From Thermoanaerobaculia bacterium (GTDB lineage: Bacteria; Acidobacteriota; Thermoanaerobaculia; Multivoradales; J023), in contig JAUIJL010000001.1 of NCBI GenBank assembly GCA_030431255.1, positions 682,001 through 746,000 on the forward strand: 64,000 bases of DNA, in the 5' to 3' direction. This document shows, piece by piece, positions 1 through 64,000 of this stretch. How positions within the stretch are numbered: position 1 is the first letter of the stretch; each line of letters begins with the position of its first letter. The notes under the pieces are model-generated. The model was not told where the DNA came from. It ran no database searches and was given only the letters and a program-made list of their open reading frames with translations. The translations under genes and the position numbers were made by a program.

Positions 1-493
1 CAGTTTTGCCCATCTCTTCAGCGAGCTTTCTGCGTTCGTCGATGCGGCTCCGGCCCTCGAATTTGTGAAACCGAAGCAGGAGCTCATAGGCCTCCGGATC
101 GCTTTTCGCACATAGATCTAAGCAGCGGGCCAGCCGCTCTTTAGCCTCAATGTCTTGATGTTCCTGCTCGCCGTCTCGGTGCCGATCCAAGTCCTTCAGG
201 TCGAGCTCGGTCTCGGTAGGGCTACGCCAATGCTCCTGCAAGATCCGGCGAGCGAATCCGAGCGTGAAAGATTTCACCGTGGTCGTCAGCTCCACACCGT
301 CTGCAAAGCGGATTGCGACCCTCCTGAGAGTTTCAAAGGCCAGCTCTTCCGGCATCGCCGCGTTGCGCCATTCGAAAAAGCGCACCAATCGCTCCTGAAG
401 CTCAAGATAGGCCTGCGCCGCCCGCTGTGGATCTTCGGGATCGAGGGCCGCGAGCAAAGCATCCCAAGCTTCCCTGGGGAGGTCCCGGCTCAT
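1..493 (-). CDS. ECF-type RNA polymerase sigma factor (partial, runs off left edge)
   Basis: The start is an ATG at 493 that shares four bases (ATGA) with the stop of the CHAT gene upstream. About 164 codons are visible before the window ends. The N-terminal part carries a sigma-70 region-2-like helix (residues 35-60, around RLVRFFEWRNAAMPEELAFE). After a charged linker comes a region-4-like block, ending where the recognition helix-turn-helix would begin (RRKLAEEMGK). This pattern matches a class of ECF sigma factors common in acidobacteria. No anti-sigma factor is visible on this side. The tight coupling to a CHAT lipoprotein suggests co-expression. Function as a sigma factor is inferred from family resemblance, and the C-terminus is missing. 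Confidence 0.8.
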   Translation of the reverse strand, partial: MSRDLPREAWDALLAALDPEDPQRAAQAYLELQERLVRFFEWRNAAMPEELAFETLRRVAIRFADGVELTTTVKSFTLGFARRILQEHWRSPTETELDLKDLDRHRDGEQEHQDIEAKERLARCLDLCAKSDPEAYELLLRFHKFEGRSRIDERRKLAEEMGKT

Positions 494-3195
494 TGCCACT
501 CACCTTGGAGGATAAAAGCTGCCCAGTGATACGGAGCCGGACGGTACTTCCTCAGCTCCAACTGAGCTTCATGCAACGCCACGGCTGGTGTCATGTCTCG
601 GTCCAGCAGCCTGGTATAAAAATCCTGCATCAACTCTCTCGTGACTGAGTCCTGTACCGTCCAAAGACTAGCTATCACTCTGGGTACACCGGCGTTCATG
701 AATCCTCTGGTTAAGCCCATCAGTCCTTCGCCGAAAATATGCTCCCCCTGCGCGGTTCGGCAAGCACTCAACACCACCAGCTCCGCATTGAGTCTCAGGC
801 TTTCAAGGTCATCGAGAGTTACTCGACTATCAACAGAATCTCCCTTCTTTGAGAAACAAGACAGGATAAGAGCTGCCTGATCTGGTTCGCGAGGATTTAC
901 GACTCCATGGGTGGCGAAATGGAGGTACTGATAGTCAGAGAGGTTGCCTGCCAGCAGGACCGACTTGTTGGCGTCAAACCCCTGGAAGACGTCTGCCGCC
1001 GGAGTACCCAATGAAGCTATTGCCGTTGCTTCTTCGGCTGTCTGTGGCAGTCTCGGAAGATTCGTCGGTGCGTTGCAAAGCGCAGAGGGGGTATCGGACA
1101 ATCGCTCATCATCTTCTCTAAACACTGGATCCGCGAGAACAGCGAGCTTCCCGTTCGAGTTTTGCCGCCTTCTAACGGCTCGTTGAGCAACCAGAGCGGT
1201 GGCTGAGAGTGAGTAGGTCGTCACGAACCTGTCGATAAGCAGCTCCATGGAATCATTGGAGACTGGCAACATTGTAAAAGGCAGTAGGTGAAGATTCCCG
1301 TCAGGAACGATAACCAAGGACTGACCTTGAAAACTCGATAAGGTCTGTCGAAGCTGCAGAAGCTCAGATAGCTCGGCAGCTACTACCGAGTAGTCGCGAT
1401 TCCCTGTTGGGATCGACTGCTCAGGTTCTCTGAGCAACATAGCAAGCTCGAACGATTTCTCGTCAATTACTTCTCTAGATGGTAGCTCTCTGGCTTCGAT
1501 GCCGTGGGTGGTAACCAACCACGAGAAGCTGCTCTTGGTGCCGAGGAAGAACCGAAGCAGTGCAGTTTCAGGCGAGATAGCAGAATTCTGGATTTGGTAC
1601 GCCGACAGAGCAAACTCGGACTTGCTGTTGGATCCGTCTTCGCTGGCCTTGTTGAGAACATCAATCAGGGTTCTTGCGCTGGCCTGCTCGGCAGCTCTTA
1701 ATCCTGCTTCGATATCGCGATGCTTCTTATTCCCTCCAGCACCCATGGCGAGCTCGACCCTGAGCTCGTAAATATGCCGTTTGGCGGCAAGTAGGAGGGC
1801 ACGAGATCGAGGGTCGGGAGCATTGGGGCGAACGGACTCAATCAGTGAGAACGCTTCTTCGACGTTTTGGCGAGCGGTAGAGAGGTCCCCCTGCACAGCT
1901 AGGATTCTTGCCCGAGTCTCAAGAACTTGGGCGATCGTCAGCTGCCAGTCTAGATTTGCACAAAGCGAGAATGCGTCTTCGATGACAGAGAACGCTTGGC
2001 CAGGAAGCTCAAGCGCCAAGAGGGTCTGAGCTATTGAAATCTTCGCTCGAACAGCGGAAAGAACGTTGTCGCTCTTCGAATAGATGCTCTCTGCTTGTTT
2101 GAATAGTTCTAGCGCTCGATCGTGATCACCGAGATCTGCCAGGCAACTAGCTAGAAAGGTCAAGGCCAAAGCTCTTTGGCGGCTACCTTCAGGGGTTAGT
2201 GCCAAAGCTCGCCGTGAGTGAACGATAGCGTCCTCTGAGCGACCCAATGCTCTCAAGGCAGCGGCAAGACCACTTGTTGCACGAGATTCCAGCGCGGTAT
2301 CGGCCCTTGAGGCTCCGATTTCGGCTGCGGCCTTGCAATGATCTGCAGCCTCCTCGTTCAGACCCATTGAGTACTTTAGTGTACAGAGGCTCATTTGAAT
2401 TGAGCCCTGATTTCGCCGGTTCCCAGTTAGCTGAAAGAGACTTAGGGCCTCCATCTCATGGGTAGCTGCCTCCTTGAATAGCCCTTGGCGCCCCTCCGTT
2501 TCCCCCAAAATTTGCAGCAAACTAGCTTGATGGCTCGGGGACTTGCCAACGAAGGGCATGTTCAAAGCCGTATTGAGGGTTTCGCTGGACTTCTGCAAGC
2601 TGCCTAGATTCCTTTGGCATCTCGCCAGCTCAATCATTGAGGTCGCAAAGAACTTGGGTTCTTCTAGATCTCTCCAGAGTCGGCTTGCTTCCTCCAAGTC
2701 GGTCAAGGCTCCCTGGCAATCTCCTGAGTTGTGGGCTCGGTTAACGCCCACAGTAAATTTCCAGAAGGCCTCGGCTTGTCTTGCGTCTCTCTCCGTAGGC
2801 GCCGACTTCTCGATCGCTAGAGAGAACTTGAGTCCATGAGGGGTTCCGTTCTGGGTTGAAAATCGACCGATTTCGGCGGTGTAGGTGCCGGTTTTTTCCA
2901 CCAGGTAGTAGAGGTCTTCGGACACGCCGTCGAAGAAGGTGTCGACCTCGTCGCCGATCAGCTTGCCATCGGGACCGTAGAGGTTGATGACCGCATCCAG
3001 CTCGATTTGATCCACGGTGAGAAAGAACAACTCACCGGCCTGTAGCTCAAATCGATACTTCGCTGTTTCTCCAGGACGAAGCTCACCGTTTTGTGGCTGT
3101 CCGGGAGAGATAAGGGGAGGACCACATGCGGCTAGGCATAGGGCAAAAGCGATCGAGACCAGCGATCGAACAACTCTGGGACGGCATTGCAACAT
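490..3195 (-). CDS. CHAT-domain TPR lipoprotein (caspase-like)
   Basis: 901 residues. The N-terminus is a lipoprotein signal with lipobox LAAC near residue 24. Residues about 35-115 look like a PPC-type beta-sandwich (GELRPGETAKYRFEL, then a predicted Ca-like acidic strand region). Residues about 140-480 are TPR helices. The C-terminal 330 residues form a CHAT domain, a caspase/separase-fold peptidase. The likely catalytic pair is H763 in HFATHG and C812 in LSACRT, and both are intact. TPR-CHAT proteins are usually sensors or proteases, and the substrate is unknown. The 3' end overlaps the start of the sigma factor gene by four bases, so the two are translationally coupled. The signal peptide places it in the periplasm or membrane, so any effect on the cytoplasmic sigma factor would be indirect. 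Confidence 0.88.
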   Translation of the reverse strand: MLQCRPRVVRSLVSIAFALCLAACGPPLISPGQPQNGELRPGETAKYRFELQAGELFFLTVDQIELDAVINLYGPDGKLIGDEVDTFFDGVSEDLYYLVEKTGTYTAEIGRFSTQNGTPHGLKFSLAIEKSAPTERDARQAEAFWKFTVGVNRAHNSGDCQGALTDLEEASRLWRDLEEPKFFATSMIELARCQRNLGSLQKSSETLNTALNMPFVGKSPSHQASLLQILGETEGRQGLFKEAATHEMEALSLFQLTGNRRNQGSIQMSLCTLKYSMGLNEEAADHCKAAAEIGASRADTALESRATSGLAAALRALGRSEDAIVHSRRALALTPEGSRQRALALTFLASCLADLGDHDRALELFKQAESIYSKSDNVLSAVRAKISIAQTLLALELPGQAFSVIEDAFSLCANLDWQLTIAQVLETRARILAVQGDLSTARQNVEEAFSLIESVRPNAPDPRSRALLLAAKRHIYELRVELAMGAGGNKKHRDIEAGLRAAEQASARTLIDVLNKASEDGSNSKSEFALSAYQIQNSAISPETALLRFFLGTKSSFSWLVTTHGIEARELPSREVIDEKSFELAMLLREPEQSIPTGNRDYSVVAAELSELLQLRQTLSSFQGQSLVIVPDGNLHLLPFTMLPVSNDSMELLIDRFVTTYSLSATALVAQRAVRRRQNSNGKLAVLADPVFREDDERLSDTPSALCNAPTNLPRLPQTAEEATAIASLGTPAADVFQGFDANKSVLLAGNLSDYQYLHFATHGVVNPREPDQAALILSCFSKKGDSVDSRVTLDDLESLRLNAELVVLSACRTAQGEHIFGEGLMGLTRGFMNAGVPRVIASLWTVQDSVTRELMQDFYTRLLDRDMTPAVALHEAQLELRKYRPAPYHWAAFILQGEWQ

Positions 3196-3214
3196 AAGGG
3201 AAGAGTGACTTTGG

Positions 3215-3240
3215 GGACAGTGACATTGGACAGTGATGTT
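3215..3240. repeat. 13-bp tandem duplication
   Basis: Two adjacent 13-base units, GGACAGTGACATT and GGACAGTGATGTT, lie just upstream of the CHAT gene start. They are in the 148-base gap between that gene and the next upstream one. They could be a double operator or a slippage product. Confidence 0.5.
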
Positions 3241-3343
3241 AGAACAGGATTTTAAAGAGCGACCTCAGTCATTGTATTCGACCTCCAGCTCCGGTCGCGA
3301 GCGCCCGAGATTCTGGAACATCTGGACTGGAGCAGAGGGTCGA

Positions 3344-4351
3344 TCAGGGGGAGGTGAGGTCCCACCGGCTGGTGTCTCCGGTTTCGAAACCGTCTAGGAA
3401 GATGCCGCCGTGGTCTTCGAAGTACCAGTTGATGCTGTCGCTAAACGCCAAAAAGCCCAATAAGTTGGCCGTGAAATGACCGTCATCCGGGCCGCCGACG
3501 CTACCCAGAAATCCGGGACAAGCCACGAGGTCCTCCTGCTTTTCGAAAGTCACTCGGACGTCGCAGGAGCTCGCGATGCCGATATAGACCAATCTCGTCT
3601 GGTAATCGTCGATGGTCGAGGCGAGCTCGTCCAACCCGGACTCTCCATAACGAAGGGTGGCTACTTCGTCCCAAGAAAGCTCTCGCTTGGCTTCTCCGGG
3701 CTGGAGGCCATTGATCATGACACCTTCGGTACCCACAGCTCCCACTTGAAGCGCCACGGCCCGGGTCGTCGTATTCGGGAAGTCGTCGCCCTCGGGCAAG
3801 GAGGAAGCATCTCGGCTGAACGTCGTCGAGTCCACGGTGGGGCTCGAGCTGAAGGGAAGGTTGTCGGCGGTGCGAAACCAGAACAGGCTCGCATCGTCTC
3901 CCCGTTGGTCGTCAGCGGTTCCTGGGACGGTGTCTGAGCCCGGATCCAAGTCGAACGTGTTGTCGGCACCGTTGGTAGCCCGGGTAAATCCGGAGCCGTC
4001 GGACGGATCATCGAGACCGAGGCAGAGGCCGAGACCTCGCAGGGCCACCGACTGAAAATCCATGTCCGTCATGGGAACGCCCGCCGTGGACGAAATATTA
4101 CCGGTGGTGCCCACCCCTTGGTTCCAGGTGGAGATCGCGAGCTGAAGCGGAATCTCCGCCTGGGGATCACCAGTTTTTGGATCGATGCAGACCGTGAGCG
4201 TCACAGGGCCGCCGGAGCCGTCGTATCCTTCTGGATGTCGAATCAGGTCCAGGCCATTGGTTTCACCGGCGCCGCTGAAGGTCCCGCCCCAAACGCTCGC
4301 GGCTTGACCAGCCACCAAGACTCCGGCCATGACCCATAGTCGCCGCTTCAT
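3344..4351 (-). CDS. Secreted hypothetical protein with FETGDTSRW tail
   Basis: 335 residues with a Sec signal peptide (residues 1-22, ending near AASVWG). The body is rich in Gly, Asp, Ser and Thr and is predicted to be beta-rich. No catalytic motif is recognised. The C-terminus ends GIFLDGFETGDTSRWDL, a tail motif seen on many exported proteins of acidobacteria and some other Gram-negatives; its exact role (sorting or anchoring) is not established here. Its ATG overlaps the stop of the preceding gene (4348-4950) by four bases, so the two form one transcription unit. Function unknown. Confidence 0.75.
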   Translation of the reverse strand: MKRRLWVMAGVLVAGQAASVWGGTFSGAGETNGLDLIRHPEGYDGSGGPVTLTVCIDPKTGDPQAEIPLQLAISTWNQGVGTTGNISSTAGVPMTDMDFQSVALRGLGLCLGLDDPSDGSGFTRATNGADNTFDLDPGSDTVPGTADDQRGDDASLFWFRTADNLPFSSSPTVDSTTFSRDASSLPEGDDFPNTTTRAVALQVGAVGTEGVMINGLQPGEAKRELSWDEVATLRYGESGLDELASTIDDYQTRLVYIGIASSCDVRVTFEKQEDLVACPGFLGSVGGPDDGHFTANLLGFLAFSDSINWYFEDHGGIFLDGFETGDTSRWDLTSP

Positions 4352-4950
4352 GGATGTGCTCCGGCGGGCTCGAGACGTGGATCCGCCATCAGCCGCTCCA
4401 GCCGCCGGTGGGCTGTGGATAAGCGCTGAAGCTGATCACTTTCGGGCATGGTGAGGATCGACCGGGCTAAGCTCTGCCAGCGGATTTCCTGGACCGGCTC
4501 GCCTCTGAAGCTCAGCTCGCCGTGCGCATCGGCGGAAAACGGTCTCCAGCGAAAGAGAGTCCACGTGCCACCGGGAGAAATGGGCTTTTTGAGGTGAGCT
4601 TCAGCGGCTTGTTGCTCGAGAACAGCGCGCCGATCGTCGAATGCTTGAAAACCCGCTACTTCGAGGTCGAAGAAAATCTGGTGAAGCTCTTGCGGCGAAA
4701 GATATAGCTCGAAGCTACCCGCCTTCTTCATAAAAACGGGGTAGTGGACCTCGATTCTTCCGCTTTCGAAGATCGCCAAACGGGGGCCCGGATCAGGGCC
4801 GTGGATCAGATGGCGTTGGTATTCCAGCACCGGTGGATCCGAAGCGGTCGGTGTGCCGAGCTCGGCATCTCCCCCGCCGGCGGCGCCTGGACCGGCGAGG
4901 GCACTGACGGCCGCTACCAGAATCAGAAGTTGTGGCGCAATCGAGCGCAT
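4348..4950 (-). CDS. Secreted hypothetical protein
   Basis: 200 residues with an N-terminal signal peptide (hydrophobic residues about 6-22). The mature part has a short beta/alpha pattern, with the central segment RLAIFESGRIEVHYPVFMKK typical of small periplasmic proteins. I do not recognise a named family. It is the first gene of a two-gene unit with the FETGD-tailed protein, linked by an ATGA overlap. The start ATG is followed directly by a convincing signal sequence, which supports the chosen start. Confidence 0.65.
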   Translation of the reverse strand: MRSIAPQLLILVAAVSALAGPGAAGGGDAELGTPTASDPPVLEYQRHLIHGPDPGPRLAIFESGRIEVHYPVFMKKAGSFELYLSPQELHQIFFDLEVAGFQAFDDRRAVLEQQAAEAHLKKPISPGGTWTLFRWRPFSADAHGELSFRGEPVQEIRWQSLARSILTMPESDQLQRLSTAHRRLERLMADPRLEPAGAHP

Positions 4951-5051
4951 GAAAGCCCCCGCAGGCAGAATTCACGGTTTGGGTCTCGGGTGGAGACTTC
5001 AGACGTCGAGCTCGTCTGACATGGGGCTCGGCGCTGAGGCGTGCTGAGCCA

Positions 5052-6311
5052 CTAAGTATAGTCGAGGGAAGGTCGGCTCGGAGTCGGCAGCCCGCGGTGG
5101 GCCACCAAAGCGAGGGCCAGACATCCCGCGCCCGCCAGAAAGTAGGGGGACTCCGGGCCGAAGCGCTCGAAGATCCAACCCCCACCGCCGAGGGAGAGGA
5201 TGGTTCCCGAGCCGGCCGCCGTTGCCACCAGAGACTGACCTGTGGCTCTCGAACGCTCCGGGGCGGCCTCCTCGAGGTAAATCGCCGAGCCGATGAAAAT
5301 TCCAGCGACGCCGACGCCGTGGAGCAGCTGGATCCAACGGAAGACCTCAAGATCAGAGATCAGGCCCGTCGCCATCCACCGAAGCCCTTCGGAAAGCAGA
5401 CCGAGGCTGAGCAATCCGCGGGCCCCTACCTTCCTCAAGCCCGGGCTCAGAAATCCAATGAGCGGAATCTCCACGAGCAGCATCAGCACCCACATTTGAC
5501 TGATCCACTCCGCGTTGCCGCCGCGGGCGGTGACCAGTAGAGGAAAGAGCTGAATGGGGGCTTGCAGGCTGAGATTGGCGAAGAAGACGAGGATCAGCAA
5601 TCGAGTCACGGGTGGATGGCGGAGCAGTCGGCGGGTGTCGCCCGGCTCGGAGCGGACTGCTAGGCCTCGGCTGGGGGGAAGCAGGAGGATCCAGGGAACG
5701 GCCGCCAGCGTCCACAGAGCGACCAACGGGAACAGCCAACCCAGACCTTGCCATGGACCGAGGTCGGAGGTCTGAAGCCACTCCAAGGCGTGGGGCAAGC
5801 AGAGCACGGCGACCAAGAATCCGACGGTCCCCCAAACCCTCACCACGCCGAACCGGCTTCCGCCGCCTCCGGGCTTCGGGAGACCTGGCTTCGCGAGACC
5901 TGGCTTCGCGAGACTGGGCTGCGTCAGCGCGGCCAGCGACACCGCGGTTCCCATGGGCACAACCGCGGTCGAGAAGCTCGCCAGCGCTATCGTGCCCCCT
6001 AGGATTTGCCAAAAGGAGGGTAGCAATCCGAGCAACGCGTAAGCCGCCGCCGCTCCGGACAAGCAGAGCACCAGCGTGGAGCGACGGGACCCGCGCCGAT
6101 CAGCGGCTCGCCCCCAGAGGGGTTGAGCAATGAGGCCGACCCAAGGAATGGCCGCGAGCACCAAACCTACCTGGCTTGGGGACAGATGCAGCTCTTGTTC
6201 GAGAAACAGGCCGTAGAAGGGAAAGAAGACCCCGAGGCCTGCGAAATAGGCGAACCAGAAGAGGGACAGCTTGAGCTTGAGGGACGGGCTCTCGGCCATG
6301 GGGTTGCTCAA
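5052..6311 (-). CDS. MFS transporter (MFS_1_like / HcaT-type)
   Basis: 419 residues with about twelve predicted membrane segments. The N-terminal half has the pattern SLFWFAYFAGLGVFFPFYG and a loop 2-3 motif with GRAADRRGSR, typical of the MFS_1_like group that includes 3-phenylpropionate and nucleoside transporters. A short Lys-Pro-Gly-Leu-Ala repeat sits in the central cytoplasmic loop (residues about 132-148) and is encoded by a 15-base tandem repeat. Its ATG overlaps the folA stop by four bases, making it the last gene of thyA-folA-MFS. Context suggests a pterin, nucleoside or antifolate substrate, but that is inference only. Confidence 0.85.
   Translation of the reverse strand: MSNPMAESPSLKLKLSLFWFAYFAGLGVFFPFYGLFLEQELHLSPSQVGLVLAAIPWVGLIAQPLWGRAADRRGSRRSTLVLCLSGAAAAYALLGLLPSFWQILGGTIALASFSTAVVPMGTAVSLAALTQPSLAKPGLAKPGLPKPGGGGSRFGVVRVWGTVGFLVAVLCLPHALEWLQTSDLGPWQGLGWLFPLVALWTLAAVPWILLLPPSRGLAVRSEPGDTRRLLRHPPVTRLLILVFFANLSLQAPIQLFPLLVTARGGNAEWISQMWVLMLLVEIPLIGFLSPGLRKVGARGLLSLGLLSEGLRWMATGLISDLEVFRWIQLLHGVGVAGIFIGSAIYLEEAAPERSRATGQSLVATAAGSGTILSLGGGGWIFERFGPESPYFLAGAGCLALALVAHRGLPTPSRPSLDYT
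5872..5916. repeat. 15-bp tandem repeat, three units, inside MFS gene
   Basis: Three consecutive 15-base units starting GGCTTCG occur at 5872, 5887 and 5902, with a decayed fourth from 5917. They stay in frame and encode a K-P-G-L-A repeat in the cytoplasmic loop of the transporter. Confidence 0.8.
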
Positions 6312-6841
6312 CTGGGGATCCGACGGTAATGCTCCATGGTGAAAGCGTGCTCGTGCCGCTCGTCCGCTTCATGCCGCTCCGAGCTTTCAAGGCTCCAATC
6401 TCGCCAAGTCACCTCGGGAAAATAGACATCACCGGAGATCGTCGTATGGACCCGGGTCAAGAAAAGGTGGCTCGCCAAGGGCAGAGCGTCCGCATAGACC
6501 GAAGCGCCTCCGACGACGAAAAGGTGGGGCTGGTCGATAGGCCGGCTCGGCTCGGATTCGGCCGCCATGCTCAGGGCTTCCTCGAGACTCTCAGCCGTAT
6601 CGACCCCTTGCGCTCGAAAGCTCGGGTTTCTGGTCAATACGATGGTCCTTCGACGGGGTAGCGGTCGGCCAATGGACTCGAAGGTCTTTCTGCCCATGAT
6701 CAAAGTGTGGCCCACGGTGAGGCGCTTGAAGTATTTGAGCTCGTCGGGTAGGCGCCAGGGAAGGTCCCCGTCCCGTCCGATGACTCCGTTGCTCGCCGCC
6801 GCCACCACCAGAGCGATGGAAGAGGATGAGGCTCTGCTCAT
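6308..6841 (-). CDS. folA: Dihydrofolate reductase
   Basis: 177 residues, close to the usual bacterial length. It reduces dihydrofolate to tetrahydrofolate using NADPH in the cytoplasm, restoring the cofactor oxidised by thymidylate synthase. Visible motifs are the N-terminal strand and Met20-type loop ([19 protein letters not shown]), the NADPH-site segment [15 protein letters not shown] and the C-terminal FLTRVH strand. The start overlaps the thyA stop by four bases (6838-6841) and the stop overlaps the MFS start, so the three genes form a coupled operon. Confidence 0.97.
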
Positions 6842-7632
6842 ACGGCGACCGGGGCCTTGATCCGGGGGTGGGGGCGGTAGTCTTTCAGCTGAAAGTGCTC
6901 ATAACGGAAGTCGTCGAGCTCCTTCGGTCCGGGGTCCAAAACCAGCTGCGGCAGCTCCCGGGGCTCCCGGGAAAGCTGCTCCTCAGCTTGCTCGAGATGG
7001 TTGAGATAGAGGTGGGCGTCGCCGAGACTGTGGACGAAATCTCCCGGCTCGAGGCCACATACTTGGGCCACCATGAGGGTGAGGGCCGCGTAAGACGCGA
7101 TATTGAAGGGCAGACCTAAAAAAACGTCTGCGCTGCGTTGATAGAGCTGGCAAGACAGGCGCCCCTCGGCAACGTAGAATTGAAAGAGGGTGTGGCAGGG
7201 CGGAAGGGCCATTTGCGGCAAGTCGCCGACATTCCAAGCGCTGACGATGAGCCGCCTCGAATCGGGATGATGGCGGATGTCGTGGACTACCCCCTGCAAT
7301 TGGTCGACGGTATCGCCGCCGCGGGTGGGCCAGGATCGCCACTGGTAGCCGTAGATGGGACCGAGCTCGCCGTCGGGAGCTGCCCACTCATCCCAGATCG
7401 TGACTCCGTGCTCCCGCAGGTAGGAGACATTGGTCGATCCTTGAATGAACCACAGCAGCTCGTGGAGAACGGATTTCAGGTGCACGCGCTTCGTAGTCAA
7501 CAGCGGAAATCCGCGGCTGAGGTCGAAGCGTAGCTGATGACCGAAGATGCTACGGGTTCCGGTACCGGTGCGATCGCCTTTGACGGTGCCGTGGTCGCGG
7601 ACCTGGCGCAGAAGGTCGAGGTAGGTTTTCAT
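6838..7632 (-). CDS. thyA: Thymidylate synthase
   Basis: 264 residues, exactly the length of the short E. coli-type enzyme. It methylates dUMP to dTMP using methylene-tetrahydrofolate. The active-site block [12 protein letters not shown] contains the nucleophilic Cys (about residue 146), followed by [18 protein letters not shown] for dUMP and folate binding. The N-terminal [16 protein letters not shown] is also conserved. It is the first gene of the thyA-folA-MFS operon. The 279-base region 7633-7911 between it and divergent sppA must hold both promoters; it also holds an 18-base triple repeat. Confidence 0.98.
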
Positions 7633-7810
7633 ATCGTTAAGGTGCCGAGCGGGTCGGGTAAAAGCGTTCGGGAAACGAAGCGGGCTCCGCGCCGCTGATT
7701 GTACCTGAAGGCGGCAACCTGGGCGCTTGTCTTACGTAAGCAACAACGAGCCGAATCCCATATGGAGTCGGATACGAATTTCAGATAGATACTCGGGTGT
7801 CAAACCATGA

Positions 7811-7864
7811 GGTCTCGAAGAAACACAGGGTCTCGAATGAATACCGGGTCTCGAGCATGAAGGT
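7811..7864. repeat. 18-bp tandem repeat, three units, upstream of sppA
   Basis: GGTCTCGA recurs at 7811, 7829 and 7847 with an exact 18-base period; the second half of each unit has diverged. It lies 48 bases before the sppA start, so it could be in the leader or be an operator array. Confidence 0.7.
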
Positions 7865-7911
7865 CCGATGAGCCCAGATCGAAATAACGGGAACGTCCCT
7901 CGGAGATAGAG

Positions 7912-9780
7912 ATGAGTCAAAAGAAAAAGGGAATCGGCGCGATTTTTGGCGGCTTGCTGCGCGGTGTCGATTTGAGCCGTCGGATCGTCGTCAACATCAT
8001 TTTCCTATTCCTGGTCATATTGGTCTTGGCCGCCCTCGGAGGTGGTGGAGGAACCGCGGTTCCGTCCAAGGCGGCGTTGGTGATTGCTCCGCAGGGCTTC
8101 CTGGTGGAGGAGCTGGCGGGAAATCCCATGGATCGGGCGGTTGAAAAAGCCCTGGACACCTACGTTCCCGAGACCCTGATGGCGGACGTCCTGGATGCCA
8201 TCGCCGCCGCTGAATCCGATGACCGCATTCAAGCCCTTTTCCTCAGCCTGAACGGCCTCCAGGGTGGGGGCTTGGACAAGTTGCAACGGCTTGCGGAGGC
8301 GATTGAGGATTTCAAAAGCTCCGGCAAGACCGTGGTCGCCACCGCCGATATCTATACCAAGGCCAGCTACTTGACGGCCACCGCGGCGGATGAGATCTAT
8401 CTCCACCCGATGGGCGCGGTATTGCTCGATGGCTACGGACGCTTCCGCACCTACCATCGGGAAGGCATCGAGCGTTTGGAGCTCGATTGGAACGTCTTCA
8501 AGGTCGGCGAATACAAATCCGCGGTCGAGCCTTATCTGCGCAACGGCATGTCCGACGAGGCGCGGGAGGCTAATCTCGAATATATGGGCGATCTTTGGGC
8601 GGCATATCTGGAGAAGGTCGCCGCGGGACGGAATCTCACCGCCGACGGGGTTTCGGAGAGTCTGGACTCCCTCGTCCAGCTCGTCCAAGAAGCGGACGGG
8701 CAGTTGGCCCAAGTGGCGCTTTCCGGCGGGCTGGTGGACCACTTGGCTCCTCGTCAGCAGGTCCGAGATCGGATGATCGAGCTGGTGGGTGAGAACAAGG
8801 AGAAAACTTCCTTCAGTCAGGTGTCGATGGACGATTACCTGGAGACCCTGGGAGAGGGCCGCCATCGGTATCCGACCCAAGGAGATGGCGTCGGCGTGAT
8901 CATCGCCCGCGGCACGATCCTCGACGGCAGCCATGCCCCGGGCACCATCGGTGGCGACTCCACCGCCAAGCTGATTCGCAAGGCGCGAAATGACGAGAAC
9001 GTGAAAGCAATCGTTTTGCGGGTGGATTCCGGCGGAGGCAGCGCGTTTGCCTCGGAGGTGATTCGCGAAGAGCTGGTTTTGGCGCGGAATCAAGGCAAGA
9101 AAGTGGTGGTATCCATGGGCAGCGTGGCCGCCAGCGGTGGATATTGGATTTCCACCGCGTCCGACGAGATCTGGGCGAGCCCGAATACCATTACCGGCTC
9201 GATCGGCATTTTCGGCATGATTCCCACGTACCAGAAACCCCTCGCCAAATACCTGGGCACTCGCGTGGATGGTGTCGGCACCAATTGGATGGCCGGTGCC
9301 TTACGTCCGGATCGCGAGCTCGATCCGCGGGTGGGCGAGATCGTGCAGTCGAATATTGAGCGTGGCTACCGAGAATTCCTGCAACGGGTCTCCGAAGCCC
9401 GCGACATGACCCCGGAAGAGGTGGATCCTTACGCCCGGGGACGGGTTTGGAGCGGCGCCGACGCCCTGGATATCGGCCTGGTGGATAAGCTGGGTGATCT
9501 CGAAGAGGCGATCGCCTCGGCGGCTGACCTCGCAGGTCTCGAAGAAGGCTACTCGGTGAAAGTGATCCAACAGGAGCTCGAGCTTGCGGATCAGCTGATG
9601 ATCGAGATGCTGGCTGAGGTCGGTGATCACTTCGGTCCTTTCAACGTCAAGGGCTTGTCGAAACCGAAGTCCGGGCTGGAACAGCGCCTGCTGAGCACCT
9701 TGGAGCAGCACCGCGAGATGTTGGCCCAATTCGATGATCCCATGGGCGTGTACGCTCACTGCCTGTGTGAGGTCGACTAG
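7912..9780 (+). CDS. sppA: Signal peptide peptidase SppA, long (67K-type)
   Basis: 622 residues, the size of the duplicated long SppA form. It degrades leftover signal peptides at the inner membrane. One N-terminal membrane anchor spans residues about 25-43. Two tandem S49 domains follow. The general-base Lys is K202 in VGEYKSAVEPYLRNGMS and the nucleophile Ser is S408 in SVAASGGYWIS, the same split arrangement as in E. coli. The ATG has a good Shine-Dalgarno (GGAG, six bases upstream). It transcribes away from thyA and converges on the desaturase gene. Confidence 0.95.
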   Translation: MSQKKKGIGAIFGGLLRGVDLSRRIVVNIIFLFLVILVLAALGGGGGTAVPSKAALVIAPQGFLVEELAGNPMDRAVEKALDTYVPETLMADVLDAIAAAESDDRIQALFLSLNGLQGGGLDKLQRLAEAIEDFKSSGKTVVATADIYTKASYLTATAADEIYLHPMGAVLLDGYGRFRTYHREGIERLELDWNVFKVGEYKSAVEPYLRNGMSDEAREANLEYMGDLWAAYLEKVAAGRNLTADGVSESLDSLVQLVQEADGQLAQVALSGGLVDHLAPRQQVRDRMIELVGENKEKTSFSQVSMDDYLETLGEGRHRYPTQGDGVGVIIARGTILDGSHAPGTIGGDSTAKLIRKARNDENVKAIVLRVDSGGGSAFASEVIREELVLARNQGKKVVVSMGSVAASGGYWISTASDEIWASPNTITGSIGIFGMIPTYQKPLAKYLGTRVDGVGTNWMAGALRPDRELDPRVGEIVQSNIERGYREFLQRVSEARDMTPEEVDPYARGRVWSGADALDIGLVDKLGDLEEAIASAADLAGLEEGYSVKVIQQELELADQLMIEMLAEVGDHFGPFNVKGLSKPKSGLEQRLLSTLEQHREMLAQFDDPMGVYAHCLCEVD

Positions 9781-9813
9781 CTTTAGCGATCGATGAGCGG
9801 AAGCCTCAGGCCA

Positions 9814-9843
9814 CAGAAGGCGCAGGTTCGGCTGCGTCTTCTG
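9814..9843. terminator. Hairpin between convergent genes
   Basis: A 12-bp stem (9814-9825 with 9832-9843, one G-T pair) closes a six-base GTTCGG loop, between the sppA stop and the stop of the convergent desaturase gene. There is no T-tract on either strand, so termination is plausible but not certain. Confidence 0.45.
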
Positions 9844-9876
9844 CATATCCGGGTGACATGTTCGGAGGAGGTGGGA

Positions 9877-10761
9877 TTAGGGATGAGGCTCGGGACCCTT
9901 GAGGCCGTGCAGGGCTTGACCGACGAAGTCTTGCGGGAAGGTCTCGTCGCCGGGAAAGCCGAGCTCGATATCCCGACCGTTGGAGGGAATGCACGCTGTG
10001 CCGAAGAGGTAGTCCCAAAGGCTCAGGGTCAGACCGAAATTCATGCCGTGGGGATGCTCTTGCGGCAAGTGCTTGGCGTGGTGCCAGATGTGCATCTGGG
10101 GATTGTTGAACAGGAATTTCAGCGGGCCGAGGGGAACACGAATATTCGAATGATTGAAGTGGCCGACGGCCAACGTGAAGATGTGCACGATGAAGAAGTC
10201 GTCGATGCCGAATCCGATCATGGCCAACGGAATATATTCGAGACCACGGTAGACCACGTTTTCCATCCAGTGGTAGCGCAGGTGAGCGGCGAATCCCATC
10301 TCCTCCACGGAGTGGTGGACTTTGTGAAACTCCCAGAGGAAGGGGACCCGGTGCAGCAGGCGATGCACGTTCCATTGAACGAAGTCGCGGATGATGAAGA
10401 GCGTCAGCAGCTGCAGCCAAACCGGCCAGCCGCCGATTTCGATCGCCACCAAATTGGTGATGCCGACGGACGCTAGGATTTGGTTGAAGAAGTGGACCGC
10501 GACGTCCGAGGCCGCGTTGTAGATGATCAACGAGAACAAGAAGAAGTTGAAGAACATGTAGAAGGCGTCGAGCCAAAAGTCCTTGCGAAATCTCGCTTGA
10601 TCCTCGCGCCAAGGGCGAAGCGCCTCGAGCAGGAAGAAAAATACGGAAACTCCGACCAACCACAACAAATAGCTCTTTGGGTGTGGGTGGGTCAGCTCTT
10701 GCCAGAGATAGCCGGCGTAGTTGCGGTAGCCTTGCAGAAAAATGTCCCAGTAGCTTTCCAT
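9877..10761 (-). CDS. Sterol desaturase / fatty acid hydroxylase family protein
   Basis: 294 residues with several membrane spans in the first half. Eight-His di-iron clusters are visible: HRLLH, then HKVHHS, then HFNHSN and finally HIWHHAKH. This is the fatty-acid hydroxylase superfamily that oxidises lipids or sterols using O2. The specific substrate cannot be read from sequence. It starts only eight bases after the nucleotidase gene stop, so the two are probably one operon. Confidence 0.9.
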   Translation of the reverse strand: MESYWDIFLQGYRNYAGYLWQELTHPHPKSYLLWLVGVSVFFFLLEALRPWREDQARFRKDFWLDAFYMFFNFFLFSLIIYNAASDVAVHFFNQILASVGITNLVAIEIGGWPVWLQLLTLFIIRDFVQWNVHRLLHRVPFLWEFHKVHHSVEEMGFAAHLRYHWMENVVYRGLEYIPLAMIGFGIDDFFIVHIFTLAVGHFNHSNIRVPLGPLKFLFNNPQMHIWHHAKHLPQEHPHGMNFGLTLSLWDYLFGTACIPSNGRDIELGFPGDETFPQDFVGQALHGLKGPEPHP

Positions 10762-10769
10762 GGCGTGGC

Positions 10770-12329
10770 TCAGATTTCTGTTTCGTGCATCATGGGATCC
10801 GCGTCGACTCTGAAGTAGTGACGGCTGCCGTAGTGGGCGAAATTTCGTGCCCGAGAGGTGTAAACGCAGGCGAAATCATCGACCTGAGAGCCGAAGAGGC
10901 TCTTATTCGCTCCTTGCTTGAAGAGGGAGCCCCAATATGGATTGATGGTCCGTGAAAGGCGGCTTTGCAAGCGGGCAGCGTGGCGTCGCATGGCTTTGTG
11001 CTCGGATCGCATATCTTGAATTTGCGTTTCGATCTTGCTCATGGTGGCCGCCGCTTCTTCATCGAATTGCGAGCCCTTTGGGAGCAGCTGCTGATGCAAG
11101 CTCTGGACGTCTTTGAGATCGTCGAGATGCAAGCCGAGCTCGCCCAGCTCCGCGCGCAACACCCCCATGTGCCGGAGCTGGGCGCTCAAGGTGCGCCGCA
11201 CCTTGAGCTCTTCTTCAAGCTCCGAAACCACCAATGCCGTGCGCCACGTCGAGCTTCGTTTTGACGAAAGGACGTCGCCGTAAATGTGATCGCCGACATA
11301 GAGCACCTGCTCCCCGGGAACGTCCAACAAACCCATCAGATGCTCTCTCGCGCCGCCCTGATAAATGCCACCCCATTTGGGCTCGGTGGTCGGACCCACC
11401 TCCCGTCCTTGCCTGTCGAGCTCCATGAAAGCGGTGTCTTTCCTGAAAAAGCGGGGTTTGGCAGCGGAGACGACGACTAGATCAAAGAGTTGGCGCCAAT
11501 CGTCGAGCCCCGGCAGGGCGTTGTTGAACAGGTGCTTGCAAACGGCGTCGGTGAAGAACCACTCCGAATTGGTGATCAGCAGCAAACGGCGACCGTTGAG
11601 GGCTAGGCGCTGTAGCGCCAGCGCGATCATCGGGTCTCTGGGCAGGTATCGATCCAAATCGCTGAGAAGCTTGGCTTTTAGGCTGCCGTCGCGATGGATT
11701 GAATCGATGGCCGAGCGGGTGTCTCTGAACAGCTGGGAGTAGGAGCTGAGCTTGACGCTTCTCGGGTGCTTCTGGGTCAGCTCTACCACCTCCGAGAAGA
11801 TGTTGACCTCGGGCAGCTCGAAGAGGGTGTCGACAAAGTAGAACCTGGGGCTACCGGGATGGATCGGCTCTCGACGATAGAGGTCGGCACGTTTCTGAGC
11901 ATCCAGGAATCGACGGCCGAAATAGGCTCGGCCCACATACCTATGCCGATTCATTTTCAGCACGGTGCCTTCTTGGGTATCCAAGATCAGGCCGCGTCGA
12001 CAGAAATTCGTCCGGTATTCGGACTTTAGGATCTCCTTGGGATAGCCGAACCCTTCGACTAAGCGATCGAGGGTCATTTCAAAGGCTACCCGGGACATTT
12101 CGTCTCGATCGTAGTCCGCCAGCGTCCAATCCAAATCGAATCCCACATGGCTGATTTTTTCCATCCGCAGGGTGCGATTGACGAAAATCTGCTGCTCGTA
12201 AGGGGGATTGATTCCGGCCATGGCGTGCTCCAACAACAAGCGCGCACCGGACGGGGCCAGCTGCTCCAAAATCTCTTTGGGCAGGAGGTCCTCGGGAGTG
12301 AAATAAGGATGAAAATTAGGGTCGGGCAC
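10770..12329 (-). CDS. HAD-superfamily 5'-nucleotidase (HAD-IG, cytosolic type)
   Basis: 519 residues. The HAD motif I is FDLDWTLADYDRD (residues about 63-75) with both Asp residues present. Motif II Thr/Ser lies in LLLITNSEWFF. Motif III/IV lies in VLYVGDHIYGDVLSSKR. The length and the N-terminal substrate-loop region match the family of cytosolic purine 5'-nucleotidases (PF05761), which dephosphorylate nucleoside monophosphates. The C-terminal 120 residues are helical and charged. It precedes the desaturase with an eight-base gap. The substrate is inferred from family only. Confidence 0.88.
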   Translation of the reverse strand: MPDPNFHPYFTPEDLLPKEILEQLAPSGARLLLEHAMAGINPPYEQQIFVNRTLRMEKISHVGFDLDWTLADYDRDEMSRVAFEMTLDRLVEGFGYPKEILKSEYRTNFCRRGLILDTQEGTVLKMNRHRYVGRAYFGRRFLDAQKRADLYRREPIHPGSPRFYFVDTLFELPEVNIFSEVVELTQKHPRSVKLSSYSQLFRDTRSAIDSIHRDGSLKAKLLSDLDRYLPRDPMIALALQRLALNGRRLLLITNSEWFFTDAVCKHLFNNALPGLDDWRQLFDLVVVSAAKPRFFRKDTAFMELDRQGREVGPTTEPKWGGIYQGGAREHLMGLLDVPGEQVLYVGDHIYGDVLSSKRSSTWRTALVVSELEEELKVRRTLSAQLRHMGVLRAELGELGLHLDDLKDVQSLHQQLLPKGSQFDEEAAATMSKIETQIQDMRSEHKAMRRHAARLQSRLSRTINPYWGSLFKQGANKSLFGSQVDDFACVYTSRARNFAHYGSRHYFRVDADPMMHETEI

Positions 12330-12991
12330 TGAGAACCTCCGCGGGGAATCTTTGCCTTGCGCCTCGACGCAGGGGGCGAACGGAGACGGAGCTTAGCAGC
12401 TGATGGGCCGAGGATGCATGGGCCCGAAAGAGAAGGCCTAGGCGGGGAGGTCCGTGGTGGGAGGGCCTGAGCAAGGGCGAAGGAGCTACAGAGCTCCGCC
12501 TTGCCGGCTCGAATCGACCGGACAATTTGTTGCCGGTCGTCGGGTCGGCCGCAACTGAGCAGGTAGCCCAGAGCTGCGGCGACCTTCTTCCTCGGCAAGA
12601 CAAGATTCCTCAGGAAAACTGGTTCCACAGGAAAACCGTGATCGCCTCGGAAGGCTGCCTGAATTCAGCGTCGCAGGTCCGGTTTGGCTGATGGGTAGTG
12701 GCGAGGCCGCACCGGAGCTGCGTTGCGCTGAGCACGCGTCTTGAATCCATTGAATTCGACGCGGATACGGCCTTATTCCTTGGCTCTTTACCCCCGAAGG
12801 GTTATAGTGGAAGAGCTAGGTTTCTGCCGACCGTTGCAGTGTAAGCCCACTGATCGGTAAGCCGAAGATGAGAGAACCTTGGAACACATTCAGTTCCGAC
12901 GTAATTGGGCTCGAAACGTTCTTTGTTCAAGGTCCTGTTTTACGGTTCTTCGTAAGTATCTGATGTTGTCGTCTATCAGGATTCGCAGCCA
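12330..12991. other. 662-base intergenic region between divergent genes
   Basis: No convincing coding sequence. It contains an imperfect hairpin at 12471-12504 (arms around GCAAGG...AGCT and AGCT...CCTTGC, no T-tract), which would lie in the leader of the nucleotidase gene, and a sigma70-like promoter at 12780-12808 facing the HTH-TPR gene. I see nothing else that I can name. Confidence 0.6.
12780..12808 (+). promoter_or_regulatory. Sigma70-like promoter for HTH-TPR regulator
   Basis: A -35 element TTGGCT (12780-12785) and a -10 element TATAGT (12803-12808) are separated by 17 bases. The predicted transcript start is near 12815, giving a leader of about 175 bases before the ATG at 12992. Confidence 0.55.
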
Positions 12992-14347
12992 ATGAGTCAA
13001 CGATCGCAAGTCAAATCCCATGCTCTGGAACATAAGATCCTCGAGGTTGTGAAAGACCTCGTGGAGCGCCATTCAAGCAGTCGAGGAGTGGCCGAAAAAA
13101 TGGGGCAGGCTCACAACTATGTCGCGCGAATCTTGCGCGGCGAGACCAAGCTCCGTCTCGATGTGCTGAGCCGAATTCTCGAAGCTTTAGGCGTCTCTGA
13201 AGGCTTCTTCCTCAAGCTGGTTCTCGCTGAGAGTGGCAGCGGTAGCGCAGAGGGGATCCTTCGATTTTACGGTGCCGACGGACCGCCTCCGGTCGAGTTC
13301 ATCGATCGGGTCCGAATGCGGGTTGAGGAGGCTCCATGGGCCCGCTCCAGCCAAGGCATCCGTCAAGAATTTGATGGATCGACGCCCAATCGGAGTCTTC
13401 TGGCCGCGCTGGAGGATCGTAGGCACACCCACAAAGATGAAGCCAGGGCGGAGCTCGAAACCTTGGTGAGATCGTGGCTCGACACCCTTGACGAAGACGG
13501 ACCCGACGACGGGTTGATGGCGGACGTCGCCGAAGCGCTGGCAATTTGGGGTACCACCATGCGCTTCGAAGGTCTGCGACGAGACGCCTCCCTGGCCATG
13601 CAGCTGAGCATCAAGCTGGCTTCTAAAGCGAAAGCCCATCGGGTCTCGGGTATTGGTCTCCAAAAATCAAGCTACCTCTTGCGCGACCTCGGCTGTGACC
13701 AAGCGGGCTTGATTCTGCTGGAAAAGGCCACGGACATGTTTCTGCAGGCGGGGGAGGTCGACTCTTGTGCCAAGGTTTTCGTCGACCGGGGAATTCTGCT
13801 GCTCAACTTGAAGACTTATGAAACGGCGATTTCGGAGCTGGAGACCGCTCTGAGATTGCTGCCCGAGGCGGAGTGGAGGAATCGCTCGGCGGCCTACTCC
13901 AACCTTGCGTATTGCCACGAGCAATCCGGGGATCTCGAGCGAGCCAAGGCGTGCTTGGCGCAAGCAAGGCGGATCTACGGTGACCGAGAAGATGCGATCC
14001 TGGCGAATATTTTTTGGAACCAAGGGAATATCGCCCTCGCCAGCGGTGACGCCGTCGCCGCTGAGCAAGCCTACTCCCAAGCCCTCGAGCTGCTCGAGCA
14101 CTACGGCAAGCCCCTTGAGTTTGCCTTCGTGGCGCTGAGCTTGGCCGAAGCCTACGTCAAACAGCAAAAGATCGAGAGCATGCGCATGCTGGCGGATCGA
14201 ATGCTGGCTTGGCTACCTGCGATTCGCGGGAATCGAGTCGCCGACACTGCTCTGATGGAGTGGATCCGGTGCGCCAAGTGGGGAGAAGTGACCCACAGGG
14301 CGCTCCGCGACGCGAGGCGTCAGCTCACGCGCTCTGCCGGCGGCTAA
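12992..14347 (+). CDS. HTH (XRE-like) regulator with TPR domain
   Basis: 451 residues. Residues about 10-70 form a lambda-repressor-like helix-turn-helix (SSRGVAEKMGQAHNYVARIL, then RLDVLSRILEALGVSEGFFL). A linker of about 90 residues follows, then a long array of TPR helices from about residue 190 to 440. The architecture resembles intracellular regulators whose TPR domain binds a peptide or partner protein. It stands alone between two long intergenic regions and has a plausible promoter 180 bases upstream. The target genes are unknown; autoregulation and control of the neighbouring secreted protein are both possible. Confidence 0.8.
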   Translation: MSQRSQVKSHALEHKILEVVKDLVERHSSSRGVAEKMGQAHNYVARILRGETKLRLDVLSRILEALGVSEGFFLKLVLAESGSGSAEGILRFYGADGPPPVEFIDRVRMRVEEAPWARSSQGIRQEFDGSTPNRSLLAALEDRRHTHKDEARAELETLVRSWLDTLDEDGPDDGLMADVAEALAIWGTTMRFEGLRRDASLAMQLSIKLASKAKAHRVSGIGLQKSSYLLRDLGCDQAGLILLEKATDMFLQAGEVDSCAKVFVDRGILLLNLKTYETAISELETALRLLPEAEWRNRSAAYSNLAYCHEQSGDLERAKACLAQARRIYGDREDAILANIFWNQGNIALASGDAVAAEQAYSQALELLEHYGKPLEFAFVALSLAEAYVKQQKIESMRMLADRMLAWLPAIRGNRVADTALMEWIRCAKWGEVTHRALRDARRQLTRSAGG

Positions 14348-14394
14348 AGACCACCAGGACCCTTTCCACGACATCCAATCCAGGGCCATCCATC

Positions 14395-14432
14395 GGGACC
14401 TGTCGATTGGGGACCTGTTGATTGGGGACCTG
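14395..14432. repeat. 15-bp tandem repeat downstream of HTH-TPR gene
   Basis: GGGACCTGTYGATTG occurs at 14395 and 14410, with the first eight bases again at 14425. It is intergenic, 48 bases after the stop codon. Confidence 0.7.
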
Positions 14433-14539
14433 CTACCGTCGCAGTCTCGTCGAAGAACTCCCCTCCGCGCGCGCTGCGGCGCGCTCTTTCGCGGCTGTTT
14501 CGAGGGCTCTCGCAACTTCGGAGCTGCCGGCACGAGGCA

Positions 14540-14605
14540 CTAGGGACCTCTTTGTGTCTCAAGGACATCTTGTGTCTCTTAGACTTTTTCCATAGAGGTC
14601 CCTAG
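14540..14605. repeat. Spaced 12-bp inverted repeat enclosing a direct repeat
   Basis: CTAGGGACCTCT (14540-14551) is the exact reverse complement of 14594-14605. The 42-base interior holds two copies of TTGTGTCTC (14552 and 14570) and a T-run. It sits 18 bases past the stop of the leftward small secreted gene, so it might form its terminator structure; it also resembles a tiny non-coding repeat element. Confidence 0.55.
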
Positions 14606-14622
14606 CTGTTTGCTTCCACATC

Positions 14623-14958
14623 CTAGCTGCCGGAGCCGTCCTCCGAGTCGTTCGTATAACCATTGGGCTCTGCGGCAGGTGTAGCTTCGGAAGTGGTAGA
14701 GGTGGGCACTTCCTGGACATCGCCAGTCGAGGTGAGGCTTTCAATCTCAGATTCAAGGGCGTCGGTCGGCCTGCGATCCTGGTGATTGCTCGAGCCGAAG
14801 AAAACATTGCTGAGAGATGAAAATACCGCTTCGATCCGAGACATGATGTCTAGATCGAAACCGATGCTCGTTTGCGGCGAAGCGCTGAGAGTAGGAGCGA
14901 GGCTGCAGAGGATGATGAGGGAAAGAGTGATCGAGACGAGACGAGTGCTGCGCAACAT
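14623..14958 (-). CDS. Small secreted hypothetical protein
   Basis: 111 residues. Residues 1-26 are a clear Sec signal peptide (hydrophobic core LVSITLSLIILCSLA, cleavage after LSA). The mature part is short, acidic and low-complexity in Ser, Thr and Glu towards the end, with no recognisable domain. A candidate promoter lies at 15026-15055 on the same strand. Its lower GC and Ser-rich composition differ from the neighbours, so it may be a fast-evolving or recently acquired gene. It could also be a remnant of a longer exported protein. Confidence 0.55.
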   Translation of the reverse strand: MLRSTRLVSITLSLIILCSLAPTLSASPQTSIGFDLDIMSRIEAVFSSLSNVFFGSSNHQDRRPTDALESEIESLTSTGDVQEVPTSTTSEATPAAEPNGYTNDSEDGSGS

Positions 14959-15494
14959 GGTTCACCTAATGAGGGCAGGGTCGTCCGCCGGGCGAAATTG
15001 CCCGTTGTCGCCACTACCCGTGCTTAATCTACCGCTCTCTAGCGCGCAGACCCAACGTTTTGAAGGGCTTGGGCATAAAACCGAGAAGATATGCCCCTGA
15101 AAATGGCTCTACTCCAGAGCGGTAGTTCCAGAATCTCCCATGCTGCTGAATGATGGAGATAAATTAAGTTTAAAAGAGCCAGGTGAATCGTCAGTTAAAG
15201 GGGTGAAAAAACTCTGCTGAGGGGCTGTTTACCAATCTGACCCTGCGTAGTGCTCGGCTATCGTCATTCATGGCGGGGGTCGTCGCAAGGTGTCCAGATC
15301 CGTCCGCGGAATTGCCTTCTCGTCCGTCCCATTTAGTCGACCCGACATTCGAGACCTGGATCTATTTTGAGGTGCCACAGAAACGCTGCAATGGTGTTAC
15401 CATGTGGGTGTCACGACATTTTGCGACGGCATCCCGGTCACCCGCTCGAACGCTTCGGCGGTTAGATCCAGGATCGTTCGGAGGAGATCATCAA
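14959..15494. other. 536-base intergenic region between divergent secreted-protein genes
   Basis: Apart from the candidate leftward promoter, it contains an AT-richer stretch (about 15140-15230) and a short palindrome ATGGTgttACCAT (15391-15403). The 10-mer GTGTTACCAT inside that palindrome recurs upstream of the hybrid kinase gene at 28500-28509. An open frame extends upstream of 15495, but it lacks a signal peptide and a ribosome site and is not taken as coding. Confidence 0.5.
15026..15055 (-). promoter_or_regulatory. Candidate sigma70-like promoter for small secreted gene
   Basis: On the minus strand TTGGGT (15055-15050) and TAGATT (15031-15026) are 18 bases apart. The predicted start is about 60 bases upstream of the ATG at 14958. 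The match is moderate. Confidence 0.35.
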
Positions 15495-17303
15495 ATGAAG
15501 AGAGTATTTGGAGTGCTGACGCTGACGGCACTCATTGCGATGCCGACAGCTGTGCTTGCCAATGACGGCAACGCCGCGACGTCGGCGAGCGGGCAAAAGG
15601 GCCTGTTCAACCTCATCTACGGCGAGAATTTGTGTCACGGACAATGGGCATTCTCGACCTACTACAACAAGTGGGATCGACGGGTGCATTCGGATCCGGA
15701 GCTGCTGGTTATCGATCCCTTGTGGACCGATTGGGACATGGATGTCGAGCGGGCGAGCATCGCCATCGGCTATGGTCTGACCGACAAAGTCGAGCTCTCG
15801 TTGATGCTCCCCTATTGGAGCTTCGATGGTGAGGACATCCACGGCGTCAACCAAGGCAAAGGGCATCTCAACGGCCGAACCTTCGAGGGACGCATCGACC
15901 AACAGGGCATCGGCAACCTGCGCCTCGGGGCCAAATTCAACTTGACCCGGAACGATACCTACGCCACCGCTCTGATGGCATACGTTGATGCGCCCACGGG
16001 CGACGACGACGAGTCCGTGGTCACCGGCGATACCGGCCTGGGTTTGACGTTCGCGTACAACAATATCGCTGGCTGGGTTTTCAATCTCGGCTATTTCTCG
16101 CCGGGGGATTCCGACTTCGGCGACGTGTCCGACGAGGTGCAGATCGGCCTCGGCTATGGGCACGACATCACCGATTCCTTCGAGTGGATCACGGAATTGG
16201 CGGGCACGCTCTACACCGACTCGAACGGTGAGCACGACAACGCCGACATCACCTCCGGTGGTCGCTGGCGACTGTCCAACCCGGAATGGGCCTTCAACGC
16301 CGGTCTGCGGGTCGACCTCTCCGACACCAGCTTTGACTACACTCCGATCGGCGGCGTGATCGGCCTGAGCTACTCCCCGAAGAACCGCTTCGGTCTGACG
16401 GTGGAGAAGGACGGCTCCGGCACCGGCTCCGTCAGCGGCGACAAGATCGATTGCGGCAGCGAGTGCTCCGCGACGTATCACTGCGGTGCGACCGTCGAGC
16501 TGACCGCGACTCCGGATCCCAAATCTCGATTCGATGGCTGGGAAGGCGATTGCGTCGGCTCTGATCCTTCAGTGACCATCACCTTGGATGGTGACAAGAC
16601 CTGCACCGCCAAATTCGTCAAGCTCTACGACTTGACCGTCGAAATCGCGCGCAAGAAACACGCCGATGGCGACGAGCCCGGTGACGGATTCGTCCGCGGC
16701 GACCTCGAGTGCCGCGACAGCTGCACGATCACCCGCGATGTCAACACCGAGATCAATCTGGAGGCTGTGGCTGCGAAGAGCTCGACCTTCGAGGGTTGGA
16801 CGGTGGATTGCAGCGGCAGCGACAGCTCCACCTCGGTGACCCTAAACGCGGACAAGACCTGTGTGGCGACCTTCGTCGGTCCGCCGCGCCCATGTGTCGA
16901 CGAGCCGATTGCGGGTACCTACGAGAAGTGCGGCCGCTTCGACGCCAGCCACAGCTGTGACTCGGAGACCTGGACCCAGCTGATCAACGGTTACGCCGCC
17001 AACGGGTCGGACGTGCCCGCCGGCCAGCAGCCGAATGACGCCAATGAGAAGAAGACCACGCTCTGCGAGGTCGTCAACTTCCTGCGCCAATGCTCGGAGT
17101 TCAAGGCGTGCGTGGCAGGCCGTGACGGTAGCAGGGAGAACCATTGCACCGCTGAAGAACGCGCCGCGAAAGTGGTCGGATTCTTCAACGCCCAGGCGGA
17201 CTATCCCTTCTTCAAGGATATTGCCGGGCGGGTGGAGATGGCTCCCAACTGCCAAGCAGAGGACGGCAGCGGTCAGTCGGTCGAGATCTTCCTCGACAAA
17301 TGA
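15495..17303 (+). CDS. Outer-membrane beta-barrel protein with Cys-rich repeat and C-terminal domains
   Basis: 602 residues from ATG 15495, chosen for the strong Shine-Dalgarno (GGAGGAG, eight bases upstream) and the signal peptide it opens (cleavage after VLA, residue about 22). Residues about 35-295 look like a beta-barrel with alternating aromatic strands, similar to transport-associated outer-membrane barrels. Next come two bacterial-repeat modules (InlB B-repeat-like) at about 298-375 and 378-460. Each has the pattern F-x-G-W followed by D-C-x-G-S and a D-K-T-C-x-A-x-F ending. The last 135 residues are Cys-rich and of unknown fold. A clear terminator follows at 17354. Export to the outer membrane is well supported; the transported or bound ligand is unknown. 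Confidence 0.75.
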   Translation: MKRVFGVLTLTALIAMPTAVLANDGNAATSASGQKGLFNLIYGENLCHGQWAFSTYYNKWDRRVHSDPELLVIDPLWTDWDMDVERASIAIGYGLTDKVELSLMLPYWSFDGEDIHGVNQGKGHLNGRTFEGRIDQQGIGNLRLGAKFNLTRNDTYATALMAYVDAPTGDDDESVVTGDTGLGLTFAYNNIAGWVFNLGYFSPGDSDFGDVSDEVQIGLGYGHDITDSFEWITELAGTLYTDSNGEHDNADITSGGRWRLSNPEWAFNAGLRVDLSDTSFDYTPIGGVIGLSYSPKNRFGLTVEKDGSGTGSVSGDKIDCGSECSATYHCGATVELTATPDPKSRFDGWEGDCVGSDPSVTITLDGDKTCTAKFVKLYDLTVEIARKKHADGDEPGDGFVRGDLECRDSCTITRDVNTEINLEAVAAKSSTFEGWTVDCSGSDSSTSVTLNADKTCVATFVGPPRPCVDEPIAGTYEKCGRFDASHSCDSETWTQLINGYAANGSDVPAGQQPNDANEKKTTLCEVVNFLRQCSEFKACVAGRDGSRENHCTAEERAAKVVGFFNAQADYPFFKDIAGRVEMAPNCQAEDGSGQSVEIFLDK

Positions 17304-17353
17304 TCGCGGGTCCGGATAGCGCTCGCTGGGGCTGATCACCCAGCGGGCTGATT

Positions 17354-17387
17354 AAACGCCTCGGGTGTGATGACCCGGGGCGTTTTT
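17354..17387 (+). terminator. Intrinsic terminator
   Basis: A 13-bp stem (17354-17366 with 17373-17385, one G-T pair) with loop GTGATG is followed by a T-run to 17387. It lies 50 bases after the stop of the barrel protein gene. Confidence 0.9.
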
Positions 17388-17466
17388 CACATCGAGGCCC
17401 TGGCTCGTTTGCCACGAGAACGGCGAGCTGGAATGACCTTTCGAGGCCAAGAAGGGAAGCGCTGGA

Positions 17467-19665
17467 ATGGCGGGAGCGCAGAGCTTGCAGGTAAAACCGT
17501 CGGGCACGGCCCAATTGGGTACGTTCCTGGGGGTCTTTACCCCCTCTATCTTGACCATCCTCGGCGTTGTTCTGTTTTTGAGGACAGGCTGGATGGTCGC
17601 GAATGTGGGTTTGATGGCCGCGCTGGCCATCGTTGCTTTGGCCCATTTGATCACCATCAGCACGGCGCTGTCGGTCTCGGCGGTCGCCACCAACATGCAC
17701 GTGGGTGCCGGGGGAGCATATTTCATGATCTCCCGATCCCTCGGGCTGGAGCTCGGGGGGGCGATTGGGGTTCCGCTCTTCTTGGCTCAGACCTTCTCAG
17801 TGACCCTCTACAGCTTCGGTTTTGTAGAAAGTCTAGAGCTTTTCTGGCCCGACATCCCACAGCGTCCTGTGGCGGCGATCACCGTGTTGGCGGTCGCTCT
17901 GGTGGCGGGCCGTAGCGCCACCCTGGCATTGCGGCTTCAGCTACCGATCATGGTCGCCATCCTCGGAGCTTTGATCTCGTTGGTGGCGGGGGCGAGCAGC
18001 AGCGCCCAGGAATCGATTCAACCCTTTGACGGCATCGAAGGTGGATTGGGGTTCTGGGCGGTCTTTGCGGTGTTCTTTCCCGCGGTGACGGGCATCATGG
18101 CGGGAGTCAGCCTTTCCGGCGATCTGAAGGACCCGAAGAAGAGCATCCCCGTCGGCACACTGATCGCTGTCGGAGTGGGTTTCTTGGTCTATCTCCTGGT
18201 GCCGGTGGTGTTGGCGCTCGCCGCGTCGCCGGAGTCCCTGGGCAGCAACAACCTGATCTGGTTCGATATTGCCGCAGTGGAGTGGTTGATCATCCCCGGC
18301 CTGCTGGGTGCGATCCTCTCCTCCGCAGCGGGCAGCATTCTCGGCGCTCCGAGAACGCTGGAGGCATTGATCGAAGACCGAGTCTTGCCGCGCCCGCCGG
18401 AGAAGATCCTGGGCATGAAGCTCACCACCGGCGAAGCCGCGCACTGGCTATCGACGGCGGTGGCCTTGGCCGCCGTCGGCCTGGGTGGGCTCAACGCGGT
18501 GGCCCCGGTGTTGACCATGTTCTTTCTCACCACCTACGGCATGGTAAATCTGGTGGCCGGCCTCGAGCAGCTGAGCGGCGCGCCCGCCTACCGACCATCG
18601 ATCCACGTGCCTTGGTTTGTCTCATTGGGCGGCGCGGTCAGCTGTATTTGGGTCATGTCGCTGATCAACGTCTGGGCAGCGATCGTTGCGTTGACGGTTG
18701 AGGTGGCGGTGTATGTGGCGTTGCGCCGTAGATCCCTCAGCGCCTCTTGGGGCGATCTCCGCTACGGTGCTCTCATCTCCTTGGCACGGGTCACGCTTCT
18801 CAAGCTCAAACGATTGCCGGTGGACCCGAGAAATTGGCGCCCGCACATCCTGATCTTCGTTACTGGAGAGCCCCGCAAACACCTGGATCTGCTGCGTTTC
18901 TCGGCTTGGCTGAACCAAAATCGAGGCCTGCTGACCTTGTGCAAAATCATGGTCGGAGATTTGGAGGCTCTGGCGCACACCTCCGACGCCGCCACCCGAG
19001 AGACTGATCGTTTTCTCGACGACGAGGGGGTTTTGGCTTTTGCCGAGACGGAGATCGTGCCGTCATTTGAAAGCGGGGTGCTGGCCATCGCCCAAGCCAA
19101 TGGGATCGCCGGCATTTCCTCGAATACACTGATGTTCGGCTGGAGTGAGCAACCCGAGCGCATGTTGTCGATTCTGCGGGTCGTCCGGCAGGCCGAATCC
19201 CTCGGGAAGTCCAGCGTGGTGTGCCGGATCGCCCCTCGTCGGTGGTCGGCGAAGCTCAAACGGATCGATGTTTGGTGGGGTGGTCTGCAGAACAACGGCG
19301 ATATGTTGTTGCTCTTTGCCTATCTCATTTCTGTGAACTCGGAATGGTCAGACGCCAAGATCAACGTGAAAACCGTCGCCAGCAACGCCATGACCCATGA
19401 TCAAACCGATCGCGGTCTCCGTGAGCTGATTCAACGCTGTCGAATCAAAGCCGAGCCCAAGGTGATCCAGCGGGCGACCGGCGAGACGGTTCAGAGCATT
19501 ATCCAAGCCGAATCCCGGGATGCGGACCTCGTTTTTCTCGGTCTGCAAAGCGCGGCGGCGGGTGAGGAGGAGGCCTATTACGAAAGGCTACAGGAGCTGG
19601 TCGGAGATTTGCCGACGGTGATTCTTGTGCGTGCCGCCGGTGATTTCGCTGGACATCTGCTCTAG
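17467..19665 (+). CDS. SLC12-like cation-chloride / amino-acid permease family transporter
   Basis: 732 residues. The first 450 hold about twelve membrane segments of the APC superfamily. TM1 reads ILTILGVVLFLRTGWMVANV, which is characteristic of the Na-K-Cl cotransporter (SLC12) branch, and TM6 contains FPAVTGIMAGVSLSGDLKDP. The C-terminal 280 residues are a soluble cytoplasmic domain resembling the SLC12 regulatory tail. The ion coupling cannot be deduced from sequence. A purine-rich Shine-Dalgarno (GAAGGGAAG) precedes the ATG. It follows a strong terminator, so it has its own promoter. Confidence 0.88.
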   Translation: MAGAQSLQVKPSGTAQLGTFLGVFTPSILTILGVVLFLRTGWMVANVGLMAALAIVALAHLITISTALSVSAVATNMHVGAGGAYFMISRSLGLELGGAIGVPLFLAQTFSVTLYSFGFVESLELFWPDIPQRPVAAITVLAVALVAGRSATLALRLQLPIMVAILGALISLVAGASSSAQESIQPFDGIEGGLGFWAVFAVFFPAVTGIMAGVSLSGDLKDPKKSIPVGTLIAVGVGFLVYLLVPVVLALAASPESLGSNNLIWFDIAAVEWLIIPGLLGAILSSAAGSILGAPRTLEALIEDRVLPRPPEKILGMKLTTGEAAHWLSTAVALAAVGLGGLNAVAPVLTMFFLTTYGMVNLVAGLEQLSGAPAYRPSIHVPWFVSLGGAVSCIWVMSLINVWAAIVALTVEVAVYVALRRRSLSASWGDLRYGALISLARVTLLKLKRLPVDPRNWRPHILIFVTGEPRKHLDLLRFSAWLNQNRGLLTLCKIMVGDLEALAHTSDAATRETDRFLDDEGVLAFAETEIVPSFESGVLAIAQANGIAGISSNTLMFGWSEQPERMLSILRVVRQAESLGKSSVVCRIAPRRWSAKLKRIDVWWGGLQNNGDMLLLFAYLISVNSEWSDAKINVKTVASNAMTHDQTDRGLRELIQRCRIKAEPKVIQRATGETVQSIIQAESRDADLVFLGLQSAAAGEEEAYYERLQELVGDLPTVILVRAAGDFAGHLL

Positions 19666-19808
19666 CTGATGACATCCGATTCCCTCCCCTGAGCCGTAGG
19701 CATGTCAGCGGCTGGTAGGCCCCATCAGCGGGTCGTCGGCAAGTAGACTTTTTTTGCAGACCTTTCTCATTGATCCAAATAGAGCAGGACCGACACAGCG
19801 AGGATTCT

Positions 19809-20642
19809 ATGCGCTTGGCATTGGCACAAATTTCATCGAATGCGGATCGGCAAAAGAGCTTGGCCCGGGTGCTCAGAGCCATGGACGAGGCAGGGGCCGC
19901 AGGGGCCGACTTGGTGGTCTTTCCGGAGGTAGTGTTGGATCCCTTCTTTCCGGCCGACCGGGGAACGTCAGCCTGTCAGGTGGCAGCAAAGGCATTAGCG
20001 GAGACGATTCCCGGACCCGTCTCCCGGGAGATCTCGAAAAAGGCCAAAGAGCACGGCATGGTGACCGTGTTCAATCTCTACGAACGGGACGGCGATCGAT
20101 TTTTCGACAGCTCTCCGGTTTTCGACGCCGACGGCTCGCTGCTTGGTGTGACCCGTATGGTGCACATCACCGACTACGAAGGATTTCACGAGCAGGACTA
20201 CTACGATCCCGGGGACACGGGGGCGCCGGTCTACGACACCCGGGTGGGGCGGATCGGCGTGGCGATTTGCTACGACCGCCATTATCCGGAATACATGCGA
20301 GCCTTGGGCGTGGCCGGCGCGGATTTGGTGGTCATTCCTCAAGCGGGAACGGTCGGCGAATGGCCGGAAGGGCTGTTCGAGGCGGAGGTACGAACGGCGG
20401 CTTTTCAGAACGGCTACTTCGCCGCGTTGTGCAACCGGGTCGGAGTGGAAGAGAAGCTGACCTTCGCGGGGGAGTCCTTCGTCTCGGATCCGAACGGGCG
20501 AATTCTCGCCGTGGGAGCGACCCTCGAGGAGGATCTGGTGATGGTCGACCTGGATTTAAGCCTATGCACGAGCTCCGCCGGCCGTGAGCTCTTCTTGCGA
20601 GATCGCCGTCCCGAGCTCTACGGTGGGTGGGTGGGCCAATGA
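19809..20642 (+). CDS. Carbon-nitrogen hydrolase (nitrilase superfamily)
   Basis: 277 residues from ATG 19809 (GAGG five bases upstream). An upstream TTG would add 13 residues without a ribosome site. The nitrilase fold is clear: E40 in VVFPEVVLDPF and nucleophile C154 in VAICYDRHYPEYMRAL. The third catalytic position, normally a Lys in an R-K-x-H segment, reads RMVHI, placing Met117 where Lys is expected. Overall it resembles N-carbamoylputrescine amidase and beta-ureidopropionase relatives. Its stop overlaps the next gene by four bases. Amide-hydrolase activity is uncertain because of the missing Lys. Confidence 0.85.
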   Translation: MRLALAQISSNADRQKSLARVLRAMDEAGAAGADLVVFPEVVLDPFFPADRGTSACQVAAKALAETIPGPVSREISKKAKEHGMVTVFNLYERDGDRFFDSSPVFDADGSLLGVTRMVHITDYEGFHEQDYYDPGDTGAPVYDTRVGRIGVAICYDRHYPEYMRALGVAGADLVVIPQAGTVGEWPEGLFEAEVRTAAFQNGYFAALCNRVGVEEKLTFAGESFVSDPNGRILAVGATLEEDLVMVDLDLSLCTSSAGRELFLRDRRPELYGGWVGQ

Positions 20643-21319
20643 GCACGCCAATAAGCACGACAGTGAGCACGAAGACCCACACCATCGCCGCCCTGACCCA
20701 TGGGGAGTATCTGGTCGAGCCGACCGGCACGAAGACATCGCCTCTGCTGGTGGGATTCCACGGCTACGGGGAAACCGCCCATGAGCACCTCGCCGAGCTC
20801 AAGACCGTGCCGGGCATCGAGCGTTGGACGCTCTGTGCGATTCAAGGACTGAATCCGTTCTACAAACGCTCGACCGGCGAGGTCGTGCGCAGCTGGATGA
20901 CCAAGGAGAATAGGGAGCTCGCGATCGAGGACAACATCCGCTATGTCGCGTCTGTCATTGCGGAGGTCCGTCGAGCTTACGGAGCCGACGAGCGATTGGT
21001 GTTTTCGGGTTTCTCCCAAGGGGTCGCCATGACTTGGCGTGCGGCGGTGCGTTGTGGATTTCCTTGCCACGGTGTGTTGGCTCTGGCCGGGGATGTGCCG
21101 GCGGAGGTCCCCGAATGGTCCGGGGGCAGCTTGCCTCCGACCCTGCTCGCTCGAGGGCTCAAGGATCCATGGTATTCCGAAGCCAAGATGGAAGCTGACT
21201 TGGCGGCTCTGAGGTCTCTCGACACCGAAGTCAGCACCTGCGAATTCGACGACGGCCACGTGTGGCACGACGACTATCGGCAAGCCGCGGGTAAATTTCT
21301 GGCCGAGATCGCGGCTTGA
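20639..21319 (+). CDS. Alpha/beta hydrolase, phospholipase/carboxylesterase type
   Basis: 226 residues from ATG 20639, whose ATGA overlaps the nitrilase stop. The nucleophile elbow is GFSQG (Ser about residue 125), with the oxyanion segment VGFHGYGE near residue 40. The likely acid is Asp in ARGLKDPWYS, and the His is in DDGHVWHDD. This is the small esterase family that includes YpfH and acyl-protein thioesterase relatives. The first twelve codons are a 12-base tandem repeat (S-T-P-I, S-T-T-V, S-T-K-T). The ester substrate is unknown. Confidence 0.83.
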   Translation: MSTPISTTVSTKTHTIAALTHGEYLVEPTGTKTSPLLVGFHGYGETAHEHLAELKTVPGIERWTLCAIQGLNPFYKRSTGEVVRSWMTKENRELAIEDNIRYVASVIAEVRRAYGADERLVFSGFSQGVAMTWRAAVRCGFPCHGVLALAGDVPAEVPEWSGGSLPPTLLARGLKDPWYSEAKMEADLAALRSLDTEVSTCEFDDGHVWHDDYRQAAGKFLAEIAA

Positions 21320-22758
21320 CCCGAGCGGCGAAGCCCGGCGCCGGCTCGACCCAGGATTGGAATCTGCGGCCGGACGCCTTTCTCGAGCCCAAAGGGGTGG
21401 ACTGGCTCGCCCGCACGGTGCTCGATATCTTCTATCGCAAAGTTACCGTTCAAGGTGTCGATCAGGTGCCGAGGTCCGGGGGTGTCGTTTTCGTCGGCAA
21501 CCACGTTAGTGGTCTTCTAGATCCGGCGATTTTCATGGCCTACCTGCCTCGGCGGAGCCGATTCCTCGGCAAGTCGACGCTGTGGAAGATCGTGGCTTTG
21601 AGGCCTTTTCTGAAGCTGGCCGCGGCCATTCCCGTCTATCGACGTCAGGATCCCGGAGTCGACCAAAGCAAGAACGCCGATACTTTTGCTCGCTGTCACC
21701 AAGCCCTCGCGGCCGGAGGCACCATCGCGCTCTTCCCCGAGGGCCGAAGTCACAACGAGCCGGCCTTGGTGCCCCTCAAGACCGGCGTGGCTCGAATCGT
21801 TCTCCAGTCTTTGTATCTATTTCCGGGATTAGAGGTCAGCATCGTACCGGTCGGGCTGACGTTCGATGACAAGACGCGTTTTCGGAGCCGACTCCTGGTC
21901 AAGGTCGGCGAGCCGATTCGACCCGCCTCGCCGCCGGATCCGGAAAGCGAGGCCTTCTGGCAAGCGGCCCTGGAGCTGACCGAACAGGTCCGCGAAGGGC
22001 TGGAGGCGGTCACACTGAATTACCCTTCGTGGGAAGAGGCTCGTTTGATCGAGCGGGCTGCCTCCATATTTGCCCGCCCGGTGCTGGAAGCGCCGGCGGA
22101 GCAGGCTTTGGCCGACGCTTTCGCCACCCAGCAAATTTTCATAGATGGTTACGAAAAGTTGCTGGAAGTCTGCCCGGACGAGGTGCATCGAGTGGCCGCC
22201 GAGGTGAAGGCCTACGACCTCGAGCTGGCAAGTCTGAGACTTAGGGACGAGCAAGTTGCCGCCCGGTATACACCGGAGAAGATTTGGCAATTCACCCTCA
22301 AAAGTCTATTGCTGATTTGTTTTCGCCTGCCCTTGGGAGCGCTGGGCTCGGTGATTCACTACGTCCCCTACCGACTCACCGGGCTCATCGCGAGCCGGCT
22401 CACCGATAGCCCGGATGTGGCCTCGACGTATAAGGTCTTCCCAGCCCTCGTGCTCTACCCTTTGAATTGGATAATTTGGGCCGTCATCGGATGGGCTTCG
22501 GTCTTCTGGGTTTTTGGGCAGACCGATTTCTGGACGGGCGCGGTTCTCGCCGCCACGATTTTCTTGGTCGGGCCGATCACCGGCTATTTCGCCATCCAGC
22601 TTCACCAGCGGACGGATCTCTTCCTTGAGCAAGCGCGAGCATTCCTATTGCTGCGCAGCAGCCAAAAGAGGATCCTCGCCCTCAAACAGCGTCGGCTAGG
22701 GTTGGTGGCCCGGGTCGGAGAGCTGGCAGAAGCCTATCGCCGATCCGGGCCGAGCTGA
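21316..22758 (+). CDS. 1-acylglycerol-3-phosphate acyltransferase (PlsC-like) with C-terminal membrane domain
   Basis: 480 residues from a TTG whose TTGA overlaps the esterase stop. The acyltransferase signature is complete: NHVSGLLD (H-x4-D) near residue 62 and FPEGRSH near residue 140. The domain ends near residue 240. A helical linker follows, and the last 170 residues contain about four membrane segments. It would acylate lysophosphatidic acid or a related lipid at the inner membrane. The coupled nitrilase-esterase-acyltransferase trio suggests acyl-chain turnover, but this is inference. Confidence 0.85.
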   Translation: MTRAAKPGAGSTQDWNLRPDAFLEPKGVDWLARTVLDIFYRKVTVQGVDQVPRSGGVVFVGNHVSGLLDPAIFMAYLPRRSRFLGKSTLWKIVALRPFLKLAAAIPVYRRQDPGVDQSKNADTFARCHQALAAGGTIALFPEGRSHNEPALVPLKTGVARIVLQSLYLFPGLEVSIVPVGLTFDDKTRFRSRLLVKVGEPIRPASPPDPESEAFWQAALELTEQVREGLEAVTLNYPSWEEARLIERAASIFARPVLEAPAEQALADAFATQQIFIDGYEKLLEVCPDEVHRVAAEVKAYDLELASLRLRDEQVAARYTPEKIWQFTLKSLLLICFRLPLGALGSVIHYVPYRLTGLIASRLTDSPDVASTYKVFPALVLYPLNWIIWAVIGWASVFWVFGQTDFWTGAVLAATIFLVGPITGYFAIQLHQRTDLFLEQARAFLLLRSSQKRILALKQRRLGLVARVGELAEAYRRSGPS

Positions 22759-22765
22759 GGCACTA

Positions 22766-22813
22766 TCCAATTCAACCTGGGTCCAATTCAACCCGGGTCC
22801 AATCCAACTTCGG
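22766..22813. repeat. 16-bp tandem repeat, three units
   Basis: TCCAATTCAACCTGGG-type units occur at 22766, 22782 and 22798, filling the short gap between two convergent genes almost completely. Confidence 0.75.
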
Positions 22814-24004
22814 TCAGTCGGTCCCGACGCGGTTCAGCTTGTTTTTCAACTCACGAATCCGTGCTTCGCGCTCTTCGCGCAGCTGCTTGATGAGGTCTTG
22901 GTGGTCCCGAAATTCCAACTTCTTGCTCAGGCTATAGACCCTGGGGAATCGTTGCACCTCGCCATGGTCGTTGAATTCGAGGGCGCCGGTCACACCCGGA
23001 TACTCTTTGATGGCATCCCGGAGGCCGCGGCGCAGCTCGCTGGCGATGGCCGGGCGACCGGCCGCGGCGTTGGCTAAGACCTGGAGGCTGTCGTAGCCCT
23101 CGGCAGCCAAATGAGAGGGCGGCTCGCCGTGGGCCGAGGTGTATTTTTCGATGAATGCCTGGCCCGGCTCGTGGTTTGCGTCGATCGGGGTGTAGGCAAA
23201 GAGCACACCGCGGGCTCGGTTTCCCATGGACTCCAGGGTGGCGGGATTGGCAAAGCTTTGGGGAGCCAGGATCTTGCCTTTGAAGCTCGCATCCTTCAGC
23301 TTCTGCACCGTCTCCTCCAGCCAGGGGCCGTCACCGTTGAGCACCACCACGCCGGGAGCTTTCGCCCGAACCTCCTCGATGGTCGGCGTCAGATCCGCTC
23401 CCTGGGCGGAAGCGTCGATCAAGCCGATGACCTCACCCTTTAGGTTCTCGAAGGTCGGCTGGAATCCCTCGCTCATGGTCTCGGTGAAACGGTCGTCCTG
23501 ACCCAGCACGACGGCGGTTTTCGTCCGCAGGTCTTGCTTGGCGAAAGAAGCGAGCTTGGAGCCGATTTCCGCATCGGACACAGAAAGTCGGTAGACGTGT
23601 TTGGAAGACTCCGCCAATCGTTGGTCTCCAACGGACGGCAGCATCAGAATTTTCTCTTCCGCCTCCGCCACTTGGGCCAAGACCCTCGCTTCCGCGGCCG
23701 ACAGCCCGCCGATAGCGGCGACGGCTTTTTCATCCTGGTACAGCTCAGTGAGCAAGCGGCCGGCGGTTTCCGGATCTCCGGCGCTGTCTCGAACCAAGAG
23801 CTCAATGCGGCCCTCGCTGGGCTCGTTCAGATCGGCGAGGGCGAGCTCGATGCCCTTCAATGCCGCCTCGCCGGCCGCCTGATTGGGCCCGCTCAGGGGC
23901 AGGATGACCCCGACCCTCAAGGTTTCCGGTTTACAGCCGGCCAGGGCTAAGGTCGTCAGGACGACGGCCACCCAGGCCACTTTGATATGTGGATGTTTGA
24001 TCAT
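22814..24004 (-). CDS. Branched-chain-amino-acid-type binding lipoprotein (Peripla_BP_6)
   Basis: 396 residues from ATG 24004, preferred for its Shine-Dalgarno (GGAGAAG, five bases upstream) and because the signal sequence begins directly. The lipobox is LAGC near residue 24. The mature protein starts LRVGVILPLSGPNQAAGEAA, the classic first strand of Leu/Ile/Val-type binding proteins, and continues through both lobes. No permease or ATPase gene is nearby on either side. It may serve a distant transporter or act as a sensor. The ligand is unknown. Confidence 0.85.
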   Translation of the reverse strand: MIKHPHIKVAWVAVVLTTLALAGCKPETLRVGVILPLSGPNQAAGEAALKGIELALADLNEPSEGRIELLVRDSAGDPETAGRLLTELYQDEKAVAAIGGLSAAEARVLAQVAEAEEKILMLPSVGDQRLAESSKHVYRLSVSDAEIGSKLASFAKQDLRTKTAVVLGQDDRFTETMSEGFQPTFENLKGEVIGLIDASAQGADLTPTIEEVRAKAPGVVVLNGDGPWLEETVQKLKDASFKGKILAPQSFANPATLESMGNRARGVLFAYTPIDANHEPGQAFIEKYTSAHGEPPSHLAAEGYDSLQVLANAAAGRPAIASELRRGLRDAIKEYPGVTGALEFNDHGEVQRFPRVYSLSKKLEFRDHQDLIKQLREEREARIRELKNKLNRVGTD

Positions 24005-24216
24005 TGTGAGCTTCTCCATATTCATTTCAGCGACCCGAAGGAAATCCACCGGTGCTACCCCTTAGACCCGTCGTCGAGCCACAAGGTTCCAGCAGGAAAA
24101 TTGAAGTTGGGAATTTAGTACAACCTTGGAGCTTTAAACAGCCCCTTGGGATCGGAAGCGGACGCCTCGGGGTGAGTCGGAAAAGGGCGGCTGCAGATCC
24201 GGATTGAAGGGGGGGC

Positions 24217-24993
24217 CTAGGCCCCCGGAGGGCGATTCGTTTCTCGGCGAGCCTCGGCCCAGACCTGCTCTTCGTCGGAGCCGCCCAGGTCCGAGGTGCA
24301 ATATCTCTCTCGCCGCTCGTCGAGCAGCTGCATCACCCGGCGCCGAAACCGCACAAGGTCTTTGTCGTTCTCCAAGTCCAGACCTGCCGACATCTCCGCC
24401 TTGAGCTCAGAGAGCTGAAGGGCCTCGAAACGCATGCGCACGGGTTGAAAGAAATTCGGGATCTTCTGGCCGGGAACCTGGATGTGATGAAGGCCCTGGC
24501 TATAGGCGAGCAGCAGCTTGCCGTCGGGCAATCCGCGGATGAGATCGGCGATCCCGCCCCTGGTGCTCATCGGCCGTCCTTTTTTGTCGAGACCGTTCGC
24601 CCGCTTCATGCGTCCCTCGGGCAGAATGATGATCATCGAGTCGGGATCTTCCAGCGACTCGACGACCTGCTGCCAAGTGTTGTCACGCTCGCGGGTGACA
24701 GGGACGATATTGGCCGCGACCACCCGCCACATGAGACCGATCACCGGGCGGTCGATGGTGATCTTGGCGATGGGGATCGTGGCGTGGGAGGCCATCCGCC
24801 AGAGGAAGCGCGCCGGAACTTGACCGGCAAAAAGAAATTCGAAAAGGCTGGTGTGGTTGAGGATCGCCACCAGTCGGTAGGGCTGCCAGGGATCCTCCGG
24901 TATCTCTCCAACCCATTGGGACTCGTTTTTGTAGAAGCACTTCGAAAAGATTCGAAGCATCATCAGCACAACGAAGACGAAGGCGTTACGCAT
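24217..24993 (-). CDS. Acyltransferase (PlsC-like), variant motif
   Basis: 258 residues with an N-terminal membrane helix (residues 3-16). The acyltransferase block I reads NHTSLFE, so H47 is followed by Glu52 instead of the usual Asp. Block III is LPEGRMK. The rest of the fold (TIPIAKITIDRPVIG, and the C-terminal helical region) fits a glycerophosphate acyltransferase relative. It does not overlap its neighbours and appears to be a single-gene unit. Confidence 0.8.
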   Translation of the reverse strand: MRNAFVFVVLMMLRIFSKCFYKNESQWVGEIPEDPWQPYRLVAILNHTSLFEFLFAGQVPARFLWRMASHATIPIAKITIDRPVIGLMWRVVAANIVPVTRERDNTWQQVVESLEDPDSMIIILPEGRMKRANGLDKKGRPMSTRGGIADLIRGLPDGKLLLAYSQGLHHIQVPGQKIPNFFQPVRMRFEALQLSELKAEMSAGLDLENDKDLVRFRRRVMQLLDERRERYCTSDLGGSDEEQVWAEARRETNRPPGA

Positions 24994-25113
24994 ATGGAGT
25001 CGGGTCCGAGCAATTCAGGGCGGGGGGCTCCCGGTGAGCCTCTCTGTTGGCGCGAATTGTAGCGCATTCCAGAATTCCGTTCCGTGGAACGGGCTGGGCC
25101 CTTGGTCGTGACG

Positions 25114-25145
25114 AAAAAAGCCCCGATCCGGAAGGGTCGGGGCTT
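25114..25145 (-). terminator. Intrinsic terminator for ctp-type protease
   Basis: On the minus strand AAGCCCCGA (25145-25137) pairs with TCGGGGCTT (25126-25118), closing a ten-base loop. Together with the two pairing T residues it ends in a six-T run (25119-25114). It lies about 37 bases past the protease stop. Confidence 0.92.
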
Positions 25146-25182
25146 GGCCGGCTCCGGAACCGTCTCCGGTGTTGTCGGGGTA

Positions 25183-26835
25183 TTACTTCGAACCTTGGTC
25201 GTTGGTTTGCGGATCCAAGGTCGCTACGGCTCCGGCGCCGGTTTTGCCGAGACGTCGCCGCTGCTCCAAGAGGTCCGCGGCGTCGTCCATCAGCTCCAGG
25301 GCCTCTTGGATTTGCGTATCACCTTCGGAAAGGACCTGATGGGCGGCCTCGGTGCCGAATGCGGAGTTGAAGATGTCGGCGTGGATCTGACGAAGACTGT
25401 ATTCCCGGGCATCTTCGTCTTCCAGCATGTCCGTGATCGCTTCTTCGGTGGTCATGTCCTCTTTCACCACCCAAGCTTTGAACTCATCCAAAATACCGGG
25501 TGGAGGTGTCCAAGCCCGATCTTTGATCTGATGCTCGTTGTGATAGTCGACCCCGAATTGGAAGTAGGCGTTGTGGGCAAAGAGCGCGGTCAGAATTTGC
25601 GGACCGTCTGGAATTTCAATCTCGACGTCCGGAGTAATGCCGCCGCCGCCGAAGACCGTACGTCCCAGGTCGGTACGGAACTCTTCCGCCGGTGGGGCGA
25701 CTTCCGGCACCTCATTGCCGCCCGAGCCGACGTCCGATCCCTGGCCGAAATGGGTGTAGTAGTCGTAGTAGGAAGAGTAGTCGCGTTGAATCAGTCGACC
25801 GGCGGGCGTGTAGTACTTCGCCGTGGTCAAGGCGATGCCGGAGCCGTAGGAGAGGTTGTAGACGGTTTGCACCAATCCCTTACCCCAGGTGGGGGTGCCG
25901 GCCACCAGACCAATGTCGTGATCCTGAATGGCCCCGGCGAGGATCTCCGCGGCAGAGGCGGTGCCGTTGTTGACCAAAACCACCACCGGCACATCGACCG
26001 GATCGTAGGCTCCGTCGGAGTAGAAGCTTTGGTAGGAATCGGAGAGCCGACCTCGGGTCTCGACGATCCGGGAATCCTTGGGCACGAAGAAATTCGACAC
26101 GGAAACAGTTTGATCCAACAATCCGCCGCCGTTGGATCTCAAGTCCAGCAGCAGATTTTGCATGCCTTGTTCTTGCAGATCGTCGAGGGCGTCTCGCATT
26201 TCACCGGCGGTGGAGCGGGAGAAATCGGTCAGGCGAATGTAGCCGGTTTCCGGGGTCATCATGTACGCGTAGCGCACGGTGTTCTGCGGGATCTGCGCCC
26301 GTGTGATGCTCAGATCGAGAGGGTTGTCCAGGCCGCGACGGGTGATGCCGATATTGACTTGGGTGCCCTTGGGGCCCTTGAGCTTGGTCACCGCCTCGTC
26401 GAGGCTCATGGTGTCTGTGGGCTCTCCCTCGATCACCGAGATGACGTCGCCCGCCCGCAAACCCATACGCCAAGCCGGCGTGCCCTCGATCGGGCTGATG
26501 ACCGTCAGCTCTCCGTTGCGCTTGGAGACTAGGATGCCCAGGCCGTAGAAGCTGGCGGCCTGGCGGTCTCGCATCTGCTGGTAGTCCTCGGGGGACAAGA
26601 AATTCGTATGCGGATCCAGGGTCCTGAGCATGCCTCGAATCGAGGCGTGTACGAGATCCTTGTATTCCACTTCGTGGCCGTATCCGGCGTGGACGACCTG
26701 TAAGAGCTCGGTGTAGAGACGTAGCTCGGCCTGAGCTTCTTCCGAAGCTGCCAAGAGCTTGTGACCGCCCAATCCACAGAAGAAGATTGAGCCGATGAAA
26801 ACGAGAATTGCGAGATTGCGCCAAGGTCTGCTCAT
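25183..26835 (-). CDS. S41 C-terminal processing peptidase
   Basis: 550 residues from ATG 26835, chosen because a membrane anchor (residues about 8-28) follows at once; an upstream GTG at 26916 would bury the anchor. The N-terminal cap domain precedes a PDZ domain (GLGILVSKRNGELTVISPI, then AGDVISVIEGEP). The protease core has the catalytic Ser in NNGTASAAEIL and the Lys in TPTWGKGLVQ. These enzymes cut exported proteins in the periplasm and appear in envelope quality control. The start lacks a Shine-Dalgarno, and a TATCAT (26848-26843) lies exactly at -10 distance from the ATG, hinting at a leaderless message. It diverges from tatA. Confidence 0.92.
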   Translation of the reverse strand: MSRPWRNLAILVFIGSIFFCGLGGHKLLAASEEAQAELRLYTELLQVVHAGYGHEVEYKDLVHASIRGMLRTLDPHTNFLSPEDYQQMRDRQAASFYGLGILVSKRNGELTVISPIEGTPAWRMGLRAGDVISVIEGEPTDTMSLDEAVTKLKGPKGTQVNIGITRRGLDNPLDLSITRAQIPQNTVRYAYMMTPETGYIRLTDFSRSTAGEMRDALDDLQEQGMQNLLLDLRSNGGGLLDQTVSVSNFFVPKDSRIVETRGRLSDSYQSFYSDGAYDPVDVPVVVLVNNGTASAAEILAGAIQDHDIGLVAGTPTWGKGLVQTVYNLSYGSGIALTTAKYYTPAGRLIQRDYSSYYDYYTHFGQGSDVGSGGNEVPEVAPPAEEFRTDLGRTVFGGGGITPDVEIEIPDGPQILTALFAHNAYFQFGVDYHNEHQIKDRAWTPPPGILDEFKAWVVKEDMTTEEAITDMLEDEDAREYSLRQIHADIFNSAFGTEAAHQVLSEGDTQIQEALELMDDAADLLEQRRRLGKTGAGAVATLDPQTNDQGSK

Positions 26836-26942
26836 GGCCGGAATGATACCACCGAAGGACCTGGGCTGGGCAGGGCCGGTACGGATGGGCATACCTTGAC
26901 TTTCGGTGGTAGGCACCCGATGATTGGCCGGAGGTCACACCG

Positions 26943-27707
26943 ATGTTCGGTTCTTTAGGACTACCAGAGCTACTATTTATCTTCGCCCTAGGCTTGGTCA
27001 TTTTCGGCCCGAAGCGTCTGCCCCAAGTCGGGCGCACGATCGGGCGGGGTTTGGCCGAGTTTCGCAAGGCGTCCACGGACCTACGGCGGACGATCAATGC
27101 CGAGCTGATCGATGACGATCTGAAGTCCGCGCATCCCGGGAAAATCGTCCGCGACACCTTGAACGACATGAAGAGGGGTTTGGACGGAGATTTCAGGTCT
27201 GGGGACAGCAACCGGTCCGGCGACAAGAACCGGTCTAACGACAAGAACCGGTCTAACGACAAGAACCGGTCTAACGACAAGAACCGGTCTAACGACAAGA
27301 ACCGGTCTAACGACAAGAACCGGTCCAACGACAAGAACCGGTCTGGCGAGGGTGAGCAGTCTTCCTCCGGCGATAGCCACTCCCAGCCGGGTGGGGAATC
27401 TGAGGATCCATCGATCTCGAGCACCGACGAATCCGGATCGGTCGAATCCGAGTCTGCAGACTCGAAACCGGCTGAGCCCAGCCCCGAGGGCTCTGGCTTC
27501 TCCGACTCCGGGCCGCCCCGAGCTTCGGAGCCGGACCCACCGATCATCGCGGCCAAGGGTGCCGTGCCCCGAGGATCGAGGCTGAAACCGGTGTCGAAGG
27601 CGAGCGATTCGCAGCCCGAGGAAGCCGGCGACGAAAGCCCTAAAGAGACCGATCAGGCCTCAGCCGACAGCACTGGGGCGGTTTCGTCCCCGGAATCCAC
27701 CAAGTGA
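26943..27707 (+). CDS. tatA: Twin-arginine translocase TatA/TatB-type subunit with extended repeat tail
   Basis: 254 residues, about twice the usual length. The N-terminus is canonical: membrane helix with LPELLFIFALGLVIFGPKRL and an amphipathic helix GRTIGRGLAEFRKA, so A- or B-type cannot be split with certainty. Residues about 88-135 are eight near-identical hexapeptides (D-K-N-R-S-N), encoded by an 18-base tandem repeat. The remaining tail is acidic and rich in Ser, Pro and Glu. ATG 26943 has GGAGG seven bases upstream. The stop overlaps the tatC GTG by four bases. The complex exports folded proteins carrying RR signals, such as the FAD enzyme at 38731. Confidence 0.88.
   Translation: MFGSLGLPELLFIFALGLVIFGPKRLPQVGRTIGRGLAEFRKASTDLRRTINAELIDDDLKSAHPGKIVRDTLNDMKRGLDGDFRSGDSNRSGDKNRSNDKNRSNDKNRSNDKNRSNDKNRSNDKNRSNDKNRSGEGEQSSSGDSHSQPGGESEDPSISSTDESGSVESESADSKPAEPSPEGSGFSDSGPPRASEPDPPIIAAKGAVPRGSRLKPVSKASDSQPEEAGDESPKETDQASADSTGAVSSPESTK
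27205..27348. repeat. 18-bp tandem repeat, eight units, inside tatA
   Basis: Seven near-identical 18-base units (ACAAGAACCGGTCTAACG) run from 27223 to 27348, preceded by one degenerate unit at 27205. Only the last two intact units carry base changes. This uniformity points to recent expansion. There are no spacers, so it is not a CRISPR. Confidence 0.93.
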
Positions 27708-28480
27708 CCCGAGCCCTTCCCCCCGCCTCCGAGGAAAAAGAGGAGCTGGAGACCATGACGCTCCTCGAGCATCTCGAGGAGCTCCGCATGCGGATCATTC
27801 GATCCGCGATCGCGGTGTTTGCCGCATTTCTGCTGTGCTGGTCCCAGGCGACACGTATCTACGACTTCCTGGCCCAGCCGATCTATGCCCACCTGCCCGA
27901 GGGCGAGCGGCGCCTGGTCTTTCTCGGTGTCACCGATCCGTTCTTGATCTACGTCAAGGTGTCGGCCCTGGCCGCGGTCTTCTTGGCCGCGCCCTATTTG
28001 CTGTGGCAGCTCTGGCGCTTTGTGGCGCCGGGTCTTTACTCTAATGAGAAGCGCCTGGCGGGTCCCTTCGTGGTTTGCGGCTCATTGCTCTTTATCGGCG
28101 GCGGCGCGTTCGCGTATTACGTCGCGTTTCCCTTCGCAGTCGAATTTTTGCTCGGCATGGGTGAGCAAATGCGGCCGACGATCACGGTGACCCGTTACCT
28201 GAGCTTCTTGATGACCGTGGTTTTGGGTTTGGGTTTGATGTTCGAGCTGCCGACGGTGATTTTTTTCCTGTCCAGGATCGGCCTGGTCACCCCCCAGCAG
28301 CTCCTGAAGCATTTTCGTTGGGCGGTGATCATCATCTTTGTGGTGGCCGCGATCATCACTCCGACCCCGGACGTGTTGAATCTCTGTATCTTCGCGTTGC
28401 CGACGATTTTGCTCTACCTCATCGGGGTGGCAGTCGCTTGGGTATTTGGTCCGGGAGATAGAGGGCAGAAGTTAGGTTGA
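27704..28480 (+). CDS. tatC: Twin-arginine translocase subunit TatC
   Basis: 258 residues from GTG 27704 (overlapping GTGA with the tatA stop). Six membrane segments. The conserved N-terminal segment MTLLEHLEELRMRIIRS contains the Glu that recognises the twin-arginine signal, and the FELPTVIFFLSRIGLV segment in the second half is also diagnostic. TatC is the signal-binding core of the Tat pathway. Confidence 0.95.
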   Translation: MTRALPPASEEKEELETMTLLEHLEELRMRIIRSAIAVFAAFLLCWSQATRIYDFLAQPIYAHLPEGERRLVFLGVTDPFLIYVKVSALAAVFLAAPYLLWQLWRFVAPGLYSNEKRLAGPFVVCGSLLFIGGGAFAYYVAFPFAVEFLLGMGEQMRPTITVTRYLSFLMTVVLGLGLMFELPTVIFFLSRIGLVTPQQLLKHFRWAVIIIFVVAAIITPTPDVLNLCIFALPTILLYLIGVAVAWVFGPGDRGQKLG

Positions 28481-28612
28481 ACGATTTTGACACTTGAGAG
28501 TGTTACCATTTCCTCCCATGTCAGCTCACCCGAAGAAGGACGTAACCCGTCCTGGAACCTGCACGATTTTTCAATCTCGGCTTAGGTGCTTGCCCAAAGA
28601 GGGGTTAGCTCG

Positions 28613-31600
28613 GTGAGGTCCAGGGGGCTGTCGCCGCAAGCTCGTTTCCGGCTCCCCGGCTGGATCGTTCTATGCTTCCTGTTCAGCCCGAATCCATCGG
28701 CATCCCGTGATCTGGACATTCGCCATTTCGGCGTCGCCGATGGCCTTCCCGATGCCGGCGTGACGGCATTGGACCAAGGGCCCGAGGGTCACCTTTGGGT
28801 GGCAGGCTCTTTCGGCATCCTCGCCTTCGATGGCCGCGAGACCCAACCCCTTCAGATTCAGCCTCGAATAGAGGCCGGCCAGGCGAAGTTGGATCGAGAT
28901 GCCTCGGGTGAGCTGTGGTCCTTGGCGGCGCAGGTCCCATTCTCCGTGCTTCATCATCACCCTTCGGGCACCCGATCTCTGCCGTTGGTGGCGCCGGGTT
29001 CCGAAGCCGCGGGCTCGGAAGCGGTGGTGACGGACTTCAAAGTCTTGGGCTCCCAATCCACCGAGGTGGCCCTGGCGACCACGGAGGGCCTATTCCTCTG
29101 GCGATCCCCGGATTGGATCCGGTTGACCACCGCCGACGGTCTGCCCGACGACCGAATTTATGCCTTGGCCGAGTGGGGTGGACGCCTGGTGGCGGGAGGG
29201 CCGTCGGGACTGGCTCTCGTCCGATCCGGGTTCGTGGATCGGACTTTGGATCAGCGATTGAAGCTGGCCCCTTCCCAACACATTCGAGCGATGGCGGTCG
29301 AGGGGCCGGGGCCGGAGGAAAGCCTCTGGCTGGTGGGAGATACATGGATCGGTCTGTTGACGGAGTCCGGATTCGAGGTCCTGGGAAGGGATCTCGAGCT
29401 GGGCGCGGCGGGGGTGGGCGGCGGCATCGCGGCCTCGGATGGAATGGGTGGCCTCTATGTGGCGATCGGACGCCGCGTTTCCTATTTCCATCCCATCCGA
29501 GGGATGGAGAGCTGGATAAACGAGGCCAGGGTCGGTCCGATCAGCAGCCTGTTGGTGGATCGAGAAAGCTCCGTGTGGTTGGCCGGCGAAAACGGGTTGT
29601 CTCGGGTGTCCAATCGGCGATTTGATGTCTTCACTGCCTCCTCGGACGGCATCTTCGACGACACGGTGTGCTCGGTGCTCGAGCGGCGCAACGGCGATGT
29701 GGTGTTGGGGCACCGTGGGGGACTGAGCTTCATCGGCACCGAGGCTCGGGTGACGGTCGAATTTTTGCCGCTGGTCACGCCGGCCGGGCGCCTGGAATTG
29801 ATTCGGGATCTGGCCGAGACCCCGGACGGGACCCTGTGGCTGGCGGCCGGCGAGCAGGGGGTTAGAGGATGGAACGGTCGGCTTTCGCCGCCGGTCCCCG
29901 GCTTAGGGCCGGACGACCGAGCTTTCTACTTGGAGGTCGTAGAAGATACCGGCGAGCTGTGGGTGGCATCGGGCTCCAAGCTATGGGCTCGGCCCAGAAC
30001 CGGGGGCGAGCTCTTAGAAGCCGGGCACCGTTTCGCCGCGGTCGTAGAGGCATCGACCCAAGGAGAGATCCCCGAGGCGGGACCGGTGGTGATCACGGGT
30101 CTCAAGGCGGGAGCCCAAGGGATCTGGGTGTTGACCAGCGCCGGAGTGAGCCTCTTGGATTCGAAGGATCCATCTTCGGATCGCCATTGGCGTTGGGCTC
30201 CCGGCGCGGAATCGATCCTGGCTCGTGATCTCGCGCCTCCGACCCGACCGGGCCGGGATCAAACCATTTGGGTGGCCACCTCGGACGGCCCCTATCGCGC
30301 CGCGGAGACAGGGTTTCTAGAACCCGTCGCCCAACTGGGCATTCGGGATGAGCTGAGCTTTGTCATCCGCGAAGGCAAGGCCCTCTGGATGGGCAGTGAT
30401 GAAGCACTTTACCGCTTCCAACCCGGAGAGTCCGGGTTGTTGGAGGGCGTCTCCGCCCTCGAGCCTTGGTCCGAGCTGCATCGAGCTACCGGAGGCGGAG
30501 CGGCCCGTGACACCCTCGGCCGCCTCTGGGTGGGAACCGGACAGGGAGCCTTCGTTTTCGATCGCTACCGAGAGCCGATTCTGCTCCAGCCGCCCCTGCC
30601 CAAGCTCACCAGCATGGCGTCCGGGGATCGGGTTTGGTCCGCCTTGGAAACCCATCAGCTGCCGGCTGGGATCGATCAGCTCGTGTTTCGTTACTCGGTG
30701 GGCTCCCTGCTCGATCCGGGCCAAATTCTGATCAGCACGCGGCTGGAAGGTCTCGACGAGGATTGGTCGGAGCCCTTGACCTCGGAAGTTTTGGAAACCC
30801 GGTATTTCGACCTACCACCGGGGGAGTATCGGTTCCAGGTCCGGGCGATGAGCGCGGTCGGTGGCTGGAGCCCGGTGGTGAGCTCTGAACCGGTAGTTCT
30901 CGTCGGTCCGTTCTGGCGTCAGTCGTGGTTCTACGGGATTCTCGGTCTGGTGGTCCTGGTGGGCATGGTCATCCTACAGGCGGTGCTCACCCAACGGCGC
31001 CACTCCCTGCTGTTGGAGGAGGAGGTGGCCCAACGGGTCGCGGAGCTTCAGGCTTCGGAAGACCGATACCAGAAAACTTTCAAGACGATCGAAGATGGAG
31101 TCGTCACGACCGACGAGCGTGGACGTGTAGCTCTCATGAATCCCAGGGCACAAGAGCTCACGGGATGGAGCGAGGCCGACGCCATCGAAGAAGGTATCGA
31201 CAAGGTCTTGAAGCTGTTCCAGCTCGGAGTGGGTGATCAGGTCGGGATGCCGCTCTCGTTGCTCTCTAATGAGCTTCAGGACACGATCGGCCCGACCCAA
31301 ACCGCGATCCTGGAATCGCGAACCGGCAACCAACGCACGGTGGAGCTGGCCGCTTCACCGATCGTCAGCCGTGGGGTCGGCTTTGCCGGCTTGGTGTTCA
31401 CCTTTCGAGATATTTCTCGCAAGCGAGAGGTCGAAGCCGAGCTGGCCAGGGCTCACAAGCTCGAGGCCATCGGTTTGCTGGCCGGTGGCATTGCCCACGA
31501 CTTCAACAATTTGCTGACGGTGATCATGGGCAGCTTGTCCTTAGTGCTCGAAACCACGGAGCTGAAACAACAGCAACGCCAGGTGCTTGCCGATGCTGAG

Positions 31601-32581
31601 AATGCGCTGATTCGAGCCCGTGATCTCACCCAGCAGCTGCTGACCTTCTCCCGTGGGGGAGCACCGGTCCGTGAAACGGCTTCCATCGCAGAGGTGATTC
31701 AAGACTCGGCTTCATTCGTGCTCAGGGGCTCTAAGGTCAGCTGCGAGATCGAGCTGCCGGACGACCTCTTCACCGTCGAAATCGATGCCGGGCAAATCAG
31801 CCAGGTGCTGAACAATCTCTTGATCAACGCGGTGCAAGCCATGGCGGACGGGGGCAAAGTGCAGATCGTGGGGCGAAATCTGGTCGAGCAAGCTCCCCAC
31901 CCGCTGAGGTCCGGATCCTATATTTGTATTTCGGTGATCGACACGGGAATCGGTATTGCCGAGCACCTTATCCACCGCATCTTCGACCCCTATTTTTCCA
32001 CCAAACAAGAAGGCCGAGGTCTAGGGCTCGCCTCTGCCTATTCCATCGCCAAGAGCCACGACGGCTTGCTGACGGTTCAAAGCGCGCTCGGTGAGGGCAC
32101 GACCTTCAATCTCTATTTGCCGGCCTCTGAGGTGAAGGAATCTCCAATAGACGAGGCGGAGATCGTCGAGGCGGGGGAGATGGGCGGCAAGGTGCTGCTG
32201 ATGGACGACGATCCGGTGGTTCGTCGGACCACGGGGGTGATGCTCGAGAAGCTCGGTTTCGATGTCGCGTTTGCGGTCGATGGTCATCAAGCGCTGAATC
32301 TATTCGCCAGGCACATGGAAGCGGGCGACCCCTTCAAGTTGGTGCTGATGGACTTGACGGTTCCGGGAGGCATGGGCGGGCAGGAGGCGGTCCAGTACAT
32401 TCTTCAGCTGGAACCCAATGCGGCGGCGGTGGTCTATAGCGGCTATTCCAACGACCCAGTGCTCGCCAACTATCGAGACTACGGATTTCGAGGAAGGCTC
32501 TCGAAGCCGTTCCGTCTGACGGATCTTCGGGCTGTTCTGGCGGAGGTCCTGGCTTCGGCAGAGGGTGATTCTCAAGATTGA
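28613..32581 (+). CDS. Hybrid histidine kinase with two-component propeller sensor
   Basis: 1322 residues from GTG 28613, favoured over GTG 28586 because GAGGGG lies eight bases before it. Signal peptide (1-28). Two-component (Reg_prop) propeller blades run to about residue 690 (typical blades read DGLPDDRIYALAEW and DGTLWLAAG), followed by a Y_Y_Y domain and one membrane helix (about 768-790). The cytoplasmic part has a PAS domain, HisKA with H962 in GGIAHDFNNLLT, an HATPase, and a receiver with phospho-Asp D1247 in VLMDLTVPGG. This layout is that of a periplasmic-ligand sensor (polysaccharide-type propellers are the best studied). No response-regulator gene is adjacent. The leader carries the 10-mer GTGTTACCAT at 28500. 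Confidence 0.9.
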   Translation: MRSRGLSPQARFRLPGWIVLCFLFSPNPSASRDLDIRHFGVADGLPDAGVTALDQGPEGHLWVAGSFGILAFDGRETQPLQIQPRIEAGQAKLDRDASGELWSLAAQVPFSVLHHHPSGTRSLPLVAPGSEAAGSEAVVTDFKVLGSQSTEVALATTEGLFLWRSPDWIRLTTADGLPDDRIYALAEWGGRLVAGGPSGLALVRSGFVDRTLDQRLKLAPSQHIRAMAVEGPGPEESLWLVGDTWIGLLTESGFEVLGRDLELGAAGVGGGIAASDGMGGLYVAIGRRVSYFHPIRGMESWINEARVGPISSLLVDRESSVWLAGENGLSRVSNRRFDVFTASSDGIFDDTVCSVLERRNGDVVLGHRGGLSFIGTEARVTVEFLPLVTPAGRLELIRDLAETPDGTLWLAAGEQGVRGWNGRLSPPVPGLGPDDRAFYLEVVEDTGELWVASGSKLWARPRTGGELLEAGHRFAAVVEASTQGEIPEAGPVVITGLKAGAQGIWVLTSAGVSLLDSKDPSSDRHWRWAPGAESILARDLAPPTRPGRDQTIWVATSDGPYRAAETGFLEPVAQLGIRDELSFVIREGKALWMGSDEALYRFQPGESGLLEGVSALEPWSELHRATGGGAARDTLGRLWVGTGQGAFVFDRYREPILLQPPLPKLTSMASGDRVWSALETHQLPAGIDQLVFRYSVGSLLDPGQILISTRLEGLDEDWSEPLTSEVLETRYFDLPPGEYRFQVRAMSAVGGWSPVVSSEPVVLVGPFWRQSWFYGILGLVVLVGMVILQAVLTQRRHSLLLEEEVAQRVAELQASEDRYQKTFKTIEDGVVTTDERGRVALMNPRAQELTGWSEADAIEEGIDKVLKLFQLGVGDQVGMPLSLLSNELQDTIGPTQTAILESRTGNQRTVELAASPIVSRGVGFAGLVFTFRDISRKREVEAELARAHKLEAIGLLAGGIAHDFNNLLTVIMGSLSLVLETTELKQQQRQVLADAENALIRARDLTQQLLTFSRGGAPVRETASIAEVIQDSASFVLRGSKVSCEIELPDDLFTVEIDAGQISQVLNNLLINAVQAMADGGKVQIVGRNLVEQAPHPLRSGSYICISVIDTGIGIAEHLIHRIFDPYFSTKQEGRGLGLASAYSIAKSHDGLLTVQSALGEGTTFNLYLPASEVKESPIDEAEIVEAGEMGGKVLLMDDDPVVRRTTGVMLEKLGFDVAFAVDGHQALNLFARHMEAGDPFKLVLMDLTVPGGMGGQEAVQYILQLEPNAAAVVYSGYSNDPVLANYRDYGFRGRLSKPFRLTDLRAVLAEVLASAEGDSQD

Positions 32582-32887
32582 GAATGGAGATTTTCACGAC
32601 TGAGAATTCTCGCTAGGGTCCAAAGCCTCGCAAATCACCGGAATTCAGAAAAGCGGGCCTTCCATGCACCTTTTGAAGAGCAAATTGTTTTTATGGGAGC
32701 TTTGCCCGAATTCAAAAAAGCCGGCACGGTCTTTGAATAAGAAAGAAGCATAGTTGGTTAATCCACATCTTTTTTTGGCATCGTAGCTGTTGATGGTACT
32801 CAGGTGGGTCGGTGGTCCTAGGGCCATCGCTATCCACTCGACTTGGCCGGGGTTACCCGGCTGGTCGACACGGCTTTCTGGTTCACG

Positions 32888-32971
32888 TTGTTGATGGTAA
32901 GAGAGTTTTGTTGGTCTGACAGCGTTATTGGTCTGACAGCGATTTGGTTCGATTTTTTTGTTGATGGTAAG
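32888..32971. repeat. Nested pair of direct repeats
   Basis: TTGTTGATGGTAAG occurs at 32888 and 32958, flanking two copies of TTGGTCTGACAGCG at 32911 and 32928. A partial third copy (TGTTGATGGTA) lies at 32789. Confidence 0.7.
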
Positions 32972-33040
32972 CGAGCCCGGCGAGGGGCTCACCCCGCGAG
33001 GCGAAGAATTTCCCCCAAAGATTCTTCCGTCTCGTTCCTC

Positions 33041-33066
33041 AAAACCCCCGGAGATCCGGGGGTTTT
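33041..33066. terminator. Perfect bidirectional intrinsic terminator
   Basis: AAAACCCCCGG (33041-33051) pairs perfectly with CCGGGGGTTTT (33056-33066) around an AGAT loop, with the T-run part of the stem on both strands. It lies 42 bases after the speD stop and probably ends the leftward PspA-SpeD operon. Confidence 0.88.
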
Positions 33067-33107
33067 GTCGTATTCGTCGAATCCGTAGGGCGCCGCAGCG
33101 ACCCGCT

Positions 33108-33542
33108 CTAGGAAGAAGCTGTTACCGGCAAGGCGGGGGCCATGGACGTGATCACTTGGACGTCCTTCGGCAACAACAAGTCGTGCTCGCTGAGCTCCTC
33201 CGGCAGGCCTCGAAGAATCTCCTGAAGCCTCGAAGACCGCGCGTTCAAGCCGGTGGCCAAATGCTCACAGCCGGGGCGTGGATCGAGCCCACCGCAGGTA
33301 AAGATGTCGATGGCAGCGTACCCGCGCCCGGGCCAGGTGTGAATCGACAAATGGGATTCTGCGATCACCACCACGCCGCTGACGCCATCGGGCTCGAATG
33401 GGTGGAACGCATGCCGGAGAACCGTCGCACCCACCAGCTCCGCGGATTCCAACATCAGCGAGCGGATAGCGCTCAAATCGTTCAAACGGTCCGACGGGCA
33501 ACCGTAGAGCTCGGCGATCAGATGGCGGGCGAGGGTCTTCAT
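33108..33542 (-). CDS. speD: S-adenosylmethionine decarboxylase proenzyme
   Basis: 144 residues, the size of bacterial class 1B enzymes. It self-cleaves before Ser63 (in AESHLSIHTWP) to make the pyruvoyl group, then decarboxylates S-adenosylmethionine to give the aminopropyl donor for spermidine synthesis. H68 and C83 (IDIFTCGG) complete the known active site. It is the last gene of a six-gene leftward operon whose other members are PspA-type membrane-stress proteins. The aminopropyltransferase-like gene lies at the far, divergent end of the locus. Confidence 0.95.
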   Translation of the reverse strand: MKTLARHLIAELYGCPSDRLNDLSAIRSLMLESAELVGATVLRHAFHPFEPDGVSGVVVIAESHLSIHTWPGRGYAAIDIFTCGGLDPRPGCEHLATGLNARSSRLQEILRGLPEELSEHDLLLPKDVQVITSMAPALPVTASS

Positions 33543-33564
33543 GGTGAGAAGGTCCCGGAGCGAA

Positions 33565-34269
33565 TCAAGACTCGATTCCCATCTTGGCCTTCAAAGCAGC
33601 GAGGGAGTCGTTGGTCGGCGGCGCGCCTTCCGGCAGCATGGAAGCCGGCTTAGAGTCGTCGGCCCAGGCCGCCTCGTCCGCTGACAGCTCGCCATAGGCC
33701 GCGGCGAGAGCTTCCTTTTCTTCCACCCGGGCTTTCATCCGCTCCAGCATCTCCACCGTGCTCGACGCGTCGACCCCCGCCAGCTGTTTGTTGACCTTCT
33801 GCATCGAATCCGCGGTCCGCGCCCGGGCCCGTAGGGTCACCAAATCGTTCTCGTAGCGAGTGATCTCCCTTTTCAGCTGGTCGACCTTGCCCTGCATCGA
33901 ATCCACCACCCTTTGTTGGGTTTCCCAATCCGTCCGCGATTGGCCCACTTGGCTAAGCACGGTCTCTTTTTGGGCCAAGGCTTGGGCCGCGAGCCGTTCC
34001 GCCTGGACGGAATCCAATTTACCGTCTTTCATTTGTTGGAGTGCCAGCATCGCCTTGCGCTCGTAGTCGGCGGCCAACCGTTCCCGGTCGTCAAAGTCCT
34101 TTTTGAGGCGCAGGGCGACGGACTTCACCTGCGTGAGCCCTTGGAGAGCTTCTTGTAAGTTGTGCTTCAAGTCGTTGATCGCCTGCTCCGCCTGCTGGAT
34201 CGGATCCTGGAGCGGGCTCGTCGCCCGGTCTCCGAAACGACTGAAGAGCTTGCTGAAGATACTGGCCAT
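33565..34269 (-). CDS. pspA: PspA/IM30-family membrane-stress protein
   Basis: 234 residues, nearly all helix and coiled coil, as in PspA/Vipp1 proteins (about 220-260 residues). It starts with an amphipathic helix (SIFSKLFSRFGDRATS), followed by PIQQAEQAINDLKHNLQEAL and long heptad stretches. PspA oligomers coat the inner membrane and limit proton leak. It sits 22 bases upstream of speD and 38 bases downstream of the YbjN-like gene. Classical partners PspB, PspC and PspF are absent here, so the branch resembles E. coli YjfJ rather than PspA itself. Confidence 0.9.
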   Translation of the reverse strand: MASIFSKLFSRFGDRATSPLQDPIQQAEQAINDLKHNLQEALQGLTQVKSVALRLKKDFDDRERLAADYERKAMLALQQMKDGKLDSVQAERLAAQALAQKETVLSQVGQSRTDWETQQRVVDSMQGKVDQLKREITRYENDLVTLRARARTADSMQKVNKQLAGVDASSTVEMLERMKARVEEKEALAAAYGELSADEAAWADDSKPASMLPEGAPPTNDSLAALKAKMGIES

Positions 34270-34307
34270 GGAGGGTTTCCTTTGACGAGAATTCGAGTCG
34301 ATGGGAA

Positions 34308-34733
34308 TCAGGAACGGGCGAAGCCGAGCAATTCTTGTCCATGCTCGACCAAGGCCAACGACAATGCGGAAAGAGAGCCTTCAATCTCGTTCAAGTCGAT
34401 ATTTGCCAGCTGAAGGGTATCCCTGAAGATGACGTGTCGCGCCTCATCGTCGATCACAAAAGCGCCGTGGACCAGGGTGCGGTTCATTTGCAGAAGCCGC
34501 AGATAGAGATTTCCCGGATTGGCCGGCACCTCGAGGATCATTTGCTCGAGGATTACGATCGGCGACTCGCAATCGACCACCAGGTTCTTGATACCGGCCT
34601 CTTCGTCCTGGATGACCACCAGCTCCTCGGCGGCATCCTCGTGAGAAATCAGATATCCCAGATCCGAGATATAGCTCTTCACGAGCTCGAATTTATCGGT
34701 CGACCCGCCGTCGGCGGTTTCGGTTTCGGACAT
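34308..34733 (-). CDS. YbjN / DUF2170 (YjfI)-like protein
   Basis: 141 residues, acidic, with the alternating helix/strand pattern of the type-III-chaperone-like YbjN fold. The most diagnostic stretch is LLQMNRTLVHGAFVIDDEAR. No catalytic residues are seen. In enteric bacteria a comparably sized protein (YjfI) sits beside a PspA paralogue, and the location here is the same. Its role is probably as a soluble partner of PspA. Assignment between YbjN and DUF2170 needs a profile search. Confidence 0.65.
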   Translation of the reverse strand: MSETETADGGSTDKFELVKSYISDLGYLISHEDAAEELVVIQDEEAGIKNLVVDCESPIVILEQMILEVPANPGNLYLRLLQMNRTLVHGAFVIDDEARHVIFRDTLQLANIDLNEIEGSLSALSLALVEHGQELLGFARS

Positions 34734-34795
34734 TCGGGGTGAGCTCCTTGGTGTTGAAAAGGAATGAGCTAGGTGGGTGTGCGGTCAGCGGATGT

Positions 34796-35653
34796 CTAGA
34801 AAATGGCCCAGCCGACCAGCATCGAAGCCGCGACGTAGGAAAAGGCCTCGATCAGCCCCGCGCCGACGTTGGGGTGCTCTTGGCCGACCAGCTCATGAGT
34901 CAGGGAGACCCCCGGCACCAGCATCTTGTCGCAGATCCATCGGGCTCCGGGCAAGACCACCAATCCCATGGCCAAATAGAGAGAGAAGTTGGTGAGGTCG
35001 ATATTCCAGCCGGTGAAGTCGCCCGCAATGCTCAGACGCACTAGATTTCCGACCGCGATCAACAACCCGCCGACCGCCACGCCCACGGCTGCGTTGTCTT
35101 TCTCGATCTCGTCGTGCAGATCAAAGCCGACGGTGGCTGCGTAGAGCCTGACGATCAGCACGAGAGCCGCCTGACCGAGCAGCCAAAATACGGAGGCGGT
35201 GATCAAATCGATGTATTCACCGTGGACCGCGCCGGCCACAATCAGACCCGTGGCAATTTGGTTGCCCGCCTCCAGGGCGCCGGCTCCCACGTTGCGATCG
35301 TCGACGATCTCTTTGGCATTTCTGAATTTGGGGAAGGCGATGCGGTCATTGACCCAGCTGCCGAGGGTCAGCATGACGATCGCTGTCAACCCGAAGAAGA
35401 AGATATCGAAGAGATCGGTCGCGAGGTCGCTGCCCTCGCCGCTCAAAATGCCCCCGAGGGCCAACACCAGACCGAAGTAATAACCCACCATGGCGACGGC
35501 CAGGGCAGGGTTGTCGTTTTCGAATAGCTCGTGTCGCAGGTTGAAATTGGGATGTCGGCGGTCGTAGACCCACTTTCCGATGAAGAAGAGGGTGAAGCAC
35601 GCCGCCAGATAGACCAAGCCGGATACGAAAATGTCGAGATGCTCAACGCTCAT
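34796..35653 (-). CDS. DUF350 membrane protein (tandem domains)
   Basis: 285 residues with about eight membrane segments arranged as two tandem copies of the four-helix DUF350 unit (first half to about residue 140, second from about 145). The conserved turns are ENDNPALAVAMVGYYFGL and EKDNAAVGVAVGGLLIAVG. DUF350 proteins such as E. coli YjfL accompany PspA relatives; no biochemical activity has been shown. The gap to the upstream lipoprotein gene is twelve bases. Confidence 0.88.
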   Translation of the reverse strand: MSVEHLDIFVSGLVYLAACFTLFFIGKWVYDRRHPNFNLRHELFENDNPALAVAMVGYYFGLVLALGGILSGEGSDLATDLFDIFFFGLTAIVMLTLGSWVNDRIAFPKFRNAKEIVDDRNVGAGALEAGNQIATGLIVAGAVHGEYIDLITASVFWLLGQAALVLIVRLYAATVGFDLHDEIEKDNAAVGVAVGGLLIAVGNLVRLSIAGDFTGWNIDLTNFSLYLAMGLVVLPGARWICDKMLVPGVSLTHELVGQEHPNVGAGLIEAFSYVAASMLVGWAIF

Positions 35654-35665
35654 GGGCCGGGGTCC

Positions 35666-36433
35666 TCATTTGCCCCCGAACCGGCCGCGACCCCGAGATT
35701 GGGTCCTGCCGACTCGACTGCGTACACGTTGGGAGAACTTGCTTTTGCGAGCGCTTTGGCGAAGCTGCTGCCGCTCGAAGAAGCTCGGATGACGGGTTTT
35801 GGTGATGCTGCCTTTGGTACCGTAATAGGGTTTGGAGCCCGATCCGAAGTAGGGTTTTCCGCGGGAGTAGGAGCCGCGATAGTCGTCCCAATGGCCGCGT
35901 CGAATCGGATAGGTGGAGGTGCCGAGCAGGTCCCGAAGCAGAGAGTACTGGCCGTAGAAGACCCAAAAGCTGCCGCCGCTGCTGTCGCGCTGCCAGCGGC
36001 CGTAGCGGTTGTCACCCACATATTGATAACCAGGGGGTTGTTGCACCCGGGTGGCTTGGTCGTTCGGGGATTTGGTCAAGATGGCCATGCCCAAATAGCC
36101 CTCGTAAGCGGTGAAAAAGGATTTGCTCACCTCAACCCAGCCGCGGTCTCTGGTTTTCAGCTCCGCGCCCGTGTCGCCTTGGGTGGCGACCGACTCGGCG
36201 TAGAGAATCTTGTATTTGTGGTAGTAGCTCTTGAAGAAATTGCCCGATATCTGCATGTCTTCCAGGATCACGGAGTATTCGGGAAGTGAGCTCAGCTCTT
36301 GGGTCAGGCGCCGGAGCGGGTCGGGGACCGAGCTGCTGCAAGCAAGCTGGCTCACGACGAGAGCCAGGACCGCGACGCGAAGACCGGCGGTGACCCAAGC
36401 GGGCTTGAGGGAGGTTGGAGGAATGGTTTTCAT
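35666..36433 (-). CDS. Basic lipoprotein of the PspA locus
   Basis: 255 residues with a long N-region and lipobox QLAC near residue 32. Residues about 45-160 are a mixed fold rich in Tyr. The last 60 residues are strikingly basic and Gly/Arg-rich (ends RVGRTQSRGRGRFGGK). I do not recognise a family, though E. coli YjfM/YgiB (DUF1190) lipoproteins have comparable Gly/Arg/Ser-rich tails and the same neighbourhood. The tail may bind anionic lipid or LPS. Its ATG overlaps the DUF4178 stop by four bases. Confidence 0.7.
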   Translation of the reverse strand: MKTIPPTSLKPAWVTAGLRVAVLALVVSQLACSSSVPDPLRRLTQELSSLPEYSVILEDMQISGNFFKSYYHKYKILYAESVATQGDTGAELKTRDRGWVEVSKSFFTAYEGYLGMAILTKSPNDQATRVQQPPGYQYVGDNRYGRWQRDSSGGSFWVFYGQYSLLRDLLGTSTYPIRRGHWDDYRGSYSRGKPYFGSGSKPYYGTKGSITKTRHPSFFERQQLRQSARKSKFSQRVRSRVGRTQSRGRGRFGGK

Positions 36434-36978
36434 GAGTTGCCGGGAAGAATGTTGGTGAATTGATAGTCCTCAACGGCGTGACCGACCGAAGCGGTGATTT
36501 CCGTTTCACTCCACTGTTGGATCGACAAGAACTTTTCGTCGGTATCGTCGACGAATTCCCACACGATCAGCTCGTGACGATCGGATCCCTCGGAGGCCGT
36601 CATCTCACCGCCCACGGAACCCTCTAAATAATACAGCGTGCCCTGGTGCTCGATCTGCTCCGGTGGATCCTCGTGTTTGAGGATATGGCTGCGGGCGTTG
36701 CCCAAAGCGCCGATGGGAATCGATTTGGAAATGCTCCAGAGCTCGCCTTCGCCGACCGATCGCTCCAAGTAGATACTCTCGCGGCTCTGAGACAGCTCCC
36801 ATTCCTCCGCGCTACGGCCGTCGTTGAATTTGAAACGGCTGTAGTCGGTGACCTCCCACGTGTGCAGGTCGTAGTCGACCAGGTATCCGATTCGCAATTT
36901 TTCGAGCACCAAGTCCGCCAAGGGGTCGATCTGGGGCTGGGCTTTGGGGGTCCGACGAAATCGATCAAGGAAACCCAT
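36430..36978 (-). CDS. DUF4178-like protein
   Basis: 182 residues from ATG 36978 (GGAG about nine bases upstream); a longer in-frame extension upstream has no ribosome site. The segment LVDYDLHTWEVTDYSRFKF and the strand-rich LYYLEGSVGGEMTA region match the DUF4178 pattern, a small beta-rich domain found in PspA-associated operons. It is the first gene of the leftward operon. The 170 bases to the divergent spermidine-synthase-like gene (36979-37148) must contain both promoters. Confidence 0.7.
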   Translation of the reverse strand: MGFLDRFRRTPKAQPQIDPLADLVLEKLRIGYLVDYDLHTWEVTDYSRFKFNDGRSAEEWELSQSRESIYLERSVGEGELWSISKSIPIGALGNARSHILKHEDPPEQIEHQGTLYYLEGSVGGEMTASEGSDRHELIVWEFVDDTDEKFLSIQQWSETEITASVGHAVEDYQFTNILPGNS

Positions 36979-37148
36979 TCGGGAGCTCCGGGTTGGTGGA
37001 TGAATAGCAGTGTAGCCCATGGGCTCAGGGCGGGACCAGCCGTGAGGCCTATTGATCCTCGGCGGGCGGGGGCTCTCGGACACGGTCGTTGCCGTTCTTC
37101 CGCCCACACGTTGCAGGGGTACGCGGATCGAGAAACAATATTCGTCCC

Positions 37149-38759
37149 ATGGAAGCTAACCCCACAGATCCGGTCGGTAGATCGGGAACCCCTTCGCCGG
37201 CCGGCGGGCAGGTAGCGACGCCGGAAAACGGTGTATTTGCCAGGGCCTTGCTCATTTCGGTCTTCGTCATCGCCACCTGCGGGCTGATCTACGAGCTGTT
37301 GGCCGGCACTATCGCCAGCTATTTGCTCGGCGATAGCGTCACCCAATTCTCAACCATCATCGGAGTTTACCTCTTCGCCATGGGGGTGGGATCCTGGTTG
37401 TCGCGTTTTGTGCTGCGAGAGCTGGTGACCATGTTCGTGCGCATCGAGATCTTGGTCGGTTTGGTGGGCGGGCTCACCTCCCCGGTGCTCTTTCTCGCCT
37501 TTGCCGAGGTCTCTGCCTTTCGGGTGATTCTCTACGGATGGGTGACGCTCACCGGCATCTTGGTGGGGCTCGAAATTCCCCTGCTGATGCGGATCCTGGA
37601 GCATGAGCTGCCGTTCGCGGATTTGGTGTCGCGGGTGCTTTCGTTGGACTATTTGGGCGCGCTGGCTGCTTCGCTGCTTTTCCCACTGTGGTTGGTGCCG
37701 CGTTTGGGTTTGATGCGCTCGTCGTTCCTATTCGGCGTGCTCAACCTCTTGGTCGCGGTGGCGACCTGCCACCTTTTCGCCGATCGTCTCGCGGCTCGCC
37801 GTCGAGTGACCGCCCAAGCTTGGGGCGCGCTCGTTCTCCTCCTATTGGGCTTGATGTCTTCGGAACGGCTGATGAGCTTTGCCGAGCAGCGCCTCTACGA
37901 CCAACCGGTCATCTACGCCGACTCGTCTCCCTACCAGCGGCTGGTGATCACCCGCAAGCTCGACGAGGTGCGCCTCTTTCTCGACGGTAATCTTCAATTT
38001 TCTTCCCGGGACGAGTATCGCTATCACGAGGCCTTGGTGCATCCGGCCATGACCTACTTCGAGCAGCCTCGGACCAACGTTCTGGTGCTCGGGGGTGGAG
38101 ATGGTTTTGCGGTGCGCGAGATCTTGCGTTACCCCTCGGTGGAGCGGGTGGTCCTGGTGGATCTCGATCCTTTGATGGTGAAGGTGTTTCGCGATCACGA
38201 CGAGCTCTCGGGTCTCAACGGCTTTGCCCTCAGGGATCCACGGGTCGAGGTCGTTCACCAGGACGCCTTCATCTGGCTGGACCGGCTGGACGAGCAATTC
38301 GATCTGGTGATCGTAGACTTTCCCGATCCGCGCAACTTTTCTCTCGGCAAGCTGTATTCCACGACGTTCTACCAACGATTGACCGCTGCCCTCCGTCCCG
38401 GGGCCGTGGTCGCTGTCCAATCTACGTCTCCGCTGCACACCCGAGAGGCCTTTTGGTGTGTGAATAAGACGCTGAAGACCGTGGGTTTTCACACCTTGCC
38501 TTACCATGCCACCGTGCCTTCCTTCGGCAAATGGGGATTCATCCTGGCGGCCGCACAGCCCCTGGACGTAGCGGTATTTCAGGCTGAGGCCGCCGGCCGC
38601 CTGCCCCAAGGCTTGAAATACCTCGCCCCAGGGCTTTTGCCCGGTCTCTTTCTGTTTCCTCCCGACATGGGACCCGTGGATGTCGACGAGAATCGGCTCA
38701 ACAACCAAGCGGTGGTGGAGTATCACGAGCGTGGATGGAAAGCGACGCCGCCGACCTGA
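37149..38759 (+). CDS. Membrane-embedded spermidine synthase-like aminopropyltransferase
   Basis: 536 residues from ATG 37149. The first 230 residues contain about seven membrane segments (starting ALLISVFVIATCGLIYELLAG). The C-terminal half is a class I methyltransferase-type spermidine synthase fold: the binding loop VLVLGGGDGFAVREILRY, acidic VVLVDLDPLMV, then VIVDFPDPRNFSLGKLYSTTFY, which holds the Asp and Tyr that usually contact the polyamine. It should transfer aminopropyl groups from decarboxylated S-adenosylmethionine, the product of SpeD in the divergent operon. The membrane fusion is a known but unusual type. There is no Shine-Dalgarno, and a weak TTGCAG/CAATAT pair (37111-37141) ends seven bases before the ATG. 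Confidence 0.87.
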   Translation: MEANPTDPVGRSGTPSPAGGQVATPENGVFARALLISVFVIATCGLIYELLAGTIASYLLGDSVTQFSTIIGVYLFAMGVGSWLSRFVLRELVTMFVRIEILVGLVGGLTSPVLFLAFAEVSAFRVILYGWVTLTGILVGLEIPLLMRILEHELPFADLVSRVLSLDYLGALAASLLFPLWLVPRLGLMRSSFLFGVLNLLVAVATCHLFADRLAARRRVTAQAWGALVLLLLGLMSSERLMSFAEQRLYDQPVIYADSSPYQRLVITRKLDEVRLFLDGNLQFSSRDEYRYHEALVHPAMTYFEQPRTNVLVLGGGDGFAVREILRYPSVERVVLVDLDPLMVKVFRDHDELSGLNGFALRDPRVEVVHQDAFIWLDRLDEQFDLVIVDFPDPRNFSLGKLYSTTFYQRLTAALRPGAVVAVQSTSPLHTREAFWCVNKTLKTVGFHTLPYHATVPSFGKWGFILAAAQPLDVAVFQAEAAGRLPQGLKYLAPGLLPGLFLFPPDMGPVDVDENRLNNQAVVEYHERGWKATPPT

Positions 38760-40428
38760 GCTGCCCCCTCGGTCCGCCCGGAGCGGGATCTCCCGTCGCC
38801 GGGCAATGACTTGGATGTCTCTGGCGCCGTGGGTGATGGGCGCTGGGGCATGCGGGCGGAGCCGATCCGAGCTCCCGGACCACAGTGTGTCTCTCGAAGG
38901 CATCGAAGGGGAGATCGTCGGCCCTTCCATGGAGGCGGGCCACTTGCTGCGCTCGGGAGGAGCCGGTCTGCCGGCATCACCCCCGGAGGTCCAGGAGCTC
39001 GACACTTTGATCGTCGGAGGCGGCATCGCCGGATTGACGGCTGGGTGGCGTCTGAACGGTGAGGGGCATGGGGATTTCAAGCTCCTGGAGCTGGAAAATG
39101 AGGTAGGTGGGAAGTCGCGCTCGGGTCGAAGCTCGATTTCTCCCTATCCCTGGGGCGCCCACTACCTGCCGGTGCCCAGCCGGGAGTCGGCCATCGTCCG
39201 GAAGATTCTGGAAGAAATGGGCCTGGTGATCGGCCGAGACGCCGACGGCGAGCCGATCTACGATCCCCGGCACCTCTGCCATGCGCCCCAAGAGCGGCTT
39301 TTCGTCGGCAACCGTTGGCAGCCCGGGGTCTCGTTGCGCTCGGTGGCCGAGCCCGAGGACGCCGCCGAGCTCGCCGCCTTTGAATCCCGTTTGCGGGAGC
39401 TGCGAGATTTCCGAGACGAGCAGGGGAGGAGGGCCTTCGCCTTGCCCATGGAGCTGTCGAGCCGGGATCCCGGGTTGCTCGCCCTAGACCGAATATCGAT
39501 GGCGGAATATCTGGACGCAGAGGGATGGACCTCGCCCCGGATCCGCTGGTACCTCGACTATTGCTGTCGGGACGACTACGGATGCTCGTTGGACGAGACC
39601 TCGGCCTGGGCGGGCTGGCACTATTTCTGCGCCCGGCCGGAGGACTCGGAGGTGCTGACCTGGCCCGAGGGAAATGGCAGGCTGGTGGATTTCTTGCGTC
39701 GAGCATTGGGGAATCGCATCGAAACCAGCACCTTGGTGTATCGGGTGCGATCGGCCGGCGATGGGGGAGAGCGGGTTTCAGTCGACACCTTGAACCTAAA
39801 AACCCAAGTCACGACCCGCTTTCGCTGTCGCCGACTGATCTACGCCCTGCCACGATTCACGGCTCCCTATGTGATTGAAGGGTTCGACCGCTCGCTGAGC
39901 CGCAGCTTCACCTATGCCCCGTGGTTGGTGGCCAATCTGACGGTGGATGGTCGTCGTCGCCCGAGCCAAAACCAAGGTTATTTCAGCAGTCAGACCGCCT
40001 GGGACAACGTGCTCTACGACAGCCGGTCCTTGGGGTACGTGGTCGCAACCCATCAGAATCTGAGCGCATACCCGGGGGCCACGGTCCTGACCTACTATCT
40101 GCCGTTCGTGGACTTGGATCCGGTCTCGGCGCGGACGCGGCTACAGCAGGCGTCCTGGTCGGAGCTCGCCGCTTCCGTGCTGGGGGATCTGGCCCAGGCC
40201 CATCCTGATTTGGTGAAAAGAGTCGACCGCATCGACCTCATGCGCTGGGGGCACGCGATGATCCGTCCGGTACCGGGATTCATCTGGGGATCGGACCGTC
40301 GCCATGATGGGCTGGAAGAGAAATTTCCGGGCATCCTTTTCGCCCATTCCGATATGAGTGGACTGTCCTTATTCGAAGAGGCGAGCTATCGGGGGGCTGT
40401 AGCCGCGGATCGCGTGCTGTCCTGCTGA
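38731..40428 (+). CDS. FAD-dependent amine-oxidase-like flavoprotein with Tat lipoprotein signal
   Basis: 565 residues from GTG 38731, overlapping the end of the upstream gene by 29 bases; a further upstream ATG (38680) would overlap more. The N-terminus has a twin-arginine motif (SGISRRRAMTWM) followed by a hydrophobic stretch and a lipobox-like GAGAC, indicating Tat export and lipid anchoring. The dinucleotide fold begins LIVGGGIAGLTAGWRL, with the GG-doublet NEVGGKSRSGRSS after it, as in amine oxidases and phytoene-desaturase-like enzymes. Cofactor binding is secure; the substrate (polyamine or lipid) is inferred from the neighbouring aminopropyltransferase only. Confidence 0.82.
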   Translation: MDGKRRRRPELPPRSARSGISRRRAMTWMSLAPWVMGAGACGRSRSELPDHSVSLEGIEGEIVGPSMEAGHLLRSGGAGLPASPPEVQELDTLIVGGGIAGLTAGWRLNGEGHGDFKLLELENEVGGKSRSGRSSISPYPWGAHYLPVPSRESAIVRKILEEMGLVIGRDADGEPIYDPRHLCHAPQERLFVGNRWQPGVSLRSVAEPEDAAELAAFESRLRELRDFRDEQGRRAFALPMELSSRDPGLLALDRISMAEYLDAEGWTSPRIRWYLDYCCRDDYGCSLDETSAWAGWHYFCARPEDSEVLTWPEGNGRLVDFLRRALGNRIETSTLVYRVRSAGDGGERVSVDTLNLKTQVTTRFRCRRLIYALPRFTAPYVIEGFDRSLSRSFTYAPWLVANLTVDGRRRPSQNQGYFSSQTAWDNVLYDSRSLGYVVATHQNLSAYPGATVLTYYLPFVDLDPVSARTRLQQASWSELAASVLGDLAQAHPDLVKRVDRIDLMRWGHAMIRPVPGFIWGSDRRHDGLEEKFPGILFAHSDMSGLSLFEEASYRGAVAADRVLSC

Positions 40429-40455
40429 ATCTTGGGCGCTCAATTTGAGATATGG

Positions 40456-40485
40456 TTGAAATTACGCCTTATTTGCGCCTATAGT
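40456..40485 (+). promoter_or_regulatory. Promoter giving a leaderless message
   Basis: TTGAAA (40456-40461) and TATAGT (40480-40485) are 18 bases apart. The expected transcription start (seven bases after the -10 element) is 40492, the first base of the likely GTG start codon. Confidence 0.65.
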
Positions 40486-40491
40486 TCCGGA

Positions 40492-41568
40492 GTGAGCTCC
40501 GAGACCCACAAGACATCCAGCCGGCGGCAGGTTCACGGCCGTGGAGCTGTGGTCAACCCAAACAACCGCTTCGAGACGATCGAGGTGCTGGTCGACGACC
40601 TGGTCGACGAGCACGAGGTGCCGGATCGAGAGCCGACGATCTACTTCCGCGACGCCTCCAAGTCGGTTATCAGCACCAACAACAGCCCGGACGTGCCGTT
40701 CGAGCTTTCCCTCAATCCCTATCGGGGCTGTGAGCACGGCTGTGCTTATTGTTATGCCCGTCCAACCCACGAGTTTCTCGGCTTTTCGGCGGGATTGGAT
40801 TTCGAAACCCGGATCATGGTCAAGGAGCAGGCGGCTGCCCTGCTGCGGCGTCGGCTCGAGAGTCCGAAGTGGGAGCCGAGAGTGTTGGCCATGAGCGGAG
40901 TGACGGATCCCTACCAGCCCGTCGAGCGTCGATTGCAGATCACCCGGGCCTGTCTGGAGGTGCTGGCGGACCTCCGCCATCCCGTGGGTTTGATCACCAA
41001 GAATCCCATGATCGTGCGCGACCTGGACCTGCTGGCGGACCTGGCCTCTCATCAGGCCGCCTCGGCGGCGATTTCCGTCACCACGTTGGATCCGGAGCTC
41101 TCCGCCAAGATGGAGCCTCGGGCCGGTCACCCACGTCGTCGGTTGGAGGCGGTGCGCAAGCTGGGCGCGGCCGGGGTGCCGGTGGGTGTCATGGTGGCGC
41201 CGGTGATTCCGGGATTGAACGACCACGAGGTGCCGAAAGTCGTGGAGGCGGCGGCGGAGTCGGGCGCGGATTTTGTCGGTTTCATCATGTTGCGATTGCC
41301 CGGAGCGGTGGAGAGGGTCTTCGAGTCTTGGCTAGCGCAGCATCTCCCGGATCGCAAGGAGAAGATCCTCAATCGCCTGCGGTCGATGCGGGGTGGTCGG
41401 CTCAACGACAGCCGTTTCGGCAATCGGATGCGCGGCGAAGGCGTGTTCGCTGATCAAGTCAAATCCATGTTCGAGCTGGCCCGACGTAAATACGGTCTCG
41501 AAAATCGGCGGCTGAGCCTGTCGACCGCCGCCTTTCGCCGACCCAAGGAGCAGCTTCGATTGTTCTAA
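40492..41568 (+). CDS. PA0069-family radical SAM protein
   Basis: 358 residues from GTG 40492. The radical SAM cluster is CEHGCAYC (C-x3-C-x2-C) in NPYRGCEHGCAYCYARP. The remaining sequence, including MSGVTDPYQPVERRLQITR and the C-terminal REC-like block, matches PA0069-family proteins related to SplB (spore photoproduct lyase). The reaction is unknown. A good promoter sits right before the GTG and no Shine-Dalgarno is present, so translation may be leaderless. An upstream TTG (40432) would add 20 residues but lies inside that promoter. Confidence 0.88.
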   Translation: MSSETHKTSSRRQVHGRGAVVNPNNRFETIEVLVDDLVDEHEVPDREPTIYFRDASKSVISTNNSPDVPFELSLNPYRGCEHGCAYCYARPTHEFLGFSAGLDFETRIMVKEQAAALLRRRLESPKWEPRVLAMSGVTDPYQPVERRLQITRACLEVLADLRHPVGLITKNPMIVRDLDLLADLASHQAASAAISVTTLDPELSAKMEPRAGHPRRRLEAVRKLGAAGVPVGVMVAPVIPGLNDHEVPKVVEAAAESGADFVGFIMLRLPGAVERVFESWLAQHLPDRKEKILNRLRSMRGGRLNDSRFGNRMRGEGVFADQVKSMFELARRKYGLENRRLSLSTAAFRRPKEQLRLF

Positions 41569-41590
41569 GGCGGGCTGTTAAGCTGGGGCC

Positions 41591-42283
41591 ATGGAAGAGA
41601 AATTTGCTTGGCGTCCGATCGTCGGTTGGACCTTGGCGGTGCTCACCGTCGGGGTGTTCCTCTACGCCACGGCCACCGGCGACGGACAGTGGCGTTTGCT
41701 CACCAAACCCTGGCCGGTTCTGCTGCTGGCCCTGCGCCTTCATTGGGCGTTGAAAGAATCCGGGGCGCCGCAGGAGATCTACACCCGGCGGATCCGCAAC
41801 GGACTGCTGGCTTCGGCGGTGGGGGATATCTGCCTGGAATTCGAGGCCGGCTTCCTACCGGGCATGTTGGCGTTCCTGATCGGACATCTCTTCTACGTCG
41901 CCGCCTATCTGAACGCCGATCGGGCCGCCCGTTGGGCCAGGGCCGTGCCCTTCGTGCTCTGGGGAGCCGGGGTGATCTACCTCCTGCAAGAAGGTCTTTC
42001 GGCGGCGGGAATGCTCATCCCCGTCAGCCTTTACACCGCGGTCATTTGCACCATGATGTGGCGAGCGGTGGCTCGAATCCGTCCCGGTGCCGGCTTGGAC
42101 GTCGGCTGGGCGGTGGCAGGTGCCTTGCTCTTTGCCGTGTCGGATACCTTGATCGCCGTGACCCGATTCGGTCCCGACATCGTCGGCGCACCCTATTGGA
42201 TCATCATCCTCTACTGGCTGGGACAATGGGGAATCGCCCAATCCGCCGTGGTGCCCCGAGCACGGTCCAACTCGACCGAGTAG
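41591..42283 (+). CDS. YhhN-family lysoplasmalogenase
   Basis: 230 residues with about seven or eight membrane segments. Typical YhhN signatures are KPWPVLLLALRLHWAL near residue 40, LASAVGDICLEF near residue 75 and LLFAVSDTLIAVTRF near residue 180, with the two acidic residues expected in the membrane site (Asp in GDICL and in SDTLI). It hydrolyses vinyl-ether bonds in lysoplasmalogens in animals; the bacterial substrate is less clear. It follows the radical SAM gene by 22 bases, so the two probably share a transcript. Confidence 0.85.
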   Translation: MEEKFAWRPIVGWTLAVLTVGVFLYATATGDGQWRLLTKPWPVLLLALRLHWALKESGAPQEIYTRRIRNGLLASAVGDICLEFEAGFLPGMLAFLIGHLFYVAAYLNADRAARWARAVPFVLWGAGVIYLLQEGLSAAGMLIPVSLYTAVICTMMWRAVARIRPGAGLDVGWAVAGALLFAVSDTLIAVTRFGPDIVGAPYWIIILYWLGQWGIAQSAVVPRARSNSTE

Positions 42284-42296
42284 GTTCCACGCCCAA

Positions 42297-43232
42297 TCAG
42301 TTAACCCAGTGGTCCTGGACCTGTAGAGCTTCGAGCTCGGCCAGCTCTTCTTCCTCCCACTTCTGCCGGAGGGCCTCGTCCCGTTCTCGCCGTCGACGGA
42401 ATGCCAGGAGGGCCAAGGCGGTCACCAGCATCCAGAGCGCGGCGGAGCTGGTGAGGAAGGGGACCCAGCGGTTCCAGAAATCGAAATCGGCCCAAAAGCT
42501 CTCCTCGACGTCCGTGAGGGAATATCCCGTGGCGTCACGAAAAGCGGTGCGGAATCGCTTTCCTTCGGCCACGTGGTCGAGGATCCGCGCCGGCATATGA
42601 CTGCCGTGCTCGTCCATTAAGTAGCGGACGAAGGCCACCGACACGGCGTAGGCGCGGGCCGAGGAGACCGAGCCGCCGGAGAATTCGAGCTCCACGTCGG
42701 CCATGGACGCTTTGCGACGCCGGAACGCTTCGAGCACCAAACGACCACGGTCTTCGAAACGCCATTCTCGAGCCGCGACGATGGCCAAACCTTCGTTCAA
42801 CCATCGGGGCACGCCGTATCGGCCCGCCGCCCTCGCCACCAGCACATGGGCGATCTCATGCCGTAGGACTTGCTCGAGATTGCCGTCCGGATAGGCGGGG
42901 ATCCTTTGGGGAAGCAGCACCACCCAACCCGCATTGCCGACCGCATAGGCCATGACCCATGAAGGGGCTCGACGTGCTTCGACCGAGCCTTCGCGGGCAA
43001 CGATCACCCGAATCGGCGGGCCCGGCTCATCCAGCCCCAAGAGCTCCATGGCCGGCACCAGAGATTGGCGGTCGAAGCCCCGCAGCTCGTCGAGCAGGAT
43101 GCTCATGTCCTCGGGTCCCTCGAAGACCAGCTCCGGCGGCGAGCTCGCCGAATCTCGGATCTGCTGAGCGTTGAGCCCGGAGGCGGCAATCAGCGCCAAG
43201 AGCAGCAACCACGGGAGAGCTCTGACTTTCAT
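42297..43232 (-). CDS. Secreted membrane-anchored metallopeptidase (peptidase MA-like)
   Basis: 311 residues from ATG 43232, where the signal peptide begins (cleavage near LNA). The zinc motif is HEIAH in VLRHEIAHVLVARAAG (about residue 135) followed by the distal Glu in PRWLNEGLAIVAARE, as in gluzincin peptidase MA proteins. One C-terminal membrane helix precedes a charged coiled tail. The protease domain would therefore sit in the periplasm. It is convergent with the YhhN gene, the stops being 13 bases apart. Confidence 0.85.
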   Translation of the reverse strand: MKVRALPWLLLLALIAASGLNAQQIRDSASSPPELVFEGPEDMSILLDELRGFDRQSLVPAMELLGLDEPGPPIRVIVAREGSVEARRAPSWVMAYAVGNAGWVVLLPQRIPAYPDGNLEQVLRHEIAHVLVARAAGRYGVPRWLNEGLAIVAAREWRFEDRGRLVLEAFRRRKASMADVELEFSGGSVSSARAYAVSVAFVRYLMDEHGSHMPARILDHVAEGKRFRTAFRDATGYSLTDVEESFWADFDFWNRWVPFLTSSAALWMLVTALALLAFRRRRERDEALRQKWEEEELAELEALQVQDHWVN

Positions 43233-43388
43233 CCATAGGAGCCTACCGCGCTTGAGCCGAGGTCGGGTCCAGTCGCGGAAGTGGGAGCGAGGCAGTGGGG
43301 AAGCGTGGTCGTCCATGGGCTGATAAGATTGGGTCAAGTAGATTCGTGCAAAGCAGCAGACCGCAGGGGATGACATGACGGAGATGCA

Positions 43389-45074
43389 ATGATCTCGGGT
43401 CAACGTCGACCATTGGAAGAAGCTCCCGGGGAGCCTTGGACCTCAGATCCGCGAGAGAAAGCGGGGAGGGAATCGGTCTGCGGTCTCTCGTCTCAACAGC
43501 CCCAGCAGGTAAAACATTCCACGTCCCCATTTTTGTCGTCCCGCCGCGAGACGGTCGGGGCGAATACGCAGCGCTGTTCGAGTGGGATCGGGATCCTGGG
43601 TCGACTCGCGTTGACCTTGTGGATTTCGGTCTGGTCGGCCTGCGCGGGATCCGAGCCGGACCCGGAGCGTCCCCGAGATCCCCTCCGTATCTACCTTCAT
43701 GGCGAGCCGTCGGTTCTGGATCCGCACTTGCAGTCCGAAGCCGTGGCGCAGACCGTGCTCGGAAATATCTTCGAGACACTGGTGGCCTTCGATTCCAATA
43801 TGCGCATCGAGCCGAGATTGGCGGAGAGCTGGGACAATCCGAGCGACTTGGTCTGGCGGTTCCGACTACGCCAGGGTGTCTACTTTCACGATCGCAGAGA
43901 GCTGACCCTGGACGACGTCATGTTCAGCCTCGAGCGGGCGATGGAGCATCCGGACTCCCGGCAGAAAGGTGCCCTCGTCGCGGTCTCGGAAGTGCGCAGC
44001 ACCGGCCCTTGGACCCTAGAGCTGGTGACCTCCAAGCCTTATCCCATCCTGCTGAACCGCCTGGCGGTGCTGGGGATCGTGCCACGGGACTCGCCGGATC
44101 TGATCGTCGAGCCGGTGGGCTCCGGTCCCTATCGCTTCGTCGACCGATCCGACAATCGGCTGCAGCTGGCCGCGATTGCGGACCATTGGCGGCGCGAGGA
44201 GTTGGAGCCGAAAGTGGAATACATCTTCGAAAGCGATGCGGCGGCTAGGGCCGAGGCCTTGATGTCCGGGGCGGCGGACGTCATTGACGACGTCGCGGTG
44301 GAAGACGTGGCCCGCTTGGAAGGCACCGACGGTTTGAGCGTCGTCAGCTTCACCAGCCTCACCGTGTCCTATTTGCACATGGATCCCACCTCCGCGCCGT
44401 TTGACGACCCGAGGATCCGCCAAGCCGTGCATTTGGCCGTGGATCGTCAAACCCTGGTGGACACTTTGCATCGCGGGCACGCATTGGCGGCGGGGCAAAT
44501 GGTGAGCCGCAATGTATTCGGCTACAACCCGGAGCTGCGACCGGCCGACCAGGAGGTGCAGACGGCGAGACGTCTTTTGGCGGCGGCAGGGTACGAGGAG
44601 GGGCTGGACCTCACCCTGGAGGTGCGCGAGGGCCGCCAATTGGAGCCGATGGTCGCGCAGCTGGCCGAAGCCGGAATCCGCGTGCGGATCCAAAGCCGTC
44701 CCTGGGACGAAACCTACTCCCTTTTGCTCGCTAGGCAGGTACCTTTCTATTTCGGCTCTTGGGTTTGTACTTCGGGAGATGCGGGAGATGTTTTGGACCG
44801 CAAGCTCCATACCCGGGATCCGGACCGTGGCTACGGAGACGCCAACCACGCCCGGTACTCCAATCCGGAGCTCGATACCCTGATCGAGGACACCAACACC
44901 ATGCTCGACTTGGAGGAGCGTCAGCGTCGGCTGCAGCAAGCTCTCGAAATGGCCGATGCGGATCTGGTTTACGTTCCCATTTTCAGCAAGAACGAGATCT
45001 ACGGGGTGCGTTCCGACCTCGAGTGGATTCCGCGCCAGGACGGTCGCGTGTTTGCGTTTGAGATGGGGCGATGA
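43389..45074 (+). CDS. Family 5 solute-binding lipoprotein (sensor-operon)
   Basis: 561 residues from ATG 43389, which has GGAG seven bases upstream. The N-terminal 70 residues before the hydrophobic signal (about 70-85) are unusual, so a start nearer TTG 43533 is possible. The lipobox is SAC near residue 86. The mature part has the dipeptide/oligopeptide-binding pattern (GEPSVLDPHLQSEAVAQTVLGNIFETL, then LRQGVYFHDRRELTLDDVMFSL). No permease gene is present. Instead the stop overlaps a sensor-kinase start by four bases, so it probably presents a ligand to the kinase. Confidence 0.85.
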   Translation: MISGQRRPLEEAPGEPWTSDPREKAGRESVCGLSSQQPQQVKHSTSPFLSSRRETVGANTQRCSSGIGILGRLALTLWISVWSACAGSEPDPERPRDPLRIYLHGEPSVLDPHLQSEAVAQTVLGNIFETLVAFDSNMRIEPRLAESWDNPSDLVWRFRLRQGVYFHDRRELTLDDVMFSLERAMEHPDSRQKGALVAVSEVRSTGPWTLELVTSKPYPILLNRLAVLGIVPRDSPDLIVEPVGSGPYRFVDRSDNRLQLAAIADHWRREELEPKVEYIFESDAAARAEALMSGAADVIDDVAVEDVARLEGTDGLSVVSFTSLTVSYLHMDPTSAPFDDPRIRQAVHLAVDRQTLVDTLHRGHALAAGQMVSRNVFGYNPELRPADQEVQTARRLLAAAGYEEGLDLTLEVREGRQLEPMVAQLAEAGIRVRIQSRPWDETYSLLLARQVPFYFGSWVCTSGDAGDVLDRKLHTRDPDRGYGDANHARYSNPELDTLIEDTNTMLDLEERQRRLQQALEMADADLVYVPIFSKNEIYGVRSDLEWIPRQDGRVFAFEMGR

Positions 45075-47125
45075 GTGGGCCGCAGTCTGACCCCCCGCAG
45101 GTGTTGTCGGAATCTGTCGACTCGATCTACAGCGTTCGACGGAAATTCGGATTGCGGCGTCGATCGGTGGTCGCGGTGTCCGCCCTGGTGGCTTTCGTGC
45201 TTCTGGCCCAAGCAGCGGTGGTGGCGGTGCTCGGTCACGGAAGGATCGTGGCCGACGCCCGGGATCGAGCGCGTTCTTTTGCCACCCTGGCGGCGGATCC
45301 CATCTGCGACGCTTACTTCACCTACTACGACAGCGGTGCCAGCAAATTCCGCGATTTGGTCCGTGAGACCGTCGAGCTGAATCGGGATGTGCTGAGCCTG
45401 GAGATCTTCGACACCGAGGGCCGGCGGTTATTCGCCTACGACCGAGAGCACGGCGAGCGTCCGGCCGACAGCGACGGTTTCTTCATGAACGGCGAGCTCT
45501 TGCGGGCCATCCAAGGGCTCGATCAAGTGGCGTGGGCCGGTGAGCAGGCGTTCCATGAAGAGATCGGCTTCGTGGTCGTGCAGCCCCATGTGGAAGATTG
45601 GGGACGACATCGGCTTTCGGTCGTTTTCGGCTTCGGCGAGCGATTCGTCGAGCGGGCGGCGATCGAGCTCAGCCGGTGGTTGGCCTTCCTCGCCTTGATC
45701 GGATTGGCGCTCGGGATCGCTTGCGCTTACCTGCTGGCGGGTCAGAGCTTGAGGCCCCTCGAGCGATTGACCCGCGGTGCCCGAGAGCTGTCCAAGGGTG
45801 AGCTCAGCCATCGAATCGAGCTCAAGTCCGGAGATGAGTTCGAGGTGCTGGGAGCCACCCTCGACCACATGGCGACTCTGCTCTCCGGCACCATTCGCGA
45901 TCTCGAATCTTCAAACAAACACCTGGAAGCGGTAAACACCGAGCTTCAGGAGCTGGACAAGGTCAAGAGCGACCTACTGGCCAACGTCAGCCACGAGCTG
46001 CGAACTCCGCTTACCGCCATCAGCGGATATGTGGAAGCGATGTCTGCGGGTCTGCTCGGTGAGGTCAATCAGGTTCAGCTGGACTCGCTCTCCGTGGTGG
46101 AGCGAAATATTCAGCGCCTGCGGGGAATGATCGACCAATTGCTCAGCTATTCGCGCATGGATTCCGGCCGCATCGAGTTGGAGATGAGGCCCTTCGATCT
46201 CGCGGCGGTCGTCGGCCATGTGGGCGAAGCGGTGCAAGCGGCACAGGGGGGCGAGCCGACCCTGAAGATTCGAATCGAAGAACCCCTGCCGGAGGCTTTC
46301 GGCGATGCTGCTCGCATCAGCCAAGTGCTCGAGAACCTGCTCACCAACGCGGCGAAATTCTCCGCGGGAAAGCCGATCGAGCTCGAGGTTTCCGAGGTTT
46401 CGGACGGGGTTTCCGTGCGGGTGATCGACCACGGCATCGGCATTCCCGAGCATCTTCGAGGACGCATCTTCGATCGTTTCTTTCAGATCGACGCGACCGC
46501 CCGCAGGCAATACGGCGGCATGGGGCTGGGTCTGGCCATCGTCAAAGAGATTTTGGAGATGCACCACAGCGAGATCACGGTGACCGAGACGCCGGGAGGC
46601 GGCGCGACCTTCGGCTTCGTGCTGGCCCGCAGCACCGAGCGGACGGGTTTGGTGCCGATTCGTGGCGGGCCCCGGGTGCTGTTGATCGACGACGACGCGC
46701 AAGGGGTCCAGCGCATCACCGGTCGGCTGGTCGCCGAGGGGTGGACGGTGCTCACCGCGGCCAGTGGTGAGCAGGGCTCATCCCTAGCTCGACGGGACCG
46801 ACCGGATGTGGTGCTCCTGGATCGGCTGTTGCCGGATATGGACGGTTTTGACCTGGTGACCCGATTGTCGGAAGACCCGCGAACCCGAGCCATTCCCGTG
46901 GTGCTGTTCACCGTTCGTCCGGAGCGGGGATTGGGGCTGAGGCTTGGGGCGGCCGATTATTGGGTCAAACCCCTTGAGCCCGAGGAAGTCCAGAACCGGC
47001 TGGAACGTCTCTTGAGGGTGAGCAGGAGGGCGTCACCGAGGGTGGAATCCTCCGAAGTGGCAACGGAGGGGTCGAATTCGGGGGACGCGGTCCAATCGGA
47101 GGTCGGATCCGAGGTGGGATCATGA
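45071..47125 (+). CDS. Sensor histidine kinase with C-terminal receiver
   Basis: 684 residues. Two membrane helices (about 32-50 and 202-222) bracket a 150-residue periplasmic sensor domain. HAMP follows at about 223-275, HisKA with H308 in NVSHELRTPLT, HATPase to about 515, and a receiver with phospho-Asp D584 in VVLLDRLLPDMDG. The start overlaps the binding-protein stop, so the periplasmic loop is a plausible partner for that lipoprotein. Phosphotransfer could go to its own receiver and to the lone receiver 91 bases downstream. Confidence 0.92.
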   Translation: MSGPQSDPPQVLSESVDSIYSVRRKFGLRRRSVVAVSALVAFVLLAQAAVVAVLGHGRIVADARDRARSFATLAADPICDAYFTYYDSGASKFRDLVRETVELNRDVLSLEIFDTEGRRLFAYDREHGERPADSDGFFMNGELLRAIQGLDQVAWAGEQAFHEEIGFVVVQPHVEDWGRHRLSVVFGFGERFVERAAIELSRWLAFLALIGLALGIACAYLLAGQSLRPLERLTRGARELSKGELSHRIELKSGDEFEVLGATLDHMATLLSGTIRDLESSNKHLEAVNTELQELDKVKSDLLANVSHELRTPLTAISGYVEAMSAGLLGEVNQVQLDSLSVVERNIQRLRGMIDQLLSYSRMDSGRIELEMRPFDLAAVVGHVGEAVQAAQGGEPTLKIRIEEPLPEAFGDAARISQVLENLLTNAAKFSAGKPIELEVSEVSDGVSVRVIDHGIGIPEHLRGRIFDRFFQIDATARRQYGGMGLGLAIVKEILEMHHSEITVTETPGGGATFGFVLARSTERTGLVPIRGGPRVLLIDDDAQGVQRITGRLVAEGWTVLTAASGEQGSSLARRDRPDVVLLDRLLPDMDGFDLVTRLSEDPRTRAIPVVLFTVRPERGLGLRLGAADYWVKPLEPEEVQNRLERLLRVSRRASPRVESSEVATEGSNSGDAVQSEVGSEVGS

Positions 47126-47184
47126 GGACTACCTTTTTCCTAGGGCTCACGGTTTTCCTTGTGTCCACAGCTCGCGCGAGGTAA
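47122..47184 (+). CDS. Possible 20-residue signal-peptide-like mini-ORF
   Basis: An ATG sharing ATGA with the kinase stop opens a 20-codon frame (MRTTFFLGLTVFLVSTARAR), hydrophobic with a classic A-x-A cleavage-like end, then TAA. It sits between the kinase and the receiver gene. It may be a small membrane peptide, or the remains of an exported protein whose body has been lost. Confidence 0.35.
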   Translation: MRTTFFLGLTVFLVSTARAR

Positions 47185-47215
47185 TTTGTAAGGTGCAATT
47201 GAAAAGGAAAATGAA

Positions 47216-47641
47216 GTGAGCAGCTCGAAGATCTTAGCTATCGACGATGAGCCGGACGTTCTCGAATTCCTGGACTTGGTGCTCCAGCGATCGGGATTTG
47301 ACGTCGCCACTTCCAATAACGGCACCGATGGCTTGATCAAGGCTCACATCGATGCACCGGATTTGATCCTCTTGGACATCATGATGGAGGAGATGGACGG
47401 TTGGGAGACCCTCAGGCTGTTGAAGCTGGATGATCGCTCGAAAGACATTCCGGTCATCGTGTTGTCGGCCCGTGCGGAGCCCAAGGACAAGATCCGAGCC
47501 CTGCAAGAGGGGGCGGTGGACTACATCATCAAACCCTTCAAAGTGGTGGAAAGCTTGGAGAAGATTCGCACCATCCTGAGCATGGACAGCGAGGGCGGGC
47601 AATCTGGCGTCGAAGCCCACGGTCAAGGTGCTCCATCATGA
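47216..47641 (+). CDS. Single-domain response regulator
   Basis: 141 residues from GTG 47216 (AAGGA eight bases upstream). A receiver with acidic pair D10/D11, phospho-Asp D54 in LILLDIMMEEMDG, Thr/Ser in VLSARAEP and Lys in IIKPFKVV. There is no output domain; the last 20 residues are a short tail. Its stop overlaps the EAL protein start by four bases, so it probably controls that enzyme by protein contact, as receivers often do with c-di-GMP enzymes. Confidence 0.92.
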   Translation: MSSSKILAIDDEPDVLEFLDLVLQRSGFDVATSNNGTDGLIKAHIDAPDLILLDIMMEEMDGWETLRLLKLDDRSKDIPVIVLSARAEPKDKIRALQEGAVDYIIKPFKVVESLEKIRTILSMDSEGGQSGVEAHGQGAPS

Positions 47642-48957
47642 CGGATCACGATCCCACCGCCTGGCCGGAAGCCAAGCTACAGGCGGAATGGCTGAAGCTG
47701 AGGGGGCACCTTTTCGACCCTTTGACCCGGCTGCCCAGCTTGCCCCTGGTTTTCGACAGGGTTCGCAGCCGATTGGAAACCGGTGAGCCCATGGGTCTGG
47801 TGCTTCTGGATTTTTCCGCGGGCGGCATCAACGAGGTGTCCATCGGCTGGCAAGCCCACGACCAGCTGATCCAAGCCGCCGCTGCCGCGCTCTGCCGGGC
47901 CCGGGATGAGATGCTCGATCCCACGGATGTGGTGTCGCAAGAAGCCGTGCGGTCCGACACCTTCCTCTGCTTCTGCAAATTGGGCAGCCGCACCGTGGAA
48001 GAGCTGCACGAGGCGCTGGTGGATCGGGTCGAGCAGGCGGCGCGGCGCCTCTACGACGGACCGTCACCGGTGATCGATACCGCCGCGGTGATGGTTGAGG
48101 TGGAGCCCCGGCGACGTTTGGAACGCTCTCTCTACCAAGCTTTGGCCGCGGCCCGGGCAAAAGTCCGAGAGCATTCGGCGCGACGTCAATCCGGCCGTCG
48201 AGCCGAGCTCCAGCGGATGCTGGTGTCCGGCGACTTGGTCGTTCGGTACCAGCCGATCGTCGATTTGAGCCGGCGGGCTATCCATGGCTTCGAGGCCCTG
48301 GCGGCGGCGCCGGATACGGAGATTTTCGATACCCCGGAGACGCTATTTACGTTCGCGGAGCAAAGCGACGGCATCGTGGATCTGGAACGTCTGTGTCGGC
48401 ACATGGCCTTGGACCAAGGGCAAGCCTTGCTCGGCGGTCCGCGGGATGCTCTGTCGCCGAAGCTTTTCCTCAACTGCTCGGCGCACGCATTCCGGGATCC
48501 GAGACTGGTGGGCGACTTGATCGCCGCAGGTGAGGCCTTGGGGCTGACTCCGAACTGTTTGGTGCTCGAGGTGACCGAACGGGTGGCGGTCACCGAATGG
48601 CGGGAGTTCAGAAGAATTCTCGACAAGGTGCGCGAGGCGGGGCTGCTGGTGGCTATCGATGACCTCGGGGCGGGCTATTCGTCGTTGCGCGCGGTGGGGG
48701 AGATCGAGCCCGACTACATGAAATTCGATTTTTCCCTGGTACAAGATCTTCATCGAAGCCCGATCAAGCAAGATCTATTCGAAACTTTAGCCACTTTGAC
48801 CCGTAAAATCGGTGCCCGCGCAATAGCTGAAGGAATTGAGGTCGCCGAAGAGCTCGAGGCCGTGCGCAAGCATGGAGTGGACTTGGGACAAGGATATCTC
48901 TTCGCTCGCCCCGCATTGTCCTCAGACGCCGGCAGCATTCACTTTCCTTCCCCTTGA
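47638..48957 (+). CDS. EAL phosphodiesterase with degenerate GGDEF domain
   Basis: 439 residues. Residues 20-190 are a GGDEF-like fold without the GGDEF signature, so it is likely inactive and regulatory. The EAL domain (about 195-439) keeps the catalytic residues: EAL in GFEALAAAP, Asn in LFLNCSAHA, Glu in LEVTERV, Asp pair in IDDLGAGYSS, Lys in MKFDF, Glu in IAEGIEV and Gln in GQGYLFARP. The usual EALLR is altered after EAL. It should hydrolyse c-di-GMP. Being coupled to a receiver and kinase, it links the upstream binding lipoprotein to c-di-GMP signalling. Confidence 0.88.
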   Translation: MTDHDPTAWPEAKLQAEWLKLRGHLFDPLTRLPSLPLVFDRVRSRLETGEPMGLVLLDFSAGGINEVSIGWQAHDQLIQAAAAALCRARDEMLDPTDVVSQEAVRSDTFLCFCKLGSRTVEELHEALVDRVEQAARRLYDGPSPVIDTAAVMVEVEPRRRLERSLYQALAAARAKVREHSARRQSGRRAELQRMLVSGDLVVRYQPIVDLSRRAIHGFEALAAAPDTEIFDTPETLFTFAEQSDGIVDLERLCRHMALDQGQALLGGPRDALSPKLFLNCSAHAFRDPRLVGDLIAAGEALGLTPNCLVLEVTERVAVTEWREFRRILDKVREAGLLVAIDDLGAGYSSLRAVGEIEPDYMKFDFSLVQDLHRSPIKQDLFETLATLTRKIGARAIAEGIEVAEELEAVRKHGVDLGQGYLFARPALSSDAGSIHFPSP

Positions 48958-49074
48958 CGGGCTGGTCCCGTCCCCCGGCTTGCCTCGTCCACTGAGCACC
49001 GTTCTCTGAGTCGTTCCTATTTCGATGCCCCTTTCCCAGCACCCACCCCATTCAAGCCCGTAGGAGCTCTGCCT

Positions 49075-52000
49075 ATGTTTCGGTCCCCCTTCAAGCCCCT
49101 TCACCTCACTTTCGTGCTCTCGCTCGCCTGGGCGTTTTTGTTCGCCGCCGGCGCGGCTTCAGCGAAGAAAAAAGACGCCGAGGCACCAGCTGAGCAAGAA
49201 AGCCGTTGGAGCGCGAGCACTTTTTCCGGTCTCGAGCTTCGCTCCATCGGCCCCGCGTTGATGTCCGGACGGATCGCCGACATCGCGATCGATCCTCAGG
49301 ATCAAAGCATTTGGTACGTGGCGGTCGGCTCGGGCAATGTGTGGAAAACCACCAACGCCGGAACCACCTGGAGCCCGATTTTCGAGCAAGAAGGGTCCTA
49401 TTCCATCGGCTGCGTGACCCTCGATCCGAGCGATCGGCATACGGTGTGGGTAGGGACGGGCGAGAACGTCGGCGGGCGACACGTGGGTTTTGGTGACGGC
49501 GTCTACAAAAGTGTCGACGGCGGCAAGACCTGGCAGCACATGGGACTCACAGCGTCGGAGCATATCGGCACGATTCTGGTCGATCCCAGGGACTCCAAGA
49601 CCGTCTACGTGGCCGCCCAGGGGCCTCTCTGGTCGCCGGGTGGGGACCGCGGCCTGTACAAGTCCACCGACGGTGGCAAGTCGTGGGATCTGATCCTCGG
49701 CGGCGGTGAGTTTACGGGCGTCAACGAGGTCCACATGGATCCGCGCAACCCGGATGTTCTCTACGCCACCACCCACCAGAAGGTCCGAACCGTGGCGGCC
49801 CTGATCAACGGCGGCCCAGAGTCGGGCATCCACAAGAGCTTAGATGGCGGCAAGACCTGGCGTGAGCTGGACAACGGCTTGCCGAAAGAAGATATGGGCA
49901 AGATCGGCTTGGCCATCTCACCCATCCAACCGGACGTGGTCTACGCCACCGTGGAGCTGGCACACCGCGAAGGCGGGTTCTATCGCTCTGCCGACGGTGG
50001 CGGTAGTTGGGAGAAACGCAACGATTACCTATCCGGTGCCACCGGTCCCCACTATTACCAAGAGCTTTTCGCCAGCCCCCATCATTTTGATCGGGTCTAT
50101 CAAATGGATGCTCGCATGCACTTCACCGCCGACGGCGGGACCAACTTTCAGCCGGTGGGCGAGCAGCACAAACACGGCGACAACCACGCCATGGCCTTTG
50201 ATCCCAAGGATCCGAATTATCTGCTGGTGGGCAGCGACGGCGGTCTCTACCAGAGCTGGGATCTGGGCGCGACCTGGAGCTTCATCGCCAATCTTCCCGT
50301 GACCCAATTCTACAAGGTGGCGGTCGACAACGACGAGCCCTTCTACAACGTCTACGGTGGCACCCAAGACAACAACACCCAGGGCGGCCCGTCGAGGACC
50401 CTGAACGTCAACGGTATCCGCAACAGCGATTGGTTCATCACCCTCTTCGGCGACGGCCACCAACCGGCCACGGATCCCAGCAATCCGGACATCGTGTATT
50501 CGGAATGGCAGCAGGGGAATTTGGTCCGTTACGACCGCAGCACGGGCGAGATCGTTTACATCCAGCCCCAAGCCGGGCCAGGCGAGCCGGCGGAGCGTTG
50601 GAATTGGGACTCGCCGATTCTGGTCAGCCCCCACGACCCGGCGCGTCTCTACTTCGCCAGTCATCGGGTTTGGCGCAGCGACAACCGCGGCGACAGCTGG
50701 CGTCCGATTTCGGGAGATCTCTCCCGAGGGTTGGACCGGCTGAAGCTGCCCATGATGGATCGGGTTTGGAGCTCCAACGCCATTTGGGATCTCTGGGCCA
50801 TGTCCACCTTCGGCAGCGTGACCTCCCTTTCCGAGTCGCCTCTGGTGGAGGGATTGATCTACGCGGGCACCGACGACGGCTGGATTCAGGTGACCGAGGA
50901 CGGCGGCGAAAACTGGCGTCGGGCCGGGGCCTTGCCCGGAGTGCCGGATTTCGCTTTCGTCAACGACATCAAAGCCGACCTGCACGACGCGGATACGGTT
51001 TACGTCGCCTTGGATCATCACAAAGAGGGAGACTTCCGCCCGTTCCTTTTGCGCTCCACCGATCGGGGCAAGACCTGGAGCTCGATCGCCGGCGATCCGG
51101 ACGACGGCGGCCTACCGGATCGGCATTTGGTGTGGCGTCTGGTCCAAGATCACGTCAAAAAAGAGCTGCTCTTCGTCGGCACGGAATTCGGTGTTTTCTT
51201 CAGCCCCAACGCCGGGGGTCAGTGGATCGAGCTGACCGGCGGTGTGCCGCAAATCCCGTTCCGGGATTTGGCGATCCAAAAGCGGGAAAACGACTTGGTG
51301 GGCGCCTCCTTCGGCCGGGGCTTCTACATCCTCGACGATTACTCGCCCCTACGGCTGGCGGACGAGGACCTGCTGGAGCGGCCGGCGACCCTTTTCCCGG
51401 TCAAAGACACCCTCTGGTACCTCGAGCGACGGCCTTTGGGCCGGGGCGAGAAAGCCACTCAGGGGGCCGACTTCTTCGTCGCGCCCAATCCGCCGTTCGG
51501 CGCGGTGTTCACCTATTACCTCGCTGACGGCTTCGACACCGCTGAAGATCGTCGACACAAGAAGGAGAAGGCCGCCGCGGAAAAGGGCGACGACACGCCG
51601 TATCCCGGCTGGTCGGCCCTGCACGAAGAGGCGAAGGAGGAGGCACCCGCGATGATTCTCACCGTGCGTGACGACCAAGGGCAGGTGGTTCGTCGGATCG
51701 AAGGTCCGGCCAAGGCGGGTTTCCATCGGGTGGCCTGGGATTTGAGATATCCCACCGTCGATGCATGGACCCCTCGCTCCGACGAGGACTTCTTCGGCGG
51801 CGGAGGCGGTATTCTCGCGCCGCCCGGACGGTATTCGGTGACGCTTTCGAAGCGGTCCGACGACGGTTGGCAGGATTTTGGTGAAGCCCAGAGCTTCCAT
51901 GTCGAGCCGCTGGGAGACACGGTGCTGCCGCGCATGGATCCGGTGGAGGCCATGGCTTTCGCCAAGCAGGTCCAAGAGCTCAGCCGGAAGATCAGCGCCG

Positions 52001-52395
52001 GCGATGCAGTGCTCGAAGAGCTTTCGGTGGAGCTGGGGGCGATGAAGGAAGTGAGCCGTCGGGCCAATCTGGACCCAGCCTTCGATTCGCAGCTGCGAGG
52101 CTTGGAAAAACGCTGGTACGACCTCAACGAGACCCTGAACGGCGATAGCCTCAAGGGAGGCCTCGGGGAGCCCGCGCCGGCGACCCTGCGCAATTGGATG
52201 GGGGCGATCGGCCTGGGGACCCAATTCTCCACCTACGGTCCAACCCCGAGCCACCGCACGTATTATCAATGGGCGTCGGAGGCATTCAAGGCCTGGAGCG
52301 GGGATCTTGCGGCCCTACGCAAGGACATCCAGGATCTGCGGCGAGAGCTCGATTCCGCCGGCGCTCCCTGGACTCCAGGTCGAGAGGTTCCTTGA
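49075..52395 (+). CDS. Secreted sortilin-like (Asp-box) beta-propeller protein
   Basis: 1106 residues with a signal peptide (1-30). About eleven Asp-box motifs are visible (for example TNAGTTW, VDGGKTW, TDGGKSW, LDGGKTW, TDRGKTW), which form two large propellers across residues 45-790. The end of the protein is a helical domain without known motifs. Such VPS10/BNR-like proteins are frequent in acidobacteria, and no enzymatic function is established. It is monocistronic, with a 117-base gap upstream and 33 bases before the next gene. Confidence 0.85.
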   Translation: MFRSPFKPLHLTFVLSLAWAFLFAAGAASAKKKDAEAPAEQESRWSASTFSGLELRSIGPALMSGRIADIAIDPQDQSIWYVAVGSGNVWKTTNAGTTWSPIFEQEGSYSIGCVTLDPSDRHTVWVGTGENVGGRHVGFGDGVYKSVDGGKTWQHMGLTASEHIGTILVDPRDSKTVYVAAQGPLWSPGGDRGLYKSTDGGKSWDLILGGGEFTGVNEVHMDPRNPDVLYATTHQKVRTVAALINGGPESGIHKSLDGGKTWRELDNGLPKEDMGKIGLAISPIQPDVVYATVELAHREGGFYRSADGGGSWEKRNDYLSGATGPHYYQELFASPHHFDRVYQMDARMHFTADGGTNFQPVGEQHKHGDNHAMAFDPKDPNYLLVGSDGGLYQSWDLGATWSFIANLPVTQFYKVAVDNDEPFYNVYGGTQDNNTQGGPSRTLNVNGIRNSDWFITLFGDGHQPATDPSNPDIVYSEWQQGNLVRYDRSTGEIVYIQPQAGPGEPAERWNWDSPILVSPHDPARLYFASHRVWRSDNRGDSWRPISGDLSRGLDRLKLPMMDRVWSSNAIWDLWAMSTFGSVTSLSESPLVEGLIYAGTDDGWIQVTEDGGENWRRAGALPGVPDFAFVNDIKADLHDADTVYVALDHHKEGDFRPFLLRSTDRGKTWSSIAGDPDDGGLPDRHLVWRLVQDHVKKELLFVGTEFGVFFSPNAGGQWIELTGGVPQIPFRDLAIQKRENDLVGASFGRGFYILDDYSPLRLADEDLLERPATLFPVKDTLWYLERRPLGRGEKATQGADFFVAPNPPFGAVFTYYLADGFDTAEDRRHKKEKAAAEKGDDTPYPGWSALHEEAKEEAPAMILTVRDDQGQVVRRIEGPAKAGFHRVAWDLRYPTVDAWTPRSDEDFFGGGGGILAPPGRYSVTLSKRSDDGWQDFGEAQSFHVEPLGDTVLPRMDPVEAMAFAKQVQELSRKISAGDAVLEELSVELGAMKEVSRRANLDPAFDSQLRGLEKRWYDLNETLNGDSLKGGLGEPAPATLRNWMGAIGLGTQFSTYGPTPSHRTYYQWASEAFKAWSGDLAALRKDIQDLRRELDSAGAPWTPGREVP

Positions 52396-52428
52396 CGGCA
52401 TCCATGATTTAGCTCTGAGGCGTTTTTG

Positions 52429-53247
52429 ATGGTGAAAAATGGAAATTCGTGGCGGCCTATCAGGAGGCAGTGCCTCCTGATCTGTCTTGTCATGGCAGTC
52501 GCCGGCCAAGTCTGGGCAGCCCCATCGACGAGCGAGCCGGCCTCCGAAGAGGGAAAGAGCTCGAAGCTGGTGATCTGCATCAGCCCGAACGCGCCGTTTT
52601 TCATGCCGACAGACGAGGGCCAGTGGACGGGTTTGGAGCACGATCTTTTGGCGGCTTTCGCGGCAGAGCAGGGGGTTGAGCCGGCTTTCTTTCGGCCCCC
52701 TCAATTCCAAGAGATCTTCTCCTCCTTGGAAGACGGCCGATGCGATATCGGTGCGGCCACCATCACCAAGACGGAGGAGCGGAAGCAACGTATGGACTTC
52801 TCGCCATCGTATTTTCCGGTCCGGATCGTAGCGGTGGAGAAGCGGGGGGCTGTCACCACCAGGCCCGAGCAGCTGCGAGGAAAACGAGCGGCGACCATTC
52901 CCGGCAGCACCTATCTCGCTGCCATCGAGAGAATCGGTGGCATCGAGAAGGTGATGGTTCGAAATTCCCAAGCCATGTTCGAGGCGGTGAGCGCGGGCAA
53001 GGCCGACTTTCTGACCTGCGATTCGGCGATCGTTTTGGCCAAGGCCGCCTCATTTCCCGATCTTCAGGTGACGGTGGCGCTCTCGGATCGGGATGAGCTC
53101 GCCTTTGCCCTTTCCAAGGGATCCCCCTGGACCGACCCCCTGACCCGTTTTCTGAACAGAATCCGGGCAGACGGTGACATGCGAGACCTGCTCCTGCGCT
53201 ATTTCGACGCCGAAGGCGTGGACATGATTCTGGAGGATGGCCACTGA
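52429..53247 (+). CDS. Family 3 periplasmic solute-binding protein
   Basis: 272 residues from ATG 52429. Signal peptide (about 1-30, VMAVAGQVWA). Two-lobe amino-acid-binding fold: SKLVICISPNAPFFMP, LEHDLLAAFAAEQGVEPAFF, CDIGAATITKTEERKQRMDFS, and PEQLRGKRAATIPGSTY. This is the polar amino-acid type (SBP_bac_3); sensor versions exist. No transporter genes are near. Its stop is 12 bases from the convergent propeller gene. Confidence 0.86.
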   Translation: MVKNGNSWRPIRRQCLLICLVMAVAGQVWAAPSTSEPASEEGKSSKLVICISPNAPFFMPTDEGQWTGLEHDLLAAFAAEQGVEPAFFRPPQFQEIFSSLEDGRCDIGAATITKTEERKQRMDFSPSYFPVRIVAVEKRGAVTTRPEQLRGKRAATIPGSTYLAAIERIGGIEKVMVRNSQAMFEAVSAGKADFLTCDSAIVLAKAASFPDLQVTVALSDRDELAFALSKGSPWTDPLTRFLNRIRADGDMRDLLLRYFDAEGVDMILEDGH

Positions 53248-53259
53248 CCGGTCCTGTGA

Positions 53260-56200
53260 CTATGGGACCACCGCGCCCCAAGCACCGAGCCCTCCGGACT
53301 CGAAGTCATCGCTGAATAGCTCGATTCCGGCCACCGATGTTTGGAGCGGCACGGCCGTGCCTTGAACATCTCCCACCGACGCCGCCGGCTCGGAAGCAAA
53401 TCGGAAGGGTTGAAAAACGGTGCCGGGCGCCGGCGCGGTGAGTTGAAGCTCGATCCGCACCACAAAGGGATCGGGAAAAGCCGCCGAAGCGTCCACGCCC
53501 GCCTCCGACAACGTCAGATCCAGCCGCCCCCCTTCATGGTTTGGATCCCACCGCGATGCCACATAGGACGGGACCACCCCGGGGAAGCTCAAGGCGTCCG
53601 GAATGCCGTCTAGGTCACTGTCGGTGGTGTCGAAGGTGAAACCGTCCTCGACCAGCTTCAGCGAGACCGCGGAGCTGTTGAGCAGCGAGCCCCCGGAGCT
53701 CAGCTTGAGCTCGAGCTCGATACGTCCGTTGGAAACCGGTGGTTCCCAGGGGCCGATCTCAAGCACCGGCGGCTCGGCTCCCGTGGCGACCGCGGAGCTC
53801 GGAGAGCCCGAGCGGGGGTTGCCGCACGACAGGCTGGAAACGAGCCGATGGTGACAAGACAAATCTCCCGCATCCACGACCGTGTCGGCATTGGCGTCAC
53901 AGCCCACTGGGCTGCCGTCCACGGAACCCAACGGCGTTTGGCCCCAAAAACTGCCGTCGCCGTCGAAGATTTCGAGATCGCCGATTTCCAGATCGGTGGC
54001 GGTGAGGGATTGGTCGCCGTCGCAATCCCCGCGCAAACCCGAGTAGACGATCACCGAGCCGTCATCGGTGCTGCCGTTCAGGTCGGTCAAAGGGCTCTCA
54101 CCGAAGACCGGCGCCGGATCGGTGGAAAAGCCGACCACCGCGAGCGCCGGTGAGCTGGCGGGCGGCGAGCAGGTGGCGGTGAGCCAGAGGGTAGCCAGCA
54201 GGCCATCGGAGAGGGGCTCCATCGGCGCCGCGCGCTCCAAGCTCACGTCCAGCTCGCCATCGGTGTCCGCTCCGTCGAAGGTGGCGGTGAGCTGATATTC
54301 CGCCGGGCCGGAGTAGATAAACGCATCGGGCACGCCGTCACCGTTGCCGTCGGCGGGATCGAACGACAGGCAGGACTCGTCGAAATCGATGGAGAAGTCC
54401 AACCGAGTCAATGTCGCGCCGTCGGTTTTCAGATCCAGGGGCGCGGCGACCATAGCACCAGCGGCCACGGGCAGATCGTTTCTCAGGTCCAGGGATGGGG
54501 TGGGGATGCAGTCGTATTCGGCGATGTGGTGAGAGGCCTTCATGCCGGCCCGTCGGAATTGACCACCGGCGAATAAGGTTTCGCCACCACCGTCATCGAA
54601 GGGCAGCAACGCGTCGACCCGATGGCTGGGGTTGAGCACCGTGCCGGTCAATCGACCGTTGAGCTGCGACCACGCACCGTCCCATTTGCGGATGCCGCGC
54701 CCCCCCACATAGAGCGCTTCGCCCGTGCCGTCGTCGAATGCCGCCATGGCGGTGATCGTGCCGATGTCCGTGTCGGGAAGCGCAGCCCAAACGCTGCCGT
54801 CCCATTTGGCGACGTCGTGATCCTGGAATTCATCGCCGCCGGCGTAGATGGCGGGCCCTGTGCCGTCGTCATGCACTGCCATGGCGAAAATGCTGAAATT
54901 CAGCAGCTCACCCGGCAGGCTCGACCAACCGGTCCCATCCCATTTGGCGATGTGAAGCGCCGGAGCCCCGCCGGCTGAGACGAAGGCTCCTCCGGCGTAG
55001 AGGGCGGCACCCATGCCGTCGTCGAAGACGGCCAGCGCGTAGACCTGGCTGTTGACACCCACCCCCAGGGTCGACCAAGAGGCACCGTCCCATTTGGCAA
55101 TTCGGGGTGTGTGGACGCCACCGGCGTTGGTGAAATTTCCACCGGCATAGAGAGCCGGTCCGGTGCCGTCGTCGAAGACCGTCAGCGCGTTGACCACGCC
55201 GTCGAGCCCGCTGCCCACGGGAGCCCAGGCCGCGCCGTCCCACTTCGCGATGTTGGAAACCGCGATGCCGCCGGCGGTGTCGAATAGGCCGCCGACATAG
55301 AGCTCGGGGCCGCCGCCGTCGTCGAACACCCCCAGGGCGTTGACGTCGGATCCAACGATGCCCGATCCGAGGGCGGTCCAAGCCGAGCCGTCAAAGGCGG
55401 CAATCCGCTGGGCTGAGACGCCACCGGCGTTGAAGAGCTCGCCGGCTGCATAAAGCTTGGAGCCGCCACCGTCGTCGAAGACGGCGAGGGCTCTGGGCCA
55501 GGAGCCGATGCCGAGCCCTTGGTCATCACCGCTGACCCTCGACCACTGCGACGCCTGCCAACGCGCGACCCCGCTCGCCGCCACCGTGCCGGCCACGGAG
55601 AAGCTTCCGCCGGCGAAGAGGGCCGCACCGCCGCCGTCATCGAAATCGGCCATGGCGTAAACAGTGGAGTTGGTCCCGGCGCCGAGATTCGACCAGGCGG
55701 AGCCGTCCCATTTGGCGATGCCGTTGGCGCCCACGCCGCTGCTGTCGACGAAGGAGCCGCCGACGTAGAGGGCTTCGCCTCCGCCGTCGTCGAAGACGTG
55801 TAGCGATCTGGCCCGGTTGGACAAGCCGCCGCCCACCGCCGACCAAGAGGATCCGTTCCAGCGGCCGATATACGGCGAGCCGGGCAGCTCGAAATCGCCG
55901 GCCGCGTAGAGGGCCGGTCCGCCGGCGTCGGCAAAGACCTCTAGGGCTCTCACCACGTGGTCGAGCGCTTGGGTGGGAGCCGACCAGGTGGAGCCGTCCC
56001 ATTTGGCGAAGAAATTTGCCGCTGACCCGCCGGCCTGGGTAAAGTCGCCGCCGGCGAAGAGCGCCGGTCCGCCACCGTCGTCGAAGACCGCAAGGCTGTA
56101 GATCTGGCTGTTGGTACCGAGCCCCAAGGGTGACCAGCTCACGCCGTCCCATTTGGCGATGCGCTTAGCTTCTTGGCCGCCGGCTTCGTTGAAGATGCCG

Positions 56201-57042
56201 GCGGCGTAGAGGGCCGGTCCGCCGCCGTCGTCGAAGACCTCCAAGGCGTAGACGGTGCCGTCGACGTCGGAGGCAAGAGGCACCCATTCGGTGCCGGTCC
56301 AACGGGCGACGTTTGCGGGTTGATCTCCATCGGCCACATTGGCACCCGCGGCGAAGAGCGCCGGTCCACCGCCGTGGTCGAAGATCGCGAAGCTGTAAAC
56401 GATGCGATTCGGACCGGTTCCGATGGCCTGCCAACCGATTCCATCCCAGCGCGCGATGGACGTATCGACCTGGGCGTCCGCGGACGAGAGGTTGCCGCCC
56501 ACGTAGAGTGCGGGTCCCGATCCGTCGTCAAAGGAAATCATCGCCAGCGGCGTTCCGTCCAGGCCGCGCAGGTGGTACCCCGACGACCATTCACACCGCT
56601 GGGGGCTGGTCGACACGCCCTTGGACGGCGTCGGACTTCGGTGCGCGCCGATCACTTCGATGTCTTGAATCCAGGTCCGCTCGCCACCGTTCGGATCTTG
56701 CAGGCTGACCTTGGCACGCACCTCTGGTCTGCTCCCGAAGGATGCGAGGTCCGCAACCGGCAGCAGCTCAAAGGTGCGGCTCAGCGCCACGCCGCGAACC
56801 AGCTGAAGCCAATCTCCAGATCCGTCCTTTTCGAGCCAGAGGGACAAACGCGATCCAGGCTCGCCGGACCAATGCACGGCGAGCCTGTTTTGCTCAGCAT
56901 CTCGGATCAGCAAGGCCCCGAATGGACTCGCCTCGACCGGCCTTATCTCCTGCCGGCCATCGGCAAAAGCCGAAATCTGGGCGAGGCCGACGATCCCCAT
57001 CAAAAGCCAGATAGCGACGGCGGAAGCGGTGATTCGAGCCAT
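53260..57042 (-). CDS. Secreted 14-repeat propeller protein with FESGG tail
   Basis: 1260 residues with a signal peptide (1-28). Residues about 170-840 hold fourteen repeats of about 50 residues, each centred on FDDGGGPALYAGGxF and followed by an IAKWDGxxW strand. This would suit two seven-bladed propellers. Next are beta-sandwich regions and a dockerin-like calcium segment (DCDGDQSLTATDLEIGDL, then DANADTVVDAGDLSCHH). The C-terminus ends SDDFESGGLGAWG, the same type of tail as in the protein at 3344-4351. Role unknown, probably surface binding. Confidence 0.82.
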   Translation of the reverse strand: MARITASAVAIWLLMGIVGLAQISAFADGRQEIRPVEASPFGALLIRDAEQNRLAVHWSGEPGSRLSLWLEKDGSGDWLQLVRGVALSRTFELLPVADLASFGSRPEVRAKVSLQDPNGGERTWIQDIEVIGAHRSPTPSKGVSTSPQRCEWSSGYHLRGLDGTPLAMISFDDGSGPALYVGGNLSSADAQVDTSIARWDGIGWQAIGTGPNRIVYSFAIFDHGGGPALFAAGANVADGDQPANVARWTGTEWVPLASDVDGTVYALEVFDDGGGPALYAAGIFNEAGGQEAKRIAKWDGVSWSPLGLGTNSQIYSLAVFDDGGGPALFAGGDFTQAGGSAANFFAKWDGSTWSAPTQALDHVVRALEVFADAGGPALYAAGDFELPGSPYIGRWNGSSWSAVGGGLSNRARSLHVFDDGGGEALYVGGSFVDSSGVGANGIAKWDGSAWSNLGAGTNSTVYAMADFDDGGGAALFAGGSFSVAGTVAASGVARWQASQWSRVSGDDQGLGIGSWPRALAVFDDGGGSKLYAAGELFNAGGVSAQRIAAFDGSAWTALGSGIVGSDVNALGVFDDGGGPELYVGGLFDTAGGIAVSNIAKWDGAAWAPVGSGLDGVVNALTVFDDGTGPALYAGGNFTNAGGVHTPRIAKWDGASWSTLGVGVNSQVYALAVFDDGMGAALYAGGAFVSAGGAPALHIAKWDGTGWSSLPGELLNFSIFAMAVHDDGTGPAIYAGGDEFQDHDVAKWDGSVWAALPDTDIGTITAMAAFDDGTGEALYVGGRGIRKWDGAWSQLNGRLTGTVLNPSHRVDALLPFDDGGGETLFAGGQFRRAGMKASHHIAEYDCIPTPSLDLRNDLPVAAGAMVAAPLDLKTDGATLTRLDFSIDFDESCLSFDPADGNGDGVPDAFIYSGPAEYQLTATFDGADTDGELDVSLERAAPMEPLSDGLLATLWLTATCSPPASSPALAVVGFSTDPAPVFGESPLTDLNGSTDDGSVIVYSGLRGDCDGDQSLTATDLEIGDLEIFDGDGSFWGQTPLGSVDGSPVGCDANADTVVDAGDLSCHHRLVSSLSCGNPRSGSPSSAVATGAEPPVLEIGPWEPPVSNGRIELELKLSSGGSLLNSSAVSLKLVEDGFTFDTTDSDLDGIPDALSFPGVVPSYVASRWDPNHEGGRLDLTLSEAGVDASAAFPDPFVVRIELQLTAPAPGTVFQPFRFASEPAASVGDVQGTAVPLQTSVAGIELFSDDFESGGLGAWGAVVP

Positions 57043-57129
57043 GTCGATCCTCCCAAAGGTCGAAAGGCTCCGCCCGCCCGACTCGGCTCCGGCCTCGTTT
57101 CTGAAAGGAGCCGTTGCCGGCAGAAGCCG

Positions 57130-58644
57130 CTAGTTGACGTCGCGGTCGGGGCGCCGCTTACGCGGACGAAGCAGCTGGAATTTTACCATCTCCTTGTAGG
57201 AGATCTGGGAGTCGAGGTCTTCCCGAGCCAGCTTCAGGTGTTGGTGGAGGCCGTCGAGGATCAGCTCCGCTTCCAGGCAGACGGCTTCTTCCCCGGGCTC
57301 GGACGCGTGTTCCTGGGCCAGCTCGAACAAACCGGGAACCTGCCTCAGCTGATCTCGGTATCGCTCGAACGGTTGGTCGTCTGAAAGGTCGACGGTCCCA
57401 CCATCGGCAAACCAGGCGACGATTCCGGCATAGGGGCCGACATCGTCCTCACCGCCGGATCCCACGGCTCGCTCGACCTTGGGGTATTGCTCCTGGAAGA
57501 CCTTCTTGATCGCGTCACCGATGATTTTGCGAGCCACCACTTCTGCGCCCTGTTGCTCGCCTTCGTAGACCATCTCCACCTTGCCGGTGATCGCCGGTAG
57601 CAAGGTATGCAGATCACAAAGACGCGGATGCACCGTGGCGTCTCCGGAAACCAAGGCGCGGCGTTCCAGGTTGGAATAGAGCAGCTCCAGGGCGGAAATG
57701 CTCAGTCGGGCCGAAACCCCGGAGGTTTGGTCGATCAGCTCGCTTTCCCGGGCCGCGAAGGACACTTCTTCGACCAAAAGACGCATCTTTTCCGGCAGAA
57801 CGATCTTCGGGTCTTCCTCGGAGCCCACGGAGCCCCGGTCCAACCACGCTTCTTGCTCGGTGATGGCCGCCGCGGTCTTCAGGTCCGGTGGATAGTGGGT
57901 GAGGATCTGAGAGGAAATACGATCCTTGAGCGGCGTGATGATCGAGCCGCGATTGGTGTAATCCTCGGGATTGGCGGAAAAGACCAAGAGGATGTCGAGG
58001 GGAATTCGAACGGTGAAACCCCGAATCTGCAAATCCCGCTCTTCCAGCAGGTTGAGCAAACCGACCTGAATCCGCGGCGCCAAATCGGGCAACTCATTGA
58101 TGGCGAAGATGCCGCGGTTGGTACGCGGAACAATGCCGAAATGAATCACCTCGGGGTCGGCGAGGGTGAGCTTGCGGGTCGCCGCCTTGATCGGATCCAC
58201 ATCGCCGAGCAGGTCGGCGATGGAGACGTCCGGGGTGGCCAGCTTTTCGTTGTAGCGGGCCTCCCTCGGCAACCATTCCACGGGGGCGTCGTCTCCCAGC
58301 TCGGCGACCATTCTTTGGCCGGTGACCGAGATCGGATCGAGGGGGTCGTCGTTGAGCTCCAGACCGGCGAGGACCGGGATTTCCGGGTCCATCAAGTCGG
58401 TCAAAGAGCGCAGCAAGCGAGTCTTCGCCTGGCCTCGGAGCCCCAGCAGGATCATGTCGTGGCCGGCCAACACCGCGTTGACGATGCCGGGAATGACCGT
58501 CCGGTCGTAACCCAAGACGCCGGGAAAGAGGCGCTTGCCGTCCCGCAAGGCAGCTCGCAGATTGTCCCTCAGCTCTTGACGAATGGAACGGGATCGATAG
58601 TCGGTGCGGCGCAACGCACCGAGAGTGTCGGGTCTTCGACTCAT
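57130..58644 (-). CDS. MoxR/ChlI-type AAA+ ATPase
   Basis: 504 residues from ATG 58644, which overlaps the trxB stop by four bases and has AGAAGG directly upstream. The Walker A is GLRGQAKTR (Ala before Lys replaces the usual Gly), Walker B is [13 protein letters not shown], sensor 1 is [10 protein letters not shown]. It resembles the magnesium-chelatase ChlI / MoxR group, chaperone-like ATPases that act with VWA-domain partners. No VWA gene is adjacent. Its neighbour on the 3' side is an unrelated secreted propeller protein. Confidence 0.85.
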
Positions 58645-59597
58645 CCTTCTTGGGCCTCCAGCCAACGTTCCGCGTCGATCGCCGCCGCGCATCCGGAGCC
58701 CGCAGCCGTGACCGCTTGGCGATAAATGGGATCCATCACGTCTCCACAGGCAAAGACACCTTCGATTTTGGTTCGGGTCGAGGGGTGGTCCACCACCAAA
58801 TAACCCGCGCCATCCTTGTCGAGCTGGTCCCCGAAGATATCGGTATTGGGTTTGTGACCGATGGCCATGAAGACCCCTTGGGTGGCGTATTCCGACAGCT
58901 CACCGGTTTCGGAATGCTTCAGCCGCACCCCGTGGACTCCGTTCTCCCGGGAGCCGAGGATCTCGTCCACGGTTTGATTCAGCTGCCAGGCGATTTTCGG
59001 ATTCTTTTTGGCTCGATCGACCATGATCTTGGAGGCGCTGAAACCTTCTCGACGGTGCACGATCGTGACTTTGGAGCAGAAGCGGGTCAAATAAGTAGCC
59101 TCTTCCATGGCGGAATCACCACCGCCGACCACGACCACTTCCTTGTCTTTGAAGAAGAATCCGTCACAAGTCGCGCAGGCGGAGACACCGTATCCCATCA
59201 GATGGGTCTCCGACTCCAAACCCAAGAGCTTGGCGCTGGCACCGGTGGCGATGATCAGAGACTCGCAGGAGTATTCCGACTCGTCGGTTTTGAGGCGGAA
59301 GGGCCGTTGGGACAAATCGACCTCGGTGACGGTCTCAAAATCCTTCACCACGGCGCCGAAACGGACGGCCTGCTTCTGCATCAGCTCCACCAGCTCGGGT
59401 CCCATGACGCCGTCCGGAAATCCGGGGTAGTTCTCGACGTCGGTGGTGATGGTCAGCTGACCACCGGGTTGGACGCCGGTCAGAAGCAAGGGGGCGAGAT
59501 CCGCACGAGCGGCGTAGAGGGCGGCGGTCAGCCCGGCCGGACCCGTGCCCAAAATGATCACGGAATGGTGGTTGGCAGTCGAGCTCTCGGTGGCCAT
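58641..59597 (-). CDS. trxB: Thioredoxin reductase
   Basis: 318 residues, the normal length. It uses NADPH to reduce thioredoxin. FAD motif [19 protein letters not shown], the redox pair C141/C144 in [16 protein letters not shown] motif [16 protein letters not shown] and the C-terminal [24 protein letters not shown] are all intact. AAGGAG precedes the ATG. It is coupled by an ATGA overlap to the AAA+ ATPase gene that follows. Confidence 0.97.
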
Positions 59598-60139
59598 GGA
59601 TGGCGCTCCTTATCGATCTAATCTTTCGATCTGTGGGCTAAGGTGGTGGGGAAAAGCGATGAGGATCCTGAGACAATCATGGAATCTGCGCCGCCAGGGT
59701 GGCGGCGCACGGGCTTCGGGTGACATCCTCGGCTCGGCGTCTCCTCGGTCCGGCGGAGTATAGCAACGCATGGGGCTCGCCCGGCATTCCCGCCTTGTAT
59801 TCCGGCGCTGTGTGCTCCGAGGCATTCCCAAGGCGGGCCGAATTCCGAACGGGCCGAGCCATCCTTTGATTCGGCTCGACGTCTTTGGGTTTCAGTTTTT
59901 GAGCTCTAGGTGCAGCCGACAGCCAAGGTCCCCATGGTGTACGGGGGACGAAGGGCGCAGGATGGGTCGGTGGGTGTGAAGCCCCGGAATGCGGGGGCGG
60001 GTGGCCGCGCCACGGAGGGACGCTCTGCTAGGATCTCTCCGTGCTTGACCCGAATGCTAAATGCGTACAAAATATGCTTCAGTCTCATTTTTTTGAAACG
60101 AGCTCAGCAATCAAGATTCGCGGTGAAATTGGAGAAGAC
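59598..60139. other. 542-base intergenic region between divergent genes
   Basis: No convincing gene. It holds a perfect 10-bp hairpin with a GGG loop (59687-59709) in the trxB leader and a spaced inverted repeat CCCGCCTTG/CAAGGCGGG (about 59789-59837). It also holds a good promoter for the small secreted gene (60045-60073). Confidence 0.6.
60045..60073 (+). promoter_or_regulatory. Sigma70-like promoter for secreted protein
   Basis: TTGACC (60045-60050) and CAAAAT (60068-60073) are 17 bases apart. The predicted start near 60080 leaves a leader of about 60 bases before ATG 60140. Confidence 0.65.
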
Positions 60140-60688
60140 ATGAGCAAGACAATCTACCAGCGCCGGTCCACCACGCTTTGGATCTCTTCAGCGATCTTGG
60201 CGATGATGTTGAGCGTGGCGACGCTTTCGGCATCGGATCCGAGAATTCCCGAATCCAACGTCGAAGAGATGGGTGTGGTGAAGAAGGTGACCCCCGCCGA
60301 GAAGGGAGCAAAAGCCGCGGAGAAGGGCTCTTGCGTGGCCACTGACGAGGCCTTTTGCTTTCTCGACAACCGTTTTCAGGTGCAGGTGGAGTGGCTCAAC
60401 TTCAGCTCTGAGACCGGCGTCGGCCACGTGGTGGATCAACCGGTTTCCGACAATTCCGGCGTCTTTTGGTTCTTCACCGACGGCAATTGGGAAATGCTGG
60501 TCAAAGTGCTGGACGGCTGTGCTCTCAACGATCGATTCTGGGTCTTCTCAGCCGCCACCACCAATGTGCAGTACACCCTGACGGTGACCGACACCCAAAC
60601 CGGTGCGCAGGTGTTCTACACCAACCCTCTGGGTAACGACGCCGCGGCCTTGACCGACACCGATGCCCTGGAAACCTGCTCGCCCTAG
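60140..60688 (+). CDS. Small secreted protein (stand-alone acidobacterial module)
   Basis: 182 residues from ATG 60140, which has GGAGAAG three bases upstream and a signal peptide to about residue 32. The mature domain reads RFQVQVEWLNF, SGVFWFFTDGNWEMLVKVLDG, DRFWVFSAATTNVQYTLTVTD. I recognise this as a beta-sandwich module that is common as a C-terminal domain on exported acidobacterial proteins; here it is alone. Two Cys may form a disulfide. The function of the module is unknown. Confidence 0.78.
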   Translation: MSKTIYQRRSTTLWISSAILAMMLSVATLSASDPRIPESNVEEMGVVKKVTPAEKGAKAAEKGSCVATDEAFCFLDNRFQVQVEWLNFSSETGVGHVVDQPVSDNSGVFWFFTDGNWEMLVKVLDGCALNDRFWVFSAATTNVQYTLTVTDTQTGAQVFYTNPLGNDAAALTDTDALETCSP

Positions 60689-60902
60689 ATCGGTTCGATC
60701 CAGTTTTGACGTTTTCGAGGATCTGGAAGGCGCGACGCACCGAGCACGGAAAGCGGAGACTGTCTGAGCGGCACAACCTGTGGGTCGGCTTAACCTCAAA
60801 CACATCAGCAACTTACATCGTCATTGCAGCGGTGGCGCGAGTTTCGGAGCGACGCGCGCAGGGCGCCGCGCCGACCCGCTGAGAAGCGCTGCCGGATCGT
60901 AG

Positions 60903-62228
60903 TTAGCTCCACGGCAAGGTAAGGCCGAGCACGTCGGTCAAGAGCCACAGCAGCCCGAGGCCCAAGACCAAGGTGGGCACCACCCACCGGAGCCAGAAGA
61001 GCAGCAAACGGGATCGTCGGCTCGAGCCTCCGGCGAGCTGCTGGGCCAGCAGCCGACGGTCGAGGCACCAACCGACGGTGACCGCCGCCACGGCCGCGCC
61101 GAGAGTTTGCAGCCCGGATCCGAAGGTCAGGTCCCAAGGTATGAAGATCTGTAGGTTGATCATCGGCGGTAGGGCGATGAGAAAAACCACCACCGACAGC
61201 ACGTGAATGGCTCGATCACGGGTCCATTCCAGCTCGTCGCAGAGCCCGGCCACGAGCACCTCAAAGGCTCCGACGTCCGAAAGAAAAGCCGCGCCCAACA
61301 GACCGATGAAAAAGAGGCTGCCGAAGAGCGGGCCGCCGGGGATTTGCTCGAAGACCTGGGGTAGAGTGGCGAATATCAGCCCGGGTCCGGAGCCGGGCTC
61401 CAGGGCAAGCGCAAAGACCGCGGGCAGAATCGCCAGGCCTGCCAAAATGCCGGCCCCGAGGTCTCCGGCTGCGGTCCACGATGCGTTGCCGAGCAGGTCC
61501 TCATCGCGCTGCAAATACGAGCCGTAGACCACCATGAAGGTGCCACCCAACGACAAGCTGAAGAACGCCTGACCCATGGCCGCGAGCACGGCTCCGAGCG
61601 TCGGTCTCTCGATCTTGAGCAAATACCATTCGACTCCCGCCCACGAGCCGTCGAGGGTCAGCCCCCGGCCGATGACGATCAACAGGCAAATCGCCAGCAG
61701 GGGCATCAAAATGGAGCTGGCTTTTTCGATGCCCGAGCGCAGCCCGCGTTTCAGGATCCAAGCCGCGGCCAAGATCACGCCGCCGGTGCAGAGCATCTGG
61801 AGCACCATGGAGCGGGTGCTGAAACCGGTTTCGGGCGGCAAAATCGCTGAGGTTTCGAGACCCACCCCAACGATGGCCAGAAGCTGGCCGAGAGCGTGAT
61901 AGAGCACCCAGCCGATGGCGTTGGTGTAGTAGGCGGTGGCAGCGGTGACCCCCGCGAAAAGCCCCCAGCCGATCCATCGACCTCCCGGCAATCCGGCTTT
62001 CTCGAAAGCACCGACCGGACCGCGGCCCGTCGACCGGCCCAAGGACCATTCGGCCATCAACGCCGGAATGCCCAACAAGACCACCATAAGAACGTAGACC
62101 AAGACGAAAGAGGCGCCACCGAATTGTCCGGTCATGTACGGAAAGCGCCAGACGTTGCCGAGACCCACGGCGACGCCGATCATGGTCACCAAGGTGCCGA
62201 AGCGACTGCTGAAGACGGGGCGGCTCAT
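60903..62228 (-). CDS. Sodium-dependent NSS-family (SNF) transporter
   Basis: 441 residues with eleven or twelve membrane segments. The N-terminal signature AVGLGNVWRFPYMTGQFGG is the sodium- and substrate-binding TM1 of the neurotransmitter:sodium symporter family, and TM6/8 motifs (SLSLGGTFMVVYGSYL, FIGLLGAAFLSDVGAFEVL) follow. It imports amino acids or related amines with Na+. The specific substrate is unknown. It stands alone, divergent from the cupin gene. Confidence 0.93.
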   Translation of the reverse strand: MSRPVFSSRFGTLVTMIGVAVGLGNVWRFPYMTGQFGGASFVLVYVLMVVLLGIPALMAEWSLGRSTGRGPVGAFEKAGLPGGRWIGWGLFAGVTAATAYYTNAIGWVLYHALGQLLAIVGVGLETSAILPPETGFSTRSMVLQMLCTGGVILAAAWILKRGLRSGIEKASSILMPLLAICLLIVIGRGLTLDGSWAGVEWYLLKIERPTLGAVLAAMGQAFFSLSLGGTFMVVYGSYLQRDEDLLGNASWTAAGDLGAGILAGLAILPAVFALALEPGSGPGLIFATLPQVFEQIPGGPLFGSLFFIGLLGAAFLSDVGAFEVLVAGLCDELEWTRDRAIHVLSVVVFLIALPPMINLQIFIPWDLTFGSGLQTLGAAVAAVTVGWCLDRRLLAQQLAGGSSRRSRLLLFWLRWVVPTLVLGLGLLWLLTDVLGLTLPWS

Positions 62229-62388
62229 GCCGGCGATTGTACGTCCAGGTGCGCGGATCGCCTAGTATCGAAACGTTGATCCTCGAGGACGGGGGCGATC
62301 CGAGGTCGGGGGCTTCGTCGTATGATCAAACGGTCACGAGCTCATCGGCACCCGAGAACGAATCTGAATCAATCCAAGGAATGAAGCG

Positions 62389-62874
62389 ATGGCAAACGAG
62401 AAGCTGGCCCGGCAGGACGTGGACGAGCAAGAGCTGAAAGCTGTGGTCGAGGGCGGAGACGGCATCTGGACCATCCGCGGCGGCGGAAATCTGCGGGGTT
62501 GGAACGGCATCCGCTACAAGGCCGGCATGTCGGCGAAGAACGTGGGATCGACCCAGCTCTCCATGAACGTGGCGACGATCCCCCCGGGAGCCGTGGCGCG
62601 CGCCCATATCCACGTCGGCTTTGACCTCATGCTCTACATCCTCAAAGGGCGAGTGCGCCACGAATACGGAGATCACCTGAAGCAGGTGATTGAAAACGAA
62701 GCCGGTGATTTCATCTACATCGAGCCGGGTGTGCCCCACGAGGTCTTCAACCTGAGCGACGAGGAAGAAGTGATGGCGGTCGTCGCCCGATCCGATGCTT
62801 CCGAATGGGAGAACATCGTGCCTTACGATCGGCAGACCGGCGAGGTGATCACCATCGAGGACGGCAAATCCTGA
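62389..62874 (+). CDS. Cupin-domain protein
   Basis: 161 residues from ATG 62389 (AAGGA upstream). The cupin motif 1 is ARAHIHVGFDLMLYILKGRVRHEYG and motif 2 is EAGDFIYIEPGVPHEVFN. The His-x-His pair and the later His could bind a metal. Enzyme or sensor role is unknown. It precedes the phosphopantetheinyl transferase by 44 bases. Confidence 0.88.
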   Translation: MANEKLARQDVDEQELKAVVEGGDGIWTIRGGGNLRGWNGIRYKAGMSAKNVGSTQLSMNVATIPPGAVARAHIHVGFDLMLYILKGRVRHEYGDHLKQVIENEAGDFIYIEPGVPHEVFNLSDEEEVMAVVARSDASEWENIVPYDRQTGEVITIEDGKS

Positions 62875-62918
62875 AGGTGCCGGGCCCGGCCTCGGATTCG
62901 ACCGATGATGCCGGCGGC

Positions 62919-63698
62919 ATGCCCATACCGTCGCAGCTTCCCCGGGCCGGAGAGGCTCATCTATGGCGGCTCGACTTAGAGGTCGAGCCCGAGGAGCTCG
63001 AAAGGTGCCGGGGTCTGTTGACCGACCAGGAGCTTCAACGGGCCTCACGATTTCGATTCGATCGCCACCGTCGGCGATTCACCGTCCGACGAGCCCAGCT
63101 GCGCCGGCTCTTGGCGTCGTATCTCGGTATCGAGCCGCGAGCAGTGAGCTTTCGAGCGGGGGAGCGTGAAAAGCCGTACCTGGCCGCCCACCACACCCGA
63201 GATCTACCCGAGCCTCTGCAATTCAACCTATCCGACTGCCGAGACGTGGCCTTCGTCGGGGTGAAAGTGGGCTTGGAGCTGGGGGTCGACGTAGAAATCG
63301 TGCGACCCATGCCCGACGCCTTGTCGATCTCCAGAAGCTTCTTTGCGAAGGAGGAGCAGGAAGTCCTGGCCGCGGCCTCGCCGGCGGAGACCGACGCGAC
63401 CTTTTTCCGTTGTTGGACCCGAAAAGAGGCTTACATCAAAGCCATCGGCGAAGGCCTGGCGGTGCCGTTGGATTCATTCACCGTTTCCATGGGTCGTCAC
63501 GAGCCTGCGCGATTTCTCGGCTTTCGCGGCTTGCCTGGAGAAGAGCGGCATTGGACCTTGAAACACGTGGAGCCTGAGCCCCACATCTTCGTGGCGGTGG
63601 CCGCCCGGCAACCGGACCTCGCGATTCAACGGTTCAACGCACCTCCGTTTCCTTCCGAACCTCCATCGGTTAATCTTCCGCCGATGGAGACGCGGTGA
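62919..63698 (+). CDS. 4'-Phosphopantetheinyl transferase (Sfp type)
   Basis: 259 residues from ATG 62919; GTG 62877, two bases after the cupin stop, is an alternative. It attaches phosphopantetheine from CoA to acyl- or peptidyl-carrier proteins. Motifs: FNLSDCRDVAFVGV, LGVDVEIVRP (Asp-x-Glu for Mg), and FFRCWTRKEAYIKAIGEG. The size fits the Sfp group that activates NRPS, PKS or fatty acid synthases. No such synthase is visible in the window. Its stop overlaps the next gene by four bases. Confidence 0.9.
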   Translation: MPIPSQLPRAGEAHLWRLDLEVEPEELERCRGLLTDQELQRASRFRFDRHRRRFTVRRAQLRRLLASYLGIEPRAVSFRAGEREKPYLAAHHTRDLPEPLQFNLSDCRDVAFVGVKVGLELGVDVEIVRPMPDALSISRSFFAKEEQEVLAAASPAETDATFFRCWTRKEAYIKAIGEGLAVPLDSFTVSMGRHEPARFLGFRGLPGEERHWTLKHVEPEPHIFVAVAARQPDLAIQRFNAPPFPSEPPSVNLPPMETR

Positions 63699-64000
63699 GC
63701 ATTTGGTGCCAGCGATTGGCAGTCTGTGGGCTCGTGTGGCTGGTGTCGGCGCCCGGGATTTGGATCTCGGGGGCGACGGCCTCGGCGACGGATCGCGAGC
63801 CCCTGCGCGGGAAGTCGCTCGCTGAGGTGCTGGGCGGCCTGGCAGACCAAGGCGTGGAGGTGGTCTTCACCGAGCGCTTGGTGCGCCCCGACATGCGCGT
63901 CGAGCTGGAGCCCACGGCGACCGAGCCCCTTCCGCTGCTCAATCAGCTGCTGATGCCTCACAGCCTACGGGCAGAGCCTTCCGTGGCCGGCCGATTTCGG
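63695..64000 (+). CDS. STN-domain secreted protein (partial, runs off right edge)
   Basis: At least 102 residues from GTG 63695, coupled by GTGA to the transferase. A signal peptide (about 1-31) is followed by GKSLAEVLGGLADQGVEVVF and ATEPLPLLNQLLMPH. This is the STN (secretin/TonB N-terminal) fold found at the start of TonB-dependent receptors and related outer-membrane proteins. The rest is outside the window, so the full function is not visible. Confidence 0.75.
   Translation, partial: MSIWCQRLAVCGLVWLVSAPGIWISGATASATDREPLRGKSLAEVLGGLADQGVEVVFTERLVRPDMRVELEPTATEPLPLLNQLLMPHSLRAEPSVAGRFR

What the first reader, a model, noticed from the sequence alone, without database searches (positions are those of the whole stretch)
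33108..40428. PspA membrane-stress module wired to polyamine (aminopropyl) chemistry
A six-gene leftward operon (DUF4178, basic lipoprotein, DUF350, YbjN/DUF2170-like, PspA, SpeD) ends in a perfect terminator and diverges from a membrane-fused spermidine-synthase-like gene plus a Tat-exported FAD amine-oxidase-like gene. SpeD makes the donor that the synthase-like enzyme uses, so the two arms are biochemically connected. E. coli yjfIJKLMC likewise joins a PspA paralogue and DUF350 to a glutathionylspermidine-synthetase-like protein. The recurring theme suggests that an aminopropylated molecule (lipid or polyamine) is made, and perhaps oxidised, at the membrane that PspA protects. No ornithine or arginine decarboxylase is in the window, so the acceptor amine is open.
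Basis: partly seen in the sequence, partly recalled or inferred. Interest (0 to 1): 0.8.

Follow-up and report, generated by a model that had tools for sequence, protein, structure and literature searches.

The report
Membrane aminopropyltransferase operon with PspA
This is one bacterium's copy of an already described gene cluster that probably attaches a small amine tail to an unknown membrane-associated molecule, here combined with a membrane-stress protein; the open puzzle is what gets the tail and on which side of the membrane.

Summary
The genes are as described. Leftward: DUF4178, lipoprotein, double DUF350, CesT/Tir-type (YbjN-like), PspA, SpeD, then a 12-bp-stem hairpin. Divergent: a 7-TM spermidine-synthase-like fusion (APT) and a Tat-type flavoprotein. 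The proposed link is real but in print: Ravi et al. 2024 (PMC11237479) describe this operon group and suggest aminopropylation of other substrates; Li et al. 2019 (recalled) proposed a non-putrescine acceptor. I correct the emphasis: near 80 related APTs the usual neighbours are DUF4178, FAD, DUF350 and SpeD, while PspA was found near 1. In 396 genomes of the phylum, 72 of 74 with the APT have SpeD, against 63 of 322 without. Residues aligned to the donor site are invariant in 54 of 54 sequences; acceptor-side positions differ from B. subtilis spermidine synthase. The host has arginine-decarboxylase and deoxyhypusine-synthase-homologue genes elsewhere. One point I have not found in print: seven TM helices and a positive-charge bias in 54 of 54 sequences predict the catalytic domain outside the cytoplasm, away from where its donor is made. 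Verdict: new member of a known kind.

The parts
33108..33542 (-). speD, class 1b S-adenosylmethionine decarboxylase proenzyme (144 aa); the only AdoMet_dc hit in the genome
   Evidence: TIGR03330 127.1 bits, cut-off 75.65; single genome hit; ESxxSxH and following Cys present
33565..34269 (-). PspA/IM30 family protein (234 aa)
   Evidence: PF04012 108.7 bits, cut-off 33.9; two further over-cut-off PspA homologues and one below it elsewhere in the genome
34308..34733 (-). CesT/Tir-like, YbjN-related protein (141 aa)
   Evidence: PF22550 163.5 bits, PF10722 30.7 bits
34796..35653 (-). DUF350 membrane protein with two DUF350 repeats (285 aa)
   Evidence: PF03994 182.6 bits, two stretches; two adjacent genome hits
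35666..36433 (-). Exported, probably lipoprotein (255 aa), basic C-terminus; no Pfam family
   Evidence: No Pfam or NCBIfam hit; related proteins in 5 other genomes of 396 and in relatives G003, G005, G006, several with a clearer lipobox; the window copy's own lipobox is weak
36430..36978 (-). DUF4178 protein; likely ATG start at 36978 (ORF extends to 37107)
   Evidence: PF13785 62.7 bits, cut-off 25; start inferred
36979..37148 (.). Divergent intergenic region between the two arms, expected to hold the promoters
   Evidence: Inferred from start sites; no sigma-70-like site found there
37149..38759 (+). Membrane aminopropyltransferase: 7 TM helices plus spermidine-synthase-type domain (536 aa)
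   Evidence: NF002956 661.6 bits, cut-off 472; AF2 model pLDDT 92.0; catalytic columns invariant in 54 of 54
38731..40428 (+). Tat-type, probably lipidated FAD protein of the amine-oxidase fold (likely GTG start 38731)
   Evidence: PF01593 54.6 bits, cut-off 19.8; model pLDDT 87.8 with amine-oxidase/protoporphyrinogen-oxidase fold; RR plus lipobox-like N-terminus
33040..33067 (.). 12-bp palindromic hairpin ending in TTTTG, probable terminator after speD
   Evidence: Fold; sequence; not listed by the consensus scan

Best explanation
The locus is a membrane aminopropyltransferase system with a PspA accessory module. SpeD decarboxylates S-adenosylmethionine (inferred from family and intact motif). 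The 7-TM-anchored transferase uses that donor (inferred from the conserved donor site) to add an aminopropyl group to an amine acceptor that is not simply putrescine and is presented at the membrane (inferred). DUF350, DUF4178 and the lipoprotein are membrane and surface partners of this enzyme (shown only as neighbours). The exported flavoprotein acts on the product or a related amine outside the cytoplasm (inferred). PspA with its CesT/Tir-like partner is this lineage's exchangeable membrane-maintenance module, in place of the Band-7/SHOCT or K+-channel genes of other versions (inferred from gene content). Host bulk polyamine synthesis runs elsewhere, through SpeA and a deoxyhypusine-synthase homologue (inferred from families).
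For: Conserved neighbourhood: of 80 APT loci, 62 have FAD, DUF350 or DUF4178 within 7 kb; in these DUF4178 is found in 55, FAD in 52 (41 within 400 bp), DUF350 in 49 and SpeD in 36; with a 2.5-kb limit 58 loci remain with 51, 52, 49 and 36. Phylum co-occurrence APT-SpeD 72 of 74 against 63 of 322 without APT, Fisher p 2e-38, not corrected for phylogeny. Transferase: Y292, H293, D318, D372, D390, D393 and Q424 are invariant in 54 of 54, so the residues aligned to donor and catalytic sites are intact (roles recalled); acceptor-side F391 (50 of 54), P392, T426, S427 and F459 differ from the aligned B. subtilis spermidine synthase residues and, F391 apart, are invariant. Closest solved structures in sequence and fold are T. 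thermophilus triamine/agmatine transferase (Z 35.3, rmsd 2.4 A, 280 aligned) and plant thermospermine synthase (Z 34.6, 1.7 A, 262); the listed spermidine synthases of other species lie at Z 21-32. Genome: one SpeD; separate speA and DHS homologue side by side, two arginase-family genes, no OKR decarboxylase. Exchange of the PspA module: K+-channel genes in two relatives, Band-7 in 24 of 62. Export of the flavoprotein: RR in the first 50 residues in 34 of 42, lipobox-like in 22 of 42.
Against: No substrate was tested. The genome can probably make putrescine, so spermidine synthesis by the transferase is not excluded. 18 of 80 APT loci have none of DUF350, DUF4178 and FAD within 7 kb, and 0 of 13 of these with full flanks have SpeD within 7 kb, so the enzyme can stand alone. 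26 of the 62 show no SpeD within 7 kb, some on short contigs. W462, on the acceptor side, is shared with B. subtilis spermidine synthase, and transferases for agmatine or spermidine also depart from it elsewhere, so the pocket does not prove an unusual acceptor. Predicted topology puts the catalytic domain away from cytoplasmic donor. The flavoprotein has no column with lysine in more than 13 of 42. NCBI names the transferase model 'polyamine aminopropyltransferase'.
Confidence: 0.6

Rival explanations
1. The transferase is an ordinary, membrane-tethered polyamine synthase that makes spermidine or a longer polyamine in the cytoplasm, and the neighbours respond to polyamine level.
For: NF002956 is named polyamine aminopropyltransferase; residues aligned to the donor site are invariant; closest structures are transferases for agmatine, triamines or spermidine; the genome has speA and two arginase-family genes.
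Against: Curated spermidine synthase model TIGR00417 scores 137.6 against a cut-off of 249.55; several acceptor-side residues differ from B. subtilis SpdSyn; Li et al. 2019 (recalled, not held) reported no spermidine and no complementation by such fusions.
Confidence: 0.25
2. The transferase domain lies outside the cytoplasm and aminopropylates an envelope molecule there; donor is exported, perhaps by the 7-TM domain or DUF350, and the Tat-exported flavoprotein works on the same side.
For: Seven TM helices in a pLDDT 92 model and more K+R on N-side loops in 54 of 54 sequences, mean 9.9 against 3.5; RR in the first 50 residues of 34 of 42 flavoproteins; exported lipoprotein in the same operon.
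Against: Decarboxylated S-adenosylmethionine is made in the cytoplasm and no exporter is known to me; the positive-inside rule (recalled) has exceptions, and I ran no control protein of known topology; the model has no membrane.
Confidence: 0.2
3. The divergent arms are neighbours by accident: the PspA arm and the transferase arm have unrelated jobs.
For: PspA and CesT were found near only 1 of the 80 APT genes.
Against: The divergent DUF4178-lipoprotein-DUF350 / APT-FAD layout recurs in three relatives, one of them with a CesT hit beyond DUF350; one genome of another family has DUF4178, lipoprotein, DUF350, APT, CesT and PspA in one direction (L129); a Vicinamibacteria contig of 9.9 kb has all the families except SpeD (L017); published as one operon group.
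Confidence: 0.05

Closest known systems
CesT/Tir-PspA plus 7TM-spermidine-synthase operon group of Ravi et al. 2024 (PMC11237479; section 19 read whole, passages of section 20), example AAN56744.1-AAN56747.1
   Same: CesT/Tir-PspA dyad, 7TM-SpdSyn fusion, DUF350 8TM protein, lipoprotein, DUF4178; same suggestion that PspA systems follow polyamines or aminopropylation of other substrates
   Different: Here the transferase is divergent and paired with a flavoprotein, and SpeD closes the PspA operon; section 19 names AdoMet decarboxylase and polyamine oxidase only for variants that lack the dyad
Class 1b AdoMetDC with MFS-SpdSyn fusion and DUF350 (Li et al. 2019, Biochem J 476:2579; not held, abstract recalled, title seen in reference lists)
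   Same: SpeD, membrane-fused SpdSyn-like protein and DUF350; acceptor proposed to be other than putrescine
   Different: PspA-CesT arm is not part of what I recall of that paper
E. coli yjfIJKLMC (annotated region seen; Ravi group three)
   Same: DUF2170/CesT-Tir-like YjfI, PspA-family YjfJ, DUF350 YjfL and a polyamine-linked enzyme
   Different: Peptide-spermidine ligase YjfC instead of an aminopropyltransferase; no speD among the six genes
T. thermophilus triamine/agmatine aminopropyltransferase (1UIR, 3ANX) and plant thermospermine synthase (6BQ2)
   Same: Catalytic domain fold (Z 34.6-35.3, 30-31% identity) and aligned donor site
   Different: PDB chains of 309-312 and 292 residues without a TM domain; different acceptor-side residues (GGGEG too, where this family has GGGDG)

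Membership tests
Ravi 2024 CesT/Tir-PspA + 7TM-SpdSyn operon group | CesT/Tir-PspA dyad | tested here: met
   PF22550 163.5 and PF04012 108.7 bits on adjacent genes
Ravi 2024 CesT/Tir-PspA + 7TM-SpdSyn operon group | Spermidine-synthase-like domain fused to 7TM domain | tested here: met
   NF002956 over cut-off; seven TM helices in the model
Ravi 2024 CesT/Tir-PspA + 7TM-SpdSyn operon group | DUF350 8TM protein and DUF4178 protein | tested here: met
   Two DUF350 stretches and DUF4178 over cut-offs; the count of 8 TM was not modelled
Ravi 2024 CesT/Tir-PspA + 7TM-SpdSyn operon group | Lipoprotein of the Ctha_1186 domain | tested here: inconclusive
   Exported protein in the right place, no Pfam/NCBIfam hit; Ctha_1186 itself was not compared; window lipobox weak
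Canonical spermidine synthase (SpeE) | Curated model TIGR00417 cut-off | tested here: not met
   137.6 bits against 249.55
Canonical spermidine synthase (SpeE) | Donor-site residues (GGGDG Asp, second Asp, catalytic Asp, Tyr-His/Gln pair) | tested here: met
   Invariant in 54 of 54; roles of the residues recalled
Canonical spermidine synthase (SpeE) | Putrescine-side residues as in B. subtilis SpdSyn (VDSTEP, QTDNP, PTY) | tested here: not met
   VDFPDP, QSTSP and PSF in the window, invariant or nearly so in the family; a nearby Trp is shared; roles recalled; the T. thermophilus and plant transferases also differ there
Class 1b S-adenosylmethionine decarboxylase | TIGR03330 cut-off and pyruvoyl Ser/His/Cys motif | tested here: met
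   127.1 bits against 75.65; ESxxSxH in the window and in 38 of 38 ORFs, Cys downstream in 36 of 38 (one of the two misses is a truncated ORF, the other, L044, lacks it); a narrower Cys pattern matched only 2 of 38
Flavin amine/polyamine oxidase | PF01593 cut-off and fold | tested here: met
   54.6 bits against 19.8; putrescine oxidase Z 28.4 (3.4 A, 418 aligned), but protoporphyrinogen oxidase 27.8 (3.4 A, 405) is tied
Flavin amine/polyamine oxidase | Conserved catalytic lysine of MAO/PAO (recalled) | tested here: not met
   No column with a window residue has lysine in more than 13 of 42; the site itself was not aligned to a solved enzyme
Flavin amine/polyamine oxidase | Oxidises a polyamine | not testable with these tools
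   Needs an enzyme assay
Classical PspA (NCBI equivalog) | TIGR02977 cut-off | tested here: not met
   37.4 bits against 242.95; the broader PF04012 is met

The most novel reading that the evidence does not exclude
The aminopropyltransferase domain works outside the cytoplasm: donor made by SpeD is moved across the membrane, the enzyme aminopropylates a lipid or other envelope amine there, and the Tat-exported flavoprotein then modifies that product, with PspA guarding the membrane. Aminopropyl transfer outside the cytoplasm would be a new kind of chemistry for the bacterial envelope.
Probability: 0.2. Interest if true: 0.8.

Novelty: new member of a known kind. Interest (0 to 1): 0.42.

Why it matters
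I found no report of the acceptor of this membrane aminopropyltransferase family (searches listed under Tried and rejected, held library only), though the enzyme and its partners occur in many phyla. Naming the usual partners (SpeD, DUF350, DUF4178, flavoprotein) and the separate host polyamine genes narrows the question to one labelled-donor experiment and one topology experiment in a laboratory strain. If an envelope molecule is aminopropylated, it would tie polyamine chemistry directly to envelope stress control.

Tried and rejected
PspA as the core of the system: rejected, since it was found near 1 of 80 APT genes. The first PspA profile was narrow: it scored this genome's second PspA at only 10.2 bits. 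A profile from six PspA proteins (two of them E. coli) recovered 5 of 6 when each was left out in turn (E. coli YjfJ was missed) and still found only L017 among the 80 loci. The CesT and lipoprotein profiles were not widened in this way. The 80 loci are the closest of 477 candidates, so more distant PspA-linked versions are under-sampled. The DUF4178 and Band-7 profiles come from clusters of which one representative each was checked in Pfam. Four loci (L049, L053, L057, L091) are among the 62 only through a DUF4178 hit 5-7 kb away; without them the count is 58.

Chance adjacency: rejected. Fold search to tell the flavoprotein's substrate: no discrimination. Profile alignment did not reach the MAO lysine region. 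The promoter scan found nothing in the divergent gap. Other spermine-synthase-domain hits in the genome (seven, at most 62.4 bits, four of them in proteins over 1,000 aa) were set aside as not the same family. Six TM helices instead of seven (third helix re-entrant) was considered by hand; it would put the charged loops 4-5 and 6-7 outside, so I rejected it. No control protein of known topology was run.

Papers: eight searches gave Ravi 2024 and the Pseudomonas BacA paper as relevant; of most other hits I saw only the listing. Passages of PMC11107197 and PMC8503589 held nothing on this family. I found no statement of an extracytoplasmic aminopropyltransferase in these, within the held library only. 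I did not test whether the other genomes of the phylum also have a canonical SpeE, and the gene between CesT and DUF350 in L017 was not examined.


Full report
WHAT IS THERE. Pfam gives, right to left on the minus strand, DUF4178, a protein without a family, DUF350 (two stretches), CesT_Tir_1 with a YbjN hit, PspA_IM30 and AdoMet_dc. On the plus strand it gives Spermine_synth and Amino_oxidase. NCBIfam puts the transferase in NF002956 (661.6 bits, cut-off 472), well below the cut-off of the SpeE model TIGR00417, and SpeD in TIGR03330. A palindromic hairpin with a 12-bp stem lies at 33040-33067 after speD. The genome is 10.19 Mb in 54 contigs.

PRIOR ART. Ravi et al. 2024 (PMC11237479; [quoted passage not shown] They propose that PspA systems monitor polyamines or aminopropylation of other substrates. 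They also report AdoMet decarboxylase and polyamine oxidase in related operons without the dyad, with Band-7/SHOCT in its place in one variant. They cite Li et al. 2019 (Biochem J 476:2579). That paper is not held. I recall its abstract as reporting functional AdoMetDC, absent spermidine, no complementation by the fusion, and a proposed acceptor other than putrescine. The Pseudomonas BacA paper (PMC10948618, passages) repeats the association.

WHAT IS CONSERVED. A search of genome contigs with the transferase gave 477 relatives, of which the best 80 were kept. With profiles built here, 18 of 80 loci have none of FAD, DUF350 or DUF4178 within 7 kb; 12 of these 18 are titled Azonexus, Azonexaceae or Dechloromonas. 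In the other 62, DUF4178 is present in 55, FAD in 52, DUF350 in 49, SpeD in 36, Band-7 in 24 and PspA in 1. In the 35 of these with at least 6 kb upstream and 4.5 kb downstream the numbers are 32, 27, 27, 21, 16 and 0. Four of the 62 have only a DUF4178 hit 5-7 kb away; with a 2.5-kb limit 58 loci remain, with 51, 52, 49, 36, 23 and 1. The PspA count was checked with a broader profile and stayed at 1 of 80. By record title (phylum assignment mine) the loci span Acidobacteriota, Verrucomicrobiota, Proteobacteria, Gemmatimonadota, Elusimicrobiota and Bacteroidota. The sample is biased to the closest transferases. Three relatives in the same family (G003, G005, G006) keep the divergent APT-FAD / DUF4178-lipoprotein-DUF350 layout. 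G003 and G006 carry a second transferase and a K+-channel gene after DUF350, and G005 has a CesT hit there at its contig end. One genome of another family (L129) has DUF4178, lipoprotein, DUF350, APT, CesT and PspA in one direction. L017, a 9.9-kb contig, has the PspA arm and the APT-FAD arm without SpeD. The two other nearest genomes (G001 in the same genus, G002) have DUF350-APT without a FAD hit in the stretches read. The lipoprotein matched 6 of 396 genomes, this one included; G003, G005 and G006 seem not to have been in that draw.

CO-OCCURRENCE. In 396 genomes of the phylum, 74 have the transferase at E 1e-60 or better (73 over the curated cut-off) and 135 have SpeD at E 1e-5 or better. 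Both occur in 72; SpeD alone in 63; transferase alone in 2; neither in 259 (Fisher p 2e-38, not corrected for shared ancestry). In 37 of the 74 the two are within 8 kb on one contig. In 14 they are farther apart on one contig, 12 of these by more than 600 kb, so linkage is common but not universal.

THE HOST'S OTHER POLYAMINE GENES. The genome has one SpeD, a biosynthetic arginine decarboxylase (TIGR01273 780 bits, cut-off 624.1) next to a divergent deoxyhypusine-synthase homologue, two arginase-family genes and no OKR-type decarboxylase. Such a homologue (SpeY) is one of the known homospermidine routes (PMC10407285, passages); here it is below all NCBIfam cut-offs, so the assignment is by family only. 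The transferase is the only strong PF01564 hit in the genome (131.7 bits); seven further hits score 62.4 bits or less, four of them in proteins over 1,000 aa.

THE TRANSFERASE. In 54 sequences (the window and 53 non-redundant of 65 usable proteins) the residues aligned to the donor and catalytic sites are invariant: Y292, H293, D318, D372, D390, D393, Q424 (roles recalled). On the acceptor side, F391 (50 of 54), P392, T426, S427 and F459 differ from the aligned residues of B. subtilis spermidine synthase, while W462 is shared. The window deviates from its family at K461 (Glu in 49 of 54). The model has pLDDT 92.0. Its catalytic domain is nearest to T. thermophilus triamine/agmatine transferase (Z 35.3, 2.4 A, 280 aligned) and thermospermine synthase (34.6, 1.7 A, 262); T. 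maritima spermidine synthase is at 32.1, B. subtilis at 27.6 and the human enzyme at 28-30. This favours an acceptor other than putrescine but does not identify it.

TOPOLOGY PUZZLE. The model has seven TM helices. Summed over loops, K+R average 9.9 on the N-terminal side and 3.5 on the catalytic-domain side, and all 54 sequences show the excess. By the positive-inside rule (recalled) this puts the catalytic domain outside the cytoplasm. I ran no control protein. The flavoprotein has RR within its first 50 residues in 34 of 42 and a lipobox-like motif in 22 of 42 (several chosen starts look wrong, which affects both counts). Donor synthesis is cytoplasmic, so either the rule fails here or donor or acceptor crosses the membrane. 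I could not resolve this.

THE FLAVOPROTEIN. Its model (pLDDT 87.8) has the amine-oxidase/protoporphyrinogen-oxidase fold; putrescine oxidase, bacterial MAO and protoporphyrinogen oxidase are tied. The family has many invariant residues (H144, Y145, W424, D425, H441, Q442, H508 among them) but no conserved lysine, so a standard amine-oxidase mechanism is doubtful.

JUDGEMENT. A real, conserved system of a kind already described, in a variant that joins the PspA-CesT arm to SpeD and the flavoprotein. The acceptor and the side of the membrane remain open.

Noticed in passing
L115 (G000:C29:24000-36000) 2617-9302: Two adjacent proteins of 1,164 and 1,073 aa, each with a spermine-synthase domain (mid-protein in the first) at about 50-61 bits, plus two more such proteins elsewhere in the genome; function unknown.
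   Followed up: partly
window 32640-33000: About 350 bp between the sensor kinase gene and the speD hairpin holds short repeats (GTTGATGGTA, TTGGTCTGACAGCG) seen by eye.
   Followed up: no
window 28586-32581: A 1,331-aa hybrid sensor kinase ORF with an apparent propeller-type N-terminus and receiver end (read from its translation) points toward the end of the speD operon; possible regulator, untested.
   Followed up: no
L109 10422-12194 and L110 7121-8929: Two relatives carry a second, lower-scoring transferase directly after DUF350, followed by a K+-channel gene with an RCK domain.
   Followed up: partly
L019, L021, L025, L026 and 14 further loci: Transferases, most of them Azonexus/Dechloromonas-type, with no DUF350, DUF4178 or flavoprotein within 7 kb; AIRS-, NusB- and PgpA-family neighbours recur in the set.
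   Followed up: partly
window 38529-38531 (residue K461 of the transferase): Lysine at a position that is Glu in 49 of 54 aligned sequences, between invariant G460 and W462.
   Followed up: no
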